DNA of 64,000 nucleotides from Owenia fusiformis. Taxonomy: Eukaryota > Annelida > Polychaeta > Sabellida > Oweniidae. Positions 1 through 64,000 of this stretch are shown one piece after another. A program made the position numbers and the translations under genes. The notes beneath the pieces are model-generated. The model saw nothing but the letters and a program-made list of their open reading frames with translations. It did no database searches and was not told the origin of the DNA. Each line of letters starts with the position of its first letter. Positions within the stretch are counted from its first letter, which is position 1. The DNA lies in contig CAIIXF020000006.1 in the NCBI GenBank assembly GCA_903813345.2, positions 21,709,936 to 21,773,935 on the forward strand, in the 5' to 3' direction.

Positions 1-3000
1 CTAGTGCTATTAAACCACCATGTCATTGTCTCCCTATACCAAAAACTTCATCTATTCAAGATTATTTGCTCTCTCGTGACAAATGTGCCGATCACAAACA
101 TGAGAGTCAGCGAGATCCATTATTCATGCGGGAATATGTGTTTGACTTGCCTAACCTTAGATGGTTATCAATACATGATTTGAGTCATAATGCTTATGAC
201 ATGATCTTAACTTTATTAAAACCTTTGACTAAATTAACATATTTGGATCTATCAGGGTGTGGTGTAGATGCTGAATTATTGATGGGTGTCCAGAGTTATG
301 CCCATATTAGGTCGTTAACACTCTATGATGTACAGATAAGTAATCTGGAGGATACATTGATAGCTATAGGCAAACTTAAAACATTGAGGTAAGCTGATAC
401 AACATTAACATACAAAACTAGCTATGTAACAGGTAGTACCATGCTAATAAAAATCTGATATGGCGTATGATCAGGTGCCATGATAATATCCATTATCCTA
501 TATGCCAAGTGGAGTTTTAGGGAGATAAGTTGGTAAGATATATATTTTGAGGTTTCCATATCCAGATCCTCCGTATCTCCCACTATATCTCCCGCTCCAG
601 GGCATATCTTCGCTTTGAAAAAAGGTTGAAGTTGAAAAAATTAAAAAAAAAATTGATAAAATTTTGAAAAAAAAGAGAAAAAAAAGAGAAAATGTAAAAA
701 AAAATCCAGTTAAAACTCCACTGGGTATAGGATAAAGCAGTTATGTAGGGTTGGTTTGGATATGGGGTTTATCCCCCATCCGATATGAATCCCTCTGGAT
801 AAATCCCATATCCAAAACCACCCCAGTACATAACCCTTATTTATCCTGAACTTGCTGCAGATTTTGCAAGTTTAAAACTCAATTTGGATTTTTGAGATGA
901 CTCTCCTGTAAACTTTATAGATTTTGATTCCCTATTATGAAGACATTGTACAAATATTGGACAACAATATAGACATATCATAGGTTATTTTGAAGAAAAA
1001 TTAGACAAAATGATGTTTAAAGTCCCCGTCTAAAGTTTGAAAATATTTTTTTATCATTCATTTTTTACTTTTTGTCAGGACTTAAAAAGTGATTTTAGAG
1101 ATTTTTGAAAAAAAGTTGTGAGCATTTCATTTTTCAAATATTCAAATCTCCCGCCATTTTTCAAAAAAAGTTGAAATTTCTTAATCATCAAATATTTCTT
1201 AATGCATTTCAAAAAAGATTATCTTTTTAACACCAATGCAAAGATTGAACAAAGGACACTATTTCAATAATAAAATGCCATATTTAATTGGCCACTCCAA
1301 TGTTTTAGCATATCAAAAATATTTTGAAACATTAGTGATGTCACTGTACCATTGGTTTCTATGAGAACTAAAATTTTGAAATGCATTTTTCTCAGAACCA
1401 TTTTCATGCACTGATAAGTTCATTTCTCGCTTATTTATGAACCGATTTTTCTTAATTTTTTCGGCAAAAAACGTGGGAGGATGAATGGTATGCATTGGTA
1501 TGAATTGTGGCTATACTTTATATGGGGCCTTTAATATTATTATATGACCTTATGAAATTTTGATTAGTTGGACTAGTTGCACTTTGATATATTATGTATC
1601 AAAATTACAGAAGGCATCCTCATTTGGGATATAGTTCTGTACATTGTTATAATATTCTTCATTCTAGGCACCTTGACATCAGCCAAGGCAAGGAGCAGCA
1701 TGTCCTCTATGATGAGCCTGAGCAACGTCTGAGATATATTGTCAACGCTCTCCCTAACCTGGTATCCCTTGACATATCTGGCACAAACCTGGCTGGGATG
1801 GAGCCCAACGATTACCTCACTAAGACTCTGAAATTTGAAGAAGAAAGGTTTGTTCTTTGTTTGATTGTGAGGTGACTTAACCTCATTGATTACATATTCA
1901 GCGATTGACCAAGTAGTTCGCTTGGCCCATAGCTGGCTTTTGTGAAGTGGGTTCACTTTTCAAATAATTCCAGGGTGGGTTCACATTTAACAGCTTTGGC
2001 CCAAAATAACTTGAAACATACTCAGCATTATGAAAAATTGCATGATTTTGAAATAATATTTCGCCAAGGTTGGGGAAGGGGGCAGGTTTCGCTCTAACCT
2101 CCGAATTCTACTGTATCCACTTTTGAATTAAGTCACATCATAGTCACTGACTCAAATATTCTCCATTCAATGTCAAGATGGCGGAGAAACAGGATGCCCC
2201 TAAAAGATTCAGCTATTTAATATAACACTAAATTGGTGTTGTAAGTCTGCAACTTTTTGTGGATGGTGTTCAGTGGTCGCCATTCAGCATTTGGTGGTCA
2301 GCATCTGTAACAAATGGCAGGTAGTGACATTATGCATGTTAATTGATTGTTATTGTAATTGTAGGCAACAGTATCCACACTGTCCTATCTATGGCCTCGA
2401 GGGTAGATCATTTGAGTTCCTAGGCCTTCTCTACTGTACAACTGAGCCTTGCAACAGGGAAAACATACCTGCTAAAAAGGTAGGAAAAATGCCAGCATTG
2501 GCATCAGTTGTCTGTTTAGAGTATTTCATTCTACTTAATTTCTCTTCAGATTCATATTTGATTTCATGGAATGTTTGTACAAATTGGATTTTTATGCCAA
2601 ATTAACTACTATATATTTCATATATGAAACATCAATTCAAATAGTGTTAAACATAATGGTATTATTTCAATGGTAGAATATACATTTACAGTACAATTAT
2701 ATTGAAATAATCTTACATTGATGAATGTTTGATTTATGAAGAAAAAGGTACGTTGAGGGTGTACCCCTAAGGCTATTGAACACTAATTAACATTAATGTA
2801 GTCTGATTGGCTCATTTTTCTGTCGCTAGGTAACTGGTGATAAAACAGAGGAACAAGTATTAGTCTCCATCCAGGCAAACATAGAAAAAACAGAGCTTCT
2901 GATTCGCTCCCTGAATCACCTGTTTAGAATATTCCGCTACTCCATCTGTAAAAGTCCCGCTGTTGCTTTAAAGGTAAATCTTTTTGCAGTTTTCTTTCTC

Positions 3001-6000
3001 ATTATAAGGGCCTGTGGGTGAAATAATTATGTGACAATGTGAATTTTGCCAAAACAAATTTTGCTTGGGGAGGGGGATTTATGAACTCAAGGAATTGTTT
3101 ATTTTAGTCTCACAGGTATGTTTAGGTAGATATGACACAGATATCTCAAGTTGGGATTTCTTTTTTGACTAGATACAAATGATGTAAAAATTGAGATTGC
3201 AATCTTATTATGAGCATGAAGATAGGGTTCATCGGCTCCAATGAACACGATTCATAAACAAAAGGTCAAGGTCGGAGTCTTAATTATAATGCAGCACAAA
3301 TTTGAAAATGAAATTGTGAAAAACATGTTGTTGAGAATTCTGACAGCTATAAATATTTTTTCTTGTGATTTTCACAGCAATGAATATATTTCAATGGATT
3401 TTCACTGCTATGAATGAATTTTCAGGGTATTCTCACTGCTATGAAGAAGCATGTCTTCGACAGATCTGTGCAAATATCTGGCAGGTAAAGAACTAACCAT
3501 AATAAAGGAATTATTATTTTATTTATTTTTTATTACTATACAGACATAGATAAGATATACATAGTTATAGCTGATCAATGACCTTTAAAATATAATGACT
3601 AGCACTATTAAGGAAAAACACTAAGCAGGTGTGGCTCCCACAATGATAAAATATACTGTACTTCAATTGAATGTTATACAATACACAAAGTGTTCACTCA
3701 CAATAAAATATGAAGTTTTGTGACTCATTTTTTCAGTGCCTCATTGTTCTACATCGTAAAGGGGAAAGAAAGGTCCATGCTAAATGTCGCCACCAGACGA
3801 GATATCATAACAACAATACTAGCTGGAATGGAAAGCCACATGGATGAGGCCACGGTAAGTTTCATTAGATAACAAATAAATTATTAAATAGAATAGCAGC
3901 CCATTAAGAGACCAACTTGTAATTTTAGTCTTTTCGTGGTATTCATATTCTTACAGTATCTTTAGTTCAATGTCGGATTATTATCTCTATTTGTAACCTC
4001 CCCTTTGGCATGATAATTACTAGGATAATTATCCCATCGAACGAAGTTCGGAGGGATATAGGGAACGCCTCCGTCCGTCCGTCCGTACGTACGTCCGTCC
4101 GTACGTACGTCCGTCCGTCCGTCTGTCCGTCCGTCCGGGCAATAACTCAAATACCGTTGGCCCGATTTTGTTCACATTTTGTACACATATACCCTATGGG
4201 GGTAGAAGTTCTGCTCGAAAGCCGATTTTCAAAATGGCTGCTCATTTAAAAATGGCGGCCATTTAAGTGCCGATTTTACAGTAATTTAGGTGCAATATGT
4301 AAACTGTAATAGCAATATGTTTTAGATATAAAAAAATTATATAGGACATTGATAACTAGAAATATAGATATTAAAGAAGCACATGGCAGCCATCTTGAAA
4401 AATGGCGGCCTTTACTCGTTATTTTACGATTTTTGCTGTAACTCAAGAAGTAGTGGAGCGATTTTGTTCATATTTGGAATGTGAATACTATAAGCATGGC
4501 TCACTGTCTAATGACACTTTTGGTAGGAGGTGGCCATTTTTGAAAAATGGCCACCATTTTGAAAAATGGCCGCCATTTTAACATATTTTACTATAACTCA
4601 AAAAGTAGTGGAGCGATTTTGTTCATATTTGGTTTGAGAATACTATAAGCATGGCACACTGTCTAATGACACTTTTGGTAGAAGGTGGCCATTTTGAAAA
4701 ATGGCCGCCATATTTTACTATAACTCGAAACATATTTTACTATAACTCGAAAAGTGGTGGAGCGATTTTGTTCATATTTGGTATGTGAATACTATAAGCA
4801 TAGTATACTGTCTAATGACACTTTTGGTAGAAGGTGGCCATTTTGAAAAATTGCCGCCATTTAAATGTATTTTACTCGGCCTTTACTCGTTATTTTACGA
4901 TTTTTGCTGTAACTCGAAAAGCAGGGGAGCGATTTTGTTCATATTTTGTATGTGAATACTATAAGCATGGCACACTGTCTAATTACACTTTTGGTAGAAG
5001 GCGGCCATTTTAAAGTATTTTACTATAACTCGAAAAGTAGTGGAGCGATTTTGTTCATATTTGGTATGTGAATACTATAAAGAAAAAGCATATTACTTCT
5101 TCTGATGACAACTTGGCTAGTGAGCAACCATTTTGAAAATGGTGGCCTTTCTATGTGTGTTATTTTATGATATTTGCTATATATTTCGTTTGTAAAAATG
5201 CCAGCCATTTCTGTTCGATGGGATTCGCTACGCTTTGGCGTTGCCGTTGTTCTGGTTGATTACTCATGTTGGGCTTGCTCGGACCGGGCCAACTTAATTC
5301 AGTGCACGGGTCAGGTCGGGACTAATGATAGTTTTGTTTAGAAAACGTTTGTGCCAATCCCTGCAGGTGTATTCAACAATATTACCCCTGCTCTTCGGTC
5401 TATATTTCTTAAAAAATTCATTATTTAAGGAATAAACAATGATAGGCCAAAATTCAGCATGAGTTGGACAGATTGTTGTAAAAAGCACGAACCGAAGGTG
5501 AGTGGATTTGTACATTCTGTCCAACTAGTGTAGAATTTCACCATACAGTAATATTGGAGGAATAAGGAAGTGCAATGAAATGCTCATATTTCATCGTTAA
5601 TATTGTTATGGTTTCAGTTTTTTTTGGTGGCGTTTGGTGGTTGAGACTGACTTCAATTTTTTTCCAAATCATCTACAAGTTTTCGGAAATTCAAATCTGA
5701 CTTAACATTTAAGATTTGAACTTCAATGACTTTTTCAAGGTAAAAAAAAGGTCTTTTTTCAACTTGTTTCAAATTGACCCAATTTTTTTTTCAAAATCAT
5801 CTACAAGTTATCAGAAGTTCAAATCTGAGTTTATATTTAAGAATTGAGTGTCTTTTTTCAACTTGCTTCAAATTGACCAATTTTTTTTTCAAAATCATAT
5901 TCAAGTTCTCAAATGTTCAAATCTGACTAAAGATTTGACCTTCAATGGCAAATATTGTGAGCAAATAGGTGGTGACATTTTGTCATGTTAATGCCTTATA

Positions 6001-9000
6001 GTTTATCCTGATGTCATAATTAAAATTCTCACTAACAATACATCACTTGCTGTTATTTTCGTTTCATTTAAGTTCATCATCAGGCATGTGATCATGAGAC
6101 ATCACTCAGTAGGCATAATTTACAATTCTCTTGATATTACAAGACCACCCTATATTCTGCTAAATAAGGATTATAAGCAAATGTAAATACAGCCAGTAGC
6201 TTGGGATTCATTTTACATACAAAATGTACTGTAAGTTATTTTTATCTCACCTTACACAGGCAGATATAATTATCTTCACCTCTGCTTTGAATCAGGAACA
6301 TTGATTTTATATGAAGCTTATATTAAAAATTGTGACTTTTTCCTGATCTGTAAGCTTTACGTGGAAAAAACCGGTACGTTAATAACAGAAAAAACAAAAA
6401 AATGATTATAACTATAGTATAAATTATATCAAATTAAAAGATTTACAAACAGAATTAATATCCTAAACTTAAAAATAGCATTTGTTTACGAACACAAGTG
6501 AAATATGTAAAAGTTTCAACTAGATTATGATTTATTTCTTATTTAGTACTAAGGAAATCCATATTTTTAGGAAATTAGATGAATAATTTACTTCAGGTGT
6601 TATTAGATTATATTAATCATAAAATGGGTGAATTAGATTATATTAATCATAAAATGGTTGATATGTTCCATCTCCAAATAGTAAATAGTAAAAAATAATA
6701 GAGATTAACAATTGATTCGCAATGTTATTCAAAAAACAATGTAAGATAGTTGCACTATTTTTTAAGTAAATAAGCAACTAATTTGGGACAACACAAATGT
6801 TTTACAGCATGTTCAGAATAAGCTGGGATATAACAAGGATGAATGTACTACTTCTTACTTTATTTGGACTTCCTCATTTCTGAGAAAATGAATATGAATG
6901 CTCTCAGCCAGAGTATTTAATTAGTGTTTAGTACTAGTTACTGTTTCGTTTTCATGGAAGGATACTGCAACTTGTTTTGTTTCTTTATCTTTATAATGGC
7001 TATATAAAACATTTAGCAGTTCTGTCAAAATACATGAAATTGGTAGTTTATTTTCTGTAAATGGGGAGGGGTGAGATCACCTAAAATATCCAAAATCACT
7101 AAAAGAACATATTTTCAATAAAACTTTCTGTAAGGGTCAAGTTGGCAAAGCATCAATTTGAATCTGTAGAATCCTAGTTATCACATTGACAACAATACAA
7201 CAAATGCGTTTTTGGTTATATAACGGAATGCAGTCACATTAAATAGCATGTTCTGATTGGCTGAAATTGGACACATCTTGCCTATAGCTATGTGTGAATG
7301 GTGTTTAGTGGTCGGTGTTCAGTGGGCAGTATCTGTAATAAATGGCAAGTGGTGACATTTGTGACATTATCTGTAAAGTCATATGGCACACAAGAAAATT
7401 TGTTACAATACTATTCGTAATGTTCATCATACCTTTTTAGTACTGTTAAAGTGCCCGATAAACTATAAAATGCGCATGCGTCCAGGTGTTGATAAACTAT
7501 AAATAGCGAAAATCCAGGGTTTGTCACCACAAGGTAAGCCAGGACGTGTTGAGAGAACAGCTAGTGTTGATATTGAATTTACATGTAGCCAGATAAGTTT
7601 CCTTATTGAAATTACATATGGTTATTAGCAATACTTTGTACGTGCTAAATAATAAAATATTTAGAGTATATGAGAGAAATTGGTCATTTCGAACCTGTTG
7701 AAAAGTTTGTGGCTCTCGGCTACACCGGGGAATTTACTTCCATGAGTACACACATAAATGTGGGGTTCCCCAAGAGGTACGCGACAAGGTGACCTGGCAT
7801 CAAATGTGCAACTAAATGCTACTATCGAGAAGATAAAATAACGAATACGACAATAAGTTATTGCATGTGACAATTCCGAGCCTTCATTTCACTGAAGTAT
7901 TTTGAAGTGAAAATATGATTTTTGTTTTGATACATGGATTCAGATGAACGTAACTTTATTCTGACAACTAATCAAAACTGAACAAAATTGATTGTACGTA
8001 ACAGACAATTTATTGTTTTACAATGTTTTGATTGGCTTAACGACTGAAACCAACAAATTATGACATGTAAAATGACAATTTTGAAATGTAAAATTTAAAA
8101 GTGACAAACACAACCTCCCTATCCACTCTTTGGGAGCCCCAGCTTATTATCACACTACGCTTTGTATTCTAAAGCCTGTTGTTTGTAATAACACTGTTCA
8201 CTCAACGTATGTTTTGTGTGTGGGCAGTCAACGATAATCATTGTTTTATCCCGGTTATATGACCTCGGCAATTATAACAGAACCGTACTAAACGAAAAAA
8301 ACGCAAATAAGAGAAAGCTTTCACACACATATAAAAAATGAACTAGTCTAATCCGGCAGTATAAACTCTGTGCTATACGTAGCCGGGTCAGGCGCACACT
8401 TTAATGAAAATTGCAGATTTTTACAATGATGTATTATTTTTCTCTAAGAATCGGGTTACCATTCTTATTACTTGGGAGAATTTAAACATTTTTCCCATTT
8501 TTATGCACTTTGAATCCATTATAACTTCACCGATTTATAACATATCTTTTGGGAGATATTGTATTTGATATTGAAGGAATAGATTGGTAGGTCAATTGTA
8601 CATGTTGCTTGTAATTTTGTCACCTCCATAGATTTGATTCTATCCTTAATGTCACATTAAGGTCTCAGTTTCGGAAATACTGTGACATATTAACAAAAAT
8701 AGAATGTGTTTGCATTTATGTTATATTAGTAAAGCTACCTATAATATAAACAGTAAATCTACCTATAATAATGTACATTGTTTCTACATCCACTTGTGTT
8801 GATTTCTAAGTAAATATTACCACAAAAAAGAAAGTCAAAAAGACTGCTTTGCAGAATTGATAGGCTTTTATACAAGTGATCTGTGATTTATATGTTAAAA
8901 ATGAAAGTCAGTTAAGGACACGGTCATTGTCATTAGCACTCTTCCTTTTGATTCGCAACATTTTGCAGAATGCAATTTTAAAGTTCTTCATTCGTAAGCT

Positions 9001-12000
9001 GTAGATGATAGGGTTGATTCCAGAATTAGTAAAGCCTAGCACATATACAAGAATCCTTAGTACATGGAGATCGAGTTGAATATGTCCATATATATAAACT
9101 GCCATCTGTATGACAGGTGGCAACCAGCACATGAAAAATATTCCTAGCACCAATAAAGCTGTTTTAAGTAAGGTTAGATTTGCCTTAAGCTGGGCTTTTG
9201 GGCCTGGTTGGTGTGGATTGAGGCTTATTACCATATCTTTGAATTGATGATGAGCTACCCGAAGAATACGGGAGTATAGAATGGTAACTGTTATTGATAA
9301 GATACAAAATGCAGGTAGGTAAGAATGTGCAAAAATCACTGGAATGATTCTCATTTCATTAAACTCCATGTAGTGAGAATAAGAAGATGCCATTACGCAG
9401 TAGACTATTACGGAGATCCAAGTTACTGAGATACAGATCCTAGCACGAAAACGTGTCATTATAGCCTCATATCGGAGTGGCCATAATATTGCTATGTAAC
9501 GATCTGAAATCACCCCAAGAAGAAAGCACATCGAACAAAATATTGAACTATGGATAAATATCATCATAAATGTTTCAAGTAAACTATCAAATGTGATTTT
9601 AGCAAACACATATATTGTTAAGCATAGAGATGTAGATCCCATTAGAAAGTCTGCAATCGCTAAATTCAATATCCATAGATTTGAAACAGTTTGTAATGTT
9701 GAAAACTTTGCATATGCTACAATTACTAAACCATTCCCTGTACATATCCACGTGGCACTTAGCAGTTGCATTAGTGGTATAACAATCCTAGTTTGCAATG
9801 CTTCATTATGTGTCACAGCATCTGTTTTGTTTTGGTCCATTTTTTGATATTGATAGAATATTCCTCTGCTTGATCAGGTTGATCTTGTTTTTGGATGTGG
9901 GTCCCTGTCAATTTGTATGTCCTGAGTGTAATTTGAAACATTAAGGTATTTCTTTAAAGAATTAAGTGAGCCCACAGAATCTCAATGGCATAAACTTTTT
10001 ATGATTTAAGACAATTAAGGAAAACTTGCTAATGGGTCTCATAGGAGATCCTTTGTATTTATATCAGATGCATTAGTCACAAATGTATTTTAAATGTGTT
10101 TAACTAACCCTGAGTAACTAACTACAGGGTGTCAAATAAGTCCCGTCCCCCCCTCTACAGCCAAAACCAAGATATTTGGTACCAAGTGTGATATATCATT
10201 GGAAAGGTGTTCCAAAGTTACGTTGATTGCCACATATCTGACACATGTCAATCAATCTCACAAATTTTTACATTGTATCAATTGAGGTGACCATATGCCT
10301 AGAAACATGGCAATTTGGCTTATTTGGCAGGATTTTAAGAATCGGGTATAAGAAAGGTCAAGAGACCAAAAGATGACTAAATATGTTCATGGCGATGAAT
10401 TTAACCAATTTCTGGATAGGGTTAGATGTGTAGAAAATAGAGGTGCAAGGAAAATGGTGAAAACCTTTTTGTAACAAGTGGAATGCGAAAATGAGTAACT
10501 TTTTGACGTATTTCTGAGGTCATATCCTTGTCATTTTGACGCAAAAAAGCTACTTAAAGGAGGGCACGTTAACTATACAAGACATCATAAAAATATAGGT
10601 AAATTTCATCCAAAATACTTGAGAGTTGGTGAGTTAACATAACTTTGGATGATCTTTCCAATGGTATATCTCACTAGGTACCATCTGTTATGGTTTTAGC
10701 TGTAGCAGGGGGGACGGGACTTATTTGACACCCTGTAATTGCTCGAATGTTTGATTTGTTTCTAATGGAGTCTATATTTATCCCAACGAACGAAGTTCGG
10801 TAGGGATATAGTGAAGCTCTCTGTCAGTCTGTCAGTCTGTCAGTCAGTCTGTCCATCTGGAAGATAACTTGAATATTAGTTGACAGATTTTCTTCATATT
10901 TGTTGGAAAGATGTATATTGGTGAATAGTTTTATGCAAACATTTATTTGAGATGGTTGCCGTTTTAAAAATGGTGGAAATTTTTCACAAATATCTTCTGT
11001 TTTTCATTTCAAACCAAAATAATAATATTATTATTTGAAATGTTGGTAGTAATTATTCTTCCCCATCTATTGACCCCCATGGGCTGTGAATGGGGTCTGG
11101 AAAAATAAGATAGCTTTATTATACTCAAATGAAAGGCAATTTAGAGTAGATTGCAAATATTGTATCGTTTTTTTCTGATTCGGGCCTCATAAAATTCAAA
11201 ATGGTCGCCTCATGTGGGATTTTTTGGCAATTATTTTCTGATCTCTTAAAAGTATGGCTTTATTATACTCAAATTGAAAGAAGTTTAGAGTAGATCACAA
11301 TTATGGTATTGTTTTTCTGATTTGTGCCTTAGGGAATTCAAAATGGCTGCCTAGAGCTGGAATTTGCCATTACTTCGATACTACAATGATCTCAAATATA
11401 TATAGAAGGGAAGAGTAGATGGTAAATATTACATTGTGACCGTACAGATTCATGATTTATATAGTGTTTGTTGCTACTCTACTCCGTGGAGTTGCCAATT
11501 TCTAGTTAATGCTTAGTAATACATTATTGTATTCAAATGTGATGGCATTTATGTCTGGGACCTTAGATCCCAACTAACTGTGGACTTTAAAAGCTCTCAT
11601 TTAAATAAATCAATACACTCTGATTAATTGATTGCAAATAACATGTATAATTAATTTTATATATTTTTTGATCTGATATCAAGAACTTCTATTTCAAAAA
11701 ATTGTCCAATGAAACATTTGCATTATATATTACATGTAGGGTATTTAATTATGCTTTATTCAGAGCAATATTAATATTTGTCAGTCAGTAAGGGTAATCG
11801 GAAAGTTCAGAATAAGTCCATACCTTGGAGTATTTAGATTTTGACTTTTGACTACTCAGTGTTATTACGCCCAGGACATACTATCCTATAAGCTGAATAA
11901 TCATTATTGCAATTAGGATGCATACAGCAGATTAACTAGCTATACAATGTAGCTCTTCATTCAGGTTGCAGGGGAGTGTAAAGTCTAGCTTATTCATATC

Positions 12001-15000
12001 TCTCCATGAAATAATCCTGTTTCCAAAGCATTTCAATGCTCAAATGATTTTCAAAGAGAAGTTTTTGTTGTGTCTAAACTGAACCATGTACACTTACTGC
12101 TTTTGTTCTGTGTTCAGAAATGAGAGCCTAATACTTTAATTTGAAATACTCTCAATGAATCTATAAAAGAGTCCATGTTTTACTGTGTTAAATAGTTGAT
12201 CAGTAATATTGTATAATTATCATCTTTTATACTGTCATATTGTTAGATTCATATATTTTCCTACATTGGATAATCTCAAACCTCAAATATCCACCTAAGC
12301 AAATGAAACCCATATCATAATTCAAATCCATTTTTACAGATGATGCGTAATGGGTGCCTCACATTGTGCCACTTTAAGATTCCCCAAGATGTGGTAAGTT
12401 TGCACTTTTCTCTACCGGTTTGCCTCCATCGTGTATTACTCCATCGTGTATTACTCCATGTGTAATAGCCAGGCAGCTCTTGTTTGAAGAAAACTCTTTA
12501 TTAGGGATTTCAGGGTTAAATGTGGAAAATGTTTTATCTCAGGCCCATAGCCAGCTTTTGCCAAGGGGCTTTACTTTTTAAAAAATCCAAGGGGGTTTAC
12601 AATTGACCATTTTGGCACAACATCACTTGAAAAGTGCTCAGAATGGTGAAAAACTGCTGATTTTTGAAAGATATTTTGGCCAGGGGGGTTCCTTGGCATC
12701 ATTGGGATATAGGGAACGCCTCCGTCCATCTCATCATGATGCGTAATGGGTGCCTCACATTGTGCCACTTTAAGATTCCCCAAGATGTGGTAAGTTTGCA
12801 CTTTTCTCTACCGGTTTGCCTCCATCGTGTATTACTCCATCGTGTATTACTCATTACTTGGAATGATAAATATAGAAGATAATGATAGACTACACACACG
12901 ACTTAAAATTACTCTGGAGGACAGAATCCAATCAAAACTTAGGAAAAACAATGAACTAAAGACCAAGAATAGGAAAAAGAAACCAACAAAATTCTGTAAA
13001 ATACTATTTGAAAACAAAGCAGTAGAAGTAATCAACATTGCAAATATCTTAAGAGATGAAGAAGTGATCAAGACAATACCTTCAAGTATCAAAAATAAGG
13101 AACCACCAGGAATTGTCTATATATACACAAAACCAATAAGGAATAAATTGTTCAACTATAGTGAGATTACAGAAAGTATCGACGAAGGCAACAATACAGG
13201 AGAATGTGATTGTAATACATCTGAATTTAAGGATGAAGACCATGGTCACGTCATAACAGGAAATCTGAAGATTATACAAAATTCAAAATTGAGAAAGCTA
13301 TTTAGTAAAGGTCCTGGCTATAGAGAAAAACGAAACATTAACTTCAGGAAAGCAAAAGAAGAAATAAAGAAAGGAATAGATGAATATGCAATAAGTTGGA
13401 CAAAAAATGAAAAAGTTTCAAAAGTATACTTAAATGAATGGAAAAATACTGTAATGGAAAAGGTTAAACAAAAGATTGAGTTACTTCAAAATACAAAATT
13501 TAGACATATTAAAAATCCAAAGCAGACACTAAAGGACCATAATGCTATGGAAGAACTCAATCAACTCAAGGAAAAATATGCTATTGTACCTATTGATAAG
13601 GCAGCAAATAATATTGGGTTTATGTGCAAACAATACTACATAAAGAAGATTAAAGAGGAAATTGGGAGTGACACCTATCAAAGGATAGAAGATAAAGGAG
13701 AAGAAGATATAGTGGAGGAAATCAAAGAGACAATGAAAACAAAATTCAAGATTGAACCGGGAGAAGAACAAAATATTATACCAAGGATTCATCTTACAAT
13801 TAAAATGCATAAACAGCCAATTAAATTTAGATATATCATTGGCTCAAAGAAAAGTTCTGTAAAACCAGCTGCCAAAAAACTGACCAAAATTCTTAAACTA
13901 GTGCAATATACTAACAAAAGATACTGTGAGAAGATTAAGGATTATACAGGTGCCAATAGGATGTGGATCAGTGACAATAACCAAAATATGTTAGATAACA
14001 TTAAAAGTGTAAATTTAAGGAACGGGGCAAGAAACATAGCCTCGTATGATTTCTCTACACTATACACAAAGATTAATCTAACTGACATAAAGGAAAAACT
14101 GAAATGGGTGATAGATAAAGCCTTCAGAGGAGGAACTAACCAAAAGATAACAGTAGGTGGAGATGAAGCCAAATGGGGTGGAAAGGCGGATAATAAAAAG
14201 GCATATACCAAAGGAGAGTGCAATGATCTAGTGGATTTCATCGTGGATACAGCCTACTTTAAAGCAGGGAAATCAATTCTAAGACAGGAAATTGGAATAC
14301 CGATGGGAATCGATCCGGCGCCATATATGGCAAACCTATACTTATACAGTTATGAATTTCAAGCCATTGAGAAAATGTATAGGGAAGACTACTCCAAAGT
14401 ACTAAAATATGCTAAAACTACAAGATTCATCGATGATTTATGTACTATAAACAACGACGGAGAAATGGAGACTGATATGAAGAACATCTATCCTGAAGAA
14501 CTAGTGTTAAACAAGGAAAATGAGAAGGATACAGAAACAACTTTTCTGGACATACAAATGAAAATAGTAAATAAACAAATCACTACAAAACTACGACAAA
14601 AGGGAAAACTTCAATTTCCAAATAGTCTCATATCCTGATCTATCTGGAAATATTCCTAGAAACCAATCTTATGGAATATTTATATCACAAATAATAAGGA
14701 TTTCAAGAATCTGCAGTCAACTGGAAGATGCAACAAACAGAGTTACCAGCCTGGGAAATAAACTACAATGTCAAGGCTACAGGAGCAACATACTAAATTC
14801 GTATACTAAGAAAGCTATAACAAGAAATAAATGGATATGTACTAAATACAATATGCAGGAGAATATCATCATGAAGGACTGGAAAATTAATGAGAGAAGA
14901 GAACATTAACAAATGAATATGAAACAGTATCTTCTCCGCAAAGAGGGTAAACTAAGATGACAAATTAGCATAAGACCAACAGTAAGGGGAAGGGGAGAGT

Positions 15001-18000
15001 TTTCCGGCCGGATCAAAACGTTTAACCCACCTATGCGCAGTCTCAAGTCTGTGGACCCTGAAGAAAGATAAGTAACATCGCAATCAAATCAAGACAAAGA
15101 AAGAAGAAAATGAATGAAGAAACCAATGCAGCAACAACAAATGACATCCGTCCATCTGTCTGTCCGGGCAATAACTCAAATACCATTGGCCTGATTTTGT
15201 TCATACTTTGTTAACATATACCCTATGAGAGTAGAAGTTCTGCTCGACAGCCGATTTTCAAAATGGCCGCTCATTCAAAATGGCGGCCATTTTAGTGCCG
15301 TTTTTACAGTAATTTAGGTACAATATGTAAAACTGTAATAGCAATATGTTTGAAATGTAAAAAATTATAGAGGACATTGATAAAGCTAGAAATGTAGATA
15401 TTAAAGAAGCACATGGCAGCCATCTTGAAAAATGGAGGCCTTTCTTGCTATTTTACGATTTTTGCTGTTGTATTGTATATTATTTACCTCTAATCACTAG
15501 AGAGTTACTCAAAAAGTAGTGGAGCGATTTTGTTCATATTTTGTATGTGAATACTACATGTATAAGCATGAATACATATAAGCATGGCACACTGTCTAAT
15601 GACACTTTTGGTAGAAGGTGGCCATTTTGAAAAATGTCTGTCATTTTTGCTATATACTTTGTTTGTAAAAATGCCATCTATGGCTGTTCGATGGGATTTG
15701 CTACGCTTTGGCATTGCTGTTGTCTTGTTAAATTTTGAATCATCAAAATATTTGTAAAACAGATACATAATTTCATAAGAACATGATTTTCTATTGCAGA
15801 TATATGAATATCCAAGAGTGATCAAAGTCCTACTGAACATGATATCTCCCCCAGACCAAGAGGAGTTTGTGCAGAGAATTGGTGAGTTTGTTATTTCCCT
15901 CCCATTTGAAATTATGGTAGGGGAAAATATATCTAACTGAATATATCCTACTGAACATGATCTCTCCCCCAGACCAAGAGGAGTTTGTGCAGAGAATTGG
16001 TGAGTTTCTTATTGACCTCCCATTTGAAATTATGGTTGGGGAAAATATATCTAACTGAATATATCCTACTGAACATGATCTCTCCCCCAGACCAAGAGGA
16101 GTTTGTGCAGAGAATTGGTGAGTTTCTTATTGACCTCCCATTTGAAATTATGGTTGGGGAAAATATATCTAACTGAATATATCCTACTGAACATGATCTC
16201 TCCCCCAGACCAAGAGGAGTTTGTGCAGAGAATTGGTGAGTTTCTTATTGACCTCCCATTTGAAATTATGGTTGGGGAAAATATATCTAACTGAATATAT
16301 CCTACTGAACATGATCTCTCCCCCAGACCAAGAGGAGTTTGTGCAGAGAATTGGTGAGTTTCTTATTTCCCTCCCATTTGAAATTATGGTAAGGGAAAAT
16401 ATATCTAACCAAATATATCCTACTGAACATGATCTCTCCCCCAGACCAAGAGGAGTTTGTGCAGAGAATTGGTGAGTTTGTTATTTCCCTCCCATTTGAA
16501 ATTATGGTAAGGGAAAATATATCTAACCAAATATATCCTACTGAACATGATCTCTTCCCCAGACCAAGAGGAGTTTGTGCAGAGAATTGGTGAGTTTCTT
16601 ATTTCCCTCCCATTTGAAATTATGGTAAGGGAAAATATATCTAAGCCTTTTTTCGCTAGCTGTTATTGAACTACATACTTGCAAGTCAGACTGTCGACTG
16701 TTTCAAAATGATGGAACTTGGAACATGGTTTTGCCTTTCATTTACATGTTCTAACTGGTAATCCAATAGCAATGTACAAAATAATTAGTTAGAACATTGA
16801 TGAGCACATTTATTTGCATAAAAAAAAATGTTTTAGCGATAGTTTTATATCTGTGGCACATAGTTCACCAGTGTGAATTGTCAATGTAATGAATTGAGGG
16901 AACACTTAATCACAGAATTTGATGATCATGGGGGTTCAGTTTAGTCATTGAGATAAGTTAGTCCAACTTTAGATTTTCTGCAGACTAAAATAATTCCATC
17001 TCAGTTTTCAGTTTTGGATTACAATTTTAACAATGAACCTCTTGTTGGGTCTGAGTTATAGTGTATTGATATTTCTGCTTATAATATTTATTATTTCAGG
17101 TATTCACCTGTTGAACAGCTTAGCCTGCCAGGTGGATGGTAAAGAGAAGCAGTTGGTTGGGGACTATGGTGCAATAGAGGTATGTACAAGAGGCTATGGT
17201 TGCACTAATAAGCATCTATTTCTATTTCCTACAGTAGATTACTTGAAAAGAGACAGAGAAATATGCCTCTATATGAGCTATGGTGCAATAGAGGTATGCA
17301 CAAGAGGCTATGGTTGCACTAATAAGCATCTATGTCTATTTTGTACAATAGATTACTTGAAAAGAGACAGAGAAATATGCCTCAATATGAGCTATGGTGC
17401 AATAGAGGTATGTACAAGAGGCTATGGTTGCACTAATAAGCATCTATGTCTATTTCGTACAATAGATTACTTGAAAAGAGACAGAGAAATATGCCTCAAT
17501 ATGAGCTATGGTGCAATAGAGGTATGTACAAGAGGCTATGGTTGCACTAATAAGCATCTATGTCTATTTCGTACAATAGATTACTTGAAAAGAGACAGAG
17601 AATTATGCCTCAATATGAGCTATGGTGCAATAGAGGTATGCACAAGAGGCTATGGTTGCACTAATAAGCATCTATGTCTTTTTCGTACAATAGATTACTT
17701 GAAAAGAGACAGAGAAATATGCCTCAATATGAGCTATGGTGCAATAGAGGTATGTACAAGAGGCTATGGTTGCACTAATAAGCATCTATGTCTATTTCGT
17801 ACAATAGATTACTTGAAAAGAGACAGAGAAATATGCCTCAATATGAGCTATGGTGCAATAGAGGTATGTACAAGAGGCTATGGTTGCACTAATAAGCATC
17901 TATGTCTAGTATTATTACACATCCCACCTCTCAATTATATGCCTTAGATTCCTTTAGCAATCTCTGTATGGAGTCCTAACACCCCTCTGGTTTTACTGAT

Positions 18001-21000
18001 GACATTAACTTGGACGCGTCCACTATTGAATAAAGTAGTTTGTACACGTGCCAACTTCCTCAATTTCCCCATACATTAGTGCAATCAACACGCCGTTTTT
18101 GTTTGAAACAAAAATTTTATATGGAGAACAACAAGTCGTCAGTTGTAAAGGATATCAACCTTAATTATCCCATCGAACGAAGTTCGGAGGGATATAGGGA
18201 ACGCCTCCCTCCGTCCGTCCGTCCGTACGTACGTCCGTCCGTACGTACGTCCGTCCGTACGTACGTCCGTCCGTCCGTCTGTCCGTCCGTCCGGGCAATA
18301 ACTCAAATACCGTTGGCCCGATTTTGTTCATATTTTGTACACATATACCCTATGGGGGTAGAAGTTCTGCTCGAAAGCCGATTTTCAAAATGGCCGCTCA
18401 TTTCAAAATGGCGGCCATTTTAGTGCCGATTTTTCAGTAATTTTAGGTACAATATGTAAAACTGTAATAGCAATATGTTTTAAGTGTAAAAAAATTATAA
18501 AGGACATTAATAAAGCTACAAATGTAGATACATGTATTAAAAAAGCACATGGCAGCCATCTTGAAAAATGGCAGCCTTTACTCGTTATTTTACGATTTTT
18601 GCTGTAACTCGAAAAGTAGTTGAGCGATTTTGTTCATATTTGGTATGTGAATACTATAAACATTGCACACTGTCTAAAGACACTTTTGGTAGAAGGCGGC
18701 CATTTTAAAAAATGGCCGCCATTTTAATGTATTTTACTATAACTCGAAAAGTAGTGGAGCGATTTTGTTCATATTTGGTATGTGAATACTATAAGCATGG
18801 CACAATGTCCTATGACACTTTTGGTAGAAGGCGGCCATTTTGGAAAAAAATTTGAAAAATGGCCGCCATTTTAACATATTTTACTATAAGGTATGAGGTT
18901 CCATATCCATCCGCCAAAAGGTATGACCCCTATATAGTCCATTTAAAAACCTGTGGTATTGTTCTAAATAACGCCATAGTTGGCTTCTAGGGTACCTAGT
19001 ATGCCACTATTTGGTATCAAAATGAAGAGGAGGAGTTCAACTTTCATTTGAATTACGAAAATAGCGATGTATGTCAAAAATAGTTCCGACGTGAGCATGT
19101 CTACTACGCGTTTGCTCGTCATATCAGAATTGAGGAAGTGGTGGCAAACGCGAGTTACAATAAATGGACGCTGATATCTCAAAAAGTAACCTGACTCCCT
19201 ATAATATGATGTAGATCAATCGAACCCCTATATGAACAGGTACATTTTGATATATAACACTATGGGGGGTAAGCGTTTTATAGTTGGTCACGAACGCCAT
19301 ATGTGCAAAGTATTGTTATGAATTTTCGAATTTGGTGTTGGATTACGGTACTCATACCTTAATATGAGGCCTAAAATTGTCTGCTAGTTGGCCAGAGACC
19401 AATATTCCAGCAGAATTTGAGGATAGAAGCGATTTTTTTCATTCTGCTTAGGGCAAACAATGATTTGAAATCACTTTCAACCATTCTGTGAGTATAAGAA
19501 TGGTCATAAGAGGCCCGTGGAGGGTCACGAATGAAAGAAAGCCCTCTGAAATTCCGTCAAAATTGCAGGTTATTTCTTCATTTTTTGCTAAAATTGCATG
19601 ATTTTCAGGGCCCATATCTCAGTAAAATTGCTACAATGTAGCAATTTTTCATTTTTACAGGCTAGATACACGTGTCAGGTCGACAGAAACAGTAAGCATG
19701 TATGATTTTTAAATTGCTACATTGTAGCAATATTTATTTCAAAATACAGGTGTGAGGGAAACTGCAATTTAGTTAGATTTGGGCGAAAATGGCCAAATTT
19801 CAGTCAAAATCCTCGGGACACAGGGCCTTTGTCTTAGATTTAGTCAATGATGCAACTCTTAGTAGAAGGTGTGCCATATAGGGAATGAAAGCTGTTTGTC
19901 AGACGTATCATTTTCTTCAATAAACTCGGAGATAGTCAGGTTAGATTTGTGACGTCACAGTGGCAAAGTTAGACTAGCATATTTAGACGTATTTGGGGTA
20001 GGGCAAATTAACCCTTTCTAGCCTAAATGGATAAATTTTTCACATATTCAGCCAATTTCGACGTTTTTTTTGCATTTTTGAACTAAAAATGATATTTTCC
20101 GCCAAAAAAAGTTGCAGAGACAAAAATCAGTGTGATGTCATAAGACATTAAGGTATGAGGTTCCATATCCATCCGCCAAAAGGTATGACCCCTATATAGT
20201 CCATTTAAAAACCTGTAGTATTGTTCTAAATAACGCCATAGTTGGCTTCTAGGGTACCTAGTATGCCACTATTTGGTATCAAAATGAAGAGGAGGAGTTC
20301 AACTTTCATTTGAATTACGAAAATAGCGATGTATGTCAAAAATAGTTCCGACGTGAGCATGTCTACTACGCGTTTGCTCGTCATATCAGAATTGAGGAAG
20401 TGGTGGCAAACGCGAGTTACAATAAATGGACGCTGATATCTCAAAAAGTAACCTGACTCCCTATAATATGATGTAGATCAATCGAACCCCTATATGAACA
20501 GGTACATTTTGATATATAACACTATGGGGGGTAAGCGTTTTATAGTTGGTCACGAACGCCATATGTGCAAAGTATTGTTATGAATTTTCGAATTTGGTGT
20601 TGGATTACGGTACTCATACCATAACTCGAAAAGTAGTGGAGCGATTTTGTTCATATTTGGTATGTGAATACTATAAGCATGGCATACTGTCCTATGACAC
20701 TTTTGGTAGAAGGTGGCCATTTTGAAAAATGGCCGCCATTTTAACGTATTTTACTATAACTCGAAAAGTAGGGAAGCACTTTTGTTCATATTTGGTATGT
20801 GAATACTATAAGCATGGCACATTGTCCTATGACACTTTTGGTAGAAGGCGGCCATTTTGAAAAAATTTTGAAAAATGGAAGTACATGTGTGCGATTTTTC
20901 AAAAATTTTATAGGTGGCTACTAAAAGCATATTATTTCTTCTGTTGACAACTTGGCTAACCATTTTGAAAATGATGGCCTTTCTGGTGTGTTGTTTTATG

Positions 21001-24000
21001 ATATTTGCTATATATTTCGTTTGTAAAAATGCCAGCCATTTCTGTTCGATGGGATTCGCTACGCTTTGGCGTTGCCGTTGTTCTGGTTCAACAATGAACT
21101 ACAATGTCAATGAACAACTGGAAGATGGACAAATTCCTGACTTTTCAAGTCAACTTCAAAGGGATAGTTCGAATTTGCTGCAAGGGAACATTTTCTCTGG
21201 CGAGGAAAATCCAACTCCGGGTAGCATGCCATCCCACACCATCACCAGCGGCATAGACATTGACAACAACATCAACAGTGACTTCATGAATCGTGGGCTC
21301 ATTCCACCAGGAAATGAGGGGCATGATATGAACTCACAAGGGAAGGACTTGACTTGCCAGTCAAATTTCAACCCTATTTTGGATACTCGTGATTCTGGGC
21401 TCACCTCCCTACCCGGGACTGAGGTGCAGGACACATCCAACTTTCAACATCAGCACCCTACAACAGGGAGAGACTTCATACAGTCTAATAGTCTGAATTC
21501 AATAGGATTCAGAGCAACAAACACTTTACCATCTAAGAGGTTTTCAAAATCTCAACAACAACAACACTCCGAACTGCGGACCTATCAAAATCAACAACCA
21601 GGGCTAGCCTCAAGTATATCGCCAGATATGGTCCAAGATATTATCAAAGGACTGACTCCAACTCTTGAATTGCTCGTAGCAAACAAACAACTTGACGTTG
21701 AACTTCTAGGTGAAACAACCAACAGAAGCAGGTCCGCTAAAAGAAGGGAGGTACAAAGAGCGAAAAAGCGAACTGTTTCGCCGTCTAGTCTACAGTATGT
21801 TTCCCCGGACCGGGCATCTAGCCCCAAACGGGCAAGAAGTGATCATCCCTACAGTGAAGTGGACTCGCCCGTGACCTCTCCTGCGCACATGCGCCGTGAC
21901 AGCAATAACCCGGAAGACTCGGATTCTTCCAATTCCGACAACGATCATGACTTAATTTGTTGGAAGAACTGTGTTAAACTAATTAAAAATGCCTTTCCGA
22001 GTCATTTTAAAACAACTACAGACTATAACACAGAAACACAAACGGAAAATAGACCGCTAGGACTTCAAACTTTGGGTAAGAAATCTACTTCTTCAGACAC
22101 AACAAAAGGCTTACCGATCGGGCCTTCAGTGCTACAGAATTTCGCCAACATTAACCAGGAATTAGCCAACAAGAAAAACATGAATGACACTAACTTCCTG
22201 TTAAGACCAAAACGATCGTTCACGTCCCTCAAAGAAGATGAACACTTCTATAAAAAATCCATTTTGAATGGGACAACTAAGGAACTTGTTCCACATTCCA
22301 TGAAACTATCAGATTTGGCTTCAACTTCTTACCAGCTTCCAGCCAAACATCACAAACTGTTGGAAGAATCAGCGAGAGCTCCTCTTCGTCATCTGTCTCA
22401 CACTGAATGGATTCTAGGGACAACAGGGAAAATCATTGCGGAGAATTTCCCTGAAAATGAGGATCTCGTCAATCTTATTACAACAGCTTCAACTATGGTA
22501 AATAAAGCTACAAGGGACACCATATCAAATGTCACAAACGTCATACTGACTCAAAGGGACAGGGTAAGCTCCAAGTTCAGGAAGTCAGACGCTGAAGCCC
22601 TTAGGAATCTCCCCATCGACACCAAATTTTTATTTCCTGAAGAGGATTTAAAAAATATCTGTGAAGGGTCGGATAAATCTAAAACCTCAAAAGCGCTACA
22701 AGATTTAGCTTCAAACTGGAAAAATCGAAAACAGAATTATGATAAATCCAGTAATAACAACTCCACCAGAAGTAGTAATCAACATTCCAACTTTAACAGG
22801 AACAACTTCAACAACAACAACAACAACAACAGAAACAATAACAGAAACAACAACAGAGGAAACTTCTCTGACCGTTCTACTTCTACAAAATCCAACAACA
22901 ATAACAACAAATCAGGCTTTAAGAAGCGTAAATGACACTTCAATAACATCAATGTCCCAGCCCCGCCTCCCCCCGTTCTCACCTATGTCCCAGCTGGGAC
23001 CAGTGGGAGGCAGGATTCAACTACACTTAAAAAACTGGGAACTCATCACAAAGGACCAATGGATTTTAAATGTGATAAAACATGGCTACATGCCACAACT
23101 AGTGAACAATCCACCTTTGACAAAAAACTTCAACAACTTCGAATCGGCATCAAAAACAAAAGCTCTACTGCTTCAAAACATAGTAGATCTCCTAATTCAA
23201 AAACAAGCTGTGGAGGAAACAGACTACAACATACCGGGCCACTACAGCATCATATTCTTACGTCAAAAGCCAAACGGAGATTACAGACCCATAATAGACC
23301 TGTCTCTCCTCAACAAACACATAATATGCCCAAAGTTCAAAATGGAAACTTCAGCCAAAATATCAAACTCTCTACAAAAGGGCGAATGGGCCACATCCAT
23401 CGATTATCGGGATGCTTACTACCATATACCGATAGCCAAACCATTCAGGAAGTTTCTTCGCTTCGTGATCAACAACAAAGTGTACCAATTCAAAACACTT
23501 CCATTCGGAATGTCAACCAGCCCTTATGTTTTCACAAGAGTGACATTAGCAATCGGTGCCTTCCTACACTTCCAAGGGATATTAACACACCAATATCTCG
23601 ACGATTGGCTAATACGAGCCCCATCTGCACAACAGTGCCAAATATGGACACAAACAGTACTATCAGTGACGGAAAAACTCGGTTTTTTGATCAACAGAGA
23701 AAAATCCGAACTGATCCCAACACAGATTTTCAAGTACATAGGCACCCAATACAACCTAATACTAGGCCTAACATATCCTCCGCAAGACAGGATCCAGAAA
23801 ATCTTAGAAATCGCACTATTATTCACCAATACCCTTTCTCAACCAACAAGGCAGTGGATGAAACTACTAGGCCTACTAGCCTCAGCAGAGAAAAATATAC
23901 CCTGGGGCAGACTATACATGAGACCAATTCAACAGTGCCTAGCCAGCCAGATGTCTCCTACAAAATCACTAGAGACACCAATCTACATCAACCAAGAAGT

Positions 24001-27000
24001 AATAAACACACTGAAATGGTGGATGGACGAGCAGAATCTACTCATGGGTCAACCTCTGGGAATGTTTGTCCCAGATCACACAATCTTCACGGATGCATCG
24101 GAGACTATGTGGGGTGCACACATGGACTCTGTGGAAATCAATGGATTCTGGTCCCCATCGGAAATGAGAAACCACATCAACTGGCTAGAACTAGCGGCAG
24201 TATTGAAAGTTCTACACAAACTGAACCATCTACTGGTACCTCAAGCAAACATTCTAGTTTGCCTGGACAACACAACAGCCCTAAGCTACATAAACAAACA
24301 AGGCGGGACAAAATCGAAAAGTCTTCTGACCCTAAGCCAGGAAATCCTAATCTGGTGCAAAAACCACCAAATAAACATAAGAGCTCAACATATAGCAGGA
24401 TCCCTAAACCGACGGGCAGACGCACTATCTCGGGACAGGATAGTGAACACAGAATGGTCTCTACTCCCACAAATAGTGAAACGACTGTGGCAAATATGGG
24501 AGACTCCTCAGTTAGATTTGATGGCGACATGTCACAACAACAAATTACCACTATATGTATCCCCAGTACCAGACCAAAACAGCTGGGGAACAGACGCAAT
24601 GTCAATCCCGTGGGACAATCTCAACTTCTACATATTCCCACCAACAAGCATGATCGACAAAGTTCTAACAAAAATGAGAACACACAATTGCGAAGCCATA
24701 ATGATAGCTCCAAAATGGCCAAATCAACCTTGGTTCACGCAAATTCTGGAACTTCTAACGGACTACCCAAGAACGCTTCCAGTGTCTCAAAAACTACTAA
24801 AAATGCCAAAGACAAGCATGTTTCACCAGACTCCGGAAATATTTGCCCTTCACGCCTGCAAATTGTCAACGACACCCTCAAAAAACAAGGCTTTTCTACA
24901 GAAGTGTCTCTTCGAATCTCAGAATCATCAAGGAGGAAATCCACAAATAAACTCTATGATTCCAGGTGGAACACCTTCACTGTTTGGTGTTATGAACGGA
25001 ATTCAGATCCATGCCAAACAGATATTCCTCTAGTGGCAGAGTTTCTACTATATCTTCACCAGACTAAGAAACTTTCAATTCCTACCATTGAAGGATACAG
25101 AACTGCCATTAATACAGTACTGAAAAAATCATCTGATATCGACCTGACTGATAATTCCCTCATAGGCGATCTTATCAGATCTTTTAAACTGGAAAACCTG
25201 ACACCAAGGAACATGGTACCTAAATGGAATCTTGTATTTGTTCTTAATGCTTTATCCAAAGCACCCTTCGAACCTATGGCCACAGCGGAACTTAAATTCA
25301 CATCATGGAAAACACTCTTTCTTTTACTCATGGCTTCAGGGAAGAGAAGAAGCGATATACATGCACTCGACTTCAGACGTTTAAAATGGTCAGAATCCAG
25401 GGACCAAGTAACTATGTATCCCTTCATAGGATTTCTACCAAAGTCACTATCAGCTGCAGAAGGAGAATCTCGCTTTCAACCAATCCTCATTAAAGCTCTC
25501 ACCACACTGGTGAATAGAGACTCTCCAGACAGGACACTTTGCCCCCTCAGAGCTCTACGTTACTACCTTCAAGCCACAGTCTCAACAAGGGGCAACCGAA
25601 ATAGACTGTTTATACCATACAAAGCCGGATATACTGGAGATATACACGTAAACACTATATCTTCTTGGGTGAAAAATCTGATCTTGTATACTTACAAAAA
25701 TTCACAAGAAACAGATTACCAAATCAACTCTATTAAAACCCACGAAACCAGGGCCTTATCTGCAAGCCTTGCTGTTCAAGCAAATCTGTCAGTTACTGCA
25801 GTTCTCAAAGCCTGCTCATGGGCAAATCACAACACATTCACCAGCTTCTACCTACGAGATACATCAGTGATCGAGGGAGAACTGCGGAAATTAGGCCCTA
25901 TGATGGTTGCAGGCTCACTATACAACATATAGCATCTTCAACAGCCTTGTGGTGAGTCATCATCATTAAACATTCTTATGATTTTATAATGTAAATTATT
26001 TAGAATGTTCTACTTGTTGGTTTGTGGGTCCCTCTGGTTTAACTGAATTCACCCACCTCCTTTTCGGCTACATTCAGGCATATAATTGAGAGGTGGGATG
26101 TGTAATAATACTGGGAAAATCCTTTTTTAATTGATTTTCCTGTTTATAAACATACCCACCTCTCAATTACCAAAGTCCCACCCGACCTCCCCACTATTCA
26201 TTAGGGGGAATAGGGAAATTGAGGACGTTGGCACGTGTACAAACTACTTTATTCAATAGTGGACGCGTCCAAGTTAATGTCATCAGTAAAACCAGAGGGG
26301 TGTTAGGACTCCATACAGAGATTGCTAAAGGAATCTAAGGCATATAATTGAGAGGTGGGTATGTTTATAAACAGGAAAATCAATTAAAAAAGGATTTTCC
26401 CATTTCGTATGGTAGATTACTTGAAAAGAGACAGAGAAATATGCCTCAATATGAGCTATGGTGCAATAGAGGTATGTACAAGAGGCTATGGTTGCACTAA
26501 TAAGCATCTATGTCTTTTTCGTATGGTAGATTACTTGAATAGAGACAGAGAAATATGCCTCAATATGAGCTATGGTGCAATAGAGGTATGTACAAGAGGC
26601 TATGGTTGCACTAATAAGCATCTATGTCTTTTTCGTATGGTAGATTACTTGAATAGAGACAGAGAAATATGCCTCAATATGAGCTATGGTGCAATAGAGG
26701 TATGTACAAGAGGCTATGGTTGCACTAATAAGCATCTATGTCTATTTCGTATGGTAGATTACTTGAAAAGAGACAGAGAAATATGCCTCAACATGAGCTA
26801 TGGTGCAATAGAGGTGTGTGCAAGAGGCCATGTGTGTCCTAGGGGCCTCCTAGCATGTTAATATATCACTACAGTGTATAATAAAAATCATATGCAATGC
26901 TGTTTACAAACCCTCAAGACTGCTCACATTTCAGCTTGTTAATAATAAGCAGCTGATAAGGTAGCTCAGTTACAAACTTGACAAAATCTTATTTTTTTCT

Positions 27001-30000
27001 GGTTTGTTTAAGAACTGTTTTGGCCTATATAAGCATGTCTGTGTTTCATTGTACAAAGGACTACTTGGAAAGAGACAGAGAACTGCATGTATATGTATGC
27101 CTCGAAAGGGTTGTAGATTCAAATGAGGATCCAATAATCTTAATTTTATTATTACGGACTAAGTTTGATTGAGATATAGTGAAGTCCTCTGTTCAACTGT
27201 CTCCATCCATCTGTATGTTTATCCCAAAAATAACTCAAATACTATCTACTAGTATCTAGTAAACAAGTTTTCTTCATATTTGATGGAAAGATGATTAACT
27301 GGTCTTTATATATAATACGGCAAAATGCCGACAAATCAAATTCTTGCTTTAGTGAACACCTACCAACATTTGACGTTTTTTCTAAGCAAAATAATTTTGA
27401 CAAATTGTAAATATTTTTGAAGATGGCCTCAGCTTTTAAAATGGTTCATTCATAAGCTGCATGATTATATTCCAGACAATGTTAGAGACTGTGAGAAACA
27501 GACTAAGACAGAACATCTGTGATGAGGTGATGGAAATAGCATGGAGTACAATGTGGAATGTAACTGATGAGACGGCTATCAACTGCGAACGTTTCATTGC
27601 AGACAAAGGCTTGGATCTCTTTCTGCAGTGCCTCGAGGTAATCTTATTTCTTTCAAGCTTAGGAAATACTTAAGCAAATTAGGGTACAATTTACAACTTT
27701 GGCAAATTCATAGGGGTTAAATAGCGTACATTTTACAACTTGAATTTTGCTGATTGACTTAATTTTAATAACCATTTTGATTATAAACGTCTTAACATTT
27801 TAGCTTCTTTTTATTTTCTAGACTTTTCCTGAGAAGCCAGAGCTATTGAGGAACATGATGGGGTTAATGGTAAGTTCATCACTGTCAATCAGCAGATTAT
27901 TTGGACAGTGTACAATAAGGCCTTACAACAATTTACTTAGACCTTTACAGGGCCATGGCCTTAAAGCTTAGAAACTTTATATGGTTTGAGGTGGCCCAGG
28001 ACCATATTTTCTAGTACACTGATTTGTACCCTGAATTTAACATGTACAATTTGAAACAATTTGCTTGTGGCAAATGTGGTAAATATTATTTTTTTCTGTG
28101 AAGTAAATAAATATCAAGCATTTTCATTATCAAGTGTTAAATACTTTACGAGACCCATTTAGGGATAAATCCCTCTAAACAATATTGTCTTGATCATCAA
28201 GTGTATTTAGTCTTAACCACCATCTGGACCATTTCTCTGGATTTGAAATGTGGCCTGTTGGGTTGGTAATGTTAAGTTAATATTCTACTACTCCCCTCCA
28301 GACACTAGGGAAAGGTCAATTTATGTGTTAACAGATGTCAGAGGAATCTCTAAGTATAAATGTGAATATTTGTAGGGTAATGTAGCAGAGGTCCCATACC
28401 TTAGAAAGTATCTCATCACCCCACAGTACATCTCAGTATTCAGGTAAGAAAGGGACTGTCCCCATGTCATATGTTCTACACATTATTGCTTTCAATTTTA
28501 TAGGTTAACTGAATACAGGTATCTAAAAAATCTAGCCGTATCTCCTAAAACTGTCATGTGTTTCTTTCTGAACATTGAACACCTATCATAAAACACAAAA
28601 TCAGAAAACTACAATAATTAAACTTGTCTATTTTAATCTTATAGTGAGTTACTGATGTCAAAAAGTGACGGCATTGAAGTCAGTTACAATGCTGCAGGGG
28701 TGCTATCCCATATTGCATCTGATGGCCCTAAAGTCTGGACAATATCCTCACCAACTCGTAAAGAAGTTCTACAGAATCTCTCAACAGCAATTGAAAAATG
28801 GGACTTAGATACTAAGAGGAATATCAATTACAGGTGGGAAATGTTGTTGAAATCTTTCAAAAATGAGAAAAACGATTTAGTAATACTATTAAAACAACAA
28901 ATATTAGGAAATCACGAATATCTATGAAACAGTATCACCCAAAACAGATCATGCCTATTGTTAGGTCCAAATGATTTATGTTTAGAGTAATGACATATTC
29001 AAATGCATCTGCTGAATTGTCATGAAGTTTTTAAAATGCTCACTATTTGAAGTGAAATATTCAGCCATTTGAACCACTGCTTAATTTACTCAAGATGTAC
29101 AGTACCGGTTAACAAAACATGAATGCAAATTTAACTTTTTTCCCTGACCTAATATGGTTAAGTTATGTTGCTATTTCAGGTCATTTGCGCCAATCTTAAG
29201 ACTCCTTCCAATCCATGAGACTCCTGAGGTTCAACACTGGGCAATATGGGCATTGTGCAATCTAACAAGAGTATATCGTAAGTATAGGTACAACACTGGG
29301 CAATATGGGCATTATGCAATCTAACAAGAGTATATACAGTAGGTACAACACTGGGCAATATGGGCATTGTGCAATCTAACAAGAGTATATCGTAAGTATA
29401 GGTACAACACTGGGCATTGTGCAATCTAACAAGAGTATATAGGTACAACACTGGGCAATATGGGCATTGTGCAATCTAACAAGATAATATTGTAAGTATA
29501 GGTACAACTCTGGGCAATATGGGGATTTTGTTATCTAACAAGAATATATTGTAAGTATAGGTACAACTCTGGGCAATATGGGCATTTTGTTATCTAACAA
29601 GAGTATATCGTAAGTATATTTCCTTTTTAAAAAACATCCTGCTTATGCGTTCTTGTAATAGGTTATTACTAAAATATTAATGTACTATACTATATTATGA
29701 AAAAGAAACCAAACCTGAATACAAGTATTAGATGGTGAAAGCATTATAACACTATTCAGAGCCTGACCGTTACAGTATTTAATATTGTATTAAGGAGTAT
29801 ACAATCTTCATTTGCAGCTAACAAATATTGTCAACTGTTGGTCAATGAGAATGGTATTGAACTTATAGAACAAGTTGCTTTAGACCAACGACCATACCCA
29901 CGGATACGTGAATTGTCATCAATGGTTTTAGAGTGTTGTCGAAATTGGAAGATAGGTGGCGCCAGAGATGATAATGATATTAGGGACGATAATGACCCAA

Positions 30001-30017
30001 GTAATATGGAAGGTTGA
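1..30017 (+). CDS. ZER1: ZER1 (zyg-11-related CUL2 substrate receptor), 5'-partial, 15 exons
   Basis: Exons: <1-388, 1668-1847, 2365-2479, 2830-2973, 3426-3484, 3737-3854, 12340-12393, 15800-15881, 17100-17179, 27476-27637, 27822-27869, 28376-28443, 28645-28833, 29180-29277, 29818-30017 (called A to O below). All junctions are GT/AG and all phases match, giving 660 residues to a TGA stop; vertebrate ZER1 is about 766, so roughly 100 N-terminal residues lie upstream. Exons A-C hold leucine-rich repeats (LTYLDLSGCGV, LVSLDISGTNL). Exons D-O hold armadillo-like repeats, with MWNVTDET, GIEVSYNAAGVLSHI and HWAIWALCNL as family signatures. The match to ZER1 is closer than to ZYG11B (for example RNINYRSFAPILRLLP). 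In known animals ZER1 recruits substrates with an N-terminal glycine degron to CUL2-RING ligase. The introns are large and transposon-filled. Four exons (G, H, I, N) have duplicated 3' ends, listed separately. Confidence 0.93.
389..1667. repeat. ZER1 intron A with imperfect foldback repeat
   Basis: Within this intron, about 492-523 and 707-735 are inverted copies around the shared core GTGGAGTTTTA. About 728-846 forms a second hairpin whose arms include GGTTTGGATATGGG and CCCATATCCAAAACC. The rest is AT-rich with no coding signal. Confidence 0.5.
1926..2095 (+). repeat. dispersed repeat, copy 1 (GGCCCATAGC family)
   Basis: This segment of ZER1 intron B matches 12541-12700 over about 160 bp. 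Both begin with GGCCCATAGC, run through GGTTCAC or GGTTTAC motifs, and contain an ACTTGAAA block followed by CTCAG. No ORF and no clear termini were found, so the class is unknown. Confidence 0.6.
4022..5253 (+). mobile_element. CGTCC repeat element, copy 1 (non-autonomous, unclassified)
   Basis: It starts near ATTATCCCATCGAACGAAG, a small hairpin (CGAAC-gaa-GTTCG). It continues with GGATATAGGGAACGCC, a CCGT/ACGT microsatellite (4072-4136), and about five diverged tandem units of roughly 150 bp. Each unit contains GAGCGATTTTGTTCATATT and ends in complementary GGCCATTTT...AAAATGGCCGCC blocks. It ends with GTTCGATGGGATTCGCTACG and GTTGTTCTGGTT. ATCCCATCGAAC at the start and GTTCGATGGGAT near the end are inverted. 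ATTACT flanks both sides (about 4016-4021 and 5258-5263), a possible target-site duplication. No long ORF. Confidence 0.65.
5640..5945 (+). repeat. imperfect tandem repeat, about 3 copies of 100-120 bp
   Basis: Three diverged copies of a T-rich unit containing CAAAATCATCTACAAGTT, then a TTCAAATCTGA motif, then CTTTTTTCAACTTG. Inside ZER1 intron F. Confidence 0.55.
6609..6656 (+). repeat. short direct repeat, 2 copies
   Basis: The stretch TTAGATTATATTAATCATAA followed by AATGG occurs twice in direct orientation about 28 bp apart. Confidence 0.7.
8908..9840 (-). CDS. rhodopsin-class (class A) G-protein-coupled receptor, single exon
   Basis: A 310-residue ORF with seven hydrophobic segments: TM1 about 20-45 (GNGLVIVAY), TM2 54-79 (LAIAD), TM3 88-112 followed by DRY at 113-115, TM4 135-152 with W141, TM5 166-190 with P176, TM6 223-250 (CWLPP at 238-242) and TM7 260-282 (NPIIY at 276-280). 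There is a possible N-glycosylation site at N4. No cysteine is seen at the usual extracellular end of TM3. That absence, the DRYIAI...LRY stretch and a short tail recall the melanocortin/adenosine-like group, but the ligand cannot be named. The start is the first ATG of the frame. The gene lies antisense inside the 8.5-kb ZER1 intron F and has no introns, so it could be a native single-exon gene or an old retrocopy. All key motifs are intact, which argues for function. Confidence 0.85.
   Translation of the reverse strand: MDQNKTDAVTHNEALQTRIVIPLMQLLSATWICTGNGLVIVAYAKFSTLQTVSNLWILNLAIADFLMGSTSLCLTIYVFAKITFDSLLETFMMIFIHSSIFCSMCFLLGVISDRYIAILWPLRYEAIMTRFRARICISVTWISVIVYCVMASSYSHYMEFNEMRIIPVIFAHSYLPAFCILSITVTILYSRILRVAHHQFKDMVISLNPHQPGPKAQLKANLTLLKTALLVLGIFFMCWLPPVIQMAVYIYGHIQLDLHVLRILVYVLGFTNSGINPIIYSLRMKNFKIAFCKMLRIKRKSANDNDRVLN
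10125..10735. mobile_element. MITE of Tc1/mariner type, 611 bp
   Basis: Both ends carry the inverted sequence CAGGGTGTCAAATAAGTCCC (then GTCCCCCC), and TA dinucleotides flank it at 10123-10124 and 10736-10737. The inner arms also pair loosely, for example CATTGGAAAGGTGTTCCAAA with CTTTGGATGATCTTTCCAATG. There is no transposase ORF. TA duplication and a CAGGGTG terminus fit the Tc1/mariner group. Confidence 0.8.
10775..11503 (+). repeat. CGTCC repeat element, divergent copy
   Basis: Starts TTTATCCCAACGAACGAAG, then GGTAGGGATATAGTGAAGC and a CTGTCAGT array in place of the CCGT array. Near the end it has CCGTGGAGTTGCC and TTTCTAGTT, diverged from the tail of the 4022-5253 copy. The interior holds two units with AAATGGTCGCC/AAATGGCTGCC blocks. 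It is clearly older than the other copies. Confidence 0.5.
12541..12700 (+). repeat. dispersed repeat, copy 2 (GGCCCATAGC family)
   Basis: Second copy of the repeat at 1926-2095, located between ZER1 exon G and the Penelope-like insertion. The two copies differ at many positions, so neither is recent. Confidence 0.6.
12705..12731 (+). repeat. head fragment of a CGTCC repeat, split by the next insertion
   Basis: GGGATATAGGGAACGCCTCC and CCGTCCATCT match the head of the CGTCC family; the body resumes at 15148. The last ten bases (12722-12731, CCGTCCATCT) are repeated at 15148-15157 as a target-site duplication. Confidence 0.75.
12736..12852 (+). pseudogene. second copy of ZER1 exon G plus intron start
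   Basis: The 54-nt exon G (MMRNGCLTLCHFKIPQDV) and 63 nt of its following intron are repeated here. The source is 12340-12456. The copy begins exactly at the first base of the exon but is preceded by CTCATC, not by the source acceptor TTTTTACAG, so it should not splice in as an exon. It keeps the GTAAGT donor. Confidence 0.85.
12863..14638 (+). CDS. reverse transcriptase of Penelope-like type, C-terminus frameshifted
   Basis: The ORF codes for a lysine-rich N-terminal region and then a reverse-transcriptase core. Motif A is YDFSTLYTKI (from about 14045), motif B is GIPMGIDPAPYMANLYLY (from about 14293), the catalytic motif C is FIDD (about 14425-14436), and the D/E region includes TTFLDIQM. 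The start ATG at 12863 is chosen because upstream codons come from the copied ZER1 segment. The ORF stops at 14636-14638, but the +1 frame continues coding from about 14600 to a stop at 14907-14909 with the family-typical YPDLSGNIPRNQSYGIFIS, so one indel has broken the tail. No GIY-YIG endonuclease was recognised. The assignment to Penelope-like elements is by RT motif style and is tentative. Confidence 0.7.
   Translation: MINIEDNDRLHTRLKITLEDRIQSKLRKNNELKTKNRKKKPTKFCKILFENKAVEVINIANILRDEEVIKTIPSSIKNKEPPGIVYIYTKPIRNKLFNYSEITESIDEGNNTGECDCNTSEFKDEDHGHVITGNLKIIQNSKLRKLFSKGPGYREKRNINFRKAKEEIKKGIDEYAISWTKNEKVSKVYLNEWKNTVMEKVKQKIELLQNTKFRHIKNPKQTLKDHNAMEELNQLKEKYAIVPIDKAANNIGFMCKQYYIKKIKEEIGSDTYQRIEDKGEEDIVEEIKETMKTKFKIEPGEEQNIIPRIHLTIKMHKQPIKFRYIIGSKKSSVKPAAKKLTKILKLVQYTNKRYCEKIKDYTGANRMWISDNNQNMLDNIKSVNLRNGARNIASYDFSTLYTKINLTDIKEKLKWVIDKAFRGGTNQKITVGGDEAKWGGKADNKKAYTKGECNDLVDFIVDTAYFKAGKSILRQEIGIPMGIDPAPYMANLYLYSYEFQAIEKMYREDYSKVLKYAKTTRFIDDLCTINNDGEMETDMKNIYPEELVLNKENEKDTETTFLDIQMKIVNKQITTKLRQKGKLQFPNSLIS
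15148..15735 (+). repeat. body of the split CGTCC repeat
   Basis: Continues the family from CCGTCCATCTGTCTGTCCGG through GAGCGATTTTGTTCATATT to GTTCGATGGGATTTGCTACG and GTTGTCTTGTTAAA. Together with 12705-12731 it forms one shortened copy interrupted by the Penelope-like insertion. Confidence 0.7.
15828..16654 (+). repeat. 118-bp tandem array of ZER1 exon H 3' end, 7 units
   Basis: Unit 1 is the last 54 nt of exon H plus 64 nt of intron; six more units follow in the intron at 118-bp spacing (starts near 15946, 16064, 16182, 16300, 16418, 16536). Every copy keeps the exon end AGAATTG followed by GTGAGT. Intronic copies carry GATCTCTCCCCCAG where the exon has GATATCTCCCCCAG. From that AG to the donor is exactly 27 nt, encoding DQEEFVQRI in the exon's phase. 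Confidence 0.95.
17165..17907 (+). repeat. 117-bp tandem array at ZER1 exon I donor, left part
   Basis: Seven units, the first starting in the last 15 nt of exon I (CTATGGTGCAATAGAG followed by GTATGT). Each unit holds this exon end, the donor, and intron sequence with GATTACTTGAAAAGAGACAG. The unit is 39 codons long and open in the exon I frame, so 17033-17947 reads as one ORF. The array continues at 26402 after the DIRS insertion. Confidence 0.95.
17908..18072 (+). repeat. DIRS left inverted terminal repeat
   Basis: Matches the reverse complement of 26206-26358 through TTGGACGCGTCCACTATTG and GTACACGTGCCAAC with one or two differences seen. The outermost bases differ from the right end, as is usual in DIRS elements. 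Confidence 0.9.
18073..18162 (+). other. DIRS 5' untranslated stretch before nested insertion
   Basis: Short sequence between the left terminal repeat and the nested CGTCC element. It ends ATATCAACC; TCAAC recurs at 21088-21092 after the nested element. Confidence 0.5.
18163..21087 (+). mobile_element. CGTCC repeat element nested in DIRS, itself carrying an insertion
   Basis: Starts CTTAATTATCCCATCGAACG, has the same GGATATAGGGAACGCC and CCGT/ACGT array as the 4022-5253 copy, and ends GATGGGATTCGCTACG then GTTGTTCTGGT. TCAAC flanks it on both sides (about 18158-18162 and 21088-21092). Its body is interrupted by the GGTATGAG composite at 18890-20620. Confidence 0.75.
18890..20620. mobile_element. 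GGTATGAG element: two 469-bp direct repeats flanking 793 bp
   Basis: Copies at 18890-19358 and 20152-20620 are the same length and almost identical; one G/A difference was noticed. Each begins GGTATGAG and ends CTCATACC. The whole is flanked by the 4-bp duplication ATAA (18886-18889, 20621-20624), and removing it restores the host repeat ACTATAACTCG. The arrangement resembles a small LTR element without genes, or a composite of a TIR element. The internal 793 bp has no ORF, no primer-binding site I could recognise, and no clear purine tract. Confidence 0.8.
21094..22935 (+). CDS. DIRS gag-like ORF
   Basis: A 613-residue ORF starting at the ATG just inside the element after the nested insertion; upstream codons in the same frame belong to the nested repeat and are ignored. 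It is rich in polar residues, has a basic stretch near 21730-21850 (RSRSAKRREVQRAKKR) and ends with an asparagine/arginine tract and GFKKRK. This is the position and composition expected of the putative nucleocapsid ORF of DIRS elements; no zinc knuckle is present. The true start could have been upstream before the nested insertion, which sits only 6 bp before this ATG. Confidence 0.8.
   Translation: MNYNVNEQLEDGQIPDFSSQLQRDSSNLLQGNIFSGEENPTPGSMPSHTITSGIDIDNNINSDFMNRGLIPPGNEGHDMNSQGKDLTCQSNFNPILDTRDSGLTSLPGTEVQDTSNFQHQHPTTGRDFIQSNSLNSIGFRATNTLPSKRFSKSQQQQHSELRTYQNQQPGLASSISPDMVQDIIKGLTPTLELLVANKQLDVELLGETTNRSRSAKRREVQRAKKRTVSPSSLQYVSPDRASSPKRARSDHPYSEVDSPVTSPAHMRRDSNNPEDSDSSNSDNDHDLICWKNCVKLIKNAFPSHFKTTTDYNTETQTENRPLGLQTLGKKSTSSDTTKGLPIGPSVLQNFANINQELANKKNMNDTNFLLRPKRSFTSLKEDEHFYKKSILNGTTKELVPHSMKLSDLASTSYQLPAKHHKLLEESARAPLRHLSHTEWILGTTGKIIAENFPENEDLVNLITTASTMVNKATRDTISNVTNVILTQRDRVSSKFRKSDAEALRNLPIDTKFLFPEEDLKNICEGSDKSKTSKALQDLASNWKNRKQNYDKSSNNNSTRSSNQHSNFNRNNFNNNNNNNRNNNRNNNRGNFSDRSTSTKSNNNNNKSGFKKRK
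22952..25033 (+). CDS. DIRS reverse transcriptase / RNase H
   Basis: A 693-residue ORF. RT motifs: PNGDYRPIIDLSLLN, SIDYRDAYYHIPI, LPFGMSTSPYVFT, and the catalytic YLDD at about residues 214-217. RNase H follows with TDAS near residue 380, LDNTTALSYINKQGG, and AQHIAGSLNRRADALSR. A conserved C-terminal block includes APKWPNQPWF. The ATG at 22952 is chosen because it follows the gag stop by 16 nt; codons upstream overlap gag out of frame. The ORF end overlaps the recombinase frame. No disabling mutation was seen. Confidence 0.92.
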   Translation: MSQPRLPPFSPMSQLGPVGGRIQLHLKNWELITKDQWILNVIKHGYMPQLVNNPPLTKNFNNFESASKTKALLLQNIVDLLIQKQAVEETDYNIPGHYSIIFLRQKPNGDYRPIIDLSLLNKHIICPKFKMETSAKISNSLQKGEWATSIDYRDAYYHIPIAKPFRKFLRFVINNKVYQFKTLPFGMSTSPYVFTRVTLAIGAFLHFQGILTHQYLDDWLIRAPSAQQCQIWTQTVLSVTEKLGFLINREKSELIPTQIFKYIGTQYNLILGLTYPPQDRIQKILEIALLFTNTLSQPTRQWMKLLGLLASAEKNIPWGRLYMRPIQQCLASQMSPTKSLETPIYINQEVINTLKWWMDEQNLLMGQPLGMFVPDHTIFTDASETMWGAHMDSVEINGFWSPSEMRNHINWLELAAVLKVLHKLNHLLVPQANILVCLDNTTALSYINKQGGTKSKSLLTLSQEILIWCKNHQINIRAQHIAGSLNRRADALSRDRIVNTEWSLLPQIVKRLWQIWETPQLDLMATCHNNKLPLYVSPVPDQNSWGTDAMSIPWDNLNFYIFPPTSMIDKVLTKMRTHNCEAIMIAPKWPNQPWFTQILELLTDYPRTLPVSQKLLKMPKTSMFHQTPEIFALHACKLSTTPSKNKAFLQKCLFESQNHQGGNPQINSMIPGGTPSLFGVMNGIQIHAKQIFL
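24832..25932 (+). CDS. DIRS tyrosine recombinase
   Basis: The last ORF, in a different frame from RT. An N-terminal SAM-like part (STNKLYDSRWNTF) is followed by the catalytic domain. Visible active-site residues are the first arginine in GKRRSD (about 25345), the box HETR at 25741-25752, and the nucleophile tyrosine in FYLRD at 25849-25851. There is no early ATG in this frame, so expression by readthrough or frameshift from RT is likely. The start given is where the frame becomes recognisable, not a proven initiation site. The frame is open much further upstream, but that part overlaps RT and is not coding. Confidence 0.88.
   Translation, partial: SGNICPSRLQIVNDTLKKQGFSTEVSLRISESSRRKSTNKLYDSRWNTFTVWCYERNSDPCQTDIPLVAEFLLYLHQTKKLSIPTIEGYRTAINTVLKKSSDIDLTDNSLIGDLIRSFKLENLTPRNMVPKWNLVFVLNALSKAPFEPMATAELKFTSWKTLFLLLMASGKRRSDIHALDFRRLKWSESRDQVTMYPFIGFLPKSLSAAEGESRFQPILIKALTTLVNRDSPDRTLCPLRALRYYLQATVSTRGNRNRLFIPYKAGYTGDIHVNTISSWVKNLILYTYKNSQETDYQINSIKTHETRALSASLAVQANLSVTAVLKACSWANHNTFTSFYLRDTSVIEGELRKLGPMMVAGSLYNI
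26077..26169 (+). repeat. DIRS internal complementary region
   Basis: The first part is complementary to the left end of the element (GGCATATAATTGAGAGGTGG and on to AATAATACT). The second is complementary to the right end (GGGAAAATCC and on to CCCACCTCTCAATTA). In known DIRS elements this region templates the circular junction. Confidence 0.93.
26206..26401 (+). repeat. DIRS right inverted terminal repeat
   Basis: Reverse complement of the left terminal repeat, extended by about 40 bp (GTATGTTTATAAACAGG through GGATTTTCCC) that is unique to the right end and mirrored in the internal complementary region. Confidence 0.9.
26402..26830 (+). repeat. 117-bp tandem array at ZER1 exon I donor, right part
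   Basis: Three full and one partial further unit of the array at 17165-17907, still in the same reading frame (to a stop near 26861). These units have TTTCGTATGGTAG where left units have TTTCGTACAATAG. A more diverged single copy of the same sequence lies near 27035-27105 (GACTACTTGGAAAGAGACAG). Confidence 0.93.
27150..27460 (+). repeat. CGTCC repeat, very divergent remnant
   Basis: Contains GAGATATAGTGAAGTCC, a CTGTCTCCATCCATC stretch, AATAACTCAAATACT and TTCTTCATATTTGATGG in the family order. No termini remain. Confidence 0.35.
29230..29618 (+). repeat. 59-bp tandem array of ZER1 exon N 3' end, about 7 units
   Basis: The first unit is the last 48 nt of exon N (GTTCAACACTGGGCAATATG onward) with its donor GTAAGT. 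Six diverged units follow in the intron, most ending GTATATCGTAAGTATAG; one lacks 18 bp and two have mutated donors. The later units share GGCATTTTGTTATC, showing stepwise spread. Confidence 0.92.
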
Positions 30018-30116
30018 ATATTTGCAGTACTTTGTGAACTTAGTTGATGAAATGGCCTTTTTGATAAGAGCCTCAACATTATTTTATGCTGTTAGACTAT
30101 GTATTTAAGAGTACAA

Positions 30117-30122
30117 AATAAA
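30117..30122 (+). promoter_or_regulatory. poly(A) signal of ZER1
   Basis: AATAAA lies 99 nt after the ZER1 stop codon, a usual distance for a short 3' UTR. The cleavage site itself cannot be seen. Confidence 0.6.
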
Positions 30123-30432
30123 AACCATGTAATATATGAATGATGAAATTTGGAACATGTCACCCGCAAATGCCACATGAAATCTGAAAGAAACCATTAA
30201 TGAAAACCATTGTGATTTGAAAAATGGCAGACCACCAATGGAAAACTCTGGATTGTTAAGAGTTGAGGGAGGTGGACTTAGAATAAAATGTATAGTGTTT
30301 TTCCTCAACAATATTTGGAGACATTATTTTATTACAAACTAACCAATACCTATTGTTCACTGTATATGACTTAGCAGGTGTATGATTCATTTTATTATTG
30401 GCTCATATTATTGTATTGTGTTGTAAGACACA

Positions 30433-30953
30433 GTTAACACAGGGAGTGTACCAAATTAAGCATCACAGTTGAACCTGCGGGTTATGGTACAACACGATGG
30501 TAGTGAAATTTGAGCAAACTGATGTTTTCATTGTTTCAGAAAGATTGAGTCTAGTTTCTAGATATTTTTATATGTTAATGTCTGTAACAATCCTAGTATG
30601 ACTGTGAACTTGACAGTGAATTTCATAGTTAAATCTATACAAACTTAAAATGTAGTATACGGTATAATGCGCGGGTACATTTACCTGAGATACGGTATAA
30701 CACAAATTCAAATTTCCTTGTTGAACCTTATGGTTACTGTGCATTATACCGTATACTACGTTGAAATCCACTGTCAAGTTCACTGTCTTGGATGTTGCTA
30801 CAGATATTTACATATAAAAATATCTAGAAACTAGACAAGATCTTTCTGAAACAATGAAAACATCAGTTTTCTCAAATTTCATCACCCTCGTGTTGTACCC
30901 TACCTTGCGCGTTCAACAGTCACGCTTAATTTGGTAAAGTCCCTCTGGTTAAC
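30433..30953. mobile_element. foldback element, about 520 bp
   Basis: Arms of roughly 230 bp pair with few mismatches. The left arm has TACCAAATTAAGC and CTAGTTTCTAGATATTTTTA, and the right arm their reverse complements, down to a central GTAGTATACGGTATAATGC. GTTAAC flanks both ends but is itself palindromic, so it is weak as a target-site duplication. No ORF. Confidence 0.85.
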
Positions 30954-33145
30954 CAGTAATTGTATGAATGTATAAAGATGCAGAGTGAAACATGTGTAAG
31001 TTGAACACCTTTTGTATGAACCTTTAAAAGGTTTTCACTTGGGAGGTGTTCTACTCACAGAGGTTCCTTTAACATTAAGTCAGTAGGTTGTTTGAAGTGT
31101 TCCAATTATATATCAAGGTGTTCCACTGACAAAGGTGTTCTACTTGACAATTTGTACTGTATATAAACACCATTCCATCACATTGTACATGTATTGTATC
31201 AGGAGAATGTACATTGTACATATGTTGAAAAAATTTACATCAACATATTATTTTAGTTGAAGAATGTCATATTGAAGGGAACCAATAAATGTGTCACTTT
31301 TTCAATTTAAATTGACACACCCTGTACATGTATTGTTCACCCATAATAGAAAAACACATTAAAAACACAATGCTGTAGCTCTGTAAATAACGGTAAGTAA
31401 AAAATATATATAAACCATTTGAACCAGCTCAAGAAAGATCCTATAAAAACCAGATTTCGCTTTGTACCTGTTTGGCATACACAGGGTTCATTAATAATAT
31501 ATGTCAACTTGTTAGAATTCAACAGGATTTCAATCAGCTGGAATCAGAATCGGCTGGACTATCTGGTGAAATGGACAAAGTTTATTATACATTCTGTAAA
31601 TGTATTTCAACTAGATTTGATTATGTAATGAAATGAATTCATGGATTCTCTGAAGTCTAATTTTTCATGTCTATATGTTTCAAAAATATTATAGTTCTGA
31701 AATTATAAATTCCGATGCAATATTAATTAGGCACAAAGAGCCACCTAATGTAATTAGGAGAAATATGTATATTATTATAGCTAGAACCCCATGTAATATT
31801 AATATAGAAACATATTTACTTTAATCATTGAATATGAATATGAAGCAATACATGGTTAAGTTGTAGCTTTTCTACTTTGTAATTGTACCTTATAATTGTT
31901 CACATCTCCAGAGGTGGAAAGGCTGAAATGTTCACCTCTATAGCTAGATTTCAGTGTTGCCATGAAGTTAATGTCAACATTGATGCACACTGATGTACAC
32001 AGGTGTACACTGTTGAGGTGTACGCTTTACCAGTCTACCCTTGAAGTAAACCAAATAATGTTTTTGAAAACTGTTTTTATTCTTGGGACATGGACTGTGA
32101 AAATTGTATACCTCAAAGAACAATTAAAATGGAACATATAGAATGATGTAGAGTTAATGTAGAGAAGAACCTCTCATTATACAGTACTGTCTAGTACTGA
32201 AGGGCATTATACCGAAGGGCTAACCATAACCATAACCCTATAATGCCTTTCAGTAGATTAAATCAATTTTGTATGATAAATGTATCCATTTTTAAGATTT
32301 TGTGCAGTATATTGTTGTTTGTTACTAAGCGGATCCGGAAAGAGGATTCTGCTCATATAATATTTGAGCTTATAAAAGAGAATGTTTTGTTTATGTAATC
32401 ATTATAATGGATGCGGTGAATTAGTTTAGGGGAACATATCAAAATATTGTAGCCTTTGTTGATATCATAAATCTAACTCCCAGCCTCAAAATAGTATTAT
32501 GTAAAGGCATCCAATTCTAAAATACATATAGTTCAGACTCTTTTCCCATTATTCTAAACTTAAGTAATGTATATTTTTAAATCATATACTCAAGATTACT
32601 TAGTACTATCCATTCAATGAATTACTCAGATGCAAGTAAGTAGTTATCAGTTCATCACCAGGTGGCTCAATCGGGCCAATTAACATGGCGGGTCTATAAC
32701 AATCAATTTTCATATAATCCTTATGTGTCTGATAATTATACAAATAAAAATATGTCCAGTAAAAGAGAATATTATCTGCACAAGAAATGATATTTCACTT
32801 TTTGTGATTTTATAACTTGGGGTCTATTGGGAATCTCCCCAGCCTAGAAGTCACATTTTCAAAAAAGATTATATCAAATTTTTGGATGCTATTTTATATT
32901 AATTTTTTTATTTTTTATTTTTTATTCTTTATTCAATTTTAGTACATACAAATATATTTATATTTAATGACGTAAATCAAGCTACTCGCATCTAGTATAT
33001 TAATTTTACAGTGATGTCTAATGTGTTTTGGTATTATGATGCGTTCCCTTACACTACTATATTAAAGATCTGTTGTAATTGTAAAGAACTGCAATTTAAT
33101 CATACTTTGTGATAATATAGATGTATATGGAATGTGACGGAAATA
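30954..33145. other. no gene seen
   Basis: AT-rich intergenic DNA. Several GGTGTTC motifs at 31000-31145 and a small inverted pair near 32200-32255 (GGGCATTATA with TATAATGCC) were noticed; neither defines an element. Confidence 0.5.
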
Positions 33146-34240
33146 CGAGGGGTGATTCAAAAGTAATGGACAAAATTTTATAGGCATACTAAATTTCACC
33201 CAATCAGTCTAATTTTTTCACTGTGAATAGATCAATCAGTTCTCTACTTTGTGTCGAGTTCTCATTTAAATGCATTTGAAATTGTTTCAGCTATGCGTAA
33301 CCATGGTAACAAGGGTAAGCATGGATGGAATTGGTTTTTTAATGATAATTGAATGTTTTTGTCATTCTTGCTTGATTTCGTTTTAATGACTCAATTACCA
33401 CACATGATATGTCTAACAAGCATGGTAATGCAATTGTCAAGCAAGACTCACATGCCCATGTGTTTGCGTTTGGGTTCTAAATTCAGCAACCAATTGTGCT
33501 ATGACATCACAATGATATTTCTAAGACAGGCACTTCAAAAGAAAAGGAAAGACACAAAAGACAATCGCTTGTTACACATGGACAATGCCCCAGCACACAG
33601 GTCCAAGCTAGTTCAATCAGGATACTCTTGCAGCATTCATGGACATGCCTCAACTTACACATGCTCCATATAGCCCTGATACTGCTCCTTGTGATTTCTA
33701 TCTTTTTCCCACCCTTAAGATGGCATTAAAGGGACAATCCTTTCAGACATTAGCTGAGCTGGAAATGGCTGTACAAAAACAGCTGAACACCATGGCTGCT
33801 GATGGATTTGGGCATGTGTTCTCTGCATGGGTGCGCCGACAGAAGAAAGTAATTGAACTTGGAGGAGAATACATTGAGGATTGAATATAATTCAAATGGA
33901 TGATCATCAGGAATAATAAGGAATGATATGGATTATTATTGAACTTACTGTGATATGCTTTTCATATACATCTTGCATTGCAAAATATATTGCACCAGCA
34001 AACTTTTCATTGAAAATCCATTTGTTATTATGATGAAAATAGCCTTAAAAATGGATTCCGGGTGTATGCACCATGATCCAAGAGAAGTGCTCTATCTCAA
34101 AATGTATTTGCATTTAGTTAATAAAATTTTAACATCTAATAGATAATTGATTAATCTTTATTTGTACAAAGTTTCATTCAAATCTGGTAAAGGTAAGCGT
34201 GCCTATAAAATTTTGTCCATTACTTTTGAATCACCCCTCG
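33146..34240 (+). mobile_element. decayed mariner transposon, 1,095 bp, TA-flanked
   Basis: The first and last 41 bp are exact inverted repeats, beginning CGAGGGGTGATTCAAAAGTA, and TA flanks both sides (33144-33145 and 34241-34242). The interior is a damaged transposase gene. Confidence 0.92.
33353..33884 (+). pseudogene. mariner transposase remnant
   Basis: Recognisable pieces are LLHMDNAPAHRSKLVQ (from about 33572), with the second catalytic aspartate. After a +1 shift comes HAPYSPDTAPCDFYLFPTLK with the third, and then a C-terminal part ending GGEYIED at 33884. The N-terminal helix-turn-helix and first catalytic region could not be recognised. It cannot make an active protein as it stands. 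Confidence 0.85.
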
Positions 34241-34550
34241 TATAGTCATACATATTATAACACAGTTTTTTACGTTATTTCTAAAGATTTCGATTTTATT
34301 GACAAACAAGTTAGTCAAATATCTAAACCTTCACCTAGTTTTTGTGTTTTTGGAACAAGAACTTGTTTAGATGTGAACATTTTATGTTGGGCAAAAGATG
34401 GGGGGGGGGGAAATTGGGTTGGGGATCCAGTCAGTCCAGTGGAAAACTGCAATAGCAGCAACCTACATGTAAGAATATATTTTGATTTCCTAAAAGTATA
34501 CAGGGGAAATTGTATACCGCTTATCCAACAATATGAATGAACAATAGTAC

Positions 34551-34643
34551 AATAACGTAATTTCGAAGGGCAATATAGTGAAATATTCGACCGAAGGCCC
34601 AAGGTCCAATATTTCACTATATTACCCGCAGAAATGACGTTAT
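34551..34643. repeat. 93-nt near-perfect hairpin
   Basis: Arms of about 43 nt: left contains GGGCAATATAGTGAAATATT, right its complement AATATTTCACTATATTACCC, closing with AATAACGT and ACGTTATT at the ends and a loop around GAAGGCCC. Likely a tiny MITE; AGTA lies on both sides. Confidence 0.7.
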
Positions 34644-35606
34644 TAGTATTATTACCACCGTTAATGACCAGGGCTGAAAGAGCAAGAAAATCTTACGCAC
34701 TGAACGATATCTAATTTCCCGGGAAAATTGCCGGTCATTAATTGCATTCTTGACCGGCAATATGGACCACCACTATGACGTCACATATTGCTCAGGTCGA
34801 TATAGTAGAAGAATGCCTTCTAAACTAGCACTAGAACCCCCAGAACTGGCCCGGTAAGGTGGTCATAATTTAGATTATTTGAACCATACTTTTGATTTAT
34901 TAATCATATTGCTAGTAGTTCTTTATACATAATGTACATAATTTTAAGTTTATAACTTGACATTTAGAACATCGGCTTGATTGAAGAATATGTCGATATT
35001 TGCAAAGAAAATGTTGGATATATTTTTAAAAAGACCAATACTAGTTCTTTAATAATTATATGACTCAAAAGCAGTCGGATTGCTACGGTCACCGTGACAT
35101 TTGTAATTTGACCGTGTGATTATTGTTGTAGTAGAGCTTAAGCAAAGGTACATGTGTAATTGATAAGATAAAGCAAATTCTTTTGACTATATATTTCGAT
35201 TTTTGTTAATAAGTCACCTCACGGTAATAAATTCAATAATTTTTATACCCCTAATTTTTACATTTTCAACAATAGAGAACATTATGTAAAACGTGTAAGG
35301 TTCATCTTACGGTTCAAAATATATTATCTACAGGTCGAGACCTCATTTTGTTTCAGTAATTATTTTGAATAAGCTAACGTGCAAACGACATGGAGTCTAG
35401 TGTATATTGTATTGCCGTTTGTTTTGGAATATATTCGAAATTTAACGCACGTAACCTTAAAATCCAGACGCAGAACCACTCTTTGAAGGAGCCCCGTGTT
35501 CTTTCAAATGTGGACTGACGATTTCACACCATTTTGTAGCAGTTGTGGATTACTCATTCAAACAATTAATTTTTTAACGCAACAGGCATGTTTCTTCCCT
35601 AAACAG

Positions 35607-35749
35607 GGGATGGGACTCAGGGCCAAGTGCATTGCTCTGCCAGTGAGCTTGTAACACTAAGACGGGATGAAGCCATTACGATGCGATCACTAACTGGACG
35701 TGCTCTTAAACTTAAATGTGATGGTATTGTGATCGGATTCTTATTTTAA
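35607..35749 (+). CDS. possible orphan terminal exon
   Basis: A good 3' splice site (TTCTTCCCTAAACAG) is followed by 47 codons open to a TAA stop, with AATAAA at 35765-35770. The peptide (from GTQGQVHCSASELVTLRRDE) was not recognised. No upstream exon was found between here and the mariner. It may be chance or a 5' leader of the SLC4 gene. Confidence 0.2.
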
Positions 35750-36889
35750 AATAAGTGTATTTAAAATAAATATTTTCAATTATAATTATGAGTTAATTGT
35801 GATGAAAAAAACAATTGTATATGCCAATTTTTGACAATGATTTTGACAAATGATTGTTTAAAGGACAACACTCCGTTCGAAGGTTGAGCCGTCAACAGAT
35901 AGATTGGGAATAACAAGCTCTTGAGGATTGTCATCATACTCAGCCCTTGCAATGATCTAAGGCACCAAAATGGCATTTTTGTGAGGTATTACCCAACTAC
36001 AGCACAAATGAAGCCGAACACACTTTCTGGTTTCAATAATGCTCCGTGGTAACTAACGCCTTTATTGAGTGGGCGTGAAGCAAATAAAGATTGCTGAAGT
36101 AGCTTTAATATTGTAAGAGATTTGCATGACCAACCGTGGCTGACTGAAGGTCAATTATCACAAAAGATAACAGTACATTTTTGACAAAGTTCCCAGCAAT
36201 TTTAGATTTCACATCGAGATTCAAAGGTTCGTATGAATTCTCTCTTTATCTACGTTGTTATTTTTCATTTGCGTTATTTGGTATGAATGGTAAAACATTA
36301 TAAGCTTTAGCTCTTGAAATGCAAAAAAACAAAGTTAGAAGCATTGCATGTTGCTAGATATTGCTATATTTGATTGTATTCTATTTGTCAGATTTTATAT
36401 ATTTTAATAGTACTATACTAGGCTATAATGTTTCTAATTAAAGCCTCGGTCACATTTGCGGCCGCATCTTCGAAAAATCGATATAGAATTAAATTCTACA
36501 TCATACTGTTTATTCCTATATTTTATACTGCATATTTCTGATATATCTCTGATTTTGAGAAGGTACGGCCGCCTTATACGTATAATTTGAATTATCATAT
36601 CATTGCTAGAAATCGTGCGATTTGATTGGCTGATTCAGTACCATGTGATCAAAAATGCCGTAGCGTATTTTACAGTTCCCTCAAATTCTTTGTCCGCCTG
36701 GGAATTCTGACAACTGCACTGGACGAAAATAGAAATGTACTAAACAATGATACCTGTACGTAATTATGTTAACTGATCGATGGGTTTATGACATATTTAT
36801 TGATCAAAATAAATGTTCATAGGTTAAAACAAATAATCTATATTTCTTTGAAATGCAGAGTGATCGTAGAGAATGTCTAGCAATTATAT

Positions 36890-37007
36890 AATAAAACAAA
36901 TATTTCATTCTATGTTCGGGCAATACGGTCTTCGGACAACACATACTGCAAAAATCATTGAAAGATGAAAAGTATTGCCCTCCATAGAATGAAATATTTG
37001 CTTATTA
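36890..37007. repeat. hairpin with 36-bp arms
   Basis: AATATTTCATTCTATG with GGGCAATAC on the left pairs with GTATTGCCC and CATAGAATGAAATATT on the right, with a 45-nt loop. It shares GGGCAATA with the hairpin at 34551 and may be a related element. Confidence 0.7.
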
Positions 37008-37679
37008 TTTCATTCCGAGTTTTGATAAATTATTTTTATTGATATTTGACTACACGTAAAATTGGATTTTTTTTATTTATCAACTTTATAATTTAGTCCT
37101 GTATTGATATCTCCTAAAGTAAATCAATAAGTATTACTATCAAGCATTTACATCAACATCGGTCTCATATGGTTTTAAAATGCATCTCAATTATAACATT
37201 TGATAATTAACTATTCATCATTATTGTTTCATCTAATACAAGTTAATTGTTGAAAATAATGTCAAGTACTCAAGGTTTAACCTGGGTCAAGGTCAAGTAG
37301 CCAAACTCATTCTGATAACTGATGTTAACATCATGTCATGTCATATAGTGTCATGTCATGTTGTGTATAACTTTACTTTGATGTCAGCAAACATTGACAT
37401 TTACACGTCGTTTTCTATTATCTTTTGTTGTCATACTGTCTCACCCCTTCACCACAAAATGATAACGAAACAAGTTTAGTGTAGCAAAAATGAACTCATT
37501 TTAAGAATATTATGAAAGCATCGTTGCACAATTTTCAATATTTTCTCTTTTCCGACGATTCTCGATTCCGACATCATAACTAAATATCTGATATTTACAC
37601 TTCCAAATTACTAATGCAGGATTTAAGTCTATTTTCATTTATTTTCCTATTAGGCCAATGTAAAGCACCCTATAAGGAC

Positions 37680-40600
37680 ATGAATAAAAACAGTACCAAC
37701 GTGGAAAGGCCTACTTTTTCAATCAACGAAGTGGGTTCAGATTCAGAGATAGAGGAAAATGATTTTCAGCAAGGTAAGTAAAAAGTGCAATGAGTATTGC
37801 GGGGGCAGGCCTTTTCTCGGTAGGAGATTTAATGTTTAGAATACCCTACGGGGAAATATCGTTTTTCTGCAAATTAAATAAGACAATATAGAATACCGGG
37901 CACGTGTGAATTTAATATTGGATTCAATCACGATTCCATTCGAGTCCATGTCAAAGAAGCTTTATATATGAAAAGGATTACGGTATTGTTTTAAAAATAC
38001 TATGTAGTATATCTTCAAAACATGTGATTGCATAAACCTTCTTCTGACTTTGTTGATAAAGAATTGGTCGACGAGGATGATGGGACTGGACATACCCCTC
38101 CGCTATTCACGGAGATGCAGGAACTTATTCTTCTCTCGGACGATAGAAACGATGTGGAATGGCGTGAAACGGCCAGGTAATGAACTTGTATTTTACACTA
38201 CAGTGGTATTCTGATATGCTACAAAAAGAATTGAATAATTGTTTTCAAATAATTCATCATTTAGATAAGCATTTAGATAAGAGGAGATTTTTGGAAATTA
38301 AAACCGTTATTCACTCATCAAACATCTGTTCACCCAAGATTGCATTTTCAACATTTTATTTTACAAGATGGGTACGATTCGAAGAAAAGGTTGAATCAAG
38401 TGGGCTGAGGTGGTCCAAGCCACACGTTGCATCCATTTCCTTAAGGGCATTGACTGAACTGAAGACATGTCTCGCAGCTGACACCATTGCGCTAGAAGCC
38501 AACGGCACCAGCATGCAGACTACTGCAGGTACAGTATATGACGTTTAAATTGTCCAAAAGCATTTTGAAAATGGCCATAACTTACCTATTCAAACGCTGG
38601 ATTGATCTGATAATTCAGAATCAGTCAGCAGCCTTTGACATAGGTAAGCAAAAAATGAATCACACTAGCTATTTTGATATAATATTGCCATGCCATACAC
38701 ACTCATACACACGCTCTTCCATACATTGGTAGATAATCATTTCTGTTTTTGGGACTTGGTCTCTTGTGGCTTACTTAAATGTTACAACTAGATCATGGGT
38801 ATATTTGATCTCCTAGATTTTCTGATTTATCTTCTGGATCTTAATTCACATACTAACTGTAGCTTCAATTCCAAACTCAGTAATGATATTCTAGACGCAG
38901 TAGCTGATGATCTCTACCGCACAGGTGAACTGACAGAGGAAGCAATAGAGGAGATCAGACGCTTTCTGAACAAACCACACAAACATCAACACCAAGTCAT
39001 CAAACAGAAAGGAAGTAAGTTGGAAATAAATGGGTTTCCCTTGCTTTCCACATTATGAAACGGATTGTATTATTTCGCGGAAGAGCCGGTATTTGGAAGA
39101 AGGGAGCTTATTATCAAATGAGATTTCTGTACCGTTACAATTGATAATAAGACTTTTCTTTTTCAACTTCCGAATGCAAGGCTCCATAAACCATCCACTC
39201 TGTACCTTTCTTCCCCTCGGAAGAAGGAAGTATATCCGTTTGAAAATATCAAAACTTAGGAAAATTGTTTGATGACAGCAATCAGTAATAAGTTGAAATA
39301 TTTACATTTTATTTTCATTTTATTTTGAAGTAAGAGATGCCTATCCATTTTGTATTAAGGGGCCTTATCAAAATGTGAATTTTAATTTTGGTATTATCAT
39401 CGATCATTTATACGACAACTTTGTATTTGACTCAACTTAGTCAGCAAGTCCTCCAATCTCCAAATCGAGAAGATTTATCTAATTTTTTGATTTCAGAAAA
39501 GATGTCATTTGTGTCATTGGGAGATCAGCCTCTGTTGAAGAGAAACGCATCTTTTGGCGGGAGATCAAGCATCCAGGTTAGTATAATCCAAAGATTGATG
39601 ATGTCATAGGTTGTACTTTATAAAATTAGCAAAAAGTTAATACCATTTTTGAATGGACAGTTTGCTACCTACAACCAATGACATCATCAATCTGGCCAAT
39701 AAGTTCTAGTTTCCCTGATGGATCAAAAGAGGGCACGATTTATCGGAAACGTCTATTAAAACCCGCTCGTTGTTTTAATTGTGCAACTCTTGTACTAAAT
39801 CAGAAAAATGCAGAAACTCACGAGTTAACATTAAAAATGGAGATGCGTGTAGCCAGTCACGAGGCTGCAAGACAACTGTCCCGCAACCAATATAGACAAT
39901 CATTTTCCGTTGGCTTTATTCTGGCTGATATTTTCTTGAAAAAACACCGTTTGGAGATGCAGTAAAGACGGATGATCAGTTTAATTTTGTAAATGTAAAA
40001 ACCCTTTCCATCTTTCAGACTAGTCTTGAGAAGCAAGCAGAAGAACTGAGGAAAATAAATGTAGTAAGTTTTAATTATGAAGTGATCTTGTTGAAGTGAT
40101 GAATCATTCTTCAGTGTGAATCAGAGACAACCTGAACTGAAATTGATCAAACTTCATCGCAATGTTGAAGCCAACCGTTTCCGACTACATCTTGCAGTTC
40201 TTTACCAACACTAGTACTCAAAGCATTTTTAACCATGGTTCCAATGTATTGTTCTTATTTTTAAGCCTAAGCGATTTTGATTGACCGAGGTGAAAGGCTG
40301 AAAATATTGTCTATTCGTATGGAATGTAATATTTACAGTAATTGTTTCATAGGATAATGAATCAAACAAGAGATTCATGAAGAAGATCCCAAGCGACGCA
40401 CTGGGAGCTACTGTCCTTGTAGCAGGAGTAGATTTCATGGAGGAACCTATAGCAGTCTTCATAAGGTAAGTATTTGACCCCGGGGAAGTGATATGTTTGA
40501 AGTTTTGACTGACATTCGCCAAAACGAATTCGACCTGCAGATACTAGTGCTGAGGGGTATTTTGTGGTTTCTGGATATGACCGCGGTCAATATGTTGACC

Positions 40601-43600
40601 GACACTAGGGCTTGACGCCATCTTAACTAATGAACATTCAGTCTAACTGACCCACATTAGGATTGACAAGTGTTGGTCTAAAGCATGCTTTAAACATAAG
40701 AAAGAACCATGCATATTGATTTGTTAAACTTTAAACAGACTTTTGACAAATTCTAGATTCAATAATGCTTTTGAGATATTATCTCACTCACATTTTCTCT
40801 GGAATATTTCAGGTTTTCTGAGAGTAGATATGTCCCCGAACTGACAGAGGTGGACGTACCACTGAAGTTTGCATTTGTGCTTCTTGGCCCTATTGACAGT
40901 GAGTCGGTGTACAAGGAGGTTGGGAGATCTATGGGGACACTGTTTGCCTGTAAAGTAAGTTTACAGCTTATCCTGTTATCCAAATGCTAAATGTTTTAAT
41001 TTCTCAAAAATGTATGACCAGTTTCATCACTTCGATGCATATTTCAGAATTTCCAACGCAGTATTCTCAGTGCCAAGACGAAGGATGATATCCTAAAAGG
41101 AATCACAAGTTTTATGGACGATTCAACTGTTTTACCAGCATCAGGGTGGGACCACACTATCCGCATAGAACCACCTGCTAATATATCTGAAAAGGTAATT
41201 AATGTGACAAAATGAAAAGATGCACAAATGGGCGCTGGAATAATATGACATTGGATCATTTTCTGTTATGAAAGAAATACCAAACCCCAAATTTGTATTC
41301 ATGAATATTAAAGCTACATGTAGATGTTTAGTTTCGAAATATCACTTTCTTCGATATTAAACATTTGATTTTCAGACATGGACGCACTCGTTCCATGACA
41401 CACATGAGATCACAAACGCCGAACACGGAGACCCAACACTGAAAAGGACAGGAAGGTACATTTCCCCTCTCATATTTTCCTCTCCTCGACTCTAGCCTCA
41501 GTTCATGTGACTAAAAGGTCAAAAGGATTCTGCGTGTATCGGATTGGAGATGTGAAGATTTCTCTCGAAATAGATAACAATGCAGCAAATACTAGATATA
41601 GTAGAGCGATCTCGCCCTTTGAAATGGCCCAAACTATAAAGGTAAACCATTATTATTCTCCACTTGCAGGTTATTTGGAGGGTTAGTGAATGATATCAAA
41701 CGAAAGGTAAAGCATTATGTTAGTGACATTAAAGATGCTCTCCACATACAAACACTGTCTTCACTATTTTTCATCTACTTCGCCTGTTTGTCTACTGTTA
41801 TTACATTTGGTGGCATGATGGGGGATGAACTGAACAATCACATGGTAGGTGTTTCACATAACAAATATATATATATACATGTATAAGATATTATTGACTC
41901 TTAATTATGAAACGCTCAACACTCCAAACTAGGCTCAGCCCTTTTAGCCTAAAGGTCGTGAGTCGCGTGATATTCTATATCAAAACTGAAAACATATCGA
42001 AGTCATAAAATGATGTATATGAAATAAATCAGCTCAAGTATCAGTATCGTTCATGTTAAAAAATAATTTACATAATATGAGTGATACATATATATATATA
42101 TATGGTTATTTATAGGCAGCAATTGAAGCAATGATGGCAGCTGGAATTTGTGGCGTGTCTTTCGCAATTTTTGCAGGCCAGCCTTTGATAATACTTGGAT
42201 GTACGGGGCCGATCCTCGTCTTCGAGACAATTCTATACAACTTTGCAATGTAGGTAAACAACATATTCACATACATATTTCTTCACTTTCATAGAAATGA
42301 GAAGTTGAACTATGTGTCTTTTTAGCAATGACCATGTATGTACGTCTTACAACTATATTTTTAGTGTTGAGTTTGGGGTTTAGGTTTTTACGTCTCTCCA
42401 TTCCATTTTGATAGCTCCATAAAATTTGGCATAATATCTTTTATAAGCCCTTTTTGACTTGGTATGTTTTCTTTGTTTGTTCTTTCATAGAATTGATCAT
42501 ATATATTTTGCAATTTGGTTGTGTTTACGGTATGAGACAAATTGGAATTTTGCAATATCATAATTTACATCTGAATTTGTTCTTCCAGAGATAATGGATT
42601 AGCCTACATGAGTTTCAGGGTTTGGGTAGGCATATGGACCTCAGTTGTCCTTATCATAATGGTTGCATTCGACCTGAGCGTAATGGTGAAATATATCACA
42701 CGATTCACAGAAGAGGGATTCTCGTGTCTGATCTCCTTAATTTTCATAGTAGAAGCCTTCAAGAAAGCTATAGGTGTACAGAAGAAGTATAAAGTCAATC
42801 TACACCCACATGACGAGCTTGATTACAATTGCTCGTGTTTAGAACCTGTTGTAGATGTGAACCCAGGAACAGATGGTCCAATGTACAACACAACCGATAT
42901 GACAGCTGATGTTAAATCAAAAGATACTTACAAAACGGATCCCCTTGGGCTATTAGGAGGAAACGCCAGCATAGACTTCAGTAGCCTGCCCACTAAGTAT
43001 TGTAAGACATATGGCGGGGTTTTATTTGGAAGTGGATGTGACACTCCTCATTACGTTGCCGATGTGTTTCTTATGTCGTTCCTTTTGTTTCTGGGCGTGT
43101 TTATCATTGCTATGTCTTTGAGGAGCTTCAGAACGACACAGTTCTTTCCAAACATTGTAAGTGTTCTTACGATAATTATCACATTTGTGACATATGTTCA
43201 TGTAAATGTTCATGATTTTATATATATAATATCGATTGCACTACATGTATATATTAAAGCATTCACAAACAATAGACTGCACTGTTTAGATGACGTTGAA
43301 AATTTGTTGAATACAACACAGCACACCAGGATGACAAAAGATGTAATTTAAAGGGACAATACCGGAAATCGGGAATAATTCCTTAGAAAAACTTCAAAAT
43401 AAATCGTTGGTGCCTCAAACCTGCCCCTAAGAATGGCTACGACGTGAACTTACTTTTGTCAAAATACCGGAGCCTGAAAAAAATCACTCACCTAGATATC
43501 AACGAAAGAAGTGTCAGTTTCGTTCGACTGCGAGAGCAAAATTGAAGCTGAGCTAAACGGTTTTCGTTTGTCGTAAAATTGACCTCATTTAACTGCGCCA

Positions 43601-46600
43601 TCTGGTGAATGAATCATTGTTTCGTGTCATATGATTCGTTGTTTTGTGTCACGTGACCTACCTTTAGACCTTTTGCCACCTATCGTAAGTTAATCGAATT
43701 AAAATGAAATTTTTCGATCCAAGAAGAAAATTTGCACAAAAATTATAAACTCCGCTTGACATAATCTTTGTCACTCTATCGTCTTCTTGATGAGGCACAT
43801 CGGAACTTGGGATTAATAGCCATTCAACCAAGCCACAAAAAGTATGTATATTAGTTGTTCAACATGTTCAATTGTGTTAATATTTCCCGGAACTCGGCCT
43901 TTAATGCTAAAACATTTTATTTTTTAGGTACGAAAAACGTTAGCAGATTTTGCAGTGCCAATTGCTATTGGAATCATGACCGCAGTGGACATTGTCATAG
44001 GCTTGGGTACACCCAAGCTGGATATACCGGAAACATTTGCAGTGAGTGAATATTTGCTAGATGTGCTAAGACGGTTAAAATACACAATTGGGTAAAAGTC
44101 TTTATCTGCATCATCAAATGAAGCTTCTATAGCAATTGAAATTACTAAAATTACTATTATGTAGTACATGTAATATCCTCGGAACTCAGATGTCCAGAAT
44201 CCCAAATTTTGAAAATGTTAGACCCATTTTGTCCAAAAAGGCCTTTTTTGAGGCCCCATGGCCCCCTGAATCTGCCAGTGAATCCGCACCTCCTTCTTTC
44301 CGTAAAAATGAGACATTTTGGATTTTGGAGCCCTGCGTACGGAGGATACAGGGGCCAAGATACCATTTACTTTAATCCTACTTTGGAAAGAAGAGACTTA
44401 ATGCTAGTATATAGTCCTGTATTTGGAGCTACTTACCCGCAGTATTAATCCAATATTACTGTCAAGTTTGCTATTGTACAACAATTTGCTATTGTATGTT
44501 CAGATGATCGGGCATCTTTAAATATTTCATGTATACACGCGTTTATGTTCACCTAGCCCACCAGGTCAGACAGGGGCTGGGTAATCAACCCAATGGGAGA
44601 GAACCCCTGGTGGTGCATACTTGCAGCCATACCTCCAGCATTACTACTTGCTATTCTCATCTTCATGGACCAACAGATCACTGCTGTTATCATAAACAAA
44701 AAGGACCATTTACTTAAGGTACTTAACTGGGTTATTGTCGTAATCATCAGCCAATACAATACCTGTAAAATAATGTCTCTGTTAATAAGAACATCACTTA
44801 AAAACTACATACTCTAATGGGTGATAAGATGAATATAAAATTAATATTAGCTATTTTGTTTTCAAGAAAGGAGCAGGTTATCACTTAGACCTACTGATCA
44901 TAGCGGTTCAAGTGGTAGTATGCTCATTCCTGGGCATTCCTTATTTTGTGGCAGCCACAGTTAGGGCCATCAACCATGTCCTCAGTCTTACCAGGGAATC
45001 CGAGACATCAGCTCCCGGTGAGAAACCAAAGTTCCTCGGTGTAAGGTATGTGAAGAAATTATATGGTATATATTCGTTTTAGGATGATATAATTAGTAAT
45101 CATGTAATAGTATATATGATACTCATGACATCTTGCAGATATCAACGGTACCGTATCAACATACCGTATATAGACTGTTAATGTTTCTCCTATGACTGAA
45201 CATCCCATTCGCACTTACTTAAATCTATATATGTTTATATATTTTGCAGGGAGCAGAGAGTAACAGGAATATTGGCGTTTTTATTTATCGGTCTATCTGT
45301 ATTTTTCACACCAGTATTGAAGGTCAGTTATTTAACTATTCTTTCGTTTAAATGTGCAGATTGCCACTTTTACGTTGCTCTTTCTGGTATCGATCTAATA
45401 GTACCTTCAACTAAAATGTTCGTTTGTGCCTATGATTTCTTATGTTTCTCTTGTCATTTTTCATAACATTTCATCACCTTGCTTTTTAGTATGTACCCAT
45501 GCCAGTGCTATATGGCGTTTTCCTATACATGGGCGTGGCTTCTCTGAAAAACGTGCAGGTACAAGTAGAACACAATTTTATACACTTCGATTTCCACTCC
45601 TTTAATTTAACACGAGATGGCAACTATTACGTGACCATTGTGGATTCTAATAGTTTATTTTACAAAAGTCATAAGGAAACAACAACCCTAATAATGATCC
45701 AACGGGCAAAGAAATTGCCTTAAATGGCATCTTTAACAGTCGTTTAAGAATTTATTTCACAAGATAATGGGCCATTTGGTGTACCTTTTCAGCTCATATA
45801 CGTAATTTATTATGGCCAAAGATGGTCTGTGACTCACAATCCTTATTACGACCTTTTCCCGATCGATCGAGTATCAAAATATTGCTTGAATATACAGTAA
45901 ACCCTGTCTAATCCAAACAAATCTTTAACTAGCCGAAGCTGATCGGATTAGCAGTTAGCAGAAAAGTGTTCACATTGAGAGGTGTTCAGATTCTAAAGAC
46001 ATGTGCTCAGATAACAGGTTTTACTGCCTTTGTATCAGTCAGTCATTAGCTTCCCATCAAAGTCTTGAACAGAACTTTCGGGGATTATTGATTAAAACAT
46101 TTAGCATTATTAATAATTTCCAGCTGGTGCAAAGGCTGCAGCTCCTGTTTATGCCCTCAAAGTATCAGCCCGATTACGCCTACCTAAGGCACGTAGACAC
46201 GAAGAGGGTTCACATATTTACGATCATTCAAGTCATCTGCCTTGCACTCCTTTGGGTTGTTAAGAGTGTAAAGAAGATATCCATCATATTTCCCCTTATG
46301 GTATGTTCATCAATCTATTAACGGTCATTTGACCATTTTAAAAAGCTGTTATTTACCATTTACCGTCATCACTTTTGTTCGCCATTTTGTTTTTACCAAT
46401 AGACTAGATCTGAGAAATAATCTTGATTTATGTCATTAAGAATTCAAAATTTGAGGTTATATCAAATTTGAAGTCTACCTGTAATATTATATCAAGAATT
46501 GTGGTTTTGAAAAGCATTCATCAACTTTAAAAATAGTAATTTTCTTTGAAAATGTGACTTCTATGTCGAGGAGACTCCGTATAGACCCCATGTGACAAAA

Positions 46601-49134
46601 TCACAAAAAGTGAAATATCTTTTCTTATATTGGACAGATAACATTTTCTTTGCTGGACTTTTAATTTGTAAAACTATCATATACATAAAGGTAATATGAA
46701 CCTTTTACGATCTGGAGGAACTCTAGCGCAAGCCACAAAGAAGTAAATAAGGTTTCATAACTATATTGTACTAATTCTTTGGACTAAAACCAAACTAAAT
46801 GTGGTGAGCCCATAAGAAATCCCCATCCCTTCATTCATGTCTGTGATACTGCCATGGATAATGTTTTAATTTGGCCAACTGGTTATTTGACATTCTATTT
46901 AAGACACAGTATTTCTTATTTGAATCAAGACAGGTGTAATTAATTTCAATGATGTTATACCCATTTCAGGTGTTAGCTTTATGCTTTGTGAGAAAGTTCA
47001 TGGAGAGATTTTTTACTGCAGAAGAACTGAGATATATTGATGATCCATTACCACCTGTCAAGTTGAAATGTTGTGGCAGCAAAGACAAAGACATTCGGGT
47101 ATGAGTAGTCTTTGAAAATGAGATTGAGTTAAGGTGTTGTTGACCAAATTATTGTGGATTTCAAAAGTTGGTCGACAAACTAGACGTTGAGAGAATATCT
47201 GATACAAATCTACAGGGTGGGCAAAAACGTCCATATTTTTCATTTTGATATAATCTTTTTGAAAATGCATGGATTTCAATCAAATTTTAGCAGGATATGC
47301 AAGAATCAATCCTACTACAATTGTTCCTGAAATAGAAAAAATGAATATTTAGGGTTTTTTGAATACTAAAGATAAACAGACACTGTTTCCAGTTGGTGCA
47401 GAGAAAAATCCAGATTTCAGGATGATATCTGAAACGATAATTTTACAATGAGATCAGTCATGCCTTGAAGCTTTGGGAGTGTATTGAGACTAATAAGGAA
47501 GGTTAGACAGACTGGTTCAACATAAAGAAAAATGGAACTGGTCGGCCAAATTTTGGGGTGATGTTCTCTGATTTAAAAATGATGTTCTCCTCCTTTTAGC
47601 CAATAAGATTACCCTCCTATCACACCAAACTAGTTCTTACGCGTTCTTGCCAATCCTACGAAAACGTCGTAAAACGGGCTCAATCTGGCTGTGGTCGGGA
47701 AATATGTCTATAATTAGCTACTTCGTTCATAAACAGTCTTCAATACGTCCATCTCATTCACAGTTCGTTCAGGTCGCACTACGTCGGTGCGCAACGTCGT
47801 ATAACGCGCCCTAGTGAGAACTTGTTTGGTGTGATAGTAGGGTTAGTAATGCATTAATCTGAGTCTTGAAGGACATTGAAAAAACAAGTTCTTTAATATG
47901 TGGACTCAATCAAGCACCACAATGATCTTTCTGCCACAAATAACAACTTAGAATAGCTTTCCCTGTACAGACAGATTTTCCAAAATCATATTTTTTTCCT
48001 TCTAAAATTCAAATTGTTTAATTTACTTTAACGCTCTCTCCAAGTGTTTTCTCTGACAATATGAATAATATGCTAATCTAGCACTTTAATTTGAGTAATG
48101 ACTAATGTCTGTTTATCTGTATCATTCAAAAAACCCTGGAGCTTCGTTTATCTAATTTAGGGAACGATTATAAAATCGATTCCTGTATATCCTGCAAAAG
48201 TTTCTTTGAAATCCATGAATGTTCAAAGAAGTTACAATCAAAATAATAAATGTGGACGTTTTTTTGACCCACCGTGTAAATGTTCATCAATAAAACCTTA
48301 TGTTATTATTTTTTTTATTTACTCATTAATCTTAAGTTGACAATAATTGTTTTACAATCATCATCAGAGAACTTCCAGGTATTAAAATTACACTTTTTTC
48401 CAAATACCACCAAACCCATAGCCTTGCCCAAGTCGGTCTCTTACTTATCTGATTTCTATTCAGGTAATAATTCAGGATCAAAATAAGTAAAAAAAAACCG
48501 ACGTAGGCAAGGCTACCAAACCCCGTATACTGATAAATTGATTCTACTTTTAACTTAAATGATATCCGTTCCTTTCCCATACCCATAAAATATACTGTAC
48601 TTATGATAACGATTGATTTTTTGTATTGACAATACGAAAAATCTATTTCTCCCATGCCTTGGTATAGGAGTCAAATGACGCAAATCTTCCATCCTTATAT
48701 ATTTATCGACACCCATTAATCTCAATATCGTGATAAAGGTGAAAATGTAAACAACATTTATTGATAAAAAATTAGACTCTGTTTGCAACCAATTAATTTA
48801 ACATCCACATGTCCAGCTTTATTTGTTTGTTATTATTGCATCTTGAAAAATTATCATTCAAGTAATTCAGCAATTAAATTTTTAGATCGAGAACGAGAAA
48901 AAGGAATTGATGGAAATTGTCACAAACGGGAATGACACAGAGATGAAAAGGTATAGATTGAATTCACACTAAATAATGGCCTAGTTGATAGAAATGGGCA
49001 CAGCTTAAGTATGTTTAATGTTGGTTTACGAAAACCAAATGTTTCATTTAATCAGTCATAGGTTTATGAATATTGAATTTAATTTCAGGCGGAATAACAA
49101 CAGCAGAAGCTCCACTCACAGAGTTAGTTGCTAA
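37680..49134 (+). CDS. SLC4-family Na+/HCO3- cotransporter, 22 coding exons
   Basis: Exons: 37680-37773 (exon opens at 37654), 38062-38176, 38368-38528, 38817-39014, 39497-39576, 40019-40063, 40353-40465, 40813-40954, 41048-41194, 41376-41455, 41670-41844, 42116-42249, 42589-43156, 43928-44041, 44557-44718, 44867-45045, 45250-45322, 45490-45558, 46124-46300, 46970-47098, 48886-48950, 49089-49134. Phases all join, giving 1021 residues. The cytoplasmic domain (1 to about 390) has [16 protein letters not shown] and RWSKPHVA. The membrane domain starts near [12 protein letters not shown]. Exon 13 holds a long extracellular loop with NCS, NTT and NAS sequons and the cysteine pair in [13 protein letters not shown] (about 632-645). 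[30 protein letters not shown] and KGAGYHLDL are marks of the Na+-coupled SLC4 branch (A4/A5/A7/A8/A10), not the anion exchangers. Stoichiometry cannot be told. The frame is open back to the 37654 acceptor, so an upstream coding exon is possible. ATTAAA at about 49745 is a candidate poly(A) signal. Confidence 0.93.
43157..43927. other. SLC4 intron 13, possible dispersed repeat
   Basis: A 771-bp intron. The stretch starting AAAGGGACAATACCGG (about 43350) has the look of a dispersed repeat head, but no second copy or termini were found here. Confidence 0.25.
47612..47842. mobile_element. MITE of PIF/Harbinger type, 231 bp (in SLC4 intron 20)
   Basis: Termini CCCTCCTATCACACCAAAC and GTTTGGTGTGATAGTAGGG are inverted, and the 3-bp duplication TTA flanks them (47609-47611, 47843-47845). 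The interior is full of ACGTCGT and ACGTTC-like words. A TTA duplication fits PIF/Harbinger. Confidence 0.8.
48419..48515. mobile_element. palindromic mini-MITE, 97 bp, copy 1
   Basis: TAGCCTTGCCCAAGTCGGT at the left pairs with ACCGACGTAGGCAAGGCTA at the right. A near-perfect 9-bp duplication flanks it (CCAAACCCA and CCAAACCCC). Nine-bp duplications suggest a Mutator-like mobiliser. Located in SLC4 intron 20. Confidence 0.8.
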
Positions 49135-50537
49135 GCCATTTCCAATTATTGACCTAGTATAAGTCCAGTATAAGTACTGGAATACAGTATATATTTTTTA
49201 AAAGCACCAACTGAACTTAACGCTACCAGTTCGTGTATGACGCTACAGTGCTCTGAGAGTTACAAAAACTACAGTCACCGTAACGGCTACCCTGCTTTGA
49301 TGATAGTGTTCAATATCGCGTATGGTATGAGTGACTTTAGGTACATATGCTAAGAAATTCACACATAGCTAGGCAAGGTGTGTCCGATTCTAGCCAATCA
49401 GCACAGAGTGTTCACATTATGAACAGTGTGTGAAATATCAATAACACATGCAAGGTCACTAGTTAAACAGTTGTCATGTGATGAATGGACTTTACACATT
49501 GGATTTGATGACACATTGGATTTGATTTTGATCTGTCAACTTGACCCTTTGCAAAACATTTCATTGAAAATGTGTTGTTTTAGTGATTTCGTTCCTTTTC
49601 GATGATTTTGTAGAAAAATTGCAATGTGTGAAAAGAATTTAAACCCAAGACTCATTGCATTGTAGCTGCTTCATTCTACCCAGGCGCTGTTTCCTAAATT
49701 TTGCATTCCTGCTGCGTGGGAACAACACCTTCATGGTATGATTCATTAAACAATGCACTGAGTCCAGTGCTTAAATCCTTAAATCAGTTTTTACACGACA
49801 AGCACTTAAATCCATTTCGTATGAGCAGGTAATGCAACAACACAAATCTCACAATTGAAAGGATTGATAGAATTTGACGAGAGAAACAATTAAATGGAAA
49901 CATTAGCTTATGAGGAACGCGAACATGAAATGATTTGGATCCCGGGATTTGGATTCTCTTTACTGTATATACTAGTCATATAAATCCGACCATCGTATGC
50001 TTTATTTGTCATTATTTTTTGATAATTTGGATATTTATTTTTTGTTATTTTCTTGCACACTAGGGTCGTACACACTTCCCGGTTGTAAATTGAGGGAAAT
50101 GCTTTCCTGGCCTGTTTAGGCAACCAAAATCACAAAAATTATGTAGATAGAATATGCTCTTCATCGATAATGTATTTAATCCTACCTTACACACGTCAAA
50201 CGCTTGATAATTGAAGAAGTATAAGAATTTTTCTAGAAACAAATTTTTTCCCCATGTGTAGATGCATTCTGGGTAATGATTGTGTAAAAGTAAAACTCTA
50301 GGTGAAGCGAAAAACGAAATTACAATAAATTACGGCAGCCATATTGAGATCGAGATTTCAACTCGAAAAAGTTTATCATCGTCTTATGACAATTGAATCG
50401 CCTTCTCAGACACCAAGGAGGGTGAAGAAACCGAAAACAGATATGTTGGTAATAAATAATTACGATTTCGTTTTGGTTGCATGGTTTCACATTTAGACTG
50501 TATTCAGTGACCTTGAGTGACCTTGAGAGCCATATTG
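49135..50537. other. no gene seen downstream of SLC4
   Basis: Probably includes the SLC4 3' UTR (candidate ATTAAA at about 49745). No other coding or repeat signal was recognised. Confidence 0.4.
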
Positions 50538-50545
50538 GAAATTGG

Positions 50546-50957
50546 CACTAGAGGCAATCTGCGCGAAATTCCATTTTTTGGTTCGGTTTTTGGCGCATGC
50601 GCTTTAAATCCAGCAATTTAATTGGTTCAAATTATTATAACGCATGCGCAATTAATAACTTATAAGAACATTTAATTTGAGATAGATGTCACTTACGTTC
50701 ATTATTTCACAGTAGTCCCTACCCATGATGCACCATATAGTGCGGGAATATTTTTGTTTAGTGTCAAAACAAAAAGTATACACCCAAAACAAATGTCATG
50801 ACATAATATCAACCTGCCCCGGATTTGTAGACGTGTGTTGTACAAACTTAAACCGACCGATGGCAGAAAAGCACTTTGAATCATGGGAATGAAGTACTTC
50901 CTTTAATGAAAAACCGAACCAAGTAAAAACCGAATCTCGCGCAGATTGTCCCGACTC
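50546..50957. mobile_element. MITE, hAT-like, 412 bp
   Basis: Terminal inverted regions of about 55 bp share CAATCTGCGCGA and TTGGTTCGGTTTTT, and the 8-bp repeat GAAATTGG flanks both ends (50538-50545, 50958-50965). The outermost 8-9 bases pair poorly. An 8-bp duplication fits hAT. No ORF. Confidence 0.7.
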
Positions 50958-51420
50958 GAAATTGGTTCAAACATATACGAAAATGATTACATTTCTTCAA
51001 TTATCAAGTGTTTCCTGTGTTTAAGGTAAGATTTAATACATTCTAGTTGAAGCATTGGATCCATTATCTTATCTGTGTAACTTTTGTTGGGCATAGAGGG
51101 CAGAAAAGCATTTACCGCAATATACAGGCCTTAATATCCTCGACGCAAATGTTGAAAACAAAAATAAAAAACAAATATCCAAATCGTCAAAAAGAAACGT
51201 GAAACAACAACATTAAGTCGAGTTCACTTGACTATGTATATACGAGACATTATACATGTACATAAACAAATAAATATAAACTGACGTATAAAATATAATA
51301 TGTAAAATACGTACATGCTCGTTCACAAGGATGAAGCAATACACTTTTGCCCATAATCATCACAATATTATCTAAATTTTCAAACGTTCACCTTACTGCT
51401 TATATTTATTCACAAACATT

Positions 51421-52085
51421 CAGATTACGGACAGTCATATGTTAGATTTTGACTATTTTCTGAGGATTTAAACAGGTGTATATGTTAGGCCAATGCATTA
51501 TCTCCAGGAAAAGCACTCATAGAGATGATAAAATAATTTTCAACTTTGAGACAGGGGAGATGCAAACAACCCACCCATGAAATGTTGTCCTGATTTTCAA
51601 CACCTTCCACCCATGCTTTTTTCAATTTTTGTTGCATTAATATGTTGCGTTTTAAGACACAGTTACACCCTTTAAAGGAATAAGTGAGATTCGATAAAGT
51701 GGAAAACAATATTTTCCATATCATTTTCCCATAGGGAAAACTCATGTGATCCATTGCTTTCAGCTAATTTTGGTCATCCATAATGGATATCTTCAAAACC
51801 CCTAAAGGAATTACTTATTCCTTCAATGGGTTTAATTGTGTGTCAAAACACAAAGTATCGATGCATCAAAAATTGAAAAAGCAGGTGTGGAAGGGGTTGA
51901 AAATAAGGACAACATTTCAGAAAAAAATGCGGATGGATAGTTTGCATCTCCCCTGTCTCAAAGTCGAAATTATTTCATCATCTCTATGAGTGTTCTTCCT
52001 GTAAGTAATGCATTGACTTAATATATGCTCCTGTTTAAATCCTGAGAAAATAGCCAAAATCCAACATATGACTATCCGAAATCTG
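51421..52085. repeat. 665-bp long inverted repeat
   Basis: The left arm starts CAGATTACGGACAGTCATATG and the right arm ends with its diverged complement. The arms stay alignable for about 310 bp each, including GACAGGGGAGATGCAAAC with GTTTGCATCTCCCCTGTC, around a centre near 51750-51790. Small ORFs on opposite strands of the two arms encode similar peptides only because the arms are copies; I do not think they are genes. Confidence 0.85.
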
Positions 52086-52959
52086 TTGCGCTACTTTCCC
52101 TCCTTCTTTGTACAGGTAACGCGTACTTCAAAATACATTTACATCTCTAAAATGACACTTACCTAGATGGAAAATTATGTCAGGCTTCCGCCGTGTGCTT
52201 GAAATAGCAATATGAGGATTTTATAGGTCTATATTTTTTTGTTATTATTTGAATCAATCAATCAATGTCAAAGTTATAACACTTTTATGTTAAACCAATA
52301 GAGGAAGTAGCGATTTGTATCTTGGATTCACCTTGAGTCAAACCACCCCCAGAAATAACCTCGTTCAAGATACAATTAAATAAACCAAGTTAACACATTC
52401 TATGTGTTTATTCCTCATTGGGTATTTTATTGAATCGACGTTGCGTTTCATCTCCACAATTATACACATTTTATCCAACATTTATCTTTAATCGCTTTCG
52501 ATTAAGAGTCCATTAAACGTACACGATTTTCTAATTATAAGGCTACGCTGTGGTAGCGGCGAACGATGCGCATCAATCATATTTAATTTAATGTTCCAAA
52601 GAAAAATTTCACCGGTCAGTATCAAGAGAATGTAACAGCCGCTACCTTGTCTCAAAATGGCGTACTTATAAATTTTTCAGTATTCATCGAAGTAAAAACT
52701 TGATTTAGACACTGGACTTTAACATTCGATCATGTCAAGGATGTAGAAATCCACAATCTGATAAATGGTCTCTAAATCATATGGGGTGTTGACTTTTGGC
52801 AAGCAACCGAAGATACCTCAAGAAAAGCCGGAGATTGCCGAAGCTTTTCTTTGCAAACGAAGTTAGCCGAGGGAACCACGAATGTGAAGAGGACGTCTCT
52901 AATTGGTCAAAAATAGGGGCTCGGCATTCTCCGTCAGATTGAATCGGCAAAATTCGGTT

Positions 52960-53010
52960 GTATGGCTTACCTTCGGTTGTATGGCTTACCTTCGGCTGCA
53001 TGGCCCAACC
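52960..53010 (+). repeat. three short direct repeats
   Basis: TTCGGTTGTATGGCTTACC occurs twice in a row, followed by the variant TTCGGCTGCATGGCCCAACC. Confidence 0.7.
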
Positions 53011-53489
53011 TCGATTGATTGGAAAAGATGCTGTCCCAAATCATATGTGAACGCCATGATCCAGCGATACATCCTGCCACTTGGTAGGTAACATAAGATT
53101 TGAAAGATTTGTTTCGACGTTTTGGCAGAATATGGTTCTTTCCTTTTCGTAAAAACATTGACCATACCATGCAGATATATCTAGTATCACTACGTCACAA
53201 CGTTTCGTCTGAACACGGTAAAAACCTCCCAAACCTCTAGTTTATATAATTCTAACTCTATCATATTGAAATATTGATTAGATTAACAATACATTTTTAT
53301 ACATCATCCAGACACTACAGTTTCCCAAATCAATGAAAGAATTCCGAGAAATCAATTTTAAGTATACGACGTAAAGGAGGAATTTCATTTTAGATTAATT
53401 AAACGTCGAAATAAATGAGTACTTACAAATCTTCCGCGAAAAATACTGGGTATAACGTCGTTTCATTTTACGCTACATTTGGTAAGCGG

Positions 53490-53725
53490 AATATGCCATA
53501 TTAGTATATGCGCGGTATTTACGATATGGGTCAATATGCCATACTCACCTGCGGAATATGGCATATCCTGCAGGTGAGTATGGGTTATTCCACAGTGAAT
53601 ATGCAATAAATTTATTTCAGTGAATACCCGATATTCATTAGCGTATATATACGTAATACAGTATATCATACTCACCTGCGAAATATGCCATATTCCCCAG
53701 GTGAGTATGACATATTCCACAGGAG
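53490..53725. repeat. palindromic CTCACCTG/CAGGTGAG modules
   Basis: Two copies (about 53539-53585 and 53663-53712) of a block made of CATACTCACCTGCG, an ATATGGCATAT or ATATGCCATAT core, then CAGGTGAGTATG. Further GGAATATGCCATATT words lie at 53487-53502. Each module is a near-palindrome with two CACCTG E-boxes. Confidence 0.65.
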
Positions 53726-54944
53726 AGAACGTGATACAGATAGCCTTAATCTGATTGGTCGAGAGAATCTACTCAAAATGCAAAACTATACTGGCTTTCC
53801 AGTATTGTTAGTCTTGAAGCACTAAATAACAAGATCATTATTTGGAATGTTGGAATTTGTCTCGTCGTATAGGTGTTTTATACTTTTTTGGTCCCTACTT
53901 ACATTCGGTTTTACTGATTTAACATTAAAGTGACGCAGTATTAAATTTTTTCTTTGTCTAGAATTTCTGATAGCCTAAGCTTCTTAAGACCAATTGTACG
54001 AAAATGAAGATGTGATAGAAGTGTGTAAGCACGCGTGGTTAGAGGTGGTAAGATAATCAAACAATTAATTTGTCTCAGACATTAACACCAGAAACAATGT
54101 ACGCTGTCGTTCTAATGTCGCATCCACTTTGTAGGCTTGTGCAATGTGTATATAATTCAGTTCAATGAAACAAATGTGAAATTGCAAAATATATCCATTA
54201 GTCCAGACTTTAAACTTTCTATTTTGTACAACTAGGTAATTCGCAGTTTGCACTTAAAGGCAATGAATAATCCTAATATGTTACATAGTGTGCTATTTGA
54301 AAAATATAATCAGGAAATGGCAGGTATTATCTCTGAACCGGATTTAACGTACAAAGAAAGTAAAGAGCGTTCTTGTATCATTGTCTTTAATTTCATTACG
54401 TTTATTTAGTAATTATGTCACAGGTTTTTGATTCATCCCAAGCATGCGACCTTCTCAACGTCACCCTGACTTTATTAATTTCACAATTCATGTAAGCTTA
54501 AGGACAGCCCGTTACGGTGAAGGTGACGGAGTCTTTAATTTAAAATGTACAGCATGCGCTGCTTCATTCACGCCTACATAAGTAATAACATGGATGCTGA
54601 CAAGGTGGGAGTTGGGGCGGCTTTCAAAGATGTTTCAGCCCAAAATGAGAAAATCTTTTTGGCTAGTCTCAGGTTGAGAGACAGTGCCCATACATCTAAA
54701 ACAATAACAGAGTCGTTAATAGAATAGAATATAGGGATTTTACTATTTCGATTTTATGAAGCTACGGTCGCAGTACGGCCGCCGTAGATACACGTCGCAC
54801 GAAACTGGGGATAATTAGCGTAACATTATGGCGTCAAAAAAACAACAACAAAAAACAATGAGCAGTATATAGGGCGCAAATAGCCTTACAACGTCAAAAA
54901 CGACAAGCGTCACATTTTTTCAAGTTTAGTCAACCTAAAAATAA

Positions 54945-55843
54945 ATAGAGGATATCCTATGATTTATGAGTGATATGATTTTTATCCACGAATGGATATG
55001 ATATCTGCACGAGCGAGCGTAGCGAGAGAGTGCAGATATCAATAACCATGAGTGGATTAAAATCATATCACGAGTAAATCATAGGATGTTCTTTTTATTC
55101 CATAGTTAAATAAAGTATTTTATTCCATAGTTAGCATGATATTCATAGGATAACATGTGAAAATAAAAACGGTATTTTTGGAATCAGTGGTAAAATATGA
55201 TATTTTTGACAAATTTTTACTTAACCATAGCATACGGTTTTTTAGCCATGACATACGACGTCGTATGCGATGGTTTATGGATTTTTGCTACTTCAGACTC
55301 AAAACGAGGCTAAGTGTCAACATCGCCGGATCGTTTGGAAAATTCGAATTAAATGACTTAATTTCCGACGATTCTGATGATGACTTTAACTATGGAATAA
55401 AAAGAACATCCTATGATTTACTGGTGATATGATTTTAATCCACTCATGGTTATTGATATCTGCACTCTCTCGCTACGCTCGCTCGTGCAGATATCATATC
55501 CATTCGTGGATAAAAATCATATCACTCATAAATCATAGGATATCCTCTATTTATTCCATAGTTAGCATGATATTCATAGGATAACATGTGAAAATAAAAA
55601 CGGTATTTTTGTAATCAGTGGTAAAATATGATATTTTTGACAAATTTTCACTTAACCATAACATACGGGTTTTTAGCCATGACATACGACGTCGTATGCG
55701 ATGGTTTATGGATTTTTGCTACTTCAGACTCAAAACGAGGCTAAGTGTCAACATCGCCGGATCGTTTGGAAATTCGAATTTAATAACTTAATTTCCGACG
55801 ATTCTGATGATGACTTTAACTATGGAATAAAAAGAACATCCTC
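54945..55843. repeat. P-A-P'-A repeat composite
   Basis: P (about 54945-55105) is a foldback with GATATCTGCACGAGCGAGCG at its centre. A (about 55120-55405) has inverted ends TTATTCCATAGTTA and TAACTATGGAATAA. P' (about 55400-55556) is P in the opposite direction, and A is then repeated directly (about 55552-55840) with few differences. Both A copies encode LISDDSDDDFNYGIKRTS in one frame, but the upstream frames differ between copies, so coding is doubtful. Confidence 0.75.
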
Positions 55844-56073
55844 TATTTATCCTCATCTAATCATGACAAAATTCACAGGGTAGCAAGATCTCGAGGACAT
55901 TATTTCTATAATGTTTTGGAATTTTGAAAAACGGTCAAGAAATCCACTTGGGGCGTTAGTAAAAATTGTTATGTATGGAATTTGTGGTACAAAATCGATG
56001 TGTCACATTTTTTTCAAGTGTCGAAAACCAGCTCTTATTTTGATATTATTTGCAAAATAAACAAACTGGTTAT

Positions 56074-56480
56074 GGTATGAGGTTCAATATCTATCCGCCA
56101 AAAGGTATGACCCCTATATAGTCCATTTAAAAAACCGTGGTATTGTTCTTAATAACGCCATAGTTGGCTTCTAGGGTACCTAGTATGCCACTTTTTCAAA
56201 AATAGTTCCGACGTGAGCATGTTTACTACGCGTTTGCCCGTCATATCAGAATTGGGGAAGTGGTAGCAAACGCGAGTTACAATAAATGGACGATGATATC
56301 TCAAAAAGTAACCTGACTCCCTATAATTTGATGTAGATCAATCGAAGCCCTATATGAACAGGTACATTTTGATATATAACACTATGGGGGGTAAGCGTTT
56401 TATAGTTGGTCACGAACGCCATATGTGCAAACTATTGTTATGAATTTTCGAATTTGGTGTTGGATTACGGTACTCATACC
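56074..56480. mobile_element. solo GGTATGAG repeat, 407 bp
   Basis: Single copy of the 469-bp repeat seen at 18890 and 20152, with one internal deletion of about 62 bp. It starts GGTATGAG, ends CTCATACC and is flanked by the 4-bp duplication TTAT (56070-56073, 56481-56484). Confidence 0.85.
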
Positions 56481-56484
56481 TTAT

Positions 56485-59400
56485 TGTTTTGTAAATTTCG
56501 CCATGACAATATCGTGCAGTTAATTTTTTTTCAAATCAGACCTAAATTAGAAGGTTAAATGAAGGTAAACTTATTGCTCGTACCATTCGCCTTCAAAACC
56601 TTACACGATTTTGAAAAATTTAAAAGCGTTCGTATAAGATAATTTGAGCTGAAGCCGTTAGGAATTGTGACGTCATAAATGCACATGTTCCATTAAACAG
56701 GCAATACGCCTATTTTTGAATGAAAAAGGACAAAATATTGTTTGAGACATGTCAATCACACAGCCAATCAAATATGATAAAAACTTTTATTTGGGATAAT
56801 ACTGAAGTGAAAAAAAATTACTTGCATAGAAAACAGCATTTGAAGTTCAGAGATTGAAAAAAGTGAATTACCACTTTTCACAAATCGTGTATGTTTTAAA
56901 TAACTCTTGGATTAAAAGATGGCATATGCTTGAAAATCCTGTCAAAAATGAATTGATAATTAATGCAAAGAACAATGCCATCTTTCTATGGCATTGCTAA
57001 AAACTTGACATATATAAATTGATAGATCAAAAATATTTTGTCATGATCAAGTGTCAACTTTGATGTGGTCTGTTTGAGCTTTTTTTGGTGTCAAATGAAA
57101 GATCGGGTACTTATTAATCCATTGGAAATACTATGAAGATCAAAAGTGAGACTTCATTTACGCACTTTGTCCCTTTAAATATATTGTGAAATTCAGTTGG
57201 ATTTTGATCATTATTTCAAAAGGTATCCCAATTTCAACGAGCCCTGTAAGCGTAAAGTGTTACGTCTTACAGCGTATTTGACGATGTGGGGTATATTTAA
57301 CTTTAAAAATATGTTGGATCCCATCAAAATTTTGAAGGAATAATAATTTCACTGAAATGCGAATAAAAAATACTTCAAAATGGTATATAAGACACATAAA
57401 CTTAGTTAGCTTTTTAAATAAGGCAGAGATTAACGCTCAAAGCTGAGATCAGCCCGCATTTCCCGAATTGTCCCCAGGTCCGTGCACGTCATAAGAGCAA
57501 ATATGACCAAAGCTAAATACTTTAATAAGGTAAATGTACCATGTATAGATTTACCGAGGTTCTGCTGACATTAGCATATATAGCAAGTCATCTCACGGCA
57601 TCCTCCGAACACAGGCTTCCGGAACCCGTACCTCCTTCTTCCAAGACGAAGGGAGGAACTTAGTGGATGATGTTTGAAAACCTGCGTTCGGGGGATGATC
57701 TCACAGGAGATACTATCAAATAACTCCAGCCAAAGACATATAAAACAATATGTCTCTGTTTCAGCCCATGGTCAAATCAGAGATGTCTCTGGACAAATTA
57801 AGTGCCCTGCGCAGACTTGTTGACAATCCTGCGCAGCTATGATATGTCTGTCATTTAGTTGTCAACAAAGATCAACATGAATAAGCAAATCCAGCTTTAA
57901 GTTTAGCTTTTAAGCTGATTTGTCTATATAGATTAATATAGTTCTCTCAATCCATCTCTTATTTAGGGCATTTTAATTCATTCAACAAAATGACCAGGAT
58001 GATGGCAAGATCACTGTCGTTATTAACGACATTTACGGAAATTCCCAAATCCATGCACATCATATTTGGAAACGGGACTTTTGTCAATTTTAAAACGAAT
58101 TCTTGGATTGAGCCAAACTAAGCAATTTGTGAAAACAACATTTCATCAGTTAACCTTGTGCAATCGAATTCCTATGTTACGAGCTAATAAGAGACTACAC
58201 GATAAGTGCTGAACTTGCTATATTCCCTATAATTTTAGTGTTGCCCATTAATCATTTACGAGAGAAATTTGGCCTTCATATTGTGTGACCCTTCATATTT
58301 ATAGACCCATGGTATGTTTTTGTAATAGAAATCACTGATTCAAAAAGCTCAAATGGTGTATGCAATGGTTTCATGGAATGATGAATAAGCGATGCACTTT
58401 GTGATACAATTTCCATAAAAATGCTTAAAGTAGACTATTGGGAATGGCATCTAACAACGGATTTGGGATATTCTTAGTCCGCTTGATTACATGAAATGGC
58501 ATATCAGCGAAAGAGAAATTAAATTAATTAAAAGCTTTTGATCAATGACATATATAGTATAGTTATGTAGTACTCCCTTACAAATGAAACATGAAACATT
58601 CTTTAGCCATCATTTACTCATTATAGGAATTTTGGAAGCAAAAATTTGAAAATGTTTTCCATACAATCCTTTAGGTTCTGAAAAAAAGAATTAAAATATT
58701 TGATTGAAGATACTGAAATATCCAAAAAAGAGAAGGCACCTTAGAAATCGAATGAATATCCTCAGATAAAGTCAGAGCGCTAACTATATTGGATTTTCTG
58801 AGAATACTGTCGCTAGACAATATTCATGCTATGAAATAATGAGGGAAAAAATTGGGAAAATGTTGACAATTTTTGAGAACGTATTCTCGTTCAACTGCCC
58901 CCACCCTCTCTATGCATTACCGCTCTGATTGAGTATTCCTTATGAGCACACTTAAACTCCCATCAGATCCTCGTAAACAAGGGTAGTTTTCAGTGACCGA
59001 CAACAAAAACCACAAGTTTGTAAAAGCTACTCGAGTGATTGATTGAAAGCGTTGATTACGGCTGGAGATCAGCGAAGCATTGATGTGGTCACAACGTTAT
59101 GGCTAGCGCAATATTATCAAGAGATAATGCCATAATTTGAGCAAAGAATGCATATACATCGGCAGATATATTGCGACTGTTTAAGGGGATTGGATTCTGG
59201 AGATCGTTCAGTTTATCGTTATTGAGATGATCTATAAACAACTTTTGCACACTTTAAATCGGAATCGACAGGAAAATTAATCCAATCAGTGATATGCTCG
59301 TAAAAGCGCTGTCACTGTGATCCTGGATTCCTTATATGGGGGTTCCGTCGGCGTTCCGTGTTATGCAATAAAAGTGAAATCAGGAACATAAATTTTCCAT

Positions 59401-59977
59401 TGCAGCCTCAGAGATAAAGGTAGGTGGAACTCAAATTGAATATGTTTGAAAACAATTTGTTGTAAAACTTTGGATGATACTTTTGAAGTATATTCATGAT
59501 AATAAGTATCGATAAGTTAAGATTTTTCTTCAAATTAGAAATAAGTAACATTTTACTATTTCGTCACGATGTATTAATTCAAAAGTAAAAAAGATTAAAA
59601 CAATCAAAAACAGTTAATCAAACAAACAATTAATAAAACTGGAGTTTAATTACAAATAAATAGCCAAAAAACAAAGTTAGATACTTGTTTTTCTTACCAA
59701 TAATTATTTTGAACAAATTGTTCAATAAATGAACCCGGCAATCTAAATCTAGGGGAATTTGTTTTATTTCGTCATATTTTAGTTAGCATCTAAATAGCAG
59801 TGAACTGACTGTCATTCCCATTGGATACATTTGCATTACAGCATTTTTAGAAATTGCAAATGAAAACAACCAATTCATTCAGCCTTAGATACAATACTGT
59901 TGGGGAAGTTTAAGGGGGAGGGGTGACTTGAGGGTTGTATACTTAAACACTTGATCTGCATTTTGTATTCTTTGCAG
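56485..59977. other. no gene seen; possible leader exon near 59395
   Basis: AT-rich. The sequence ending GAGATAAAG at about 59418, followed by GTAGGTGG, is a fair 5' splice site and may end a non-coding first exon for the 60001 gene. A short inverted pair near 57590-57715 (CATCCTCCGAACACAGG with CCTGCGTTCGGGGGATG) was also seen. Confidence 0.3.
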
Positions 59978-60000
59978 GATTCTAATAAAAGTAACTCACG

Positions 60001-60058
60001 ATGAATTTGGGACTAGTCCTCGGCTGTTTTGCTGCATCACTCTTTTACGTGGTTAAAG
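60001..60058 (+). CDS. first coding exon of a secreted or membrane protein, 3'-partial
   Basis: A 3' splice site (TTTGTATTCTTTGCAG, ending 59977) is followed by 23 nt of leader, an ATG, and 19 codons reading MNLGLVLGCFAASLFYVVK, then a GTAAAT donor. The peptide is a typical signal sequence. The family is unknown because no further exon was found before 64000. Confidence 0.5.
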
Positions 60059-60537
60059 GTAAATATAATCATTTCAATTATTATATACTAGACACAACCC
60101 ACACTAATACAGTACATTATACAATTGATAGAAATGATATTTATTTCTTATGATATTTCTTTCTTTCTTTTAATATCGTATTGCTTCCTTTTTTGATTTT
60201 ACAAATTCAACGCCCTGTGTAGACATATCCCGCATTTAGAAAGAGATAACATTTGCACATCACATTGTCAAGAAAATGTTAACCACTCTTAGCAAAATGT
60301 GAAAAGCTTATAAAATCTGTCAATGAGGAAGAATAACGATGCATCACTTCCGTTTATAACTAACATAGGCGTCTGTTTATCCTTTATTGAATTAACTCTC
60401 ATTAGAAACGACATGTTTCAAAAGTACACACGATCGTAAACAAAGTGTTATATCTTTAGTATAAACTTTTTTGTCTATTGAAATAACTCATTGGGTATAA
60501 CTTATTTTTACGCATTTTCGGAACTCTTCCGAAGTAT

Positions 60538-60639
60538 TAGCCTTGCCCAAGTCGGTATTTTTTTACTTATCTGATCTTGAATTATTACCATAATAATAGA
60601 AATCAAGATAGTAAAAGAGACCGACTTGGGCAAGGCTAC
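60538..60639. mobile_element. palindromic mini-MITE, 102 bp, copy 2
   Basis: Same termini (TAGCCTTGCCCAAGTCGGT and ACCGACTTGGGCAAGGCTA) as the 48419 copy, flanked by the exact 9-bp duplication CCGAAGTAT on both sides. Confidence 0.85.
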
Positions 60640-63510
60640 CGAAGTATAGGATAAAAGACATATACTAATAACATAAATCTTTGGTTCACAATTTCAGACT
60701 CATACCGCATCATGAATTATCATATGCATTACGATGCAAACATTCCCCTAAGTATAATCAAAATGACTTACCAAAATATTATCATTTACCAAAATATTAC
60801 ATTAAAGGCCCCATATAACGTTATTTTGGTGTCTTGCCCAAGATCAGCATATGTGAAAATTTTCTTTTAAAATCGTGAATTTACTTATTAAAACTAAATT
60901 CTTAAAGGTTACACGTATCTTTTAATAAACGATAGTTTGCACAAATACATATAGCATTCATCCTCGCGTATCGAAATTAAGAAAATTGGTTGATAAACAA
61001 GCACGTTCAATGAATCACCAATGCATGGAAGCGGTACAGAGAAAAAATCATTTCAAAATTCTAGTTCTCGTCGAAACCAATAATATTCAAAACATGAATT
61101 ATTTCGTTTTTCGACCAATAGTTACACAATCAACATTGGTTTATTTTCGAAGTTTAGAATATTTAAAAAATATTGACAAAGAGAAAAAATTTCAATCATT
61201 TTCAAAATGTTTTTGCGCCTGAGTGATCATGATGATGTCACATAGCCTGCAAATTTTTAATATGCTATAAATATTACATTTTATTATTGAAATAGTGTGA
61301 TCTTTGTTCAGTCTTTGCTATTGTGTAATTACACTGCATACTGGAATATTTGATAATTAAAAAGTTCTTATAAAATGTTAGGTAAATGTTCCAAATACAT
61401 ATTTTTAAAAATTCACAATATTGATAAAATGCTGTTTTAAATATACAGAAGACTGTCATTGCTACAAATAAAAATGATACTGTATGCAAGTGAGATTTGA
61501 CTGAAATAATGAATGGATAGTGAAAAATAGTGACTTTTAACTCAAACGATAGACATAAACGACTTCTTGACAATATTAATAGCTTTTGGTGGGTATTCGC
61601 CATATTTCTTAATTCCATACATACATCCACAAATGTTAAAACTTTGTTCTGACTAATTTTCATGAAATTTTGAATATACCCCTTTACATAGAATATATGT
61701 AAGTTGTACCATTTTTATTTGCTCACCTTGTAAAATAACATGACGGTAATTTTATTGTTCTCTCTTTACTGTATGCCTATTCTTATTGCTAATTTGTATG
61801 TATGTGGATTATCCTCTTCATCTACCTTATCTTTCAAATACAGAAATGACAAAATGAGCGAGTTTTATTGTTCTAGATGATATAAAATCAGATAATCACT
61901 AGTATAATCGAAGGCTACTAAACAACTAAAATCACTACACATGTCTTCATAACGCAGATAAGCGGGTATGTTATAATGAAAGTAAAAAGGGAAAACACAA
62001 CAACAAAATGTTACTCAGTTTTTTAAAACTTATTTTGGCACAGAGATAATGATTAGTTTCGGATAAAGCATGAGTACTGGGTTTTAGCAATTTTAATTAG
62101 CTCCCATGATACACTTTTGTCAAAAGGAAACGCACACCCACGCAGAATAATTTCAAATGGCAATCCTGCTATGAATCCTTATCTAGTTTTATACACCATC
62201 CACTGAAAAATATTTTATTTGATTGTGATATTTCGGTACAAATTGATTAGAACCAAAGTAATAAGTATTTTCGTATTGAGTGTTTGGCAATCGTGTATGG
62301 CTCCTCCAAGTCTCCTCACTGATATTAAATTTTATTAATAGATATTGCTAAATTGATATGGTTTATAGTCCCTCTGTTTTATCTTTCGGAAAGCAGAAAT
62401 GACGAAATGAGCGAGTTATGTCAATTTGTTCTCCGTGAAATAAAACAGGATAATCATGCGTACAACCATAACAAATAAAATACACTTTACAAATCTTTAT
62501 TTTACTCTTGTGAGTAAACACAGATTATTATAGAATTTATCAATCTAATAAGCGATCTGTTAAATCAGTTCCTTAATTCAAAGTTTGTCCCATGGTGATC
62601 GTACTTAAGTAATTTAACAGAGTAAATCTTGTAATACCATTTTTCACCACACCGCCATTGTAAATAATTCATGAAATGTTCCTCCATTTACGAAAATGAT
62701 GACATAAATTGACGACATAAATGCTTTTTCTAAACAACAAACCGGATATTTAAAAAGTTCATTGTTGTTTGTGTTTTTCTAAGCACTTTTTAGATTTGGT
62801 TTTAGACGGGATTGATATTATTAGGATAGTAGGATTACTTTTTTTTCTAAAATTGAACTAACAAACTAACAAACAAATACGTACTGATCGAAATATAACC
62901 ACACCGGTCAAGGCCTGAGAGAAATGTGCGTGGGTGTGAAGATAAGACGCTTTGATGATAGAGGATCTCCTATATGGGAATCCCAAGGGAAACTACCTAA
63001 AACGTCTATAGAACCATGATTCAATGAATTTGACTTATCGGCATATTGCAATATTTTCATTTGATTAACATCTCCTAGCATCAAATGATCACGATGGAAT
63101 TTGTATAAAGAAAATTTATTGATAAATATTAATAAAGATTAGTTTTATCATGACAATGGGTTTCCACCAAGCTAACTTTGCTTTCCAGTCTCATGTAAAT
63201 CGATTGCTTCTGATTTATTAGTCTTACTTCAAGACCCTGTACCCCTCCCCCTATCTACTTTACAACTGTTGTTTAAGAGGGGGTGGGGGGGGGGTCAAGG
63301 GTCTTTGACCAAGATTATAGTGATTCATATATAATAACCTCTTGCCATTGATCCTTACCATCTCGATTTCAATTTTGCCAAAAACTGAATCATTACAAGA
63401 TGACACAAAAATACCACCCACTAATTTTGAAATAACTTTTTCAATAATTAAGGAATCTTTGTGATTTTTTTTGTGTTCAATGAAGAAAAGATTAATATGC
63501 TTGCATATAA
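60640..63510. other. no gene seen
   Basis: AT-rich; probably the long first intron of the 60001 gene or intergenic. A CATACAGAAATGA/GCAGAAATGACGAAATGAGCG word pair occurs near 61841-61865 and 62393-62417. A run of ten Gs lies near 63285. Confidence 0.4.
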
Positions 63511-64000
63511 CCCTACTATCACACCAAACTAGTTCTCACTACGTTCTCGAAAACGGGCTTCAACTGTGTACGAACGGACTGGACGTACTAAGAACCGTTT
63601 GGGATCTATTTACAAACTTCATCGAACGTACTCGAACGGGTAGGTCCTCTAGAACTTAGGCAATGCTCAAAATGTTCTCGTGGTCTTCACGTTCTACAAT
63701 TAGAACGATCGACAACGTACTAACGACGAGCTGAACGTACTACGAACGGAACCGTCGTACTTCAATCCTACTAGGGACGTTTTAACAACGAGTTGAACTG
63801 TCTGAGGACGTGTTGAGAACGAGGTAGAACTCAATTGCAAACGGGTTTAAACTGATTAAGAACGTATTTAACACTGCTTATGAACGAGTTAGCAAAAATA
63901 TAGCTATCACACCAAACAAGTTGCCACTGCGTTCTTTAAAACTGGTTCTAAACTATGTGCGAACGGAATGAACGTAGTTGCAACTTTCTAAGGTCTATTT
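63511..64000 (+). mobile_element. PIF/Harbinger-type repeat, second copy, runs out of window
   Basis: Starts CCCTACTATCACACCAAACT after TAA, like the 47612 element. A second head in the same orientation (CTATCACACCAAACAAGTT) occurs at 63904. Between them lie many diverged ACGTACT/GAACG words. Either two copies are joined or one copy is nested; the right end is not in the window. Confidence 0.65.

Follow-up and report, generated by a model that had tools for sequence, protein, structure and literature searches.

Exon-edge tandem arrays in a ZER1-like gene and at a sample of conserved loci in the annelid Owenia fusiformis

The ZER1-like gene and its arrays

The window, which here means the whole 64,000-nucleotide stretch of Owenia fusiformis DNA that was analysed, opens with a gene whose fifteen exons seen there, the outermost at 1-388 and 29818-30017, give a single open frame of 660 residues when joined; the first exon is cut by the start of the window, and the start of the second was set at 1668. 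The joined protein matches the ZER1-like C-terminal domain (PF22964, 3.1e-155) and the Zer-1 leucine-rich repeats (PF25013, 1e-30) of Pfam, and its residues 398-639 align to the solved armadillo structures of a zer-1 homolog (E 1.2e-84). The order of ZER1-type leucine-rich repeats and then a ZER1-like armadillo domain is that of the ZER1 / ZYG11 receptors, and on its sequence the gene is predicted to be a ZER1 relative, a ubiquitin-ligase substrate receptor, which is also the identity given to it in a preliminary description of this DNA. No processed gene copy that would display the spliced form was seen, as ten out of ten listed protein matches lie at the gene's own locus. For ZER1 itself, a search covering part of the literature gave one paper, on HPV E7, and nothing on this subject.

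The eighth exon seen in the window, exon H (15800-15881, forward strand), is 82 nt long and ends in phase 1, as set by its AG|...|GT borders and the uninterrupted joined frame. It codes for IYEYPRVIKVLLNMISPPDQEEFVQRI+G, residues 353-379 of the joined protein, and the PF22964 match spans the protein; its acceptor partner, fixed by borders and frame in the same way, is exon I (17100-17179, forward strand). The end of exon H lies inside a tandem array, in which repeat finding identifies seven units at an exact spacing of 118 bp over 15828-16644, with unit starts at 15828, 15946, 16064, 16182, 16300, 16418 and 16536. For this array TRF gives a period of 118, 6.9 copies, 97% matches and no indels. 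The unit is composed of a 54 nt exon part (15828-15881) and a 64 nt intron part, such that the first unit (15828-15945) holds the real exon end and the six further units (15946-16644, forward strand, also found by self-comparison) are intronic, the last of them being 109 nt long with 109 of the 118 nt matched. The claim that the last 54 nt of the exon and 64 nt of intron recur seven times at 118 bp is therefore upheld by both the unit alignment and TRF. When the 498-Mb assembly was searched with one unit the seven matches obtained all lay at this locus and, as far as a search reaches whose tool warns that copies can be missed, the array occupies a single place in the assembly.

Differences among the units are partly private and partly shared, and their pattern is ordered; units 2-4 are identical to each other, and 7 of the 109 shared columns vary. 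The variable columns are alike in the exon-derived and intron-derived parts (2/54 vs 5/55, p 0.44), which speaks against the special design that had been suggested for the array, and constraint on the 27-nt unit plus donor described below is not significant (0/33 variable columns vs 7/76 elsewhere, p 0.10). The suggestion had drawn on one base change, said to lengthen the pyrimidine run in every intronic copy. All six downstream copies do read GATCTCTC where exon H reads GATATCTC; a small correction is that the seventh unit reads CTCTTCCCCAG and not CTCTCCCCCAG. The difference is one of ATA and ATC, a synonymous one, and because both codons specify Ile the base change may lie in exon H rather than in the copies. 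Its polarity is a matter for an outgroup, and the six copies, belonging to one lineage, do not count as six independent changes; since the difference is unpolarised and the copies arose from one another, selection cannot be read from the longer pyrimidine run.

Three other exons of the gene, those at 12340, 17100 and 29180, likewise have their 3' end and donor copied downstream. The array of exon I, located by repeat finding, joins the last 16 nt of the exon to 98 nt of intron in a 114 bp unit, with about 6.5 units at 17164-17908 and a continuation of 3.8 units, confirmed by self-comparison, at 26403-26832 beyond an inserted element. A further array at 29227-29618, again from repeat finding, is built on the tail and donor of exon 29180-29277 as a 59-bp unit in about seven irregular copies. 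At exon G, self-comparison shows that the 117 bp of 12340-12456, which comprise the whole 54-nt exon, its donor and 63 nt of intron, have an exact copy (100%) at 12736-12852 that lacks an acceptor; these features all lie on the forward strand.

Several other elements accompany these arrays. The insertion that splits the exon I array is about 8.5 kb long (17909-26402), and the stretch 17916-18072 recurs inverted at 26210-26367 with 97% identity. It has an open frame at 22709-25033 that matches RVT_1 (1.5e-22) and a second frame at 22936-25932 with no Pfam match at 0.001; by eye the element resembles a DIRS-type retroelement. The exon I array is itself open in the exon frame throughout (16994-17947), at 38 codons per unit, so that its retention would add 38-residue repeats, a weak observation given that it is one open unit repeated. 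Beyond this array, within 26800-27110, a diverged stretch is like part of the 114-bp unit (17322-17374 vs 27029-27082, 81%), and the unit may have lost about 200 bp of original intron before multiplying. A 614-aa open frame (12794-14638) begins in the second exon G copy and has no Pfam match at 0.001, although by eye it looks like a Penelope-type reverse transcriptase. Finally, the intron before exon G holds, on the opposite strand, a single-exon rhodopsin-type GPCR (8908-9873, minus strand; PF00001, 6.9e-32).

Latent 27-nt units and their splice signals

What could the splicing machinery find within the copies? In all seven units the distance from the AG of CCCAG to GTGAGT is 27 nt, and six stretches of 91 nt each separate the successive 27-nt units. 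These stretches are potential introns that would run from GTGAGT to CCCCCAG (TCCCCAG in the last), combining an inherited donor with a cryptic acceptor in former exon sequence. Read from these sites on the forward strand, the latent AG...GT units lie at 15973-15999 in copy 2, 16091-16117 in copy 3, 16209-16235 in copy 4, 16327-16353 in copy 5, 16445-16471 in copy 6 and 16563-16589 in copy 7, and in length and frame preservation they fall within the size of a microexon (at most 27 nt). Exon H, n units and exon I join in frame, with DQEEFVQRI added per unit, for each n that was tried (0, 1, 2 and 6). The measured distances and joined frames thus agree with the preliminary description on the 27-nt length, the phase of 1 and the nine residues per copy. 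The predicted junction if a copy were spliced in is AATTG joined to ACCAAGAGG; read-through past the first exon H donor meets a stop after 19 further codons.

The same description suggested that the copies, added to the armadillo domain, could give the receptor a splicing-tunable number of repeats. Nine residues make about two and a half helix turns and an armadillo repeat has about 42 residues, such that DQEEFVQRI is far too short for its copies to add armadillo repeats. The nonapeptide aligns, with one gap, to EDQNMQRM of the zyg-11 homolog B in 9bid, and the residues that match the solved zer-1 armadillo structures lie further downstream.

The splice signals of the copies were scored with weight matrices trained on the introns of the gene itself, with leave-one-out scoring of the true sites; since the matrices penalise C-rich tracts and rest on 14 introns only they are rough, and rank rather than predict. 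The true acceptors of the gene score from -4.0 to 16.8, with 12 of the 14 at 2.7 or above and two lower (-4.0 and -3.5). The copy acceptors score 1.0 in five copies, where 12 of the 14 true acceptors outscore them, and 2.8 in the seventh, where 11 do; the same site inside exon H scores -1.2 and exon H's own acceptor 11.9. Two of the 14 true acceptors do worse than the copies, so a low score is compatible with use of a site. The shared GTGAGT donor is unchanged in each copy and its score of 4.7 is the fourth lowest of 14, which places it among the gene's weaker donors and makes competition from the identical downstream donors conceivable. Intron site pairs that are at least as good, at 15-250 nt apart, number 99 in 24.7 kb outside the arrays. 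If a yTnAy motif is also required, with an unobstructed approach to the AG, 18 pairs remain in 24.3 kb, and 6 of these have a length divisible by three; this rule is a poor discriminator, because only 6 of the gene's 14 true acceptors satisfy it.

A branch-like CTAAC motif stands 36 nt before each copy AG with no AG between. The final C is present in the six units that have a following unit, and the last unit reads CTAAGCC, from which it follows that the duplication junction completed the motif. A UGC element just upstream of the exon is the rule for SRRM4-dependent microexons; no TGC occurs in the 45 nt that end with each copy AG. The 91-nt inter-copy stretches are shorter than all 14 introns of the gene in the window, the shortest of which has 184 nt. 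In mutually exclusive exon arrays of the Dscam or muscle myosin type every copy forms a complete exon and has an acceptor comparable to constitutive ones. The copies here are without the exon H acceptor and without the exon's first 28 nt, and their latent acceptors (1.0-2.8 vs 11.9) are not comparable to that of the exon.

Frame preservation was compared between arrays. In the exon I unit examined, the latent AG...GT units with 58 nt or more of intron left over have lengths of 56, 43, 41, 37, 35, 16 and 2 nt, none of them a multiple of three, and no frame-preserving one leaves an intron of over 33 nt. Latent introns reach at most 53 nt in the unit examined of the 59-bp array and at most 41 nt in a 61-bp kinesin array from elsewhere in the genome (L053, below). 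Of the four arrays examined, only that of exon H combines a frame-preserving unit with an intron longer than 53 nt; in so small a set, one such case is no surprise.

Local repeats and exon edges across the genome

The setting of these arrays was gauged from two samples of loci, 56 from searches with the myosin, chaperonin and kinesin families (sample 1) and 22 DEAD helicase loci (sample 2), which represent chosen conserved domains and not random genes. Repeat regions were taken as direct repeats of at least 40 bp and at least 80% identity no more than 1 kb apart; the exon pieces are HMM matches rather than annotated exons, with an overlap margin of 10 bp. Of 296 listed matches sample 1 used the 98 that were assigned to its 56 loci, a set in which some members overlap or are truncated by a locus end, and sample 2 used 27 of 52. 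Pooled over the 78 loci there are 50 local direct-repeat regions covering 18,884 of 240,017 bp (7.9%), or about one per 4.8 kb. Sample 1 contributes 36 of these, and nine of them touch nine of the 98 exon pieces, four on the donor side and five on the acceptor side. The 14 regions of sample 2 touch none of its 27 pieces; a near miss at C4:26579621-26579806 lies 11 bp from a match, outside the margin, and was not counted.

Nine exon-touching regions compare with an average of 17.4 under random placement, and nine or fewer were reached in 0.65% of 2000 trials, where the null placed arrays over all 70 merged spans and allowed them to overlap one another. With exon overlaps at about half of the random expectation, arrays look purged near exons rather than favoured there: they are common but less frequent at exons, a distribution that tolerance, and not attraction, would be expected to give. 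Within 1-30100 of the window the same rule yields nine repeat regions, four of which overlap an exon. The ZER1-like gene thus has 4/15 exons hit, against 9/125 in the pooled sample (p 0.035) and 9/98 in sample 1 (p 0.07), an excess that is limited by the gene having been picked for its arrays. A targeting of arrays to exon 3' ends was considered and rejected, given the four donor-side against five acceptor-side cases, the 0/27 of sample 2 and an overall count below random.

All nine exon-touching repeats, read by eye in gene orientation, include the exon border. On the donor side a chaperonin exon tail with its donor is present twice at 154 bp (L035), and at a myosin exon (L018) a 34-bp unit starts practically at the donor. 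On the acceptor side the start of another chaperonin exon (L040) recurs at 83 or 89 bp in nine copies. The exon-edge copies of L034 and L041 are decayed. Two larger arrays fall outside the counted matches or loci and are absent from the 9/125, namely a kinesin exon tail and donor of 61 bp in at least 14 copies on the donor side, where the locus begins inside the array (L053), and a C2 kinesin exon that, together with its acceptor, is present in 18 copies at exactly 159 bp (L065, G000:C2:23266100-23269900).

Further observations were made at these loci. Unspliced copies of the C2 kinesin exon run into a stop after NKPVAL, and on its downstream side the last copy ends differently. The short array at the L018 myosin exon (G000:C4:17297164-17297299) has a unit that extends from one ACAG|GTAGGGG to its next occurrence, and each junction between units thereby forms an AG|GT proto-splice site directly at a real donor. 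In L041 (G000:C11:141614-142089) the intron that follows a chaperonin exon contains numerous decayed repeats of the exon's tail and donor, and this is an older version of the same type of exon-edge array. At G000:C9:37986009-37994334 (minus strand) there are twelve matches to myosin head positions 18-84, with starts 0.3-1.9 kb apart, that look like a cluster of alternative muscle-myosin exons.

Origin of the arrays and their possible use

Taken alone, the exon H array adds one case to the known boundary-crossing tandem repeats, with a unit of adjoining exon and intron sequence and a potential intron that has one inherited and one cryptic site. A 2007 PNAS paper reportedly, by its title, presents tandem arrays as a source of alternatively spliced introns. 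In human genes internal tandem repeats occur at exon-intron boundaries (De Grassi and Ciccarelli 2009, PMC2812944) and, in the portion of that study covered here, they too are border-crossing minisatellite expansions whose copies are kept in the exon or removed as intron, with units of 62-126 bp in part of table 2. In potato RdRp a new intron is reported as detected that came from a tandem duplication crossing an intron-exon boundary, with one site inherited and the other cryptic in ex-exon sequence; it is, from the covered part of the account (PMC4974935), a mirror image of the exon H copies, since the potato intron has an inherited acceptor and a cryptic donor, and the copies have an inherited donor and a candidate cryptic acceptor. 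The same text states that proven cases are scarce, and some novel Drosophila introns are put down to tandem duplication in the portion consulted of PMC2891723. Among annelids, the part seen of a study of earthworm metallothionein (PMC12783039) describes exon duplications and intronic minisatellites, the duplicated fourth exon being reported as absent from the final transcript. Animal microexons, which according to abstracts have upper limits of 27, 30 or 51 nt and are often neuronal, are like the latent units in length and frame preservation. In these sources the human repeats are recent primate duplicates with transcript evidence, the earthworm gene has its transcript status reported, and microexons are regulated and transcript-backed; the exon H units, in contrast, are identical copies of a neighbouring exon's tail seen in genomic DNA, in a single gene of a conserved family and a genome with many arrays.

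The most probable explanation, and one we hold with reasonable confidence, is that a widespread minisatellite-forming process produced the arrays, that splicing uses the first donor and discards the copies together with the intron, and that what is seen at exon edges are tolerated leftovers. The array would have started when the border between exon H and its intron was duplicated in tandem, and unequal exchange or replication slippage would then have expanded it to a minisatellite of seven units. The strong acceptor at 15800 and the exon's own donor at 15881 would set the limits of exon H, with the six copies removed as intron; such an array would be tolerated because an exon-to-intron duplication leaves the first exon copy intact. 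We infer both this mutational mechanism and the normal use of the first donor. Against such an outcome stands the fact that the copies keep the donor, a CTAAC at a usable distance and the frame, and their occasional inclusion is plausible. Leaky splicing, in which copies are sometimes spliced in or act as decoy sites that slow intron removal, with no regulation or benefit, is a good deal less likely though worth entertaining. Inclusion of one unit would then give a nine-residue insertion, and retention of the first intron segment would lead to the stop and probably to decay. Seven identical donors, frame-preserving units and the branch-like motif upstream of each copy AG fit with leakage, as does the finding that human boundary repeats, in the covered part of the study, generate alternative introns (PMC2812944); the weak, C-rich copy acceptors, the inter-copy introns shorter than any other of the gene in the window and the lack of a significant sequence sign of selection argue against it.

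It is very improbable that tissue- or stage-specific factors include a variable number of the units to tune the length of the receptor. The correct phase, the identical coding units and the longer pyrimidine run common to all six copies had made this attractive, but the absence of a UGC element up to each copy AG, the location of the insertion upstream of the armadillo-aligned stretch, where it does not form a repeat unit, and the failure of the three sister arrays examined to keep frame with a workable intron all weigh against it. Regulated microexons have a slight chance, and nothing in the sequence calls for them. Of the earlier reading, the identity of the gene, the phase and the coding potential hold; the weak acceptors, the unpolarised synonymous change and the similar arrays elsewhere speak against a special design. 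That the array is an assembly artefact, with a wrong number of units or made by read mis-assembly, is scarcely credible, for although the identity of copies 2-4 makes a read-based copy number uncertain, the ordered pattern of differences and the similar arrays at many places in the genome speak against mis-assembly.

Were copies spliced in variably under control, for which we see only the faintest chance, the animal would make ZER1 with 0 to 6 extra DQEEFVQRI before the C-terminal armadillo region, and exon-edge arrays would be a standing supply of optional exons. It is the setting that may matter more, with a local repeat region about every 4.8 kb of sampled gene sequence and nine of 125 exon pieces touched at an edge, each having its donor or acceptor within the repeat. 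If the sampled rate holds genome-wide, this one animal would carry very many natural splice-site duplications, in all frames. How often a duplicated boundary yields a used intron is a question usually argued from few cases, and RNA from the same species could count how often such a boundary gives rise to a used intron or microexon.
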